Shown here: positions 1 through 64,000 of the stretch, in pieces
Layout: every line of letters begins with the position of its first letter
How positions within the stretch are numbered: the first letter of the stretch is position 1
Origin: Polytrichum commune
Lineage: Eukaryota; Streptophyta; Polytrichopsida; Polytrichales; Polytrichaceae
Length of the DNA: 64,000 bases
Reading direction: 5' to 3'
Assembly (NCBI GenBank): GCA_950295325.1
Contig: OX485807.1
Location: 32,337,666-32,401,665 of the forward strand
Notes under the pieces: model-generated
Told to the model about the DNA's origin: nothing
The model's database searches: none
The model's input: only the letters and a program-made list of their open reading frames with translations
Position numbers and translations under genes: made by a program

Positions 1-1104
1 CGATATCTCATTCCCCGGATCTGCAGGCTAGGTGCACAGTCCAGCTGCGGAGACAATAAACCACACGGAACGAAAAACAGCTCGGAATCCATCTCGCATG
101 AGCTGCAGGTTGATTGTCGGTCCGCTTTGGATGACTTAAAGCCTCCTCGGAAATCATAGCGGCAATTTTTTTTTCTTCTTTCCACCAGACTATTATTTCC
201 CGGGACTTGAAGAGAATTCGAGGTCGAGATCCTGTTGTGGCCATTCTTGTTTTTTTGTTGTTTTGAATCTGGAGCGAGTTCCGAGGATTTTTGGCGGAGG
301 CTACCGTAAGTCCCATCCAGTAATTCCCACGCACATCTGTCGGCTGTGTATTTTGCTTTGAGAGGTTGAGTTCTAAGTGAAGGTAGGAGAATTTCGAGTG
401 CCTTGTGTGCGCAGGTGATTTAGTTCTTACTGCCTGCGGAGGGTGAGTTGAGAGAGTATAGTTTTGAATCTTGAATGTAACGTTCAATCAAGGGATATTG
501 TTTGCAAATTTCTTGTAAGCTGAGTTGTAACAAATTTGTTCTTCTCATATAGATAACTGCTCTTTAGACTGTAGAGAAGACAAAGAGGCGAGGGAGAGAG
601 TAAAGCATAAGAGAAAAAAAGATTGGAACAAATTGACATGTTGCACAGAATCATTTCTTCTGTCTCGGGTGGGTTATGAATTCTTTTTCAACGAGATGCC
701 TCTCTTGACCAACGTAGGCTGGTTTGCCCAGTTGACAGATTTTTCAACTACCTATTCCCATTTGCACTTTCGATGCACCTTTGAGATGGCGTTTTCTTTT
801 ATGTACAGATTTAGCCTCGTATAATGACTTTCTTGAATTCTAATTTGAGTGGTGGAACCTTGGCCGTCGACTGAAAATGGTTATAAATCTTGAATACTAT
901 CATACCTCTCAAATTTTCTTGAATTTGGCAGAATCTCAGGAAGTGGTGACAAGTTCGATTGAATATCATCACAAAGCTACTATTGGGTTATATTATCAGG
1001 GTGATGTGGTTATATGTATCAGTGAGGATATCTTTACTTATAGAAAATACTTTGTGCATATGTACATACCCGTAAATGATTTAGTAGCACTATTTCTTGT
1101 GCAG
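1..1104 (+). other. 5' leader exon and leader intron of the ABCB gene (inferred)
   Basis: A probable untranslated first exon runs from the window edge to about 305, where a good donor (acc|gtaagt) occurs. An acceptor (cttgtgcag) at 1093-1104 precedes the start codon at 1127 by 22 bases. The roughly 800-bp leader intron is AT-rich and shows no coding signal. The promoter is either in the first 300 bases or left of the window. This is inferred from splice sites only. Confidence 0.45.
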
Positions 1105-1126
1105 GTTTTTGTAGAAAGGAGCAGTC

Positions 1127-4100
1127 ATGGCGGATCATCCAATTCCTGATATTACAATGCCAGTCCCATCGGATTTTCCTTCCGAGACCAAATCGACAAT
1201 AAATGGCACCGCAGAGACTGTAAGCAAAGCGGAAGAAAACAAGACTGGAAAGAAGGGGAAGAAGGAGAAGGGGAAGAAGGAGAAGGGGCATACAGTGCCG
1301 TTTTTGAAGCTATTTGCGTTTGCGGATCCCTTGGATTATCTACTGATGATTGTGGGGTCGATTGGTGCTATTGGTAATGGAGTGGCTATGCCTCTCATGA
1401 CACTCCTTTTTGGAGCCCTTACGAATGCGTTTGGTAACAACCAGACTGATACAACTAGTTTGGTTCACGAAGTCTCCAAGGTGTGTGGTTGCTCTCTCCC
1501 GAGTCACACATCTTGTTTTTCTTTCCTTGTAGACCGGTACCTTTCGATAGGTATCTAAAACATTGACAACTGTGAGTTTCAATCTGTGCTCGACTATCAT
1601 AATAATACTTTCAAGTGACATGCAGGTAGCCCTAAAATTTGTTTACCTTGCGATTGGAGCTGCCGTTGCATCATACTGTCGTGAGTATTTTCACTTGTTC
1701 GTTATTCATAGTTTAGGGGTCCTAATAAGAATGCCTGTTGTGCATCGTCATGAATGTTTTTTTTGAATTTTTTTCAACTAGAATTCGATGCAATGAGTTC
1801 AGTTTGCTCGTGTGTAGTGTAGTTGAAGTGGCTATGCTTGAATTATTTTACGGAACAGCAGAACCCTAAACCCTCAATGACGTTACTCAACCATTGGAAA
1901 TGATGAAGGCCATGTTATCTTCTTGGGGTGTAGAAATCACATTTTGGATGATAACTGGAGAGCGCCAATCCGCCCGAATTAGGAGTCTCTACCTTAAAAC
2001 CATCCTGCGGCAAGATATCCCATTTTTTGACCAAGAGACCACTACGGGCGAGGTGATAGGTCGAATGGCTGGAGACACAATCCTCATTCAAGATGCAATT
2101 GGTGAAAAGGTATGTAGAAATACCTGCAGAATAATTCTGTTTGAGGTCTAGTTACTGCGAATCAATTCCGTGAAGGAATCATATTGTCTATCTTCATTGT
2201 TGCTACTTCAATTGGTTCCGTGAAATCAGTGGTAGGCCTTAAACCCTTGGGGTGGTGTTTTCTGAACAGGTGGGCAAGTTTCTGCAATACGTAGCCATGT
2301 TCTTGGGAGGATTCTGTGTTGCATTTTACAAGGGGTGGAGGTTGACTCTTGTGATGGTAGCCACTATGCCACTGTTGATCGCGTCAGGCGGAACCATGGC
2401 TTACGTGATGGGGAAAATGTCAAGTGCGGGCCAGGAGGCGTATGCTGACGCTGGATCAACTGTCGAACAAGTGGTCAGCTCAATACGAACGGTGAGAAAA
2501 CATTCCTTGATGGTGTACAATGTATGCCCCATCGATGCTTACTAGACTTTGTTGCAATCTTGGTTATATAGAAAATTGCTTGATGGTGCAAAATTGAACC
2601 AACGTATGGCCTGTCGTTATTTGCTGGATTTTATTGCAATTTTGGCTATATCAAAAATCATTTGATGGTTCACAAATGAATCAACGTATGCCCCATCGAT
2701 TATTTATGGACTTTGTTGCAATCATGGCTGCATGGCACCAACTCAAATGCAGTTCACTCTTCTAAGAATGCTCCCATGTATCTGACTTGTAGGTGGCATC
2801 TTACAATGGTGAGAAGAAATCCGTTGTAGAGTATGACCGCGCGCTGGCGAAGGCTGAGAAGTCGGGGATCAAGTCGGGAGCTGCTGCCGGTATTGGGCTT
2901 GGAGTTGCACTGTTTGTTGTGTTCGCCAGTTACTCCCTTGCCATGTGGTATGGGTCGATCCTTGTTGCAGACAGAATCTTGTCGGGAGGAAATGTCATCA
3001 GTGTCATCTTCGCAGTACTCACCGGAGGATCGTAAGTACCTTCCAGGCTCTGCTGGTTCACGTCGTTTTCCCAGACATTGGAGTGCAGCTTGTATGCATG
3101 CCATTCATACACTCTTGAATGTTGATGATTGCTTGCATCACAGTAGTTCCACGGGAGCTGAATCGTAGGATAGAGTTTCGAGGTTTCGGAGAAGGTCCCC
3201 TAATTATATGTATGATGATGTTGCCCTAATCAGATCAATAGGCCAAGCGGGTCCATGTGTATCCTCCTTCGCCGCAGGAAAAGCGGCCGCGTACAAAATG
3301 TTTGAGGTAATCAAGAGGAAGCCGAAGATAGATGCGTACGACTTGAGCGGCAAGACGTTGGACGCACTCAGAGGTGAAATTGAGCTTCGGAGCGTCGACT
3401 TCCAGTACCCAAGTCGGCCAGATGTCCCAATCTTTAAGAACCTGAACCTGTTGATTTCTTCCGGGACAACCGTAGCATTGGTAGGGGAGAGTGGATCTGG
3501 GAAGTCCACAGTTGTGAGTCTGATTGAGAGGTTTTATGATCCAAACAGCGGTCAAGTGTTGGTAGATGGGTGTGACATCAAGACATTGCAATTGAGATGG
3601 TTGAGGAAGCAGATTGGGCTTGTGAGCCAGGAACCGGTGTTGTTTGGCACCTCCATCAAGGAGAATATCGCTTATGGCAAGGATGATGCTACCGATGAGG
3701 AGGTCTATCAGGCAGCCGCTTTGGCAAACGCAGCTAATTTCATCACCAACATGCCCAAGGCCTTCAACACACAAGTTGGTGAGCGAGGCATCCAATTGTC
3801 AGGAGGTCAGAAACAGAGGGTGGCAATTGCCAGAGCTATTTTGAAGAACCCAAGGATTTTGCTGTTGGATGAAGCCACGAGCGCTTTGGATGCTGAGTCG
3901 GAGCGCATTGTCCAAGAAGCACTGGAGAATGTGATGGTGGGTAGGACAACTGTTGTTGTGGCACATCGTCTTACCACCATTCGTAACGCAAATCTCATCG
4001 CTGTCATACAACGAGGCGTGGTTGTCGAAACCGGTATAAGAAACACTTAACCTGATTTCGTCAAAAACTTGTTAATGGCCATACATAATTTTTGCCACCT

Positions 4101-7100
4101 TAAGGTCGTTGATGAATTGTTTTGAACATCATGAAAGTCGATTCTCGTTGACATATACCTATCCAATGTCCATAGCATTCTTAGGCATGTGTAGGATGTT
4201 GTCTTATTATTCTAGATTCAAGAATATATCCAAGCATCAAAGTCCTTCATTACATGCATGAATGCCAAGCATTGTCAAGTGGCATTAAACTCTCATTAGT
4301 CTGACACCTCATTGGTACCTATCTATCTGTGGACAAAGCCCTCCCAACTACCAAGATTGATTCAACCCAAGGAACTTGCCAAAAAGGAAGCCACCGAGTG
4401 TATGCTCTCCAAGATGATGCTTATCTATGGTGAACACTCACTACACCACTTAAGAGTGCTATGTCTAGTGTATGTTGTACTTGCTTAGCAATTTCTGTTG
4501 TAAACTAATTTTTTTGAAACTTGATAATCCGCAGGGACACATGATGAGCTTCTGAGGAACTCCGACGGAGCATACTCATCACTGATCCGGTTGCAACAGA
4601 TGGACAAGAAAGAAGACGATGAAATGCTGAACGGAGAATTTGAGGGTGCAAATAACGATGCAATTAGTCGATCCCTTAGCAAAGGGTCACGGGCTAGCCA
4701 TGGTAGCCATAACCTTAGTCTGTCCCGGAGCACCCGAAGTGCCAACAGGAGTGTTCGAGAGCAACCTGGAAGTGCCAAAAGCGAAAGGAAAGACCAAGAC
4801 ATTGAAGAGGGGGAGAAGAAATACAGGACACGCACTGAAACTTCCATCTTCCGCCTCGCAGCCATGAATAAACCTGAGCTTCCAGTTTTTATTGTTGGAA
4901 TGGCAGGCGCTCTTGGGAATGGCTGCACGTTTCCGGTGTTCGGGCTCTTGTTGTCCAATGCCATTTTCTCATTCTATTTGCCAACTCCACATGAGATTCG
5001 GAGGAAAGCGAATTTCTGGGCTCTTATGTACTTAATTCTGGCTATTGGAATCCTCGTCGTTGCTCCCACGCAGATATTCTGTTTTGGATTGATAGGGCAG
5101 CGGCTCATTCGCCGTCTGCGAAAAATAACATTTGAGAAGGTGCTGAGGAATGAAATCGGATGGTTTGATGATGATGACAATGCAAGGTGGGGATGCTTCG
5201 AAGTTTTGATCCTTAAGCCTTAAACCCTAAACCCTACACCGATTTTTTCTCTTCTTGGGGATGTAACAGAGTCAGAATGATTCATTATCAGTTCAGAATT
5301 TGAGGAAAGGATGAGCTTTGTTTTTTGTTTAAAAAAAAATAGTGTGTTTTCTGGATCAAACCAAACATTTGGCTTTTGTTATTACCTACTTCAAGGTTTT
5401 GTCTTACCTCTCCTATTTTCCTTGTGTCGAGGAGATTGAGGTCTTCATGCACATGCTACACAACAATTTGCTTGAGTCTTCCCGTTACCTCTGGAGATTG
5501 GAGGGTCAGTAGCAGAAACTTAAGACAAGGATCCATTGTTATCAGGAACTCATGAACTTTCATCAGTGTAGATGATGTTGTGGAAGGTGTTTCCTTCCAT
5601 GCAGATTGATTGTTGTGATGATGGCCCTTGGTCAAATGGCAGCAAAAGCGTTTACCATTTGGCTTTAATTGCTTTGTATTGAGTATTTACTTTCTGAGAG
5701 GTTTGGATATTTAACTATCTCTGTGGATTCTTATTTTATGCTTTCCTGGTGACCTTTATGTGCAAGTGTTGATGTTCGAACATCATCAATACTTACAAGG
5801 ATATTTGGTTTTTGGGTGCAGTGGCTCAATTGGTGCACGCCTTTCCACGGATGCAGCAGCTGTGAAGACGATGGTGGGAGATACCCTTGCCCTCGTATTC
5901 CAAAACATCGGCACCGTCATCTGCGGCTTATCCATCGCCTTCAGCGCAAATTGGGAACTGTCACTCTTGGTTCTGGCCTTGGTTCCTCTTCTTGGTACAC
6001 AAGGATACTTTCAGATGAAGATGATGAAGGGTTTTGGCAATGATGCGAAGGTAATTCACGAGATTATACTACTTATTGACCTCTGTTTCCTCTAGTGGAC
6101 CCCCTTAACAATATCTTATAAAAATCTGTCAGAGAAGTTTCTATAGAGGTGCCACAGTACTAGAAATACGTACAGTGTAACAAAAACAAGGAAAATCTAC
6201 TTTCCTTCCCTCCCCTTCTCCTTCCTTGTAAAATCTACCCTGCCTGCTTCCCTCCCCTCCCTTCATTTTTATCCTCTCCTCTTTGATCCCTTCCTTCCCT
6301 TCCTATCTTACGCATTCCTTGGGTCTTCCCTTACCCTCATGCATTGTGTTCAAGTAGCTTTGGTAAATTCCAAGGAAAAAGCGGAGGGATGCAAGAAGAA
6401 TACAAACCCTAACAATGAAATAACCAAGGGAAATAAAAGACATGCAACTACTATTCGACACATTAAATACTCCACTAACGGCCTTGATTGAACTCATCCT
6501 TCAATATAGTTTTAGTGGTCGTGATTGTCCAAGTAATGCACACATGACCCTAATTCTCCTAGCGCTATCCCTAGCTTCCCTACCCTTCATTACCCCTCGC
6601 TCTCATTGCTTGCTGCAATTTAATTTCTAAATGTTTTTGGAGGCTCCCAAAATTAAATGACCCCAAATGGAACAAGGCCTACACTTTTTGTCTAATTTAG
6701 TTTATTTTTCCCACTTTTCTCACTCGTCAACTTTACACTCTGATCTGTGTAGGAAGCATATCAAGATGCAAGCCGAGTGGCAAATGATGCCATCTCAAGC
6801 ATCCGAACAGTTTCGTCGTTCTGCGCAGAGGAGAAGGTGGTGGACTTGTATGTGGAGAAGTGCAAGAAGCCCTTGAACAGTGGGATTAGGCAGGGCTACA
6901 TTAGTGGGACTGGCTTGGGATTTTCCAACTTCGTTATGTTCTCCTGCTATGCTCTTGCCTTTTGGTTCGGTGCGAAACTCGTCTCACAGGGCAAGACAAA
7001 CTTCAATGCTGTTTTCAGGGTCTTCTTCGCCATCACCATGAGTGCGATGGGCGTGTCCCAGTCTGCTGGCATGACACCGGACCTGACAAAGGTCAAGATT

Positions 7101-8437
7101 GCTGTGAATTCGGTTTTCGAGCTGCTTGATCGCACTTCTGAAATTGATCCGTATGACCAGGGCGGGAAGACCTTGAAAGCTGTTCGAGGTGATATTGAGC
7201 TCTGCAACGTGAGCTTTACGTATCCAACCAGACCAACCATTACCATCTTCAGTGACTTGAACCTCACCGTGGAGGCTGGCAAGGTAATTTGTCGTCTATA
7301 AACTTTCGCCATGTTTTTTTTGTCATGTTTCTTGATAAGTGGCTCACTGCAGTAGTGATTGACATTTGTGCATTCAGTTATTACGTAGTTTGAAGAATCC
7401 AATGAACTCAATCGAGCAATTTTCGAGAAGAAAATGCTTGCTGTCTGTTTCTATGAATGGAGAGATCCGACCGCCAGGCATAGACCATGGACCGGTTGAG
7501 TTTGGTTTATAACCAGTTCAAGTTCAAGACTTTAGGCAAATAGTTGATCATTTTAGAGGAGTCTATAGATTATTCCTTAAATCAATCAAGGAAAACTGGA
7601 AGGAATCAGCATGTAATTGGTCGGACTTGGAAACACTTAATTCTCAACCGATTTGCCTAAAATATCCCCAGACGTTGGTGTGTTTAGCATGGTTTATGAG
7701 TTAATGGACATCACAATGTTTATAACGATTTTCATTTCACTTGATGTAAAATCGACTCGACTGACTCATCATGACTTCATCCATTTGTGCAGACTGTGGC
7801 ACTTGTGGGAGAGTCGGGTAGCGGGAAGTCGACCGTCATTTCATTGATTGAGCGATTCTATGACCCTGTCAGCGGTGTAATCAAGCTCGATGGTGTTGAT
7901 ATTAGGCAGTTACGAGTGCATTGGCTAAGGCAACAGATTGGGCTCGTGAGCCAAGAACCCGTCCTGTTCAACACGTCCATCAAAACGAACATTGTGTACG
8001 GTAGAGACGATGTGGTGGCTGACACGGAGGTCGAGGCCGCCACTAAGGCGTCCAACTGCCACAAATTCATAACGGGCTTGCCACAGGGATTCGACACGTT
8101 GGTCGGCGAACGGGGTGTCCAGCTCTCCGGGGGACAGAAACAGAGGGTCGCCATAGCCAGGGCTATTGTCAAGGACCCCAAAATTTTGCTCCTCGATGAG
8201 GCCACGAGCGCTCTTGATGCCGAGTCTGAGCACGTCGTTCAAGAGGCACTTGACCGTGTGATGGTGAACCGAACCACCATTGTGGTGGCACACAGGCTAT
8301 CCACAATTCGCAACGCGGACGTTATTGCGGTCGTCAAAAACGGGGTTATCGTTGAACAAGGCAAACATGATGAACTCATGGCTCGAGAGAATGGGGCGTA
8401 CCATGCCCTTGTCCGCCTCCATCTTTCCTCGTCATAA
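1127..8437 (+). CDS. ABCB: ABCB-type (MDR/P-glycoprotein) full ABC transporter, 10 coding exons, 1300 aa
   Basis: Full-size ABC exporter of the B subfamily, a plasma-membrane ATP-driven pump; plant members move auxin and other amphipathic compounds. Exons by splice site and phase: 1127-1480, 1626-1680, 1934-2109, 2270-2491, 2793-3031, 3234-4033, 4535-5186, 5822-6050, 6753-7283, 7793-8437. They sum to 3903 nt with no frame break. Layout is TMD1-NBD1-linker-TMD2-NBD2. NBD1 has Walker [10 protein letters not shown] near residue 434, signature LSGGQKQR near 536 and Walker [13 protein letters not shown] near 556. NBD2 repeats all three near 1091, 1197 and 1216, so both ATP sites look competent. 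The N-terminus carries a lysine/glycine-rich stretch ([13 protein letters not shown]). The TMD1 segment [19 protein letters not shown] and the length are typical of plant ABCBs. The substrate cannot be read from sequence. Confidence 0.95.
2500..2735. repeat. Imperfect tandem repeat (about 95 bp x 2.5) in an ABCB intron
   Basis: Within the intron after the fourth coding exon, a block built on 'cttgatggtg..caa', 'aacgtatgcccc' and 'gactttgttgcaatc' recurs about three times. It lies between donor 2492 and acceptor 2792 and does not touch coding sequence. Confidence 0.7.
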
Positions 8438-8548
8438 ATCAAAAATCTTATACGGAAATCTCTTCATCCGCAGCTTTCATTGCGATCTTTCTCCGGAGCA
8501 TAACAATAGATAGATCGTAGTTAGGTGGAATCCGAACTGCAATTCGTA

Positions 8549-8595
8549 AACCCTAAACCTGAAGCCCTAAACCCCAAACCCCAAACCCCAAACTA
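8549..8595. repeat. Interstitial telomere-like run (CCCTAAA and CCCCAAA units)
   Basis: About six units related to the plant telomere repeat stand in a row at the junction between the ABCB 3' end and its duplicated copy. Shorter CCCTAAACCCT motifs also occur in ABCB introns near 1863-1878 and 5216-5236. Confidence 0.7.
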
Positions 8596-8597
8596 CA

Positions 8598-8843
8598 GGC
8601 TATTCACAATTCGTAATGTGGACAATATTGCGGTTGTCACAAACAAGGATATCATCAAACAAGGCAAACATGATGAATTGACGGCTCGAGACAGTGGGTT
8701 GTAAGCAGCATGCCCTTGTCCGTCTCCATCTTTTCCTCTTTCATTAAAAACCATGGAATGGAAAATCCCTTCATCTGCAGCTTTGGTTGCGACCGATTGT
8801 TCTCTGCTGTAAAACAATAGATAGACTGTAGTGTAGTTAGGTT
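8598..8843 (+). pseudogene. Decayed duplicate of the ABCB 3' end (C-terminal codons plus 3' UTR)
   Basis: This stretch aligns with 8291-8525: the codons around [15 protein letters not shown], the [12 protein letters not shown] segment, then the 3' UTR up to 'aacaatagatag..gtagttagg'. It carries many substitutions. The copied frame is closed by a TAA just after the codons for ARDSG, and there is an insertion before 'catgcccttgtccg'. It starts after the telomere-like run. It cannot encode an NBD and is a tandem duplication relic, although it may be transcribed as extra 3' UTR. Confidence 0.85.
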
Positions 8844-8845
8844 AG

Positions 8846-10734
8846 CCATGCCGTATGGCATGCATTGGAGGTCGTGGGGTTGCAAAAGCCCAGAATATAT
8901 GCAGCACTATTGCTGGATCTGGAAACTCATAGAGAGGAGTCACAAACCGAGGAGCGGTTGCGACATGTATAATTATGGCATTGTTTCTCTTTCCCATGTT
9001 GATGCAGTCTACAATTTTGGCTTGTACATAAATTCTTTAATAGATTGCATAAGCTCATCCTCGTCAATAAGGACTGTTGGTGACTTGCACCCTTTCCTGA
9101 AAACTTTGTCAAGATTCAGGGTGTGACTGGAATTAGGTTTTAGGGTTAAGGGGTTAGTGTCTCTGTGTAGCAGTTCATCTCACAGTTGTTTCGGTGAAGA
9201 TCTCTCGTGTGAGCATTTCGTTGGGAAACAGCCACCTATGCCATTTATTCATTCATCAAGCATGCTTGGAGGTGGTGCATTGAATGGGGAGAACTGACTG
9301 CTAGTTACAAATGAACTGGTTGAGTTTGAGAAATAGTTGGTTGAAAGTTACTGAACAATTTAGAGGAATGTATAGAATATACCTTGACTAATAAAGAAAC
9401 TGAACGATCACGGCATGGAAACAATTGGACTTTGACCGATTAAATTATGCCCAAAAATCTCTTCGGACACTGAGGTGGTGTTTGAATTTGTAAGACGAGC
9501 AACCTATTTCGGTTGGTTTGAGGGACAAACACATTCTGGCAACTTTTGGCATGCCAAAAGTTGCGTTTGACTCTCGATGGGCCGATGTAGAATGTTATTC
9601 ATTCAAACCTCCACACTACCTCCAAGCATGCACCACAAACTTACTGAACATGGAAGGTGTTCTATGCTAAACAACCAACTTCCAACCAAAAGTCACGTTG
9701 AGTTCGAGGACAACGCTACTGTTCTATTCGCGTCTAGTTGGGAATCAGGATTAGGAGCTTTCGCAAATGTATTCCGGTTTCGAAATCATCTGCAACTGTT
9801 ACCCTGATTGGCGTTGCTTGTATTAACCATGCCCCACTTTCCTGGGTTGTGTTTTGGGCAATTTTGCAATTTGAGAACACACGGGTTCTTAAATCTTTGT
9901 AGGCATTAGTAACCTTCAATTTATAGTGACCCAAGTCTTTCTACAAAATTGTACCTAATACTTATATGCACATGCCGCAGTGCAGTGCCACTAAAATACA
10001 CCTTGGCATTGCTGTCAAATAATATTATTGTCAGATTTAACTCTCTGTGAGATCAATGTCGTTCCAATTACCATGTCTGGACGAGCTGAGAATCTGAAAA
10101 ACCTTTCGATTCCAAGCCAATTCTCATAACTGCCGATTCCGACACATTACAAAGTTTTATTTCCTGTTTACTTCCTAGCTGCAAAATTGGCTTTCCAGTT
10201 GTCGATTTTGCATCTGCCTGTTCACTGCTTGACTAGTGCACTGGTCCAGCCAATCCCATAACAAGACTAATCATCAAACATTTGCGTGGGGGTGTTACTA
10301 GGTTCATTTTTTTCACATTCTCCAACTTCTACCATTTTGATTCACACAACGAAACTTGTATTGCATTAGCAAATCTACAATGAAGCATCAGCAAAAAGTG
10401 GATTGACAATCAAACTTCTCTTAATTTAGTTGTGTTTATCGGAAGTGCGTGTTTGTTGATTTCGTCATTGATTACATAGATCCTCCCAATTGTGTTCACT
10501 ACTGAGTGTCGAGTAGTTAATAAAATATCGAAGACGTAGTCCAATCTCTTTCAACAACATGTTTCTCTTTGACCCGAACCACACACCAAGCATATATAGA
10601 TATGTGATTAAGAAAAGTAACTGAATCACACCCGCATACCTTAGGTCATTGAAAAAAGAAAGAAAGAAAGAATGTCTGTGCAATCGTGGTTACTCAGAAG
10701 CAACTTGTCATGTTGAGTAGAAGCTATGGCGAAC
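8846..10734. other. Intergenic spacer with one dispersed foldback repeat copy
   Basis: No convincing gene. Holds the ABCB downstream region, a foldback repeat copy at about 9225-9725, and a stretch (9290-9470) resembling ABCB intron sequence at 7480-7680 ('gaggagtctatagattat' against 'gaggaatgtatagaatat'). The rest is AT-rich and convergent to the end of the next gene. Confidence 0.5.
9225..9725. repeat. Dispersed foldback repeat, copy A
   Basis: The left arm contains GCATGCTTGGAGGTGGTGC near 9260. The right arm contains CTACCTCCAAGCATGCACC near 9618-9636, its inverse. The sequence after the right arm ('aaggtgttctatgc', 'aaccaacttcc', 'gttgagttcgaggacaac') matches copies near 18.1, 53.5 and 55.5 kb. 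Confidence 0.65.
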
Positions 10735-13700
10735 TTACGATGTTTGAGCTTCCTTGAACACTTCCGAGCATACAAAACTCTGTTCATGGATAAAGGGAGA
10801 ATGTTTTAGTCATAGCCTTGTTCCAATACAAATTTGAATAGAAACAAAAACCAAAGCGACCTAATAGCCAAGGGTTTCCGGAAACCTGTGAGCATCATAC
10901 CTTGATGAAAATTTGTGGTATTTCTTTGGGATGATGCCAGTGAGGCAGTTGCGACTGACATCTCTGTATAATTGTCACCCCCAAAGTTCAGGGTGAGTCA
11001 TTTTGTGTAGGGAATCAAATCAAATTGGTGCAAGATGTGCAAGAATCTCGGCGACGCTTATAACCACACCATTCAAGGTATTCAGTGTCGCTCACTATTT
11101 GGAATCACATAATGGTATAAATTTTAGTTTTTAACCAACAAAGATTAAATAGGTTGCATGACCATTATACAGCATAAGCGACTTTACTTAGTAAAAACTT
11201 ACAGTCTTCGCCAAATTTTTTTTTTATAGAAATTCCGAATAGTAAGTGACACTAAATTCCATAAATGTTGTAGAGGCTTAAATGTTTTCCATTTTCTAAA
11301 GATTCACCATGACACAAGGCCATGAAAGGCTGCATGGATATCTGGAGTCTTAAGTTCCCTTGAGGTCAAATCCATGCAATCTCAACCGTTGAGAGCATGG
11401 AAGTTGGGACTTACCACTTCACACAGGGTCCCAATTCCTAAGCCAAGTATGGGATGGATGCCTACATGGTTGCACGTTTTGGAGGTGAGGCTTGGGACTT
11501 GTGTTGAGAGTTGGGGGTCTTTAACAAAAATCTCAGTAATTGTTTTTGCAGAAATAATGAAGAATTGACTTCTAGTGGATGTAAACCATACTTTAATGAT
11601 TTCTTGAGGTTCAAAGTTGGGACTTTGCCCTCCATGTTGGGACTTGCTGATAGGAGTGGGACTTGGGATCCCATGTGAACTGGCCCTTAGTATCGCTTAT
11701 TATCCAAAGTTACATAGTGCTACAACTTTTTTTCTTCTTTTTTTGGGTAAGAATGTAAGTCTTTACTAAGTAAAGTCATGTATGTTGTGGAGTGTCCATA
11801 TAACCTATTTAATTTTTGTTGGTAAAAACAATCCTATAGTAAAAAACTATTACTATTACATAATTCTAAATAGTAAGCGACACTAAATACCATACACAGT
11901 GTAATGAGTGTAATGTTGCCATTTTCACTCGAGGTTTTGATATAGAAGAGATTCACGAATGTCGACAAGCCGGGGTCATTGATAAGACACAGGAAGTGAG
12001 ACTTTGTTAAAGATTGTATTGCTTACATGGATTTCAAGTTCGACTTGAGGAGTGAGACTGGGACTTTCCCTGTGAGCTCATTATTGCTCAAATCTCTGCA
12101 CCGCCGTGATATAAGTTCCAGCTTAAGTGAAGAGGCGATTTGGGATATCAATATCGTACAAATTGAAAGAAAAAAAAAAACTGTGTCTCTCACACTTTTT
12201 CCATTGTCCTTCAATAGTGTAACTTTGGTAGAATTGTGAGGTTTAACTTACACCGATTTCAGGTTGGGCAGACTCGGCAAGCTGTCAGGAATCTCTCCTG
12301 TGAATGCATTGTTCGACAAATCTCTGCAAGAAAGATGGTGAGAGTGCTACTTGGCTTGAGAGTGTTGGAAGTATTAACCTCAATGGGTTGCACTAATATT
12401 GACAGTCAATAAGCATCATATAAAAGTACCTTCATTGATACTTTTGATTATGGGATGAGACCTTCTTGAATCTATTACAGAAAAAAGATGGGAGGTATAG
12501 TTTGTGAAAGGTACAAGTATTTGAGGTTAGCGAGCCCTCGAACTACATTTCCATCTGAGACAACCCTGCCATCGTCAACACTTCAATGTGCACACATCAA
12601 TCATGTTAATGTTTTCTCAAGTTCTTGAGAAATTGTTAAATACGTGTTGTAATTCTCATTGAGGTGACATCGTATCGTTTTTCAAGGCAAACATCTTGCG
12701 TGTTAGTTTAGTAACTGGATCCACATAAGAGCTCGATTGTTTGCTACCAATTTGATGTCCTGTATGCAAGCTTTCTTGTCTTTCAAAACTTTGAATACGC
12801 TCACAATGTGAAAGTGAACGGAATTTAGCTGAATCATGATTGATTGATGAAAATGAGGATTTGCACACCTTGGACTCTCTTCCACCGATTCCAAGAGGTG
12901 TCGAGATTGGTGGCCTTGTGCATTTGTAAATTTTTCATGAGTTTCAACCTTGTCGTCATCACAAGGCGGGCCTCCTGGTCTGCATTTCATCACATTTTAC
13001 ACATTTGAGCTTCATAGTTCAACACTCCACTACAATCATGATAGTTTCTTGTTTTGAGGAATAATTGGTAAGATTGTGATCCTAACAAATTGGGCTCAGA
13101 AACCTACCCAGGTCTAGGCCGAGGAACTGGATTTGAGTCATTGAACCTATAGTCGATATACATGAATCTTGTCAATTGCTTTGGTTGCATATTTTTTGTT
13201 TCAAGATGGGTCATTTCTACATCATTCTTCAACTTTTTTTTTTATTCATATCTTGACTAGGAAACTTGATTCTTCACATCACAAAAGGAATGTGAGTATA
13301 TGGCATACATATTTGCTATGTATGGCACAATTCTTGTAAATACTTGTGTAGTTTTTGTTTGCACAATGAACTATTTTACGCAAAGGTTATTGACAACCAA
13401 CCAACTACCATGTGTTTACGATTAAGTAAGCACGACTGTGCCTAAATTTACTCTCCACCTATTTTGTAAAGATGTTCCAAACAATCACATGATGAAATGT
13501 GGCATTTTTGGGAGATATAATTATTCATTTACGCCTAAATTAACGTGCATGTAGGGTATTTGATGTGTTGTATACATTGATTGCTCACAAAACAATCCGA
13601 AATAAGCAACAAAGGGAATTCACATGCAACGAAGATTACCCAAAAAGATTCATAAGAACTTACAAGGGTGGTATTGGGAGCGTAAAATTTGGTGGAGTAT

Positions 13701-16700
13701 ATTGCGGAATAGGTGGGAAGTCTGGGAAAGTAAAGTTGGGAGGCGTAAACACTGGTATGGGTGGAAAGGTGAAATTAGGGGGTGTGAATGGTGGGATTGT
13801 GAAATTGGGCGGTGAGATGGGTGGGAAGGTAAAGTTGGGGGCTGGAAATGGTGGGAAGGTGAAGTTTGGAGGTGTAAACACTGGCATGGGTGGTAAGGTG
13901 AAGTTAGGGGGTGTGAATGGTGGGAATGTGAAATTGGGCAGTGAGATGGGTGGGAATGTACAGTTAGGAGGTGAGAATGGTGGAAATGTAAAGTTGGGGG
14001 GTGAGATGGGTGGGAAAGTAGAGTTGGGGAACGAAAAAGGTGGGAAGGTGAAGTTTGGAGGTGTAAACACTGGCATTGGTGGTAATGTGAAGTTAGGGGT
14101 TGAGAATGGTGGGAATGTGAAATTGGGTGGTGAGATGGGTGGGAAGGTAAAGTTTGGGGGTGGGAAAGGTGGGAACGTAAAGTTAGGAGGTGAGAATGGT
14201 GGGAATGTGAAGTTGGGAGGAGTAAACACTGGCATGGGTGGTAAGGTGAAGTTAGGGGGTGAGAATGGTGGGAATGTGAAGTTGGGAGGTGTAAACACTG
14301 GCATGGGTGGTAAGGTGAAGTTAGGGGGTGAGAAGGGTGGGAATGTGAAGTTGGGGGGTGTAAACACTGGCATGGGTGGTAAGGTGAAGTTAGGGGGTGA
14401 GAAGGGTGGGAATGTGAAGTTGGGAGGTGTAAACACTGGCATGGGTGGTAAGGTGAAGTTAGGGGGTGAGAATGGTGGGAATGTGAAGTTGGGAGGTGTA
14501 AACACTGGCATGGGTGGTAAGGTGAAGTTAGGGGGTGAGAAGGGTGGGAATGTGAAGTTGGGGGGTGTAAACACTGGCATGGGTGGTAAGGTGAAGTTAG
14601 GGGGTGAGAAGGGTGGGAATGTGAAGTTGGGAGGTGTAAACACTGGCATGGGTGGTAAGGTGAAGTTAGGGGGTGAGAAGGGTGGGAACGTGAAGTTGGG
14701 AGGTGTAAACACTGGCATGGGTGGTAACGTGAAGTTAGGGGGTGAGAAGGGTGGGAATGTGAAGTTGGGAGGTGTAAACACTGGCATGGGTGGTAAGGTG
14801 AAGTTAGGGGGTGAGAAGGGTGGGAACGTGAAGTTGGGAGGTGTAAACACTGGCATGGGTGGTAACGTGAAGTTGGGAGGTGTAAACACTGGCATGGGTG
14901 GTAACGTGAAGTTGGGAGGAGTAAACACTGGCATGGGTGGTAATGTGAAGTTAGGGGGTGAGAATGGTGGGAATGTGAAGTTGGGAGGAGTAAACACTGG
15001 CATGGGTGGTAACGTGAAGTTAGGGGGTGAGAACGGTGGGAATGTGAAGTTAGGAGGTGTAAAGGGAGGGAAGGTAAAATTTGGAGGAGTAAACACAGGA
15101 AGTGGTGGAAGAGTTGGCAGGGTGAAATTTGGAGGTGTAATTGGCGGTAATCCAGGGAGTGTAAAATTAGGGGGTGTAAATGACGGAAGAGGAGGAAACT
15201 GAGGTTGAGGGAGAGGTGGGAAGGTGAGGTTGGGCATGGGAGGGAATTGAGGTTGGGGTAAAGGTGGAAATGTAAAATTGGGGAATGTAAAGTTGGGAGG
15301 GGTGAATGTGGGAACGGGCGGAAGCCCTGGGAGTGTGAAATTGGGTGGGGTAAATGGAGGAAGAGGGGGTAATTGAGGTTGTGGCATAGGGGGCAATTTT
15401 GGGATAGTAAGATTAGGCAGAGTCGTTGTGAAATTGGGTGGGGTGTATGCAGGGAGAGGAGGAAATTGAGGTTGAGTGAAGTTTGGCAAGAGTGGATATG
15501 TGATATTCCTGCATCCAAAAATTGTACATAGTATGCATTAAATTCAAAATACTTGAGCACTAACTTAATGCTTAAAAGTTGGAAAGATGAAATGAATTGC
15601 ATTCAACAATTATGCTCATAGCGTATTAGAATGAACTCTACCTCAACCATCTAGGTTGTGAAGTTGAGTTGCATAAGAGTGTGGGGGAAGCAGAGAGAAT
15701 GCAACGTACACCAATTATACAACTTATGTGTAGACACTAATGGCATTTTCTTCTTTTGTATCTACTCATTCTTAACAATTTCGGTGTTGCATAACTTTGT
15801 TATTATGTTTACATTGAATTCTAAACTAAGTATGGCATTTAAGTATGCCATATTAATGAAGCTTGGAAACATAAGTTTTCATAACATATTCATAACACAA
15901 GCATAAGTTGTGATATGTGCGTAATTGTTGGTAATCTATAGTTAGGATGAACTGAAAAAGCTTAAATTGATGGTAGTGTCAAATTAGTTGTAGGAATGGA
16001 TGTACATGACATTGAGAAAGTCAATTTTAGTATGGAATTATTAAAAAAATCATAAAATACTTCTCAAAGTCGCTTTTTTTACTTTGAGAAGTATTTGTTA
16101 TGATTTAACTAATGATTTAATAATTCCATACTATAATTGATTAGACTACTAAGTGAAATAAACATTCCAAAAAACATATGTTGAAGTTTGACTTAATATA
16201 TGTACTCACAAGAATGGGATGGATAGCGGTGGTAATCCTGACATATTCCTGCACAAAATTTCAACAAGCCAGCGTCAAAAGAAAATGTGAATTGATCTAA
16301 AGTGCGAAGCTCATGTACGCTAAATTGGCCATCACATGCACGAAAATTATACTGGACACCTATGAGGAACCAAGAAGATATATACCATGTGCTACTCCTT
16401 ACCCTAGACCAGTAATGGAACTCAATATGGGTGAATCACAGTCCTCTCGAGGCACATTCCACAGTTTAAACTGGCGTAAGTGTAGGAAGCTCAACAATTG
16501 TCCAACAATGTATGGACTAGGATGGAAATTGATATATCATATGGCCACTAAACAGTTGTATGCACAACTAGTTTGGTCAATTCACCAATGGAATAGCTCA
16601 CAAAGAGCCCTTCTTAATGTGGTTATCCTTGCGTTAGTAGGATGTCAAACTTTATGGCATTTTGTTTTTGCAGAACCTGACCTGAAACGAAGAGAGTTTG

Positions 16701-19700
16701 ATAGTGTGGTGTTGTTGGGTGCTACCGTAAAGTAGTGAAGAGGTAGACCACTTTCCATTATATCAAGACGGGGATTGATGGCTTACAATGATGGCAAAGG
16801 TGGGAATAAACAGTCGATGGAGGTACTATTTCTGAAGAACCAGTATTACACATGATATGCCAATAATACCAAGTATTGATTAGTGGCAGCCAGAATTAAA
16901 ACCAGTATGTGCTTCATTTAAATTTTGCACAAGGTACTGTATTTTGCACACAGTAGCATATCGTAGCAAAAGGTATGAATTTACATTGCTGGGACTGGTG
17001 GTAGTGTCCAGTTCATAGTCCTGCACGATTCACATGCAATAATATTGTCAACAAGGTCATCCAGAAACAAAAGCACCAATGTCATTGTTATCCCCTACAA
17101 GTATCCAGAGTCTAAAATATTTATTATATTTGACAGCCAAAACGGTCCCCATAAACCTTGAGGGCTGACAAACTTCCCATTCAAAAAGTATCACGAGAGT
17201 CACCACAATCACAACATAGCTGCACAATGAACTGACCCCAGAATCTATTCTGCTGCCCAAGGACTGCAATAAGCAAAAATTAAAGACTAACTTGATTGGA
17301 AAAAAAGGATGTAGCTCTGTGATTGAGACAAATGAAGCTTCAGGATCAGAGTTTAAGGTACAGTGACGTAGTGAATACTTCTGTCTGTAAACTTAGAGCT
17401 GCCTGATATGGTAAAGGCTGGAAACAATATAGAGTACACCTTTTGCATATAACACTAAATATGCTTGAAGTGGATAAATCTGCAATGCACCAGCACATAC
17501 TACTTCACAATTATCATCTTTGCACCTAAATACTTTGCATTGACCCCTAAATACTTTCGTCATGAGAATAGAAAGCTTACGATATGGTGATGTTTGCGGG
17601 CATTAAAGTTGGTACAGGAAAATTAGGTATGGTGATGTTCATGGGCGTGAGAACTGGTACTGGTACATTGGGCAAGGTCACATTCATGGGGCTCCAAACT
17701 GGCAGCTGCACAGGAATGGTCACTGGAAGCGTCCAGTTTCTGCCCAAAAACACCACAACATTCACATTAGGGACCTGCAGCAGGTCAACATTATTTAATA
17801 GAGTTATCCTTAACTCAATGGGACTTTATGTGGGGAGTCCGTCCCCAATGACTTTCCATCGGCTGTTCTGTATACAAAATCAATAACTTCTTTCCACTTG
17901 TGGTGCATGCTTGAAGGTAGTATTTGAATTTGAATGCAGAGCAACCTATTTGGGTTCATTGCGGGTCAGACTCACTGTATCATCTCATAGCATGCCAAAG
18001 TGAGTTTGACCCTCAATTAGTCACTATAGAGTGTTCTTTGTTCAAAACCTCCACACTACCTCCAAGCATGCACTGGAAACTTACCGAACATAAAAGGTGT
18101 TGTGTAAAATAACAAACTCCCAACAAAAAGTTATGTTGAGTTTGAGGATAACTCTAATGCCATACACAAAAGATGGACACAAAGTAATTATGATCACATT
18201 GGCGTAAAGGGACATACAAACAGGCCAAAGTCTCTAAGTATGACCCTGTTTAACCTTGAGATGGTGCTCAATTTGTGTTGTATGTGCATCTGTGAGTGTG
18301 AATGCTTGAGCCCTTACGAAATCACTTGTGTCAAGTTGAAGCTGGGTATGGTGCCAGTCAAACTGTTCCCTGCCAAGCTCCTGCAGACACACACTTTTAG
18401 ACAAAGTATGGCCATCGAAGGGGAAACCAACTAAGATGTCACATTGAATGCAAAAAATGTATGGGAAACAGAGGATGGGATGTGAACTCACAAGTGCTGA
18501 AGGTTTGAAAGGTCTAGGATCCACTTTGGGAATGCTCCTGTTATTTGGGGGTTGCTTGCAATGATCCTGTGGCAAATCACAATTGTAGGTGTACGTCCAC
18601 ATAGCTAGGAAGTTGCACAGAGGATTTGGAGCCATCAATTAAATGCAACACCAATTTTTTGCGCACATATTATTATTATGATATATTGTGATTTTATCGT
18701 ACTACAATATCATCAAGGCTTACAGGTTTTTCAAGTTTCGGAGATCAGCAATTGCTTGCGGTATGGTGCCTGAAAAGGCAGTCTTAGTGATGGTCAAAGA
18801 TCTCAGAAATTTCAAGTTCCTTATTTCACCCTGCACACATGATAGTGAAGCCAGCTCAGCTAAAAATGAATCCAAATTTAACATTTATCAACTTCAAGGC
18901 ACAATTATTAAAAACGTGTAGAAGTCCGCAGCATTGTTCAAGTTTTGTTTACCGGAATATGCCCTTTAAAATCCTTGCCTTCCAGCGTCCTGCAGAAATT
19001 TGACCCACAATTTTTTCTTCAATTCCGAACTCTTTTCCTAAGCTGATATAAGAACGATTGGATCAATGTGGCATTGTCACAGAAGGCAGCTCATAAAGCC
19101 ACAGGTTTGATTTGGTAGCTGCAACAGAATGTTCTATATAATCTCCATTCCCAAGCGGAGTTCCTTGACTAATGAATCACTGCTTCATGAATTAGCATGC
19201 ATTCATCACTAGAGGCAATCTGCTAGGGACTTGATTTCTCTGAATTTATCATTCTGTTGGTTCAGTTCGAGTTGTTGAATCTTTGGGTTCATAAAAGATA
19301 ACAATTACAATCACTGGGATAGCCAAAGTACGTTTAACCAATCGAAGCAGGGAAGGCTTACAATTCTGTGACAGAAGTGTGATCATCATCACACGTCAAC
19401 CCCCGCCAAGTGCCAGAACAGGCATGATTTGCTTCTGGGTTCCATGACTCCAAAGCTGGGTTTGGATCCTCCAATCCTTGTTTGAATTTCACGAGCGCGC
19501 TCTCTGAGCACAAACAATCCACAACACCCTTATCACTCACAATGCATTTAGATGGAACCAAAAATATAAAATTTAAACTAATTAACTTGGATCATCACAA
19601 ACACAAAAGCTACTGATATATTTGTCATTTCTTATGGTCACGAGTTTTTCATTGCCAGTGATTTAAACATTGTCTAAGAGAGAAAGAAATAAGAAAAATA

Positions 19701-19994
19701 ACATCAAATAGTTGGGCACTGGCGTCAATGGGGAGTCTGTTCTCCTTACTTGGATCATGGAGTTCCCATATTACATAATAAGATATAATAATGCCTTCCT
19801 TTTAGGCCAACATCTACGGCCTGGCTTTTGTCAAGTTTTCTTTTGTTCAGGACTTGGAAGGATAACTTTGTCAAAGATAATAAACCTTGTGATGCAAGAT
19901 CGGCATTCGCGGGAGACACAAGTGCTCCCAGAAGAATAGGTAGTGCCCAGAGCACCATCATTATTGCAGACACCCCAGCACCTCTGGCCCACAT
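10735..19994 (-). CDS. Secreted LRR / proline-rich N-glycosylation-repeat / LRR protein, 16 exons, about 1006 aa
   Basis: Assembled by splice site and phase. Exons: 19994-19886, 19503-19362, 18989-18953, 18830-18724, 18566-18492, 18380-18318, 17739-17581, 17020-16985, 16248-16210, 15508-13664, 12979-12869, 12565-12515, 12323-12252, 12095-12027, 10963-10901, 10777-10735. They total 3021 nt, in frame throughout. Residues 1-31 form a signal peptide ending SPANA. Residues 37-84 are a plant LRR N-cap ([20 protein letters not shown], later [10 protein letters not shown]). Plant extracellular LRRs follow to about 178 ([32 protein letters not shown]). Residues 179-871 are proline-rich with repeated [10 protein letters not shown] charged linker and C-terminal LRRs ([30 protein letters not shown]) lead to the stop. 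No transmembrane segment or kinase is seen, so it is probably an apoplastic cell-wall protein. It resembles LRR-extensins in idea, but lacks Ser-Pro4 motifs and has LRRs on both sides. Exons 11 and 16 are the least certain. Confidence 0.75.
13680..15075 (-). repeat. Coding minisatellite, 69-bp (23-codon) unit of the proline-rich domain
   Basis: Within the large tenth exon, a 69-bp unit encoding [23 protein letters not shown] in rotation recurs about ten to twelve times almost unchanged between about 14205 and 15060. Shorter or mixed versions flank it. Each unit carries two N-F-T sequons, and the whole exon has about 50 N-X-S/T sites. The near identity of the central units points to recent expansion or gene conversion. 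Confidence 0.9.
16030..16134. repeat. Strong hairpin (short foldback element) in an intron
   Basis: An arm beginning 'tatggaattatta' and ending 'tacttctcaaagt' is followed after a short T-rich loop by its inverse, 'actttgagaagta' to 'taataattccata'. It lies in the intron between the exons at 16210 and 15508 of the LRR/proline-rich gene. Confidence 0.8.
17829..18155. repeat. Dispersed foldback repeat, copy B (intronic)
   Basis: The left arm has GTGGTGCATGCTTGAAGGTAG near 17901 (one base longer than its core match). The right arm has CTACCTCCAAGCATGCAC near 18055. It shares with copy A the spacer 'agcaacctatttgggtt' and the downstream tail. It sits in the intron between the exons ending 18318 and starting 17739. 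Confidence 0.65.
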
Positions 19995-21929
19995 TTCAAC
20001 TATTTCTGCACACCATTCAGCAACATATCAAATTAACCTTGCCAGGATTTGCACCATGAGAAAATCAATACCGTTAGCTTATTTTGTCAATCCGAGCTTC
20101 AGTGAATCAACTATATAGGTAACTCCAGTATTCGCACTCTGAACACTTCTAATTGCATCATCCAGAACAAGAAAAAAAACAAATGTAGAAATTTCACTCA
20201 CAGGACTGTTCTACTGAGCTGGAAATCTCATCAATTAGCTGCAATAGTCGCTGAACAGGACCAATATTTCCAGTCACCTATCTGTTCCTAGATTCAATGA
20301 ACTAGATTCAATTGAGGACAAGTGAATGATTTATCATCTCTCCAAGTATCAGCTGTCGTCGTGAAATCAGGAGCGATCCCTCACCTTCCCACGACCCACC
20401 AGGGCAGTTATTGCAGTAGCCAATTACGTCAATGGAGTAGATTTTCTACCCACTGAAGAACTGGTGACCTGTACCAATCTACATGTTGCGTGACACCCAC
20501 ATTCGGGAGGAGAAATATTTCTGACGAGGTTTGTTCACAGACCAATTCTGCCAATCGCAAATGCTAACTGCTGTTCATTTTCCCAGCCCAAACATGATCT
20601 AAGATGTAGCAGCAACAAAAACTTCATAGAAGAGGAGCAAGTTGGACTCTCTCCTCCGGTGCTCAGATAGAGGCCCAATGAGTATTGTAGCAAGTGTGAA
20701 GGCAGAGGAGTAAGGTAGGCAGGCAGGCGGGCAGGGGTGGCTGGGTGGTTATGGGAGTAGTGCAAGAAGTGCGGGATAGGGACCCCAAGCAAGGGTGCCC
20801 ATACTACCTTCTTCACTCACCCTAAAAGCTCACTAACTGCCCTCCTTAACCGTCGGTTATCAAGAGGCTCCAACACCTGCCTGCTCCAAAATCCTCACGA
20901 GGTGATCATGCTGTTATTGAATAACTAGATGTGGCTTCTCGAGAACTGGGTCTCGGGCCTAAGATTTCACACCATTCCAAATTTAACAACTTGGAACAGT
21001 CTTCAATGCAACTATCTCATAATCTTCCGTAGCTGTTCTAATTCCAGAATATGTCATTCTGAGGGCTGATATCTCGCCCTACCTGGTACCAATTAAAATC
21101 CAATGGAGGAGGGCCAAAATCAAGTCGTAGATAGGAGTTTCAGCTTGACATATTAAAGAATCTTCTAGGTATATAAATTTCAGCTTACTCATATCCTTTC
21201 CGTCTGCATTACTAGCAAGTAGTTGTAGGAAAGATAACAACATATGTGTCACTGTATATTCCATAGATTGCCTTGTGAGATCATGAAACAAAGTAGAGGA
21301 TAAAATCATGTGAAGGATTGGGGAAATAAAATAGTCTCATAAGATACAACTCTGGGTACCTGAGGTGTGAACCAAATAACTCATTTGGATAGCCATACAT
21401 GAGGAACTGAACAACCGCATGAACCCACAAGGTGGTATGTCTTCATGCACATGAACAAGTTTAGAAACCTCCAAAACGTCAACCAATGAGTAATTTGCAT
21501 TCGTGCTCTCTAACAAAGATTGACTGACAGTGGATGCAATAAGTTACTTGGTATCTAGCTTGATGCTCTCCATCAGGAGTAAGGTCACTTCCTGCCATGC
21601 AAATGCAGCAGCTGCATAAATACAAATACTAGGGATCTCTTTAACACAGGAAGTGAGGACTGGAATGAGGCTGAAGACCTAAGACTCTTTGTGGAAATTA
21701 TGCAATCATAATCTTCTGGATCTCAAGAACAATAAACACTTTCCACATCCAAATTGCGAGCCCAAATGTAAATGTGGACTAATAGTAAACCAATCATATT
21801 GCTGACAAACATGTCAATAGATACAAAAATCTAAAATTCTCTTTGCATCTCTATCAAGCAGCCTGAAACGGCTGTCACTATTTGCAAGGCCTTCACAAGG
21901 AGAACAAAACTTGGAGCTCTGATGGGCTC
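19995..21929. other. Spacer: upstream region of the LRR/proline-rich gene and downstream region of the chaperonin gene
   Basis: Both neighbours are on the minus strand, so this stretch should hold the 5' UTR and promoter of the LRR/proline-rich gene near 20.0-20.5 kb and the 3' end of the chaperonin transcript near 21.5-21.9 kb. No protein motif, RNA gene or clear repeat is visible. Short open frames here have no recognisable content. Confidence 0.4.
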
Positions 21930-24449
21930 TTATTCATGTAGAATCCCAAGAAGGTCATCATTCCTATATAGCACAAACCTGCAACACAACAACAGATAAT
22001 GGGATCAATTTCCACATCTTTTACAATACACTTGACACACAGATAGCATCCTGTATCCATACAAGCTAGTCTTTATGCATTATTGGTGAGGCCTGGTCTG
22101 GGCATCACAAATAACAGAAGTTACATACAAGTTTGTGTTACTTCCACCAGTGTTCCCTTATTCTCAGATTTCCCAATTCATTTATCTAATATAGAAGCTT
22201 GCATACACTTCAGATGACCTAGGTTCAAATCAACTGCTATTGCAATACATAGATTGTGTGCATTTTTTCTCATAGGCTATGTATGTTTTCACATTTGAGC
22301 TCAAAGTGTACACAAATGTTAACACATTTGTGTTGTGGCTTCTCTTGTCACAAAGAGTGAATACCACAAGGTTGATGACCTTATGTAGTCAAAATTAGGT
22401 TTTGGGAGGCAAACCCTAATCTATGACCACATAACTATTCTGGAAACATGCTCATCCAAGGTGAATTGAATGGCACCAGAAACTTGACAATTACCACACC
22501 CATTTGAGTTCCACCACAGGGTATACAAGACATTATGAAAGTCCTAGATGATTATCCAACTTGGCATTGTAAGGGTTGATGATCTTACTCTTTCTCTTCA
22601 CTGCCTCCAAGCTTGACTGCAGTACCACCATACTCTGGGAGAAGAACAGTGTCACCTTCCTTTACATCAATTGGGATAATATTACCATCCTTTGTCTTGG
22701 CACCAGGACCAACTGCGACAACTTTTCCAGCATTCACCTGCATAGAGAAACTAACTTGGTTATGTGATTCAAAACTTATATGTACCAACCATGTACAACC
22801 TGCCCATTGTACTCTTCCATTATATTCACATGCTTTCATAATGATATCTTGCAGGACACTGGTGGCAACGAGCTTGCTCCATCCACTCAAGTAGCAGATA
22901 ACACTGCCTCCTCAAAGCCCAAATAAAATTTGATGAGCACCCACGCAAACCCTAGTAAGCAGCTGCAGTTGACATCGATCGTCTAGTCCAGGCTATAAGA
23001 TGATCCATGCTGAGGACAATTTTGGGCCTACACAGGGTGCAAATTATGCACAAAGATCTACAACCAACTGCAAGAATCTGAGCTACCTATGGCAGACAAA
23101 ATACCAGGCCAGTAAACATCTGATGCAACCGCCTCCCTGCTGAATTTCACTTAAACCTTACCACCCGAACTTCACAATCTCAGAAAGTTTTTGCCAATCC
23201 CTTTGCTCTGAAATACTCAGGTGAAAAGTATGGGAAGCGAAACATGGTGACCTTGAGAGCGTGAGGATGAGTGCAACCTGTCTATTAAACAGTTGAGAAC
23301 CATATGCATGGTGTACATACTCCCAAATCTAAGGAAAATATTCTGGCTCCTCCAATCAGCATTCCCTGACAAAGAAGATCCTTAAAAAAAAGGTCTACGT
23401 CTCTGAACGGACCTCTAAAATTTACCATTATGCGGTAGTAACTCTCAAGAATCCTCAAAATTGGAAAGTCGGCTTGACTGGTCAATGTGAACGAGACACA
23501 GATACTGCAATCACAAAATACACTTCATACCAGCAAAGATAATGAATATTGAGATTCCCTCACTGGATTTGTTCAAAGTCTCAAGTGACCAGCTAATTTT
23601 GCATGAGTGACACCGACATTATTGTGAAGAACACTTTTGAACTAATACCCAAGGTAGACGAGTCTATTTCAGTTACTTCCACAAGTTTTAGCCTCTACTT
23701 ATGTGCACTACATCCAAGGAAAAAAAACCATCGATGAACAAATCGTGTACAAACCCAATGTCATATGAGATAAGAATGAGATTAAGGTGACTAAACTTCA
23801 ATCTGTGTAAAATTATCAAAGAGCACATATGTGATCTTCTTAGATAGGTACATAGGTTTATCTAAAGTGGTTAGTGTTGAGCGGTTGTTGTCGAGCTCCG
23901 ACTTTTTGGCTATGCCCACCAATGAGCTGCCATAAAAATCCTTCAAATAATATTAGAGGCATGTATTTTAGGGGGATATTGAACCATTTTACACCCAAAA
24001 GTAGGTGTTTGAATAAGGATGGTTATTTGAGTAAGACATGTCTTCCTTAAAAAGTAGACTGCACAAAATGTTCAAAACCGATCGCACAATGTTTGCCAAT
24101 AAGCGTCCTTCAAAAAACAAAGTTCCCAACCCTAGGTTTCATCACCGCGATTAAATTAATGAGAACGAAACAGCTGAAAATGAAAGAAGTTGGAAGCAAG
24201 TATGCCAGGCAGTTATTTTGATGCGTCAAGAGAAGATGATGAACACACTACGAAAGCAATGCCTGATGGCGATCTCCAAAGCTGTAAAACAAACAAGAAG
24301 CTACACTTTAAAGCAATGTGGAAGCCAACCTTAGTGCTCGTTTCTGGAAGCAGGATTCCGCCTGCAGTTTTGGTGGGAGGCACAATTTTCTCCACCAATA
24401 CTCTGTCCAACAATGGAACCAACCTCTTGGCAGCCGTCGCCAACGCCAT
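21930..24449 (-). CDS. CPN10: Chaperonin 10 (GroES-type, probably mitochondrial), 3 exons, 105 aa
   Basis: Co-chaperonin that caps the Cpn60 cage during ATP-dependent folding in the organelle matrix. Exons: 24449-24330, 22737-22589, 21978-21930 (318 nt, in frame). Exon 1 gives the N-terminus with RLVPLLDRVLVEKI and the mobile-loop region TAGGILLPETSTK. Exon 2 gives the core VNAGKVVAVGPGAK and EGDTVLLPEYGGTAVKLG. Exon 3 encodes the conserved tail LYRNDDLLGILHE. This tail exon is only 49 bp but matches the family ending exactly and restores normal length. A single Cpn10 domain with a short, unextended N-terminus fits the mitochondrial form rather than the double-domain plastid Cpn20. The intron between exons 1 and 2 is about 1.6 kb. 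Confidence 0.93.
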
Positions 24450-25673
24450 TTTCTTACTCTCCTTCTTCCTTCAACCCTAATAACTAAGTTATGCCTTAAG
24501 ACCCCACCAAAGCCGCAGGAAAAATTCAGGTGGCAAAATTATCGAAGCAAAGAGCTTCAACCAGCTCCGAAACGTGAGCAATGCAATCGATGTGTTGGCC
24601 AGTCGGAGGGCGGAGGTTTTTTGAGGGGCTGGACTCGTCCTTCTAGAAAGGTCGGAGATCGAATTAGGGTTTAAGCTTCGACAGCATCTCCATTGGAACT
24701 CTGGGAACACTCTAGAAACTTGACAGCAAGGGGAGTAATAAGCATGGGTTTAAGTTACACTACTCTAGAATCCAAGACCAAAGAGACTCCAAAATGGAGC
24801 GATAGTATTGGTGGAGAGCAAACATTTGGGACGTGCTAATGTTGCATCACTTTCATGCCAAATCTTGACAGTTCCATTCAAGACAATACTCCTCTTAGTT
24901 TGAGAAATCAATCTTCAAGCTTAAGTCACGTTTTTGAATCCAACATAACATTATTCAATCATGTAGGTCAGTTCCATGACCCTGGACTATGTCAATTATA
25001 TTCCATGGGTCCCTTGAACAAAAGTGAGATTATTTGTTTATTATTCATACATTCAAGTTGAACTTGAATTGGGTGGAATTATACTTCTGGCACTATGTGC
25101 AAGAATTATTGTTCATTGCATGAATATTACAGGAAACATTGTTCGTCCCGATATTAATCCTTGAAATTACTATTAATAACAACACTATCATTGAATCTAC
25201 CAACACTATTCACAATTTTTAAACCATTCAAACCAACACTGTTCATTTTGTACCGGCCTTAATTTCTTCTTATTTTCTAAGTTTTCTTCCCATGCATGAA
25301 GGTAAGATATTGGAGGCCCATGTCATATATATGCCAAATACATATTGGAACACAATCATGCAATTGAATAATGTTATGGGAAGTAAGGTGCATGAACCCT
25401 TATTATTCCTACACTATGTAAGTTTCAAAATGGAGCAACTTGATTCATCTTCATGCCTTAAACTTATGATTTTTGAATTTTTCGTAGGATCTTTTATATC
25501 ACGTTTTAATGAAATTTCAAAAAAACACATATGGCCAAAGTACTCAATAAATATCCCACATCTTAACCTTTGCTTATGAATGATTGAGGATTAACCACTA
25601 TATTTCAACAATTTGCAACGCTCAAAATGTAATGCTCCACAATCCGTTTGATTTGTTTTGGCTTGATGGCTTG
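24450..25673. other. Chaperonin 10 upstream region and AT-rich spacer
   Basis: The first 250 bases, containing the inverse of AAACCCTAATTCG near 24660-24674, probably form the 5' UTR and promoter of the minus-strand chaperonin gene. From 24.75 kb on the sequence is AT-rich with no coding signal seen. Confidence 0.4.
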
Positions 25674-25676
25674 AAT

Positions 25677-27588
25677 CACTAAAAGAAATTGTGTCCAAAT
25701 CAACCTTGCCTTGTGATGGCGATTACCCGAAGTTGACTGCCATTTTGACTGTCACCATGCATTCCATTGCCATTTTGATTATAGGTTGGGTGCCATTGGG
25801 TTAATATCAATTGTATTTTTATTCTTTCAAATATTATGTTTTCTAATACCCATGACACCCAACAAGGGCAACCATCACCGCTTCGGTGACTAGTTGGTAG
25901 GCGTTGGGTGCATGTTTTTGTGTTTTGGGTGGGAGGGTTGCTGATGGGTGGGTTTTCAAAATTTACGCATGTGCTCTATATAGCAAGTATGTTGTGCGGG
26001 TGTTATGTCACTCATACATGGTGCATTTCATCCAAGTGGATGGTGGTTTTTTTTGTGGAATTAATGTTTTCAATGATGGTATTTCACCAGCCTTGGTTGC
26101 CGTATATTGGTGTCTACCATTATAATCCAATGCATGTGACATGAATATGGCTTGTTGTGAAACATTTAGACCTCCTATGAATCTACTTTACACACAATTG
26201 CAACAAGCTCGCATCCACATTTGTTGCATCCTAGTTGATTTGTGCACATGGGCATAAAATAATACTTACGATATGTTTGTTGAGAGTTCATTTGTTATAT
26301 CCAACTGAAATACTTGTACATTTCTTGTTCACTTTACACCATTGTGGCTCAACACCCATGACACTCTTATGTGAATATACAATTGCAATGAAGCATCTAA
26401 TCAACTCTCAGGAAATGAGGTAGGCATGTGGATGTAAACCCAAGGGTTGTTTCCGCAACAATTCACATTTTGCGTAATTTGGCATTTGGAAACCTAAAGA
26501 ACACAGTAGAAATACTGAACACACATTAGTCTCAATTCAAAATTTTAACATAGAAGTGTTTACTTACCAATCAATGCTCATTTGAGTTTGTTTAATGTGT
26601 AACCCCAAAACTATTGCAATAGCTACATCTATGATAAACTCCTACAAGATTTTTAGAGTAAACTTGATGTGTAGAAATTGGAAAACATGAAAATGAGCAA
26701 GGTTTGGGACAAAACCCATGGTTTTATCTACTTTACTTTAAGAATAACTCCAATGATGGGTAGTTTTCTTGAAGTCTTGAAATTTTCATGGGAGAGGTCA
26801 ATGGGCCATAGGCGGGGAGGTTATGTTCATTATTATGGGAGGCATAGTATGTCTTACAATACATGTTTTGAATTGAGTGAATGCCTATGAAGACCCGGAT
26901 GCTTGGGTCTTCATGATTTACACACTTAATCTTGCATTTGCAAACCCACACAAACACACTGCATTTCACATAGAATAATCCATTTAGGACCAATGTCATT
27001 AATATTATTGTCATTTCTTGTCCTGTCTCAAAACCAAACATAGAGGCCTTCGTCATTGCTCCCACCATTGTGCAACCCATGGCCACCCAACATGCCACTC
27101 AAGTCCACCCAAGGTCACTTGAGGTCACCCAACAACCCATTACACCAACTCAATACCTACCCACCCTCAAGGCACCCATCCATGGGTAATGAATGGCGCC
27201 CTCTGCAACCACTAGGTAGCTGATGTGGCATACATGGATTTGGCAATGGGTGGGCTAAACTGGCCTTGGTTAGCATATGGGTAAGCATATACCCAACTAC
27301 CACCCTCATACGCACCCTATACCTAAACCGGTACCCAACTAGGTTGACAGTAATGCACTATGCCACCTAATATGTCCACCCTCCATGGGTTTGTCTACCG
27401 AGTGGTATGCAACACGCATGAGGGTGGTAATCACCATCAAAACAATGGAGGTCGCCAAAACAAGTGACACCACCCTCTCACGAAATGCTTCACTTGGCCA
27501 ACTCCACTATCACCAATACTTAACCCAAACAACTACTGGGAAAAACAACCACCTTGCAAGGTTAATTTCGACACGATTTCTTCTAGTG
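25677..27588. mobile_element. Non-autonomous CACTA (En/Spm-type) DNA transposon, 1912 bp
   Basis: The left terminus starts CACTAAAAGAAATTGTGTC and the right terminus, inverted, starts CACTAGAAGAAATCGTGTC. The inverted repeats match at about 29 of the first 33 bases. Both ends are flanked by the trinucleotide AAT (25674-25676 and 27589-27591), the 3-bp target duplication typical of the superfamily. Subterminal DNA is rich in GGTGG/CCACC-like motifs. No transposase frame is visible, so it would need an enzyme supplied elsewhere. Confidence 0.9.
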
Positions 27589-27591
27589 AAT

Positions 27592-29561
27592 AGGCTTCCA
27601 TGTGCCACTAAACACTTAAAATAACAATAGTCGATTGGCACATATAAAAACACAACATGTCAGATTTCATTTACATTTGTCCTTATCCTACCAAACTGTG
27701 GTAAACAAGCAACATACATGGAAACTCACACCAAGTAGTGGGCCTTGATTGAGGTGGTTAGGTCCCAAGTTTGGGCCACTGAATTAATCACAATTTGGGG
27801 GCAAGTGGACTACAGGTTTCTCCCTAGCTGACTCGCAAGCAAAAGAGTTGCAATGATCTTCTCAGTGACAACAAGAGTTGCTCCCAAACGCCTAGATTTT
27901 GGATCCTTTTCAGCCTTCAGAACCTACTCACTTTGAACGAAAATCATGTCTTGCCATCAAAGACATTGGTAAGAAATTTATAGGTTTCACCATTGAAGTT
28001 CCAGTTTGTAAAACAAACACATAGAGCTCACGAGACGATGATATCTGGCACGACGATCTCAGTTCAAGTTCGCTACACTGAACAAAATCAAGTATTCTAG
28101 TCTTGCAACCTTCTCTTTGTAGCCAATCTTGAAAATGCAGGAAACCATGCAGCCAATTGGGGCTATCCACAAATTGCAGTGAAGGGGAGCCCGTTTGGAG
28201 GTGTATATAGTGTGGAAGATATGTATCAACTATGGTTCCCATTAAATCCCTGGATATATACCTGCCCACACAGCAGCAGGTATATATTGAGCCACTCAAA
28301 GGGTTGCAATCTACAATATAAACTTATCACACATAATGCGCACAGAGATGACTCCCCATACCTACACATGGAGAATATCACAACAGTAGCTCACTACACA
28401 CGAATCATATTGAATCCATGTATACCTACCTGCCCCCAATTAAAGTACAACCACATTGTTTCAACCCTAAATCAGTGCACATTGAGCATGACATTCCCAT
28501 ATGGTAAGGATCTCAACAACTGTGGTACATGATGTATTGTAACATCAAACGTCTGTCGAGGCCATGTTGTGTCGTGCTTTGTGGCTCATGTCATCACACG
28601 CTTCTCACCTCTGGAACATGTGCTGCTCAACGTCTTCTGGATTTGGCAGCAGCTTCAAGATTCTTCGAAAGAGGAGATGGAAACAACTGAACAATTCAAA
28701 GTTCGGAAGTCACATGTTCCAATTCATTTGAGGAAGAGTGCATACACTTTCAGAATGCAGGACAACAATTTCTAAGAGCGAAGTTTGATGGGTACAATTC
28801 TCAAGCATAATCACAGCAGAGAGAGAGAAGACGCCAACTGGTTGGCGTGAATGAAGGAGAGACGCTTCACCCTTGATTGTAGCTTAGGCTCATATGTTAC
28901 CCAAGATGGATTTAGGAGTTTAGCTTTCGGACACTGACTACTACCTCCATGATTTGGCTAAGCCTCATGCTCCCTCATCCATTCTAAATTAAAGAGATGC
29001 TCTTATTGATGGGGACATTGCCGTGGCACTAAGGCTGAATCCATCATTTTTTGAGAATTACAACATGTTTATGGGAATAAACATGTTTGCCAATATTATT
29101 CTCCTGCCTAGTGTAAGTGGCAAGTGGAGTTTAACAATATTATGTCCTACTAGTCACGGCATAGATCTAATAAAGAATTGTGTCCTCCTAAAAACAATTG
29201 TTTTATTTATCCTGTAAGCTTGTATTTGGAGTCATGGAAGTATGTAATTAAGAAAGCTCATATTTAGGTAGCTGCACGATGCCAAAAGTGTTGGAATTGA
29301 AAGAGTCTAAATTAGCTCAATCACCAAAAGGTCTCAAGTGACATTCTAGATGATTAACTCCAGCTTTAGAGCAGATGCATGAACAACCAAGTGATTGGTG
29401 TTTCTAGTCTCTTGACACAAAGGGTCAAGAACTACGAGTGCAAATTACACATGAATAAAACACCCAATGTGAGACAAAGTGTTTATCCATGAGACTGGAG
29501 AAATGGAGTGATTTGCAAGGAGGGGCTGAGTTTATAGGCTAACCTTTTGAAGATTCATTGT
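27592..29561. other. Spacer without a recognised gene
   Basis: AT-rich sequence between the CACTA element and the 3' end of the membrane-protein gene. Open frames of up to about 120 codons near 27.9-28.5 kb on both strands show no family motif, and I see no support for them. Confidence 0.4.
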
Positions 29562-31307
29562 TCACTGCCCTTTTTTGCTCAAGGCGTCACCTGCTGATTT
29601 GGAGATCAATTGCTCCCGGTACACAAAGTAGCACGAGACCGCAAACGCCGGCCCAAACACAATCGCTCCAACAACCACGCAGAGTGCGACAGAAACTCCA
29701 TCTTCGATTGCGGCGAGGTAGACAAAACACAGGAAGAGGCCCAACATGTCAATCAGCAAGGAATACACCCCGAACTGCTCGTTTCCCCAACCTGACGTGA
29801 GCAGGGCGAGGACGCGGCTCGGGAGCTCAGGGTCCCGGACCACGTACAGAACGGCGACGAGTTGCCAAATCAGGCCGTAGCCCGCGTGCAGGAGGTGGAG
29901 TGCGATCACCCCCCGGTGACCGCTCAGCTGCGTCGATTCCGTGGAGTTTCGTTGAAAGGGTAGCCAACATAATGCCACCACGATGGGGATAGCTTGGAAG
30001 ATTAGTGCGGAGGTCTGCTTCTGGACGGCCGATTCAAAAGGGAAGAGGAGGGCGATGCTATTGAGTACCTGGATGAATGATGAGTGTATCTTTGTTAGTA
30101 AGTTATTGATGTTCAAACAACACTTGTACACAACCATGAGATCATAAAACAAAAGTCAAGAGAGATACCGTAAGAAGCCTCATGCAGCTTCATTAGGTTA
30201 GGGATTTTTGGTTTTTAGTTTTGTTAAGTGATTTTTCAGAAATCAATGTACCTATTCTAAAGTGCTAGAATTCACACTTCCCAGTTCACGCAGAATTCTA
30301 GTTCTCTACATAGTTATGGGACATTAGTGAGGACCTCCACGAGTGGAGGTAAGGTAGACGGGTCCTAATTGAATAGTTACCGTATTTTGAAAATTGCACG
30401 ACGTGAACATACAATGTGATGCGACCTTCTGTAAGATAGTGATAGTTTTTGTCTTGCAAGGTGACACTTCTTGACACCCCCACAAAGATAAGAGTTTGAT
30501 GAAGACTTCATGTCATCATGTATACTGAAAGAGAGAATACATTAATTAGTATACATGATGATATGAAGTGTTCATCAAACTCTATCTAGGTTACTGGATG
30601 CCAAGAAGTGCAACCTTCCAAGACAACAACCTATCACTATCTCCCAAAGAGCTACACCACTATGCATATTTACATTGCACAACATCAAAAACCAATATAT
30701 AAGAGAGGCCCAAATGAGGCTCCAAAAGGATGTAGGGTTTAAGAGGCTTGTAGGATTTAAGAGTTACCTCGAAGAGGAGGAAGAAAGCTATGGCGGCAAC
30801 ACGGACGAGCGACATCTTCCTCTTCCAAACGTGCTCGACATCGCGGTTCCCCGAATCATAGAGGAAATAGATCGGCAACCAAAGCAAAGGAACCGTCACA
30901 GAGACGCCAATTGTTTGAGAGAAAATTGCAAACAAAGGGGTTAGCGAGAGAACCCACGCAGATTTCACCCTGGAACCTTCCACGCCCATGAAAGCGAGTG
31001 CGGAGGAGAAGAGGGATAGGATGTATCCCGTGACCCATTGGCCTTCGGATGAGCTCACGGCTTGCGTGAAGAAGGCCACCAACACGCACAGGAATTGGTC
31101 CAGGGGGGTGACTCCCGACCGCCATGTGTAGAGGGATTTCTGGGGGCACCCTTTCCATAATTCAAGTACCATGGGTTCTTCAGATTTTCCAAAGAGCAGG
31201 GAGAAGGTGACGATGCCCAGCGCCACCATCGGGGTGGATTTCAGGATGCGTAGCCACCATGGATCCATTTTGGTATATGTCGATGTGAGATCCAATTCTC
31301 TGTCCAT
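29562..31307 (-). CDS. Polytopic integral membrane protein of unknown function, 2 exons, 348 aa
   Basis: Exon 1 (31307-30768, 180 codons) and exon 2 (30068-29562, 168 codons plus stop) join in phase 0 across a 699-bp intron with gag|gtaact and catccag|gtac junctions. The protein is strongly hydrophobic, with about nine or ten likely membrane spans. Examples are around VALGIVTFSLLF, YILSLFSSALAFMG, SVTVPLLWLPIYFLY, ALIFQAIPIVVALCWLPF and VALCVVVGAIVFGPAFAVS. It ends in a short lysine-containing tail (SKKGQ). There is no signal peptide and no catalytic motif that I recognise. GC is higher than in the surrounding spacer, which supports it being a real gene. The start at 31307 (MDREL) is followed by an alternative in-frame methionine at residue 14 (MDPWW). 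A 5' UTR exon may lie near 32250-32480, ending at a gtaagt donor. Function unknown. Confidence 0.8.
30390..30685. repeat. Foldback MITE-like element in the membrane-protein gene intron
   Basis: The arms around 'gatagtgatag..gtcttg', 'cacttcttg' and 'agagtttgatga' are repeated in inverse order on the other side of a short centre near 30535. The clearest pairing is 30431-30530 with 30545-30644, and weaker pairing extends outward to the limits given. It lies wholly within the single coding intron. Confidence 0.75.
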
Positions 31308-32180
31308 GTGGGTTTTGGAACCAGGGGTTAGCGCTTGTTTGTGAAAAGCAGAGCAGAAAGAATTCTGAACAACCTAACAACATGGGTTAGGCAAACTTTG
31401 AGAAAAAAACCTGTGCTCAGAAATAAGAAATCACCCACTCCCACAACATTCTTCAGAAAGTGTCCACCGCAAATTCATTGTATAAGTCATGTGTCTGCCT
31501 CTCTCTGTCAATGTGGGTTTTGAAACCAGAGGTTAGTTCTGGCGTGTGAGGAGCGGAGCAGACATAAACCTGAATGACCTGACTAATTGGGTTTTGACAT
31601 AATTTAAGAAAGATCTGTGCCCAGCAATGAGAAATCACCAACTCCAACAAAGTTCTTCAGAAAAAACAACCATCCAGTGAGTTCATATGGATAATACCCA
31701 ATTGTTGGGTTGAGAGATTCAATCTGCATAAGATATCCGCCGCTGTCAGTATGACCCTAACCAGGACTTAGTGCTTGTGAGCATCAAAGAAAAAATCTGA
31801 ACAAACTACATGGGCTTGGACCTGGAAGATCAAAAAATTTGAAGAGAGACAAGAAAAACATTGAGTCCCACAAAATTCTTTACAAAGAGACAATCCGGTG
31901 TACTCTTATGGATAGCAGCCAATTGGTGGGTTGAGGGAATCAATCTGCATAAGATGTCCGCCTGTCAATGTATGTCTATAACCAGGACTTAGTGCTTGTG
32001 AGGAGCAAACAGAAACCTGAACAAGGGTTTTCACCTGTAATACCAAAATCTGGGAAGAAATTCTGACGAGAAAATCAGCAGCTCGCACAAAAACATTCAG
32101 AAAGGTACAATCCAGTGAGTCCTTCCTGGACAGTAGCCAATTGTTGGGTTACAAGACTCAATCTGCGAGCATCTACTCAC
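31300..32180. repeat. Tandem array of about four imperfect 200-220-bp repeats
   Basis: Recurring landmarks are 'gtcaatgt..gg', 'aaccaggacttagtgcttgtgag', 'gaaacctgaac', 'aattcttcagaaa' (variants), 'caatccagtgagt' and 'ccaattgttgggttgag..atc'. Units begin near 31302, 31506, 31746 and 31966. The first unit overlaps the start codon of the membrane-protein gene, so the array forms its 5' flank and possibly its leader intron. Confidence 0.75.
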
Positions 32181-34380
32181 TCGGGGAGCACATGAAGAAA
32201 GTATGAGTAGCAAACCAAGAGCAGTTCAAGAAAAAACAACTTACAGTTAGCACTCCGGCAAAACGAGTCTCAGTCGATCGAAATTCCAATGATGGACACC
32301 CACGACGTCCAATGCGGCGGCGAAAGTGTGGTTCTTTTGCAACCGATATAATGCGGAGAATGCGGGGAAGAATCCGAAACAGCTCTGAATCTAATAAGTT
32401 AGTGCAAGACTTGAGGTGAAAACTTTGAAACCTGAGGTGTAGAATTGGCGGAGAAGAAGATCCTGTTCTCCTGGCTCCCAAATTGCATTGACGTCGAGCG
32501 GGGGAGAGAGAGAGAGATAAATGTCCATTGTCAATCAGAAAACGGACGGCGGGGTTTCGCAGACTTCAATCCATTGGCTGGGTTAGTGAAGGCCCGGACC
32601 TCACTTATCTTTGACTTCCTAGTTATTTACATGCTTTATTGGCAATTTCATTTTGAAAATGAAATCCCAGTCAATCACTTATTTACTCAATGGAAGTGAA
32701 CATATATATTAGATTTTGGACCTTGAAGGTGAAATGCACTCAATATGGGATTTGTGGATAAGTGGTCTTCAAGAATGCAAGGGCAATGGTTTTTTTGAAG
32801 TTGGGCTAGCGGACATCAGTTTTCGGTCGGATTCAAAAAAATTTAAAAATTTTGGGCGGGCAGCTGCCCTTGCCTGAATCTGCCTCCCCTATAAGTTCGT
32901 TGGGGGTACTTTAACGTCTCCCCTTATCGTTGACTTTATTCACTTCTCTCTTAACCCTAAATATGGTTGTAAGGCATCCGGGTGTGGGGTTATTATTTAG
33001 TTACTTTTCTTAATCGGACACCGGTGTGTGGTTTGGAGAGGATCAAAGAACAAACACCATATAGAGTAGATAGACTTAATTCCAATAACTTAAGCAATTT
33101 TATATAAATATATTATATGTGTGATATTGGGGTGATTTTTCACATGCTTGGAAATGGATATCACAGTGATTAACAAAAAATATCATAATTTATTTCCAAA
33201 TTTTGAAAATCATTGTAAAATTTTAAAGGCGAGATTCTCTCCCAACCCATATTCATGGCACATGTCAACTTATTTATGATACTTGGGAGATGAAAACGTG
33301 AGTACAATTAGTGTCCTTTTCAAGGAACCCAAAGTTACACCCTGTAAGGTTACATTTTCCATCACACCAAATGTGAAGGCTACATGTGTGATTCTTCATG
33401 ACTTTTTCCATCACATTAGAAAATGACAGCTACATGACTTTAGGGGACTCTTTATAGTAAGATTTTTTTTTTTGGGGGGGGGGGTAACCGGAAACAAGTC
33501 AGTCTACTCTAGACACATGTTTAATGAGATTGGACTACACTCATTAACCCAATTAGTGAGGGTGGTATTAATCCTTGAAGCACACACTATTTAATCAATT
33601 CTCAAAGTTACCAAGGGTTGAAATTTTTACATATTGACATTAATTTCATGAATACACACTCATTTACCATAGATTTCAAGAAAAATAATGCGTGCTCTAA
33701 GGTTTTGGTAGAGTATTTCATGCTCTAACCCCTAGACATTAGTATTTTAGCACATGCAATTTCCATCTCCCTTGTAAAAACTTGGAAAGACCTATGGACC
33801 GTGGGGTAGTTGTCATCATAAACAAATAGGTTATCAAAAACAAGGTGTTCTACGAAAGGCACATCCACAACCGTTTGCATATATTGTCAACTCTAAACCC
33901 AAAACTATGTGTTGATAAATGCAAGACGTCACCAAAAATGTGGAATGAAACGTTATTTTTTAATAGCAATTTCAATGGATCCACTCGAAATTACATAGGG
34001 AAGAAGTGAACTTACATAGACTTCATGACTAGACTTGAGCATTCAGACAAAATCATTATTACGTATGTGATCGTCTCACTCATTGTGCATAGTCCGGAAA
34101 TCACTAGGAATTATATTATTTCATATAAAGTCTAGGAATCTAACGTCACAAGGCCATCTCTGCAAATGCCTCTTCACAAGATTTGGGACTTTATTTGCGA
34201 CATTCATAAATGCACAATCTGTTGGAATGACATCCACGAGCACTGGAAAAGATGACCATGCATGTCTATCTACGTGACAAACTGGCACGGGGAACCGTCT
34301 ACTAGAGATTGACAAAGGGTTCAAAGTATTACTTACAACAACAAAATGCGTCCTTGGACCCTCCAACGCTCCAAAGCGCC
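32181..34380. other. Upstream region of the membrane-protein gene and repeat-rich spacer
   Basis: The probable leader exon and promoter lie around 32250-32520, with a GA-rich run near 32502-32518. Further right is AT-rich DNA with a T/G homopolymer junction at about 33463-33484. A segment near 33528-33575 ('ggactacactcatta', 'aattagtgagggtggta') is related to the foldback element upstream of the NLR gene. No coding sequence is seen. Confidence 0.45.
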
Positions 34381-34461
34381 AACTCCTTGAGATCCACTCT
34401 GCAAACTCAAATACAATCAAATATCTAGGCACTTCACTTGCATGCTGGGCCCATACCCTAT

Positions 34462-34730
34462 TGGAATCAATAGGAGATAAGATTGCACAAGCATAAACAC
34501 CTATACAAAAGCATATGAACAATGTTTGGAGTGAAATGGTTTCACACTCTCTTGCTTTGCCTTTTATTGGTTTTCTTCTCTTCATTGGTTCACACAAATA
34601 ATATGGAATAACTCCTATCTCTCTTTGGACTAACATGGTAGCCTTATTCTAACCTTATTCTTTCTCATATTTTTCCTATTATATTTCTATTGACTACTAG
34701 GATGCAAATAATTATTACTAATGGTATGTT
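34462..34730 (-). mobile_element. LTR-like copy in reverse orientation
   Basis: Read on the minus strand, this segment matches 39792-40037 on the plus strand over its whole length. Landmarks are TAGTCAATA, AAAATATGAGAAAGAATAAGG, GTGTGAACCAATGAAGAG and CATTGTTCATATGC. It is therefore inverted relative to the LTR downstream of the copia coding region. A TGGTATCA at 34735-34742 resembles the start of an initiator-tRNA primer site but sits beside an inverted, not a direct, LTR. Confidence 0.75.
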
Positions 34731-34789
34731 CTAATGGTATCACTTTCAAATACTATTTTTGTTTTTGTTTGAATATATATTTGATGCAA

Positions 34790-35540
34790 GAGGATGTGAT
34801 TTGAGTTTCTTTAAGTGTTGAGAAGTTTATTGGAGAGGTTTGAAGGTGTTTAGACTTCAAGCATTTGACTTGAGTATTTTGAGTATTCAAGGGTTTTTTT
34901 GAGAGCTTTGAAGATGTTTAGACTCAAATAATACATGACTTGAGAGACTTGAATGTTGAGAGACTTATTTGAAAAGTTTGGAGGTGTTTAGAGTTTAAAA
35001 CATTTAATTTGAATGTTTTGAGCGTTCAGAAATTTCTTTGAGAACTTTGAAGGTGTTTACACTCCAATAGCACATGACTTGAGAGGCTTGAATTTTGAGA
35101 ATGTTTTTTGAAAGTGTAAGACGCATTTGAGTTGAAGAGATTTCATTTGAATGATTTGAGTATCCTTAGAATTTTCTTGAGGTGTGGAAAATCTTATTTG
35201 AATGATTTAAGAGTGTAAGGCATTTGAGGTGGAGAAGATCTTATTTGAGATATTTGAGTGATTTGAATGTCTTTCAAACTCTCTAGAGGTGTAGAAAATC
35301 TTATTTGAATATTTTTTAAGTGTATGGCATTTGAGGTGAAAGAAATCTTATTTGAATGATTTGAGTGTCCTTCAAACTCTCTTGAGGTGTAAAAACTCTT
35401 ATTTAAATGATTTAAAAGTGTAAAGCATTTGAAGAGAAGAAGATCTTATGTGAGTGATTTTAATGTCTTAAGAACTTTCACGAGGTGTAGAAGATTTAAC
35501 TTGAAATATTTAAGAGTCTAAGGCATTTAGGTTGAAAGAT
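34790..35540. repeat. AT-rich degenerate tandem repeats before the copia gag region
   Basis: Phrases such as 'gaggtgtagaaaatcttatt', 'tgaatgatttgagtg' and 'acatgacttgagag' recur with periods of roughly 60 to 170 bp. They occupy the position of the retrotransposon leader. No coding potential. Confidence 0.6.
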
Positions 35541-35579
35541 ATTTTGTTTGAATATTTTGAGCTTATATTCAAGCGTACG

Positions 35580-38500
35580 ATAAAATTATTTGAAAGCGAT
35601 ACCATTAGAATCATTGACAAATTCAATGGAGCAAAATTTAATCTTTGGAAATTCAAAATCAAAATGTTGTTGGCAATCCTAGATCTTTGGGATAGTATGG
35701 ATGGATCCGAAGAACCTCCACCTTTCAATGCGGATCCCAAAGTGTCAAAGGAGTACCAAAAACACATCAAGAAGGCCATGTCCATCGTTGGACTCAACTT
35801 GGCCGACAACCAACTTACGTACATAAAGAGTTGCAAAAGACTTGCAGAGGCATGGAAGACCCCTTGCAACATTTATGAAACGAAGAATTTGTCTAACATC
35901 ATTTTCATTCGCCGCAAGTTTTTCACTTACAAGATGCAAGAGGGCGACGACTTATTGGACCATATTAACAAGGTCAAGGAGGTCGCAGATCGACTCGTTT
36001 ATTTAGAGGTACATGTGAGAGACGAAAATATTGTCATGATCTTACTCGAGAGTTTGCCGGTGTCGATCGAATAATTGATCACCATCATGGAGACGATGAC
36101 AATGAAGGAAATTACGATGGATACGTGACGACGCATTTGATATACAAGATGTCGAAACGCAATTAGAATGAGACTCAAGATGAGGATGTTGCCATGATGT
36201 CGCGACAAGATAAAGGCGACAACTCATTTCCATACCAATGCGCAAAATCATGTTTTTATTGTGGCAAACTAGGCCATATTGCGTGTTTTTGCTACAAAGC
36301 AAAAAAAAATGAGAACAAGTGAAGAATGTGAAGGACGATGACAACTATACAATTGTAGTGGGTAATGAAACACATTTTAAGAGCATGTGCAAGTAGATCA
36401 TCAATTCGAGTGTCTCAAAATACATGACTTCATATAAGGCTAAGGTTTTCACTTCAAGCAATGTGCATTTGGGTAATAATAACATTGTTTAAGCTATCGG
36501 AATGGGATCTATTATTGTGCAAACACTCTTGGAAGGCGAAATCAACCAAATTTGTATAAAAGATGTACTCCCCAAACCCAAATTGCATGCCAATTTACTC
36601 TCGGTGAGCAAACTTATATCGAACGGTTTAAAAATCCAATTCAACCTAAACAAATGCATTGCGAAATGTTGCAATGGTGAAGCCATTGCGATTGCATCAC
36701 GCGAACGTAGCTTATACAAAATCAATTTTGTGAAGATGCACTAAGCGGAAGCGACCAACTTGGTGCGATCTCCAACGAGAGATGATGCGCTCGAGTTATC
36801 TTGGCTATTTGATACCTTCCAAAATATGGTAAGTGGTATGAACCTTGGCAAAAAAAATTTGCCTCACATCCTCGATAGTTTGTGAAGCGTACATCGAAGG
36901 CAAACAACACAGGGCTGCATTTCCAAACGAGGAAGGGAGGCGAACGACCAAACCTTTGGAAATTGTGCATTCCGATATGTGTGGCCCCATGAGGAGTACA
37001 TCAATGAACGGTGCAAGGTATTTTATAAATTTTATTAATAAATTATCAAGGAAGTTATGCTTGTATGTGTTGAAATCCAAAGGGGATTGCTTTGAGAAGT
37101 TTGAGGAGTTCAAGGCAGTCGTAGAAATACAATCGGAGTACAGAATCAAAACATTTCAGTTTGACAATGGCGGGGATTTCGTTTCTAAGGCATTTAATCA
37201 AATTTTGAAGGATCATGGTATCGAGAAACAAACGTCTATCCCATATATGCTTTAAAAAATGGAGTGGTGGAACGTGCAAATCATACTATCGTGAAGATGG
37301 CAAGGAATATGTTTTATGCTCAAAACCTCGACAAATTGTTTGGGACAAAAACGGTGGTTAATGCGGTGTATATACGAAACCGTTATCCAACAAGGGCATT
37401 GGATTCCATTACGCCCTAAGAAGTGTCGAGCGGAAAGAGGCCTTGCATTGCACACATGCATGTATTTGGATGCGTCACCTACGCAATGCTGCCGGATGAA
37501 CAAATGGGTAAGCTCGATGCAAAGGGCACAAAACGTTTGTTTCTAGGTTATTGTAAGGGGACTAAGGCCTATAGACTAATGTGTTTACAAATTAAAAAGA
37601 TCATAAAAAATAGAGACGTGGTATTCATGGAAGATGATACGAACATCACTATATTCGATAAGTTGAGATTTTTCCATGATTTTGAGACTACTTAAGGACA
37701 TGGTTTTTAAATAAAAAAACAAGAAAAACACAAATACATATATCCAATGTGACTTAATAAAGTGATTCACGTGGTCGGCACTAACCAATTTGGCCAATAC
37801 ATGTCATCACAATAAGAAATTGGACCAGATATTAAATCATTTGCATATATTTTGAGATTTTTCAAGGTCTTCAATTAACGAATATAGTGATGAGCTTTGC
37901 ATATGTTTTGGCGATTTGTCCAAGTGGGAGAAATGAAGGCCCTGCGGTAGTTGTTGTGGACGAATCTTCTAAATCATCTTCTTGTGATGATAATAAAGAG
38001 TGCGATGAGCAATTGGAAGATCACTTGGTTGTAAATGAGGAGGCAATCAAAATTCCCACAGAAAATAACTGCCGCGTTGAGAGATTCGGCAAGGATGGAA
38101 GGTGTCCTAAGAGGGAGTGACGTCCGCCCAGAGAGTGGTGGAAGAATCACGTTCTACCCCAACACGGCGAAAAATGAACCAATGTGACATTGTTGGATGA
38201 TTTTTTGAATTAATACAAAGCCTTGAGATATGAAGATGCGAACAAGTGGAAGGCCGCAATGCAAGAGGAGTTGAGTCGTTCATGGCCAACGGTACATGGA
38301 AATTGATCAAGCCTCCAAAGGATCACAATAGTGTAGGATGCAAATGGGTGTTCCCCACCAAGAAAAATGCATTGGGTGAAATTGTTAGGTATAAGGCATT
38401 ATTAGTAGCAAAGGAATATTCTCAAGTGGCCGGAGTGGATTCTAATGAGATATCTGCTCCCGTGGCCAAGTTTATGACCATTAGATGCATTCTCGCATTA

Positions 38501-39788
38501 GGAGCTACCATGAATTGGGAGATCCACCAAATGGATGTAAAAACAGTGTTTTTGAATGAAATATTAGAGGTGGAGATTTATATGAATCACCCGGAGGTTT
38601 TTGTATAAGAGGGGAAATCAGATTTTATGTGCAAAGTCAAAAAAACTTTGTACGGGCTTAAGCAATCTCTGAGGGCGTGGTACCACCATATCAACTCACT
38701 CTTTATTGACGAGGGTTTTTGTAAGAGCCAAGCGGATCATTCGTTAAACATCAAACAAACGGGTGAGTATTTGTGGGTGGAAATCTTTTATGTGGATGAT
38801 TTGATCATGTTGGCAAGCAATAAAACCCAATTGAAGTGGCTCAAATCGGAGCTCGAGAAGGAAATTGATATTAATGATATCAGAGAATTACATTATTGCC
38901 TAGGAGTGGAATTTGAGAGGAATAAAGAAGCCTGTACCATTACCACGAACCAAAAGAGCTACATCAAAGAGATCCTCAAGCGTTTTAACATGGAATGATG
39001 CAAATTAGTTGGAATTCCGTTCGATGTGAATTCTAAATTGTTAAAACTTTCGGATGAAGAATTTGTGAAAGTGCAAAGGGAAATGGAAGATGTTCCATAC
39101 AAGGCCGGAGTAAGATCTCTCATGTATACAATGTTGGCCACGAGGGTCGATATTGCATCTACGGTAAGTACAGTAAGCCAATTCATGTCAAAGGCCGGTC
39201 CACCGCATTGGATGGTTGTAAAACGCATCATGAGGTATTTGAAGGTCACTTTGGATTTCAAATTATGCCTCGGAGGTAAGGATATTGTCTTAAGAGGTTT
39301 TTTGCGATGCGGATTGGGCGGGAGATGCAAACGATCAGAAATCTATTACATGATACGTATTTTTTGTTGGAGTTGGAGTCATTTCGTGGAAATGCAAGAA
39401 ACAACCAACCATTGTATTGTCTACGACGGAGGCGGAATACATGGCTACTAGCCATTGTACTAAGGAAACATTTTGGCTTAGGCAACTTTTGGCGGATGTG
39501 GGATATGTGCAAGAAGGACCAACATCCATCACGTGTGACAATCAAGGATGCATAGCACTTGTAAAGAATCCCACCCATCATTCTTTCATCAAATATATCA
39601 ATGTACAACATCACTCCATTAGAAAGAAACTAGAAAACCAAGAGATATGTTTGAAGTATTGTCCTATGGAGGATATGATAGCGGACGTGCTAACCAAACC
39701 ACTTGCAAAGGATAGGCATCAAACATTAACAAAGGCAATGGGTTTAGAAACCTTTGACTACTCGCAAAGTGGGAGTGTAGAGCATTAG
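35580..39788 (+). pseudogene. Ty1/copia retrotransposon polyprotein, degenerate
   Basis: Domains occur in Copia order but in several frames. (1) Gag (UBN2-like) at 35580-36075, cut by a stop. (2) A CX2CX4HX4C zinc knuckle (CFYCGKLGHIACFC) near 36250. (3) A protease/pre-integrase segment near 36500-36900 (LLSVSKL). (4) Integrase core near 36960-37260 (HSDMCGP, FQFDNGGDF), then a frameshift. (5) Reverse transcriptase at 38250-39000 with KWVFPTK, the active-site YVDD and LYGLKQSL. (6) RNase H at 39417-39788 with STTEAEYMA and ADVLTKPLAK. At least five stops or frameshifts separate these parts, so it cannot make an active polyprotein. It lies beside the decayed end of the LRR array. Confidence 0.93.
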
Positions 39789-40037
39789 ATTGCTCGTAGT
39801 CAATAAAAATATAATAGAAAAAATATGAGAAAGAATAAGGTTGTAATAAGAGTACTAGCTAATCTGAAGAGGAATACGAGTTATCCCATATCGTTTGTGT
39901 GAACCAATGAAGAGAAGAAAAGCAATAAAAGGCAAAGCAAAGAGAGCATGAGACCATCTCACTCCAAACATTGTTCATATGCCTTTGTATAGGTGTTTAT
40001 GCTTGTGCAATCTTATCTCCTATTGATTCCAATAAAG
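39775..40037 (+). mobile_element. 3' LTR of the copia element
   Basis: A purine-rich AAAGTGGGAG (39765-39774) fits a polypurine tract, and the LTR would start at the following TGTAGAGC. It matches the inverted copy at 34462-34730. Similarity is lost after 40037, and LRR-type repeats resume near 40118. Confidence 0.75.
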
Positions 40038-40117
40038 ATGTCAACAAGTATCCGGTTGGATTAAGAATCACTAGGCTCTTAACTGACTATGCCCAAAAAC
40101 TTCCCGGACACTAGCCT

Positions 40118-41473
40118 CCAGTATTTCCTTCAAGCCCGTATAAGATCTTCAACCCAAGGTGGTCAAAGAGGTCAAATTACCCAACGCCTCTAGTATCTCC
40201 TTCAAGCCCTCATAATAGCTTAAATCCAAGGTGGTCAAGGAGGTCAAATTACCCAATGCCTCTGGTATCTCCTTCAAGCCCTCACAATACCTCAAATTCA
40301 AGGTGGTCAAAGAGGTCAAATTAAGATACGCCTCCAGTATCTCCTTCAAGCCCCCCACAATAAGGTAAGGGTGCCAATTTCTGTCCAAATTTCAGATGTG
40401 CCTAGTTGGGATGATGAAACTATTTTTTTTATAAATTTTGAGCGCTCCGCAAAGCTGGTGCAAGAGCAACTATGAAAAAAATCAAAATTTTCCAGCATGT
40501 CTATGATTTCCTACAAATTTTTAAAGGAAACCTTGTAGAGTGACCAACACTCGCACATAGGGTACGTGGTATATCCACAAGGTGGATTTCTAAAACCGAC
40601 CGCTGGCAGCCAATGAAATGTTGGCAGCGTTGTGAACGGTAAAAACACCTTGATAGGTGATTTTGTAAACCTAGGTAAAAGCACCTAGATAGGTGCTTCT
40701 GACCCTAGGGGTCGACTTTAGGACCCGCACGAAAATTACCACCCCTACCTTAGCTTAAACCCAAGGTGGTCAAAGATGTCACACTACCCAACGCCTTCGG
40801 TATCTCCTTCAAGCCCTCACAACCACTCAATTTTGAGGTGGTCAAGGCGGTCAAATTACCCAACGCCTTGTGTATCTCCTCCAAGCCCTTACAACCACTA
40901 AAATCTCAAGGTGGTCAAGGAGGTCAAATTACCCAACACCGCCGGTATCCCCTTCAAGCCCTCACAACCACGTAATTTCAAGGTGGTAAAAAAGTTCAAA
41001 TTAACCAACGCCTCATGTATCTCCTTCAAGCCTTCATAATAACTTAAATACAAGGTGGTTAAGGACGTCAAATTACCGAACCACTGCTATATTGCCTTTA
41101 AGCCATCACAACCACATAATTTCAAGGTGGTCAAGGAGGTCAAATTACCCAACGCCTCCGGTATCACTTTCAAACCCCTACAACCACATACATCCAAGGT
41201 GGTCAAGCAGGTCAAATTACCCAATGCCTCTGGTATCTCCTTCAAGCCTTCATATAGCCTGAATTCAAGGTGGTTAGGGATATCAAATTACCCAATGCCT
41301 CGGGTATATCCTTCAAGCCCTCACAAATCCTTATACCACATGTACTCAAGGAGGCCAAATTTCTCAACACCTCTAATATCTCCTTCAAGCCCTCATAATT
41401 GCTTGAATACAAAGTGGTCAAGAAGGTTAAATTATCCAACACCTCATGTATCTCCTTCAAGCCCTTACAAGCA
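40118..41473 (-). pseudogene. Decayed downstream continuation of the NLR leucine-rich repeat array
   Basis: The 72-bp LRR units continue past the stop codon of the NLR gene. Frames encode LTSLTTL..LKEIPEALGNL-type repeats (for example 41242-41460 and 40149-40388), but are broken by stops, frameshifts, a transposon at 40363-40750 and finally the copia element. These repeats were probably once part of the coding array. Confidence 0.85.
40363..40750. mobile_element. 388-bp miniature TIR transposon with TA target duplication (Tc1/mariner-like)
   Basis: It interrupts an LRR unit. The left end reads AGGTAAGGGTG and the right end, inverted, AGGTAGGGGTGG. Removing 40363-40750 and one TA rejoins the unit as 'cacaatagcttaaa', which is exactly the wording of neighbouring repeats. 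No coding capacity. TA duplication suggests mobilisation by a mariner-type transposase. Confidence 0.85.
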
Positions 41474-44400
41474 CTATAATTTCAAGGTGGTCAAAGAGGT
41501 CAAATTACCCAACACATTTGATATCTCCTTCAAGCCCTCATAATTGCTTAAATCCAAGGTGGTCAAGGAGATCAAATTACCCACCGCCTCCGGTATCTCC
41601 TTCAAGCCCTTACAACCACATAATTTCAAGGTGGTTAAGGAGGTCAAATTACCCAACGCCTCTGGTATCTCCTTCAAGCCCTCACAATAGCTTAAATCCA
41701 AGGTGGTCAAGGAAGTCAAATTACCCAACGCCTCTGGTATCTCCTTCAACCCCCTACAACCACTTACATCGAAGGTGGTCAAGGAGGTCAAATTACCCAA
41801 CGCCTCTGGTATCTCCTTCAAGCCCTCACAATAGCTTAAATCCAAGGTGGTCAAGGAAGTCAAATTACCCAACGCCTCTGGTATCTCCTTCAACCCCCTA
41901 CAACCACTTACATCGAAGGTGGTCAAAGAGGTCAAATTACCCAATGCCTCCGGTATCTCTTGCAAGGCATAACAATAGCTTAAATCCAAGGTGGTCAAGG
42001 AGGTTAAATTACCCAACGCCTCCGGTATCTCCTTTAAGCCCTTACAATTGCTTAAATCCAAGATGGTCAAAGAGGTCAAATTACCCACAGCCTTTAGTAT
42101 CTCTTTCAAGCCTTTATAACTACGTAATTTCAAGGTGGTCAAGGAGGTCAAATTACCCAACCCCTTTGGTATTTCCTTCAAACCCTCATAATGGCTTAAA
42201 TACAAGGTGGTCAAAGAGGTCAAATTACCCAACACCTCCGGTATCTCCTTCAAGCCCTCACAATAGCTCAAATCCAAGGTGATCAAGGAGGTCAAATTAA
42301 CCAAAGCATCTGGTATCTCTTGCAAGCCATAACAATTGCTTAAATCCAAGGTGATCAAGGAGGTCAAATTACTCAAAGCCTTTGGTATCTCCTTCAAGCC
42401 CTTACAACCACTTAATTTCAAGGTGGTCAAGGAGATCAAGTCACCCAACGTGTTTGGTATCTCCATCAAGCTTGTACAACATGTTAAAGCCAAGGTGGTC
42501 AAGGAGCTCAAATTACCCAATGCTTGCGGTATCTCCTTCACACCTTCACAATAGCTTAAATCAAAGGTGGTCAAGGAGGCCAAATTACCCAACGCCTCCG
42601 GTATATCCTTCAAGCCCTTACAACGACTTAATTTCAAGGTGGTTAAGAAGGTCAAATTACCCAACGCCTCCGGTATCTCTTTCAAGCCCTCACAATAGCT
42701 TAAATCAAAAATGGTCAAGAAGGTCAAATTACCCAACGATTCTGGTATCTCCTCCAAGCCCTTACAACCACTTAATTTCAAGTTGGTCAACGAGGTCAAA
42801 TCACCTAATGTCTTTGGTATATCCTTCAAGCCTTTACAATAGCTTAAATCCAAGGTGGTCAAAGAAGTTAAATTACCTAACGTCTCCGGTATCTCGTTCA
42901 AGCCGTAACAATAGCTTGAATCCAAGGTGGTCAAGGAGATCAAATTACCCAACACCTCCGGTATCTCCTTCAAGCCCTCACAACCACTTAATTTCAAGGT
43001 GGTCAAGGAGGTTAAATTACCCATTCCCTCCGGTATCTCCTTCAAGCCCTCACAATAGCTTAAATCAAAGATGGTCAAGGAGGTCAAATTACCCAATGCC
43101 TCTGGTAACACCTTCAAGCCCTCACAATAACTTAAATCCAAGGTGGTCAAGGAGGTCAAATTGCCCAACGCCTCATGTATCGCCTTCAAGCCCCCACCAC
43201 CACGTAATTTCAAGGTAGTCAAGGAGGTCAAATTACCCACCGCCTCTAGTATCACTTTCAAGCCCATATAACCACTTACATCCAAAGTGGTCAAAGAGGT
43301 CAAATTACCCAACACCTCTGGTATCTCCTTCAAGCCCTTACAACCCCTTAATTTCAAAGTGGTCACGGAGGTCGAATTGGCCAATGCCTCTAGAATTTGT
43401 TTCGAATCCTCATAATAGCTTAAATCCAGGGTGGACAAGAAGGTCAAATTACCCAACGCCTCCGGTATTTCCTTCAAACCCTCATAATAGCTCGACTTCA
43501 AGATGGTCAAGGAGGTCAAATTAACCAATGCATCCGGTATCTCTTTCAGGCCCTCACAATATCTTAAATTCAAGGTGGTCAAGGAGGTCAAATTACCCAA
43601 CGCCTCTGGTATCTTCTTCAAGCCCTCACAATAACTTAAATCCAAGGTGATCAAGGATGTCAAATTACCCAACGCCTCCGGTATGTCCTTCAAGCCCTTA
43701 CAACCACTTAATTTCAAGGTGGTTAAGGAGGTCAAATTACCCAATGCCTCAAGTATCTCCTTCAAGCCCTCACAATAGCTTAAATCCAAGGTGGTCAAGG
43801 GGGTCAAATTACCCAACGCATGTGGTATCTCCTTCAAGCCCCTGCAACCACTTAAATCCAAGGTGGTCAAGGAGGTCAAATTACCCAACGCCTCTGGTAT
43901 CTCCTTCAAGCCCTTACAACCACTTAATTTTAAGGTGGCTAAGGAGGTCAAATTACCTAATGTCTCCGGTATCTTCTTCAAGCCATAACAATAGCTTAAA
44001 TCCAAGGTGGTCAAAGAGGTTAAATTACCCAACGTCTCGGGTATCTCCTTCAAGCGGTAACAATAGCTTACATCCAAGGTGGTGAAGGAGGTAAAATTAC
44101 CCAATGCCTCCGGTATCTCCTTCAAGCCCTCACAATCATTTAATTTCAAGGTGGTCAAGGAGGTCAAATTACCCAACCTCTCCGGTATCTCCTTCAAGTC
44201 CTCACAATAGCTTAAATCCAAGGTGGTCAAGGATGTCAAGTTACCCAATGCATCCGGTATCTCTTTCAAGCCCTCACAATTACTTAAATCCAAGGTGGTC
44301 AAAGAGGTCAAATTACCCAACGCATCCGGTATCTCCTTCAAGCCCTCACAATAGCTTAAATCCAAGGTGGTCAAGGAAGTCAAATTACCCAACGCCTCTG

Positions 44401-45765
44401 GTATCTCCTTCAACCCCCTACAACCACTTACATCGAAGGTGGTCAAAGAGGTCAAATTACCCAATGCCTCCGGTATCTCTTGCAAGGCATAACAATAGCT
44501 TAAATCCAAGGTGGTCAAGGAGGTCAAATTACCCAACCTCTCCGGTATCTCCTTCAAGACCTCACAATAGCTTAAATCCAAGGTGGTCAAGGATGTCAAG
44601 TTACCCAATGCATCCGGTATCTCTTTCAAGCCCTCACAATTACTTAAATCCAAGGTGGTCAAAGAGGTCAAATTACCCAACGCATCCGGTATCCCCTTCA
44701 AGCCCTTACAACGACTTAATTTCAAGGTGGTCAAGGAGGTCAAATTACCCAAGGCCTCCGGTATCTCCTTCAAGCTCTCACAATAGCTTAAATTTAAGGT
44801 GGTCAAGGTGGTCAAATTACCCAACGCCTTTGGTATGTCCTTCAAGCCCTCGCAATAGCCTAAATCCAAGGTGGTCAAGGATTTCAAATTACCCAATACC
44901 TCTGGTATCTCCTTCAAGCCCTTACAACCACTTAATTTCAAGGTGGTCAAGGAGGTCAAGTTACCCAATGCCTCAAGTATCTCTTTCAAGCCCTCACAAT
45001 AGCTTAAATCCAAGGTAGTCAAGGGGGTCAAATTACCCAACACATGGGGTATCTCCTTTAAGCCCCTACAACCACTTAAATCCAAGGTGGTCAAGGAGGT
45101 CAAATTACCCAACGCTCCTGGTATCTCTTTCAAGCCCTCACAACCACTTAATTTCAAGGTGGTCAAGGAGGTCAAATTACCTAATGTCTTCGGTATCTTA
45201 TTCAAGCCATAACAATAGCTTAAATCCAAGGTGGTCAAGGAGGTTAAATTACCCAACATCTCGGGTATCTCCTTCAAGCGGTAACAATAACTTATATCCA
45301 AGGTGGTGAAGGAGGTAAAATTACCCAACGCCTTTGGTATCTCCTTCAAGCCCTCACAACCACTTAATTTCAAGGTGGTCAAGGAGGTCAAATTACCTAA
45401 TGTCTTCGGTATCTTATTCAAGCCATAACAATAGCTTAAATCCAAGGTGGTCAAGGAGGTTAAATTACCCAACATCTCGGGTATCTCCTTCAAGCGGTAA
45501 CAATAACTTATATCCAAGGTGGTGAAGGAGGTAAAATTACCCAACGCCTTTGGTATCTCCTTCAAGCCCTCACAACCACTTAATTTCAAGGTGGTCAAGG
45601 AGGTCAAATTACCCAAGGCCTCCGGTATCTCCTTCAAGCTCTCACAATAGCTTAAATCCAAGGTGGTCAAGGATGTCAAATTACCCAATGCCTTTGGTAT
45701 CTCCTTCAAGCCCTCACAATAACTTAAACCCAAGGTGGTCAAGGAGCTCAAGTTGCCAACTTGTA
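41474..45765 (-). repeat. Homogenised 72-bp coding repeat array (LRR units) with higher-order duplications
   Basis: About 60 units of 72 bp. Larger blocks are duplicated almost exactly. About 190 bp near 41816-42010 recurs near 44330-44530. A 144-bp pair lies in tandem near 41680-41960. A 216-bp three-unit block is in tandem near 45110-45575. The pattern indicates unequal crossing-over or gene conversion inside one exon without loss of frame. Confidence 0.85.
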
Positions 45766-48700
45766 TAGGGATGTTCTCCAATCTTATACATGCACCTAAA
45801 TTTAGTTCTCTCATAGAGGATAAAGATCCTATGGCCCTTGGTAAGTGTTGAAAATTATAACATTTTTTTATTGTTAATTCATACAAAGATACCAACCCAG
45901 AAATATTGTCAGGCAATGATTCTAAGGTGGATACACCTTTTATCACCAAAACCCTCAAATGGACATGATTTTCCCATTTCACAAAGGAGATTGGATTTTG
46001 CATTTTTGCAGTACTAGGTGTGAAGTCTTTTTGTTCACAATTCACCAACAAACAACTAAGATGCTTAGAATGGTTTATGATAGGTCCTATTGATATCAAA
46101 CTCTCACATCCTTGATAATTGAACAATCGAAGAGAAGGCAATGGTGCTTTCATGTCCACGTATTTGACCTCCTTTGTTGGTTCATTGCAGGATAGACTTT
46201 CCATGTCCTTCATATCTTTTCCAATTTCCTCCTTCCATTTTGTAGCATGTATGTTCCACAAACGAGTGCCCATATAGTCAAATTGTGTTTCCACAATCAT
46301 GCGGCCCATATCCTGTAATTGGTCATGCATTTCCAATCCTCCATCTTTGCTAATCTTGACCAAAGATTTATCGTCAAGACGTTTCAAGGATTTTGTAGGG
46401 TTTTCGTTGATGTTGCTCCATATTTGCAAAGCAGTTTCAACTTTTAACATACCTCTCGCAAACAAATCTTTGCTAAGAAAACAACATATGTCCAAAAACA
46501 TGTTCTTATCTTCGTCTTTGAGGTCGTCAAAACTTACTTGTAAGCATTGCCAAAGTTCCATATCGTTTCCTGAACCTAACGATCTTGCCCTTCGTAGCCT
46601 TTGCAAAGTCCTCATCCATATGCGCACGCGATCGATTCCACGTAATGTGGAACCCACAACCTTCAAGCTTAAAGGAAGTCCCCTACAAGTTTCCACAATT
46701 CTCTTTGCTATGTCTTTCACATGAGGTGGTATTTCAAAGATCCTTTGATTGTCACAAACATGCAAAGTAAATAAATTCATAGCTTCATCTAGTTTCAACT
46801 CATCCATATCCACTCGTCGAGCACCTTCGAGACTTTTGACAAGGCCCCAATCACGAGTTGTGATGATCATTTTGTTCTTTATAGGAGCCGCTTTGAAGAT
46901 ATCAAGACCCATCAATTCATGGATTTGGTCTACACTACCAATGTCATCTAGAACCATGAGAGTCCTTTGCTTGGTGACAATTTCCTCAAGCAATCTCCTC
47001 CCTTTTGCAATGTCAGTCATATTCTCAGGATTCACTCCTAGGTTGCTCAATATTTCTTTCAATATTTCTAGAGTACCACATCCTTGGGCTTTCATGAAGG
47101 TGAAGCATGATACATCAAATTCTTGGCGCAAATGCTCCATCACATATTTTGCCAAAGTGGTTTTTCCCATTCCACCCATCCCAATGATGATCACCATTGA
47201 GTGTTCATCCAATTCCGTCATCACCTTTAACTTTCTTTTGTCCATACCTACAAGCTTCTCTACAACATTATTTTGAACCTTCGTCCTTGTGAGTTCCAGG
47301 CAATGTGTGGATCCAACTAACACATTACATTCTCCTTTGTTTGCATATGTACTAGCATGAATGTTCACATGATCCACACCGTTCGTCTTTCCCAAGATAA
47401 ACCAAAGACATGCCCTCATCCAACTTAGCATCATTTGGAACCACAACCAAAAATAAGATACAAGACCTTGAAGCAAATAGAGATTCATCCAACCGTTGGA
47501 AATCTTTTGGGTATCCTCCAAAAACTCCCTTTTTACTTTGCCAAGCCTTAAACAAATATGTTCAAATGTTGGCCTTTCTGATGGTTGTAGACGCCAACAT
47601 TGTTCTATCAAAGTTGCCAAGGACTTAGGGCAATCAAGGGGAAACTTTGGTCGTTCTCCACCCTCCATCCTCTCATGTATAGACTTTGACTTCTTGTTTG
47701 CTAAAAATGGATTTGTTCCGGTGAGGATATATGAACATAACATGGCAAAACTAAATACATCGCTTTTGAAAGCATTGACAAGACGATTTGTCTCGCTATG
47801 TTTGGGAAATGTCTCCGGAGCTCTATACCCAGTCGTTCCTACCTTTCCTGAAGTTGGTTCCTCAAGCACATCCTTGGCTTCAATTTTTGCAATTCCAAAG
47901 TCCGCCAACTTCACTTTCACATAACCCATCCCATCCAACTTAGAGTCCCCCCAAAAGTTGACGAGGACATTTTCAGGTTTCAAATCACGATGAGCAACAT
48001 TCATGTCATGAAGGTAAAACATGCCTCTTGCAATCTGCATCATAATATCAATGGTAACAAGATAAGATATTTTCAAAGTCTTGTTGTCCAAATGATCTGC
48101 GAGGTTTTTGTCCATTTTTTCCATTGCTATGTAATTCCCAAAGTATTGGTTGTCCAATAATTCACCACAACAAATGAACTTAATAATATTGGGATGGCTT
48201 AACCCTGCTAAAACGCCCACTTCCTTCTTAAAATTTGCATTTGCTATAGATTTGTTCATTTCATCAACCTTTTCGAAAGCCTTCACTGCAACATCTAGGC
48301 CAAAACACTTTGTCATATATACTTGTCCACCAGCACCATTACCCAATGATGTTGTCAATTTGGGACTCCAATGATATGTGGGAAAATTAGCAGCATCCAA
48401 CTCAATGCCTTCGCCATCCATTCGACAAATCAACCGCTTGTGGGCATGCTTCACAATCTCTTGCTCTTCAGGAGATTCTTTTGTCGCTTGAATATGTGCC
48501 AACAAACGGGACATCAACACTTTTTGGTCTTTCTCCACCTCCAAAAATTTGATTGGACTAAAGTTGATGGATTCTTGAAGGCCATGTACATTTATACCCA
48601 TTGATTGAAATTGGCCACACATTGTGTCAAAATTGCATTTCAGCTCTTCAAGTACCTCTTGAAACTCTTCTTCATTGTTCATTTGCCATAGTGATGCATA

Positions 48701-48955
48701 AACCCAATCAACCCTACCACAATCTTGGGTTAATACCTCAACTCTCTTCATAACTCGATACAAATCCTCCATACTCGATCCAAGCTTGACCTTGCCATGT
48801 AAAGTTTTCATCATATTTTGGATACCTTCCACAAGAAGAGATGATATGTTTATCATGTGCAAACATTTGTTTTCATTCAACAAATTTGATCCTCGCACCA
48901 ACTTCTTTGTTTGTGTCGAGCATTGGACCACCAATGGCATGAAGTTCTTGTCCAT
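41474..48955 (-). CDS. Protein kinase - NB-ARC - LRR immune receptor (PNL class NLR), single exon, 2493 aa
   Basis: An uninterrupted frame. Residues 1-190 are mostly helical with no recognised fold. The kinase is at about 200-482: glycine loop GNGAGGQVY (205-213), VAVK lysine 225, HRDLKPEN (H322), DFG (352-354) and APE (379-381), so it looks catalytically intact. A hydrophobic stretch follows at about 488-521. NB-ARC is at about 560-880: P-loop GMGGMGKTT (592-600), kinase-2 LMVLDD (666-671), RNBS-B MIITTRD, CRGLPLSL and MHD (876-878), all consistent with a working ADP/ATP switch. From about 1040 to the end come about 60 tandem 24-residue LRRs of the form LGNLTSLTTLDLSYCEGLKEIPEA. NLRs of this kind are intracellular sensors of pathogen effectors, and the kinase-NBS-LRR order is known from mosses. 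The start at 48955 is the first methionine. The stop lies inside the repeat array, so the C-terminus may be truncated. No intron is needed. Confidence 0.93.
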   Translation of the reverse strand: MDKNFMPLVVQCSTQTKKLVRGSNLLNENKCLHMINISSLLVEGIQNMMKTLHGKVKLGSSMEDLYRVMKRVEVLTQDCGRVDWVYASLWQMNNEEEFQEVLEELKCNFDTMCGQFQSMGINVHGLQESINFSPIKFLEVEKDQKVLMSRLLAHIQATKESPEEQEIVKHAHKRLICRMDGEGIELDAANFPTYHWSPKLTTSLGNGAGGQVYMTKCFGLDVAVKAFEKVDEMNKSIANANFKKEVGVLAGLSHPNIIKFICCGELLDNQYFGNYIAMEKMDKNLADHLDNKTLKISYLVTIDIMMQIARGMFYLHDMNVAHRDLKPENVLVNFWGDSKLDGMGYVKVKLADFGIAKIEAKDVLEEPTSGKVGTTGYRAPETFPKHSETNRLVNAFKSDVFSFAMLCSYILTGTNPFLANKKSKSIHERMEGGERPKFPLDCPKSLATLIEQCWRLQPSERPTFEHICLRLGKVKREFLEDTQKISNGWMNLYLLQGLVSYFWLWFQMMLSWMRACLWFILGKTNGVDHVNIHASTYANKGECNVLVGSTHCLELTRTKVQNNVVEKLVGMDKRKLKVMTELDEHSMVIIIGMGGMGKTTLAKYVMEHLRQEFDVSCFTFMKAQGCGTLEILKEILSNLGVNPENMTDIAKGRRLLEEIVTKQRTLMVLDDIGSVDQIHELMGLDIFKAAPIKNKMIITTRDWGLVKSLEGARRVDMDELKLDEAMNLFTLHVCDNQRIFEIPPHVKDIAKRIVETCRGLPLSLKVVGSTLRGIDRVRIWMRTLQRLRRARSLGSGNDMELWQCLQVSFDDLKDEDKNMFLDICCFLSKDLFARGMLKVETALQIWSNINENPTKSLKRLDDKSLVKISKDGGLEMHDQLQDMGRMIVETQFDYMGTRLWNIHATKWKEEIGKDMKDMESLSCNEPTKEVKYVDMKAPLPSLRLFNYQGCESLISIGPIINHSKHLSCLLVNCEQKDFTPSTAKMQNPISFVKWENHVHLRVLVIKGVSTLESLPDNISGLVSLYELTIKKCYNFQHLPRAIGSLSSMRELNLGACIRLENIPIQVGNLSSLTTLGLSYCEGLKEIPKALGNLTSLTTLDLSYCESLKEIPEALGNLTSLTTLKLSGCEGLKEIPKALGNFTSFTTLDISYCYRLKEIPEMLGNLTSLTTLDLSYCYGLNKIPKTLGNLTSLTTLKLSGCEGLKEIPKALGNFTSFTTLDISYCYRLKEIPEMLGNLTSLTTLDLSYCYGLNKIPKTLGNLTSLTTLKLSGCEGLKEIPGALGNLTSLTTLDLSGCRGLKEIPHVLGNLTPLTTLDLSYCEGLKEILEALGNLTSLTTLKLSGCKGLKEIPEVLGNLKSLTTLDLGYCEGLKDIPKALGNLTTLTTLNLSYCESLKEIPEALGNLTSLTTLKLSRCKGLKGIPDALGNLTSLTTLDLSNCEGLKEIPDALGNLTSLTTLDLSYCEVLKEIPERLGNLTSLTTLDLSYCYALQEIPEALGNLTSLTTFDVSGCRGLKEIPEALGNLTSLTTLDLSYCEGLKEIPDALGNLTSLTTLDLSNCEGLKEIPDALGNLTSLTTLDLSYCEDLKEIPERLGNLTSLTTLKLNDCEGLKEIPEALGNFTSFTTLDVSYCYRLKEIPETLGNLTSLTTLDLSYCYGLKKIPETLGNLTSLATLKLSGCKGLKEIPEALGNLTSLTTLDLSGCRGLKEIPHALGNLTPLTTLDLSYCEGLKEILEALGNLTSLTTLKLSGCKGLKDIPEALGNLTSLITLDLSYCEGLKKIPEALGNLTSLTTLNLRYCEGLKEIPDALVNLTSLTILKSSYYEGLKEIPEALGNLTFLSTLDLSYYEDSKQILEALANSTSVTTLKLRGCKGLKEIPEVLGNLTSLTTLDVSGYMGLKVILEAVGNLTSLTTLKLRGGGGLKAIHEALGNLTSLTTLDLSYCEGLKVLPEALGNLTSLTIFDLSYCEGLKEIPEGMGNLTSLTTLKLSGCEGLKEIPEVLGNLISLTTLDSSYCYGLNEIPETLGNLTSLTTLDLSYCKGLKDIPKTLGDLTSLTNLKLSGCKGLEEIPESLGNLTFLTIFDLSYCEGLKEIPEALGNLTFLTTLKLSRCKGLKDIPEALGNLASLTTFDLSYCEGVKEIPQALGNLSSLTTLALTCCTSLMEIPNTLGDLISLTTLKLSGCKGLKEIPKALSNLTSLITLDLSNCYGLQEIPDALVNLTSLITLDLSYCEGLKEIPEVLGNLTSLTTLYLSHYEGLKEIPKGLGNLTSLTTLKLRSYKGLKEILKAVGNLTSLTILDLSNCKGLKEIPEALGNLTSLTTLDLSYCYALQEIPEALGNLTSLTTFDVSGCRGLKEIPEALGNLTSLTTLDLSYCEGLKEIPEALGNLTSLTTFDVSGCRGLKEIPEALGNLTSLTTLDLSYCEGLKEIPEALGNLTSLTTLKLCGCKGLKEIPEAVGNLISLTTLDLSNYEGLKEISNVLGNLTSLTTLKL

Positions 48956-49068
48956 GATGTAATGATTACCAATTGGAAATCAAAATTCTATTCCACAAAT
49001 TCCACAAGTTTTCATCAGTTTAGCAAAAACTCAATTTAAAGTCATCTACATCTAGTTTCTCGATGCAT

Positions 49069-49420
49069 ACTACACTAAATATATCAATTAATGAGTGTGG
49101 GAAATTACTGAGGGTATGAAATTAGTGAAGGTGATACTAAATTCCTTTACGCTATGAAATAGTGCCACCAAAAGATCTTAGATGCCAGTGTTCATTTCGG
49201 CACTTGGCACTATTCATTGACAAGCATGTGGCAAGCACTAATCACAAGCACACACTAATCATCTTGACATCTGTGGTAAATGAGCATAGAATTTATCATA
49301 ACCATGAATTTAACGTCACTTAGTAGCAACTTTAGCACTCGATAGCTTTGAGATTTGGCTAGATTGTGCATGTGACTTGAATTAGTACCACCCTCACTAA
49401 TTGATATATTTAGTATAGTC
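49069..49420. mobile_element. Foldback MITE just upstream of the NLR start
   Basis: The left arm ACTAAATATATCAATTAATG and the right arm, inverted, ACTAAATATATCAATTAGTG enclose about 290 bp. It begins about 110 bp upstream of the NLR start codon, so it probably lies in the promoter or 5' UTR. A related half-arm occurs near 33528-33575. Confidence 0.75.
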
Positions 49421-51440
49421 TTTTGAGGACAAATGGAAAACACTTGATTATTGCTTCAAGTACACTTCATAATACCTAAAAAAAATAAAGGATGGACTAG
49501 AGTGTTTCCAAATGGAAATCGAAACGGAAAGGATGTGGACATCAACCCAATTGCCTTTACCTACAAGTTGTGAGAGGGACACATAAACTACCATCTTATA
49601 TCGTGAAGAACAATTCAAACATGCTTTAATGGTTGTGAAATCGGGTAAATTTTCTGTACAATGTTCAAGATGTCAAAATTTTCTAGGTGAGACAAAGTGC
49701 AAAAAAACTTAAACATGAATACATTATGACACCATAGTTATGTTTGAGAAACTGTCATATGTAATGGTTGAACATAGCCTTGAGGTTAAACACACTTAAG
49801 GATTACTTTAGCCTATCCCTGAAGGTGGGAACAACGAGTAATTTTTATACGTTATGGCTATTAATAAATCTATTAGGGTACAAGAATGTCATGAGTTCAC
49901 TATGAAATGGAAAGCACTAAGGTAACGGGCAAGTGACTGGCCACCAAAGTGGAGGCAATGACCAACCTTAAAGCATGGCCAACAAATAATGCAACAACTA
50001 ATGCAACAACTTGTATAAACCCTATTGTGTACTACACATTACAAACACTCTAATCCGGATGACTTTCATGATTGTTTCATTCTCACCTAAGGACTCATCT
50101 ATTTCTCAAACTTTACTAATTATCATTTTTGATCAACAATACTTGATATCTAATTTAACATTATGCTTGGCTTTACTGCAAAATTCAACATGCAAATTCC
50201 AATAGAGGCCAATGCCAATAAAACCTCCTTTATTACGTCTCATATGTAATTTCTCGTATGATCTTTTTCTTTGAACTTTATTATAAGCACAACAATAATC
50301 ATTATACAAGCCTTGGGGAAACAACACATTGGAAATTGATTTTGAAAATCTGCCCATTTGACGTAATTCCAAACCACTTGAAGGGTCGAGATAACTTATG
50401 TTTAATTTTCATTGTCATTCAATCGTTGGTGTTGATTTATATTGTAGAAACATGTTTACAAGTTGTACAATAAGTACCATAATCAAATCTGATCCTAGTT
50501 TTGATAAATATTGAGCACCTCAAGTGAGTCATATCACATGCCAAACTGTAACATGGGACATTATTGGTACATGCTGACTAGAACTAAGATAACAATAATC
50601 TAGAATGAATTTAAAGTAAAAACATAGAGTTCATTATATTTGCTAATAATGAATATGCATTTACTTTGGTTAAACTTAAGACAACCAGGCATGGTGGGGA
50701 GGTATATAAAGGACACTTGTGCAAGAGTAAGGGGGTCCTTTATCTTATCTCGTGGTTGGGTGGTTCATGCCAAAGAAATTTCCAACAAAGAATTAGAGAT
50801 TCGTTACACAAACTAATTGAAATCACATTGATATTCCTATGTCACATGCAAATATAGAGGTATGTGGTTGAAAATATGTACTTTTTATCCTTTGTGTCAA
50901 TCCAAAGATGTACTAAGACTTAACTCCATTCCAAACTTCGACTAGCAACTCTTGCTGCCAACACCAATCAAAATAAGCTCAAAGTTAATCCATCTTATTC
51001 ATCAACCTTGCGAAACACTAAGCAACACATTCATTAAAGGATAATCTTGGACTCTAAGATAAGCATTTCAATGCACTACATTGTTTGATATAGTAATTAT
51101 AATTGTCGTGTGAAAACAACCAAAACATGTTCTCTATATCCCTCAAAATGCCATATTTAATAACCATCAATCATATGGTATGAAATATGAATTGAAGATT
51201 TTAAAATTAGCAACTTAAAAATGATCACTCACAAGTGGGAGAGGTCTTCGTGGTTGTATCATATAATTAATATTAGAATGCATTCATACTATTACAATAT
51301 GTCTAACTTTTATTGAATATCTGGACTAATATGTTTTATGTGATAAAAAATCATTTAGATATTCACTCATTAACATTATTATCATGATTATGATAATTAT
51401 TAGGTTACAAAATTAACACACATAATACACATGTATCATA
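49421..51440. other. AT-rich spacer, no recognised feature
   Basis: No open frame with recognisable protein content and no structured repeat was seen on either strand. The NLR promoter may extend into the left part. Confidence 0.4.
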
Positions 51441-53870
51441 ATTGACTGCCCTGATGTGGTATAGTTGGATCCAATTTCTAATGAAGTCACTTTCATCTTT
51501 CACTTTCATTATTGTTTTGACACTAATTGGAAACATATACCCAATACCCCTAATAAACATGCATACTTTTCCATGTAAGTTAAGTGACATTATTCGGTTA
51601 GTGACACTTGATACCATAAACAATGTACCTCCAAGAATCACCCTTCATGGTTTGTCAAGAAGGCATTTCAAGTGATAATTACTTTGTGCAACTATCAAAA
51701 GTTTTTGAGGTCAATATTGCAATCCACATTACTATTTAGCTCCTATTCAAGCTTACATGTATACATGTGACCATGAGCTGCAAATCATTGGCCCAAACAA
51801 ACCTCACGATGGCCATTCCCCCTCCAATCTTCTTAACATCAATCCCCAACTTACACACCAACCATGGCCAACCGGTGTTGTCAGAAGACGAACCGGAAGC
51901 TTGACAAATTATAACATTCTAAAAAATAAACATGATAGTGTGTTGCAGAGTGTAGTTATTGTTGATTTTAGACTTGAAGGTCACTAAAAATGTTTGCTAC
52001 ACTAATAGAATCATAGATAAAGATAAGATAAAGACAAAGATAAAACAAAGACGACCTTTGAAGTGAGTGTGTGATTCTCAAAGTCCATATATTGTTCCAA
52101 CAACTACATGACAACTCAAAAAAAGATGATCATAACTTTCAAAAATTCTCATGTTGGATATAAAACTACAGCTGAGCCTTCTGTCTTGTAGGTCAGGTCT
52201 TTAAGATTAGAGTAAGGTGGACCGACATTGATCCACCATAACAAATATGTAAACATCTATATGCAAGTGGTATGTAGTTAGGTGTGGATCTTAGAACGGA
52301 CACCAATCATACATGTTTTTGAAAGAGGTTGGACTACGTGCTGATAATGTTACGAATTCTAGATTCAATAGTCAGCATAATTGGGGGGACCTATATAACA
52401 GAGAATCTTCACTTTGATAATGAACAAAATACTAATATGAGCTCTAAAAAAAATTGGATACTGGCACAATTCGGATGTACTAAACATCTTGCACTAATTT
52501 TTGCATGTGTCTCATATCCTACAAGGATGCAAGAAGTGGGTTCAGAGATAAAAGTATCCATGGCAAATACAACACGTCCACCTTTGGTGCTAGCAAGGGT
52601 ACATTTGCCAAGCACATCGAATCTTCTCAGCTTGTAGACTCACCCTTGGGTTTTACTTCAACCTTCGTTGTGACACTAATTGTAACCATCTTGGCTAACA
52701 TCTAAAAATGTACATAGGCTTCAATTTAGTTAGGAGAAGTGATACTATTCAACGGATGTTACTCAATACGATAAACAGAATAGCTCCAAGCAATCATGGT
52801 TTGGCAGGAACGGCTCCTAAACTTTAGAAATTACTACTTGCAGGTGCCAAAAGTTTTTGAGGTTATCATATCAGTCCACTTCACTATTTGGCTCCTACTC
52901 AAGGTCAGAGATCTGTGATCAGATGTCGCAAATCACCTGCTCAAACAATGCTCGCAATGGCCATTCTTCTAACATACTTACACAAGAAATTTCACCAACC
53001 ATGGCCAACCTGGAATTCAATGCCCATCGTTACCTTGTCAGCCTTCAAAGTGAATTGGAATCCTTCTGGTATATCGGTATCTTAATTTTGCCCTCCTTAT
53101 CCCAAATTTTGACTGCACAAAATCATAGTATGCTCCAAATCAATTTCTGTAATCCCTGGCATCACCATTCACAAGTCCAACCTCCCATCAGACGATTTAA
53201 CCTGATACAAAATCATCCAACCAGACACCTCTGAAGTCCTCGCAACCTACAGAGCTTGAATAAAGTATACAACTACTGTTCATGTTTCCCAGAGTCGGCA
53301 AGCATGGCTCTAAGTTATATATCCCTCCACATAAACACTCACTTAATAAACTAACTTGCAAACTGTTACCAACTATTCATTGTATCTGCATTGAGAACGA
53401 CTTGTACAACAATACACATGCAAGGCAGCTAACACCAGCCAAAAAGCATATGCCCAATTCAAACAACCCAACTCCCTTAATAAACAGATATTGAAAGTTT
53501 TTTATTCGGTCCTCCTCACTACCTCCAAAGAATGTACCCAAACTTACCAAACATTGCAAGTGTTGTATGCAAAACAAATAACTCCCAACTAGAAGTCATG
53601 TTGAGTAAAAGGATAAATCAAGTACGTTGCATGGTGGAAATAAATCTTGTTTGTTTTGAAGGGCACTCAAAATGTTTCCTCCACTGGTGGGCAAAGATGA
53701 CCTTCGAACTAAGTATGCGATTCTCAAAAGTCTACAAGTACATGGATTCAAGAGCTCTAGAAAAACTCACGAAAGGCATCGTTGAAGCTCTTGAAAAATC
53801 TCATCATTGTATCTTATATACTATAGCTGAGCCTTCTGTCTTGTAGGTGGCAGAGGCAACATGAAAGCTA
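51440..53870. repeat. Diverged tandem segmental duplication
   Basis: Segments at about 51500-51890 and 52640-53000 share ordered blocks: 'ttttgacactaattg', 'ttaagtgacattatt'/'agaagtgatactatt', 'tcatggtttg', 'aaaagtttttgaggt', 'atttagctcctattcaag' and 'ccaaccatggcc'. Segments at about 51950-52200 and 53600-53850 also match, ending in the shared 'agctgagccttctgtcttgtag'. The copies are old and indel-rich. No intact gene remains. Confidence 0.7.
53490..53620. repeat. Dispersed foldback repeat, copy C (right arm only)
   Basis: The segment 'cactacctccaaagaatg', 'gtgttgtatgcaaaac' and 'aactcccaac' matches the right arm and tail of copies A, B and D. A matching left arm was not found. Confidence 0.6.
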
Positions 53871-55250
53871 GTACAATATTCTGTTTGGTGCTAGCAACTT
53901 ATATTACCCATAAGCTTGCACAGTACACAAGTGTGCCAATGGAGAACATAAAGTTTGTCGTTTCTCCTCTTGCTGCCTACTTTTGTCTAAAACCTGATCG
54001 GAGGAAGCTTTACCACATATATATTTCCATTGCAAGGAGCTTCTCCGACATAACTACAAGATATATGCATATAATTCCTACTCTGCAACCATCACCTACT
54101 GTTAGGTGATGAGTTGCAACAAAAAAACCATCTCTCTCACCATACCCCTCACCAATCAGTCACATGCGTGAAGGGCCAGTCACATACTTGGGTCTTGAGC
54201 TTGAGGTGGGCAAGCTTGCAAGTTTAGTGTCCCCAGGTGAAAAAATATCAACGTTTATTTGTGCATAACATCATCAGAGCGGCTTGGTTCCTTCTTATTT
54301 TTGAAGGATTTTCAAGTTCGAACCTGAACTTGAACTTGTAATTGTCGGGCTTGACTTGAACACAAGCTTGAACTTGAAATTCAATCCAAAATAAGCAGAG
54401 ACCAACCTTTAAAGACAAAGTTCCACCATCTTAGGCACAAGTAAGGGCGAAGGTCTTTTACCTTGGCCCACCATACTTGCGTCCTTGAGCTTGACCTCAA
54501 GTGGTGTGAGGCAATGACCAGCGCTACGTGTATGTTTGGAAATCAAAGCATTACAGAGGGTAATGGAGGAGCCATGGAGGAGAGGAGGAGGGAGGAAGAG
54601 AGGTACCCATCTCCTCCCTAAATTCTCTCCTTCACCCTTCACCATTCACATTTTCGATGCTTCAATCCTCTGTTTGCGTGTGCAGACGACGGCCTTGCTT
54701 TGACCAAGTGCATGCAAAATATACATGTGGGATTGAGGGAAATGCGAAAATGAGAGAATGTAAGTTACCCCATCAACATGTAAGAATCACGACGACCAGC
54801 TTGTAGTTCCGGAAGTATTGCAACCCCGCCACTGAACCTCAATTCGCCTCCATGCCTCCCTCCTCCCACCCGAACCAACTTACAAACTACACTTCCGACA
54901 TCGTCATCATCTCACTCCCGCCCACATGACATGACCAATTCAAATGTACAATAGCAATATTGCCAAAGCTCCCCATTCACCACAAACCATCAAAAAACCT
55001 TCAAACTGCAAAGCTCCGAACAACACCACCACCACCACCACTTAACCCTAGTCGCCGCCCAAATCCTACAACCCCGTAAACGGCCTCCCCACTGATTTGT
55101 AAGCTGTCAATGTGAACATAACCATGATGGAGTCCGCTATGGCAGAGTCTGCTGATGTCTGTGGAAGTTGCAGTGGAAATCACACCGTTGTCAGAAGAAA
55201 AACAAGGAACTCAAGTTACTTTAACATCAACAAAACATGAAAATGCCTAC
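53871..55250. other. Spacer, possibly a promoter/5' region of unclear origin
   Basis: Around 54900-55200 the composition changes to CCACC-rich DNA that, on the minus strand, reads like a leader (GGCGGCGACTAGGGTTAAG). No convincing coding exon follows. The rest shows nothing recognisable. Confidence 0.3.
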
Positions 55251-55289
55251 AGGATTTTTGGTCAGCAATTCTAACTCGAAGGGACTTTT

Positions 55290-55600
55290 TGTCGGGAGAT
55301 GGTTCCCGATGGTTTGCCGTTGGTTGATTTGCATACAATATCAAATTCTACTTTCCAACTGTGACGCATGCTTGGAGGTGAATGATGAGCACCTCCAGAT
55401 GGCATGCCAAAATGAGTATGAACTTCAAAAACACCCCATATAGAGCTTTCCTTTCAAACCTCCCCGCTACCTCCAAGAGTGCACCGATACTTACTGAATA
55501 TGAAAGGTGTTGTATGCAAAACAACCAACTCCCGACCAAACATCGAGTTGAGTTGGAGGATAACTCAAGAGTGTTGCAGGGTGTAAATAGTTCTTGTTCG
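55290..55600. repeat. Dispersed foldback repeat, copy D
   Basis: The left arm ('gtcgggagatggtt', 'ttgcatacaatatc', 'cgcatgcttggaggtg') and the right arm, inverted ('gtcgggagttggtt', 'ttgcatacaacacc', 'ttggaggtag'), pair over roughly 90 bp. This is the copy that shows the arms most clearly. Confidence 0.7.
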
Positions 55601-56175
55601 TTTTGAAGGCCGCTTAAATGTTTCCTCCACTAGTGGACAAAGATAAGACACAGAAGACCTTCGAAATTAGTATGCACTGATTCTCAAGAGCTCCAAAACA
55701 ACTTACAAAAGGAATCGTTGAAACTTTGGAGAAACCTTGTCATTGTTTATTATATACTACATCTGAGGCGATGTCATGTAAGTTAGACCTTTTCAAAAAT
55801 AGAAAGAGTTGTAAGCAAACCTTCCATTACCTCTGCTACCCTTTACTTGTCCGCCTTGAAATTAAATCGGAATATTTGTGGCATATCGGTATCTTACCTT
55901 TGCCCTGAACTCAAACTATGCCGGCCACCCAATCACCAACTTCCCCAATAACTCATATTACGTTCCAAATCGATTTCGGCCATCCCTGGCATCACAATCC
56001 ACAAGTGCACCATCCCATCAGACGATTTAACTTGAAACCAAATCATCCAACCAGACACTTCTAAAGTCCTCCCAACCTACAGAGCTTGAATAAAGTATAC
56101 AACTGTTGGTCATGTTTCTTTGAGTCAGCAAGCATGGCTCTAAATTATGTATCCCTCCATGTAAACACTCATTCG
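55545..56175. repeat. Third copy of the 51.9-53.9 kb duplicated segment
   Basis: 55545-55800 matches 53590-53850. 55980-56170 matches 53155-53345 at high identity ('cccatcagacgatttaac', 'aaatcatccaaccagacac', 'cctacagagcttgaataaag', 'catggctctaa'). The order of the blocks differs between copies, implying rearrangement. Confidence 0.75.
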
Positions 56176-58254
56176 ATCGATAAACTTACCGAAAAACCAT
56201 TATCGACTTCTCACTCTACCTGCTTTCGAAACGAGTTGTAATACATCACACAAACAAAGGAGCTATCATCAACCTCACTCCTGATTTGTACCACTAGTCC
56301 ATCAAGAATTCAGGTCGCTGAACCTAAGAGCTAGCCTCTCCACTTATATAATATCATTGTCCATCACCTGATTTGACCTTCCGATATTACCCCATCAAGC
56401 GTACAAATATTAGTTTACAACTTATACAGACCTAGAAGGCAAAACATGAATTTTTTCTAAGAGCACAGATTCAGACATTGAACTACAACAAGTAGATATT
56501 CTGCAAGATGGGAAGATTGAGTGCCACATAACATACTCGCATATGTGGTGTCATCTAGATTATAACCCTCTTTCAACTTCTAAGTTCCCTGTTGGCAGAA
56601 TACAACATGCAAGAGCAAAGATTGTCATTTGCCAGTATTTAGCTTAAGTGCAGCCTGGTTGGCACAGGGTTATGGTATGATCTAAACGAATCGATTTAAG
56701 ATGAGCGTAGTTTAAATGAATGTATCTGATGACGTCCCGATTTGATGTGAGATTAACACACGCTGCGGTGATCTAAAATTCCTTGCATGATGATGAAGCT
56801 AAATTTTTTTTGGAACTCGGATTGTACTATTAAACTTCACTAAAACCAGTAAGGACTGCAAGTGATATAGGCACGTTTTCCAGATTAGATTTTGTATTGG
56901 CGTCGATAGAATAGAAGGTTATGAGATAATTTAGTGATCCATAAGTTAAATTAAACATAGAAAGCAAACTTTCAAGCCTCAGCACTCACAGTGGGGGGTT
57001 TCAATGGCATTGTATGATCCTGTATGACCAATTTTGTGCCACCAATTAACAGCCCTCCTCCTGGAAATCTCGATATTAATCAAATTAGCAAGTCTAACTA
57101 TAACATTCTTAAGACAAGGAATCAAAGTGCACAACCTAGGTTGTGAATATATAAACCATCCAAATCTTAAACTTAGGAAGACCACCTTGAGCAAGTCATT
57201 TTCCGATCTAGAGCATAATCGATACCACTAGCCAAGTTTTCAATAGACATCACAATATTCAAACGCAACTACTTTATGAATTGTTTGGTCTTGATGTGGA
57301 GATGTAGTAGTTGATGGCATAACCTACTTTCAAAGTCTCCTTAACTTGTATTACGGGATTGCAAGCTCAATCCTTTGAAGAGATCTTAAAAGGTCAAGGC
57401 AGTAAACTTGTACTAGCCTAAGGTTAAGAATGTTATGAAAGCACAAGGATTTTTAGCACCGAACACAATACACACAAATGTTCGAGTATGGAATTTATAA
57501 GAAAATGGTAAAGGTATTAGGTGTAACTAGTTTAAGAATGTTATGAAACCACATAGATTTCTAGCACGGAAGACAATAGACACCAAATATGTTCAAATAT
57601 GAATTATATCAGAAAGGCACATACTAAAGGTAGTATTTACCGGCTTAAGAATTTTTTCGATCTGATGCACATAGATTTCTAAAAGACAATAGACACCGAT
57701 GATTTACAAGTATGAGAGATTGAACAATGAAGAACCTACCTAAGTGGCCCCTTTGTTGACTGAGTTTTGGTGAGCTTGGAACTAGTCAAACTAGAGCAGA
57801 CAGACACACACACACACAGAGGAAATTTGAAAAGATTGGTTAGTTCATCTCAACTACACATAATGTCAAAATCATCCATTGAAGACCAAAAAAGAAGCGG
57901 AATAAACACCTTGCTAAGTTGAGGCTGTGACCAACTTGTGGTGATGGTTTGTACACTTCTCACTTGAATAATAAGATAACCATATCCATCAATCGACCTT
58001 TACAGACACCTGAGTCAGCTACTAAGTAAGCCCCCTACAATATGTCATAATGGGAAACTGATTCTTGAGCACTAAGTTGAAGCTTTCTAACTAGGCTTTC
58101 TTGGAAATGAATTTGCTAACTTCGTGTTTTGCATTCATGAGGAAGTTAAATAATGTCATGAGCGACGGAGTCAGGTATGAAGATGTTCTCATTCTGGAAT
58201 CATTTTGGAAAATTTCTTAGAAGTGGCGGCAAATCTATCTTGCTAAATTGTCAC
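56176..58254. other. AT-rich spacer
   Basis: Contains a short (CA)n run near 57803-57819 and a loose repeat of the phrase 'atttctagcac..gacaatagacacc' around 57440-57700. No gene seen. Confidence 0.4.
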
Positions 58255-58698
58255 GCCACTGTCAAGCTAAAAGTCCAAGTCTATGCACCTAAACGTCGGA
58301 AGTTTCTGTCGGTATGTATAGAAAATATATATATACATTGGGAGTTGGAAGTTGAGTGGACGAAGGGACCCTGGGAATCTCTGAATGAGTCACTTGAATC
58401 TCTCACCCAACAGTGACTCAATTGGCACTAAAATGAAATGAAGTAACAAAAGTGCTTTTAGGGCCACTGTCAAGCTAAAAGTCCAAGTCTATGCACCTAA
58501 ATGTCGGAAGTCTCTATCGGTATGTATAGGAAAAAAAAATAAAAAAATAAAAAAATATATATACATTGGGAGTTGGAAGTTGAGTGGACGAAGGGACCTT
58601 GGGAATCTCTGAATGAGTCACTTGAATGATTGAATCTCTCACCCAATAGTGACTCAATTGGCATTAAAATGAAATGAAGTAACAAAAGTGCTTTTAGG
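58255..58698. repeat. Tandem duplication (208 and 236 bp)
   Basis: The block starting 'gccactgtcaagctaaaag' at 58255 recurs at 58463. It is near identical apart from an A-rich insertion and a 10-bp 'tgattgaatc'-type insertion in the second copy. Both end at 'agtgcttttagggccact', the outer end of the next element. Confidence 0.9.
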
Positions 58699-59959
58699 GC
58701 CACTTTATACTTGGGGCCGGATTGAGGGCCGGCCCAAACTCTCAAAATTTGGACCAATAGGATTGCTTGATTTTATCAAATTGGGTCCAATGGCTTTATT
58801 TTAAGGACCAACCCAAACACTCGCTCATCCCATGTAACGTCCTAGGTGGCACAATTTTGGTGCCAAATCATCGGGCCCGAACTCTCCACTCCTTTAATAA
58901 TGTAACAATTAGCATAAATATGATTGCATTAGACTAATAAGGCAACAATTAGGGCGTTAATCATACACTTAAGATAAAAATGAAACATGCAAGCATTTAA
59001 TCAAGCATATAGTATGGCTTAGGTTATGGGTTAGTCTAATAACGCAATAATTATCATAAATATGATAGCATTAGGCTAATAACACAACAATTAAGGTGCT
59101 AGTCACACACTTAAGATAAAAATAAAACATTCAAGCATTTAATCTATCACATAGTATGGCTTAGGCTATGGGTTAGTCTAATAAGACAACAACTAGTACA
59201 AGTATATTAGCATTAGGCTAATAACAATTAAGGTGCTAATCATACACTTAAGATAAAAATGAAAAATTTAAGTCGTTAATCAAGAATTTGGCGTACGTTA
59301 GGCAATGGGTTAGTCCAATAACACAAAAAATAGCAAAAATATGGTAGCATTAGGCTAATAACACAACAATTAGGGTACTAATCACACACTTAAGATAAAA
59401 ATGAAACATTTAAGCATTTAATCAAGGATGTGGTATGACTTAGGCGATGAGTTAGTCTAAAAAGGCAACAATTAATATAAATATGGTAGCATTAGGCTAA
59501 TAACACAACAATCAAGGTACACTCAAGACAAAAATAAGACATTTAAGCCTTTAAATCAAGAATTTGGTGTGTCTCGTAAACCGCACCCATCGGCTAATCC
59601 ATTGAACATGGTAGATAAATTTATGATAAGAACATTTTGACACTGGAATAGTTTCAAAGGCTCCGATTTAGTCTAGTGGGACCCAATTTGATTCACTAAC
59701 CACAACCCTATAGAAGTCATCCCCCATAATAAGTGTTGTGAAACTTTATTGTTGAGAACATCCGGCATTGACCATGGTAAGCTCCATGAAACTCAACCCT
59801 TAATATCATTGGGCCCTAGAATTGGGCCTCATCACTTTACATGGGACATGGTTGGGCCCGAAAAAACTCATAAAGTGGGGCCGGATGGTGGACTTAAATC
59901 ACACGAATTGGGCCGGTGCTCAGGCCGGCCCTAAGCCGTGTATAAAGCCACCCTTAAAG
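58691..59959. mobile_element. GGCC-rich terminal-inverted-repeat element, about 1.27 kb, non-autonomous
   Basis: The left end CTTTTAGGGCCACTTTATAC continues through GGGCCGG and GGGCCGGCCC. The right end, inverted, reads CTTTAAGGGTGGCTTTATAC and continues to GGGCCGGCCTGAG. The roughly 50-bp inverted arms enclose a 140-bp satellite and a spacer. No transposase frame. Superfamily not assignable by eye. Confidence 0.75.
58896..59582. repeat. Five-copy tandem satellite of about 140 bp
   Basis: Units begin near 58896, 59037, 59178, 59316 and 59458. Each contains 'gcattaggctaataa', 'caattaggg'/'caattaagg', 'cacttaagataaaaat' and 'ggcttaggctatgggtta'. It lies inside the GGCC-rich TIR element. Confidence 0.9.
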
Positions 59960-60046
59960 TCCGGGATCTGATGATGATGATATTGAATCCGATGACAAGG
60001 CAAGTTTGTGGGTAGCCACATGATAATATTATTATTTATCTTCTAT

Positions 60047-60432
60047 GGCCCACCTACTACAAATATGTGCCCCAGGCTCAATCACCTATTCATTTAGTTG
60101 GGCCCCGCCCCTCCCATGCCTCCTTCATTGTCCGGCCTTCCTACCCGCTCCTGCGTGGATCCTCCTTGTTGGGAATCAATGTGAGAATACCCGGTCACTT
60201 AAGCCATTAAGCTCCTTTGGCATGTGAAAGAACTACATCAATTAACTTGGGAATAATAAAAGTGATGTCAACTTGAATATTTACAATTTTGATCGGGTAT
60301 TGTTACATTGGTTTCCAACGAGGAGTTCCCATGCATGTGCAAGTAGGAACACCGGGTAGTGAAGGAGGGGTGGGAGGGGCGGGGCCCAACAAAATGAAGA
60401 TGTGATCTAGCCCATGGCCAACTATGTGGGTC
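60047..60432. mobile_element. Foldback element with about 150-bp arms
   Basis: The left arm contains GTTGGGCCCCGCCCCTCCCA and the right arm, inverted, contains exactly the same run. The arms also share 'tccttcattgtccgg'/'tccttcactacccgg', 'cctccttgttgggaatcaatg'-like sequence and 'aatacccg'. A spacer of about 90 bp separates them. No coding capacity. Confidence 0.8.
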
Positions 60433-63400
60433 TTAAACTTTGGTTGTATTTTTCTCGAAAGTTGAGCTCACAACCCAAGTATCATGTGCTCTCACTATAA
60501 TCTACGTCATGTCTAAGGGCCGGTTTACACTATGGACCATGTAGTTAGTTTTTGCTCTCATTTAAATAACCCAAAACCCAGGGTATAAACTCTCAAGGAA
60601 GGCTTTACTAGTGTCTATTACAGGCATTTGTCACTTCATAGTTCATCAATTAGACCAAAGGGTTGCTATATTTACTCTAAAACATGACTAGTATGTCTTT
60701 TGCTCTTCTTTTCTCTCATGATTTTCCTCTCAATATTTCTCAATCAGTGGGGTATGTGTGTCAGTAAGATGTAGTTTCCATCTCGCCATGAGATTTTGTA
60801 TAACAATAGTTAAGAGAGAACAATAGTCTTTGAGTATCACAATTGTCTTTGATAACCATTGGCCAATGCATTTTCAAATCACAACAATTCCTTCATTACT
60901 TGGTCCATGTTAATTCCAATACAAGACAAATTCTTTATTTCTTAATTTCCATATTTAATTATTACTCACAACTTATGCAACTAACAACGAACATCAAGGT
61001 CAAGCTATAATCTTGGTCGCCTTGCACAACTTGCAACAACAACAACCAGGGTAACACACAAGACAATAATTGATCTGGTTAAGGTGCATTTCATACTCAA
61101 ATATTTAATCTCTTGACTAAGTATTAATTTACACTTTAATTAAGACTAGGATAATTTATGCCTAAATTTCATTGATAAATTAAAGTTCGTCCTATCTTAG
61201 ACTTACTCTCAATAACCCTAATTTCTCAAATCCCCTCTAATCAACTGATCAGAAGTGATTTCTCATCACTTCAGTTGATTGGGATCCTCTCATTAACTTC
61301 ATTTTCCAAAAAATGGCATGAGCTCTAACCCCAACCACCACTACCCGAAGAAGTTGCTGCAAAAAGTGGGCTCCTAATACAACACATATGTGTACCTCCA
61401 CCCACTATCTACACAAGTTTTTGTACACAAGAATAAAGGAATATGTGTTATTGATAATAATAATAGGTACCAAGAGTCGAGCAACCATTGGCAAGCCCAA
61501 TCTCAAGGGTTGGGCACATGGCCTAGGTTTCCACAATGTGGGCGGCCTTTGAAGGACTTGGAGTGAAACAATAAATAAAAAAGAAAATTTTGAATGCAAT
61601 AGTAAAACTTCTCAATAAAAAATATTATTTTAATGGTCGGGTAAAACACAGGCAATGAGTTTGTTGCGTTGGGGTAAAATTCAATTTGCAAATTTATTGC
61701 ATTCTGCAGCTTGCGCAATGGCTGGCCTTGGCTATATCCATCTCTTTGTTGTGTTGTATATGTTTTGTTGCGTAAGTATGATCAATAGAAATTGGAGATC
61801 ATGAATAACTAACCAAATAGCATCCACATCCCTTAGAGTATTTACACACTAGGGTCCTAGGCCACAGAAATTCTAATTCTGAGTGGTTTTTTTGTAAGCC
61901 AAGAAGTTTACATTAGGGTCCAAATTCAAGGTATGAGAAATGAATGAGGATATTGTAGGATTACTTTAACACCAAAACTTAGCAATCCTTACTTAAGAAA
62001 TACTCCTCCTAGTTTGAAAAGCACATCTTTAAACATGAGTTCCCTCTTGAGTCCATAAGTGAGGTCCATAAAAAGATGTTGTGAACCCCAATTTTAGAGT
62101 GACCTCCATGACTCATCATGTAATACCAAGTGTTTCATGTCACCTTACATGATTGCCACACAACACATATCAATTGCCATGCAATACAATTAGCACCTAC
62201 GTGGTACCAACACTATCCATCCCATTTCAAAATCAACATAAGCCCATACTAAGTACCATAATAATATAGTAGTCAAAGACACACTATATCTCTGATTTAG
62301 TGTGGCACCACATTGAAATGCAATGCTAATTAGAGTGGCATAAATGACTTATCATGTAGCACCAAGTGTCCCATGCCACCTAACATGGTTGCAATCTATA
62401 GTAGAGACACCTATTCCCGATCAAGACCCCATCGGCAGTCTATAGGGTATTGGGATTTTGATCAGGGTGGAACCAATAGTGCCATGACAAATATGCTAAA
62501 GTGAGAAGGAATGAGCGGTTATGATAGACTCTAGACATTCATAATATGTTTGGGCCAAATTTTGGCTTCAAAATTCACAGTATTTTCAATTTAAGAAATA
62601 AAATTACCGAAAAATTTATAATCCTCCTGATTTCTATCTTCCTACGCAAAAGAAAAATTGCACCGTCTTATACTTCTCATGATGTGACACAAAATCGCTT
62701 AAGTGATTGGTTATGGGCTCCTCTACTCTAGTGATTGCAAGATCATTTAACTGGATCGATGACAAAATAGTGTGGCCTGCACTAAAATCAGATGTATAGT
62801 GTAACTGGTGCCAAATGGGGAGGTTTTGCCAAATTTTCAATGAGTGTCTTAATTTGGGCTTCAGGATGAAGCTTTAAATCTTTGGAGCACCAAATTTCTC
62901 AGACTCCTTGATGAACTTCCGCAAACTTGAGGACCCAGCTGCTCAATTTGGTAACTTGTCAAGTGATTAGTTGGAGATCCTCAGAAGTGAAGTGGAAATT
63001 TCTCCCCAGGTTCGTATGTTGAGCTTCAAGGTGAAGTTTAAAATCTTCTTTCAGTAGCATATAAGGTTAGTTTCTGTTTGAGGCCTCATCATTTGAAGAA
63101 CCAACTGCTAAATAATTGTATTTTGCCCAGTCAACTCACATTGTTGCTCCTTTCCTTTGAAAACAAAAACTTGAATGGATTTCTGAACTTGTTGAAGCGC
63201 AAGTGGAAAGGGTGTAAATAATATCGGAAGCATTGGGTTGTGAAACTCCAGTGTAGAGAATTTGGATGCCTTGGAGAAGACAGGAGGAATTTCGACATGC
63301 AATTTCTTAGTCTTTGTCTGTAGAAATTGTGGTTCGAAATTGCTGATGCGGATGGTGCAGTCCAAGTGGCAGCGATTGCCGGGTGAGATGACCTGCTATA

Positions 63401-63588
63401 CAACATCTTGTGGATTTTTTTCGTTTGTTTGAATCAAGGGTCTAAGAGCATAAAAATTGCAACGGAACTCCGTATTTCGGTTTTGTGTAGTTGTTGATTA
63501 CATCTGCACTAGATTGATTTCCATTGCAAAACCTAGGGGCTGACTACCTATAAACTGTGCATCCCAGGCTTTCTAAAAATTCTGGGAT
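60433..63588. other. Spacer and probable 3' region of the right-edge gene
   Basis: AT-rich. Direct 47-bp repeats occur at about 62111 and 62345 ('atgactcatcatgtaatacc' against 'atgacttatcatgtagcacc'). The last few hundred bases before 63589 probably form the 3' UTR of the minus-strand gene. A minus-strand frame at 63131-63406 has no recognisable content. Confidence 0.4.
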
Positions 63589-63948
63589 TTAAATCAATTT
63601 CTTCGCACCAAACTGCATTTCAGGGGGTTTAAGAGCACAATATCCATGTTCCTCCTCACTTTCACAACAGAATCCATATGCCCAACAGATTTGTACTTTG
63701 AAATATGCAATCCCAGGTGTAGCTGATGATGGGCCCTAATTCTGATATAAGGTGTAGTTCCTTGAATTGAATTCACTTCCTAAATGCTGTATTTTTCCTA
63801 GAGCCAAAATATATTGAAAAATCTTACCTGAACCTGGACCACCTGTCAAACATGTCTTTTCAGTCTTCAAAAAACCACTGGGAATGATGTGCATGCTAAA
63901 TGCTAGGCCTTGTCCAGTGTCATCCTGTCGCCCATGAAAAACTAATGT
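63589..63948 (-). CDS. Unidentified cysteine-containing protein, last two exons (5' part beyond the window)
   Basis: The penultimate exon 63948-63828 (acceptor ctcag, donor cag|gtaaga) and the last exon 63722-63589 (acceptor catcag, stop TAA) join in phase 1 without a stop. They give 84 residues containing TGQGLAFSMHIIPSG, CLTGGPGS, then KVQICWAYGFCCESEEEHGY and a tail ending QFGAKKLI. Four of the five cysteines lie in the second half, two of them adjacent (GFCCES). I do not recognise the family. The acceptor at 63949 is the least certain boundary. The remainder of the gene lies right of 64000. Confidence 0.5.
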
Positions 63949-64000
63949 CTGAGTTGGTCAAGAATTGTAACAAGTCACAAAAGTTTTATATGTTTCAAGA

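Follow-up and report, generated by a model that had tools for sequence, protein, structure and literature searches.

A putative secreted leucine-rich repeat glycoprotein of Polytrichum commune with a giant, sequon-dense proline-rich island between its LRR blocks

The gene described here is encoded by the minus strand of the window, a stretch of 64,000 nucleotides of the Polytrichum commune genome that was analysed. It probably, though by no means surely, encodes a secreted leucine-rich repeat (LRR) glycoprotein whose single solenoid is broken within one LRR by a seemingly unfolded island, an N-glycosylated brush. Two copies of the gene were detected in the genome. The product predicted from the window copy would be secreted; in its resolved part it has neither a kinase domain nor a membrane span. 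Its solenoid would be of the PGIP/LRR-receptor-like type, with one LRRNT cap and approximately 7.5 LRRs in the window copy, and an island of 693 residues (in the second copy, 813 codons in the giant exon alone) would split one of these LRRs. The two LRR parts would most likely pack into a single solenoid binding an extracellular partner, and the island may loop out of it as an extended, densely N-glycosylated brush, which could help to maintain the solubility of the protein and its spacing in the wall matrix, or its attachment to that matrix.

Splice donors and acceptors, together with the reading frames, served to rebuild the gene model; the joint between exons 1 and 2 was set by comparison with the second copy, which is located on contig C6. 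Fifteen exons were joined from the start codon at position 19994 to position 10901, encoding 997 residues up to the last donor (Table 1). The order of the encoded parts is signal peptide, LRRNT, four LRRs, 693 proline-rich residues and about 3.5 LRRs. A chain of LRR, proline-rich and LRR exons had been predicted for this place and was found there, with Pfam matches on both sides of the proline-rich spacer: LRRNT_2 (39.1 bits, cut-off 20.7), LRR_8 and LRR_1 before it, LRR_1 (50.2 bits) and LRR_8 after it. The Pfam scan was run with an earlier exon 1/2 joint and with exon 15 read to the stop, but the two models share the sequence in which these matches fall.

Three details of the original prediction stood only in part. 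It had counted sixteen exons and 1006 residues; the present model has 15 exons and 997 residues, and the longer product was not confirmed. A candidate further short exon lies at about 10735-10779, 3' of exon 15, but comparison of the window with C6 revealed no conserved exon behind exon 15. The phase-2 donor that follows ...KKYHKFSS is present in both copies. The C-terminal block, thought to hold about four LRRs, does consist of LRRs, but by our own count their number is nearer 3.5 in the window and approximately 4.5 in the C6 copy. Finally, the exons join in frame as predicted, but since 12 of the 14 splice junctions are phase 2 and many subsets of the exons would join as well, consistent phases are on their own weak evidence for one gene.

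Table 1 Exons of the LRR gene in the window (all on the minus strand) and their counterparts in the C6 copy
Exon	Position	Strand	Content	Pfam match or comparison with C6
1	19886..19994	-	Start codon and signal peptide; 109 nt	Length and donor place as in C6 exon 1
2	19362..19503	-	LRRNT cap	Pfam LRRNT_2, 39.1 bits; C6 homologue
3	18953..18989	-	LRR 1, first part	37 nt in window and C6
4	18724..18830	-	LRRs 1-2	107 nt in both copies; 22/30 residues identical in compared block
5	18492..18566	-	LRR 3	75 nt in both copies; 14/24 residues identical
6	18318..18380	-	LRR 4, first part	63 nt in both copies; 12/16 residues identical
7	17581..17739	-	Spacer start, NWTLPVT..., sequons	Phase-2 exon at matching C6 place
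8	16985..17020	-	Small, proline-rich	
9	16210..16248	-	Small, proline-rich	
10	13664..15508	-	Giant repeat exon; 614 complete codons, 52 sequons, 38.6% Pro	
11	12869..12979	-	Junction segment, conserved GPPCD and SRHLLES	48% to C6 over 31 residues
12	12515..12580	-	Putative second part of the interrupted LRR (GLANLKYL)	
13	12252..12323	-	LRR	Pfam; 16/23 residues identical to C6
14	12027..12095	-	LRR	Pfam; 12/22 identical to C6
15	10901..10963	-	Last LRR of the model, phase-2 donor at end	14/19 identical to C6

Secretion is suggested by the N-terminus, where the most hydrophobic 19-residue stretch reaches 2.43 on the Kyte-Doolittle scale and forms the predicted signal peptide. Behind it, the resolved 997 residues contain no second hydrophobic span (best value 0.99 versus 2.43). 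As the model stops at the donor of exon 15, a C-terminal membrane span or GPI anchor, as in LRR receptor-like proteins, could follow beyond these residues. The kinase of a PK-NBS-LRR gene in the same window served as tblastn query and found no kinase in positions 1-20000 of the window (best E 0.83) or within 30 kb around the C6 copy (best E 8.5), while the positive control was found. A receptor kinase with a distant kinase exon was considered and rejected, there being no kinase match in either of these regions.

The second copy is encoded on the minus strand of C6 near 20.66-20.68 Mb. It begins with a signal-peptide-like start, the LRRNT and four LRRs, which are followed by small proline-rich exons and by a giant exon with 813 complete codons. 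Behind the giant exon come a short exon that carries GPPCD and SRHLLES and then four more LRR exons. The phases of the first six exons are identical in the two copies, and so are the lengths of exons 1 and 3 to 6 (Table 1); exon 2 measures 151 nt in C6 versus 142 nt in the window. Coding constraint was assessed in nine ungapped blocks, chosen by hand from the LRR and junction exons and amounting to 166 codons aligned between window and C6. The two copies share 112 identical residues in these blocks, with a pS of 0.754, which is saturated, a pN of 0.207 and a pN/pS of 0.275 in frame. When the frame was shifted by one or two positions, the ratio for the same codons rose to 0.92 and 1.59. Third codon positions accounted for 90 of the 165 differences. 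The C6 gene is an old sister copy, located on another chromosome.

Genome searches with pieces of the spacer yielded 17 matches (35 of 35 candidates scored) and 12 matches (24 of 24 scored), which represent the two loci. The single other spacer match, on C1, was weak (E 0.88) and contained two stops. Exon 11 of the C6 copy as query returned only the window and C6 loci (2 of 2 scored). Searches with LRR queries were swamped by other LRR genes, with 178 and 212 matches among the best 150 of 1626 and the best 150 of 888 candidates scored, so that a divergent relative lacking the spacer may have escaped detection.

The spacer agrees closely with the original prediction, which had described about 690 proline-rich residues with a sequon every 11-12 residues, placed internally and free of SPPPP. 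It lies between the LRR blocks and comprises 693 residues with 36.8% proline and 58 N-X-S/T sequons, one per 11.9 residues; 58 of its 60 asparagines are located in sequons, and neither SPPPP nor SP3+ motifs occur in it (count 0 for both). Shuffling its own residues 2000 times gave 6.4 sequons on average and 15 at most, compared to the 58 observed. Within the giant exon of the window, all 52 asparagines belong to sequons, 47 of which read NFT; the main spacings here are 10 and 13. The giant exon of C6 has 49 of 51 asparagines in sequons (22 NIT, 14 NFT, 7 NLT), at spacings of 16, 13 and 22. Taken together, 101 of 103 asparagines are found in sequons although the repeat period and the residues differ between the two exons. 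What the repeats keep in both copies is the sequon, already noted in the original prediction, and the island is probably N-glycosylated. In the 5' spacer of the C6 copy (L005-L006), small phase-2 proline-rich exon candidates appear to be repeated (PLPPPISFPNISAPP twice and TTPT.N.T.PPLPT twice), as if this spacer had also grown through exon duplication.

Selection on the repeats was approached by comparing sequon-centred units of seven codons within each giant exon, using 51 of 52 units in the window, where one edge unit was dropped, and 48 of 49 in C6. The units differed chiefly at synonymous sites, with a pN/pS among units of 0.14 in the window and 0.26 in C6 when read in frame. Shifting the frame by one or two positions resulted in ratios of 4.3 and 5.8 for the window and of 1.2 and 10.1 for C6; shifted units holding stops were dropped, leaving 51 and 32 of 51 units in the window and 41 and 39 of 48 in C6. 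The in-frame ratios were 0.23 (window) and 0.43 (C6) once the Asn and Thr codons, on which the choice of units had been based, were omitted. All these ratios are descriptive only, since the units are tandem copies and not independent; they agree with selection that acts on the sequon and not on a single peptide motif.

That the window repeat is open is in itself weak evidence, as its period is divisible by three and two of the giant exon's three sense frames are stop-free. The C6 giant exon provides the stronger evidence, since stops occur in all five other frames and the coding frame alone lacks them. Two further open frames of the window were rejected as genes with reference to the stops in the other C6 frames: an antisense, glycine-rich frame of 552 residues (plus strand, 13544-15202), taken as a by-product of the repeat, and the second open sense frame of 650 residues. 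Both are attributed to the repeat period, which is divisible by three.

A single gene with the LRR, proline-rich, LRR layout, as originally proposed, is supported by the collinear second copy. Separate LRR and proline-rich genes are unlikely in view of this collinearity, the in-frame constraint and the retention of sequons in both giant exons. The arrangement to be weighed against it, and given a low probability, is a pair of genes. The first would encode a secreted LRR-proline-rich protein of LRX-like layout that terminates at the giant exon and has an N-glycosylated tail, and the second would be an independent LRR fragment downstream of it. Every phase-2 GTAA donor also reads through as a stop, so that the giant exon could in principle end at its donor, which would be a TAA stop in both copies. 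In a survey of 11 window exons and 9 C6 exons, in-frame Met codons preceded exons 4, 8 and 11 of the window copy as well as exons 7, 13 and 15 of the C6 copy, and two genes would draw support from the ATG just before exon 11 in the window and from the one before exon 13 in C6. None of the in-frame Met codons precedes the giant exon in either copy, and none precedes exon 11 in C6, where the intron between the giant exon and exon 11 has only 192 bases (684 in the window). The order of the exons was moreover kept on both chromosomes although synonymous sites are saturated, and the downstream block showed no signal peptide or LRRNT of its own. Within a single gene, the giant repeat might be a recent tandem-repeat expansion with little function of its own, to which we assign an even lower probability. 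The window array does look recently spread, with 12.9 copies of 69 bp at 93% matches (TRF), which suggests that its length may vary between plants; two of its three sense frames are open, and the giant exons differ in size, with 614 versus 813 codons. A mere expansion is, however, difficult to reconcile with a C6 array that has another period, is open solely in the coding frame and nevertheless holds 49 of 51 asparagines in sequons, or with pN/pS ratios among units that fall below 1 in frame only.

The original prediction had further pictured two LRR heads held apart by a rod-like linker, a picture that the evidence does not favour. Two independent heads on a glycosylated linker, which could bridge two wall partners, would be consistent with LRR blocks that flank a 693-residue stretch long enough to separate them and with a modelled spacer piece lacking a fold. 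The LRRNT cap, however, was detected by Pfam on the first block only, the second block begins in the middle of an LRR, and the first shows no recognisable C-terminal cap; the edges of the two blocks look like two parts of one LRR unit. To these observations the structural comparisons add a continuous alignment. An artificial query of 220 residues, in which both LRR blocks were joined directly and the spacer and the first part of exon 12 were left out, found its best PDB match in FLS2 (residues 3-215 on FLS2 9-212) and covered PGIP 1ogq in one stretch (query 2-209, PGIP 9-211), which indicates compatibility with a single solenoid rather than proof, as phmmer/HMMER aligns LRRs with gaps. Two heads on a linker are considered rather unlikely. 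The preferred reading is a single LRR solenoid whose giant island is probably N-glycosylated, based on the N-cap being confined to the first block and on the break inside one LRR. A defined rod was not seen: a 200-residue piece of the spacer modelled by AlphaFold2 from a single sequence, in itself weak evidence, showed no structure (mean pLDDT 54, pTM 0.13), and a 172-residue piece had no sequence match in the PDB at E 1.

As one solenoid with an island, the predicted protein can be placed among known extracellular LRR proteins. It resembles PGIPs and the ectodomains of FLS2 and SERK in having an LRRNT cap and plant extracellular LRRs, and its joined halves align to PGIP and FLS2. PGIPs consist of an LRRNT, about ten uninterrupted LRRs and a C-terminal Cys cap. 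In contrast, the LRRs of the window protein are fewer and are interrupted by approximately 700 proline-rich residues, and two Cys follow the spacer. It differs from LRR receptor kinases in that no kinase match accompanies the gene and no membrane span is present in its resolved part. The known islands of BRI1, PSKR and receptor-like proteins are tens of residues long and folded. As in these receptors, a non-LRR segment would interrupt the solenoid of the window protein, but this island is 693 residues long and repetitive and shows no fold in the modelled piece.

Judged by its sequence, the window gene is not a leucine-rich repeat extensin (LRX), as originally predicted: SPPPP is absent, the proline-rich part is internal, the LRRs are nearer to other loci, and the LRX-type genes of the genome are located elsewhere. 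With the LRX/PEX proteins it has in common the likely character of a secreted chimera of LRRs and long proline-rich repeats without a kinase, as indicated by the hydrophobic N-terminus and the LRRNT_2 and LRR matches. The extensin domain of LRX proteins is C-terminal and composed of SP3-5 repeats (PMC4769139), whereas the spacer of the window protein is internal, without a single SPPPP, and built from sequons. Two LRX-type loci with 11 and 14 SPPPP, distinct from the window gene, were found on C1; the search for such loci could not, at its cut-off, have shown an exon-split gene. The joined window LRRs matched each of them with 60 bits and 27.5% identity, compared to 109 and 98 bits for the LRR-kinase-like loci L009 and L010, a comparison limited by the pre-selection of L009 and L010 as best genome matches of the window gene.

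The two LRX-type genes (L019, C1:58789655-58790581; L020, C1:58881298-58882224) lie in opposite orientation about 92 kb apart. Each is one open frame, of 710 and 721 residues, with LRX-type LRRs, 11 or 14 SPPPP and then a Cys-rich part. The Pfam scan covered L019 and identified its Cys-rich part as a C-type lectin domain (PF00059, 27.5 bits, cut-off 22.6). The L019/L020 type is an LRX-lectin fusion, with the Pfam support coming from L019; such a fusion was not named in the titles and abstract starts of the literature among the matches listed.

Sugars of plant wall proteins are mostly thought to sit on hydroxyproline, as in extensins and arabinogalactan proteins. The predicted protein shares with the plant proline-rich tandem-repeat proteins (TRPs) the secreted proline-rich tandem repeats, and some of these are hybrids with folded domains. 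Passages of a survey of plant proline-rich TRP classes (PMC3149072) name LRR hybrids solely as LRX/PEX, and the terms 'N-glycos', 'NFT' and 'Asn' have 0 occurrences in its main text. Among the matches listed from the open-access literature, no description was found of an LRR protein whose proline-rich domain is internal or N-glycosylated, nor of a protein with the repeat peptides of the spacer. These titles and abstract starts agree with the original view that no described family has this layout. Judged against the matches listed from the open-access literature, an internal spacer based on N-sequons would be new and unusual for a chimeric LRR/proline-rich wall protein. We tentatively consider, as possible but somewhat doubtful, an extracellular LRR class of land plants whose solenoid contains a dense brush of N-glycans that is preserved by selection. 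Such a brush would correspond, with N-glycans, to what the extensin tail of LRX proteins is with O-glycans. The arrays of different period in the two copies, with asparagine nearly confined to sequons, are in line with this. If true, combining LRRs with a long repeat kept for its N-glycan sites would give plants a second route to a glycosylated sensor or scaffold of the wall, and among the islands that interrupt LRR solenoids this one would be an extreme case. The presence of two gene copies in the genome makes the idea of an N-glycan wall protein testable.

The same window contains further recognisable features. On the plus strand, two pieces were assigned to Copia-type retroelements, one at 35514-36071 by a Pfam match to Retrotran_gag_2 and one at 38999-39785 by its appearance; 39354-39785 of the latter was scanned and had no Pfam match. 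Parts of an ABC transporter occupy 3169-8434 on the plus strand, opposite to the LRR gene, with nucleotide-binding domains at 3169-4047 and 7775-8434. The minus strand holds an open frame of 2501 residues at 41474-48979 with a protein kinase domain, an NB-ARC domain and a long LRR array. The array consists of 69.4 copies of 72 bp according to TRF, and Pfam was applied to the first 1226 residues of the frame. By its domain content this open frame is of the PK-NBS-LRR class, which has been reported from Physcomitrella (PMC3352924).
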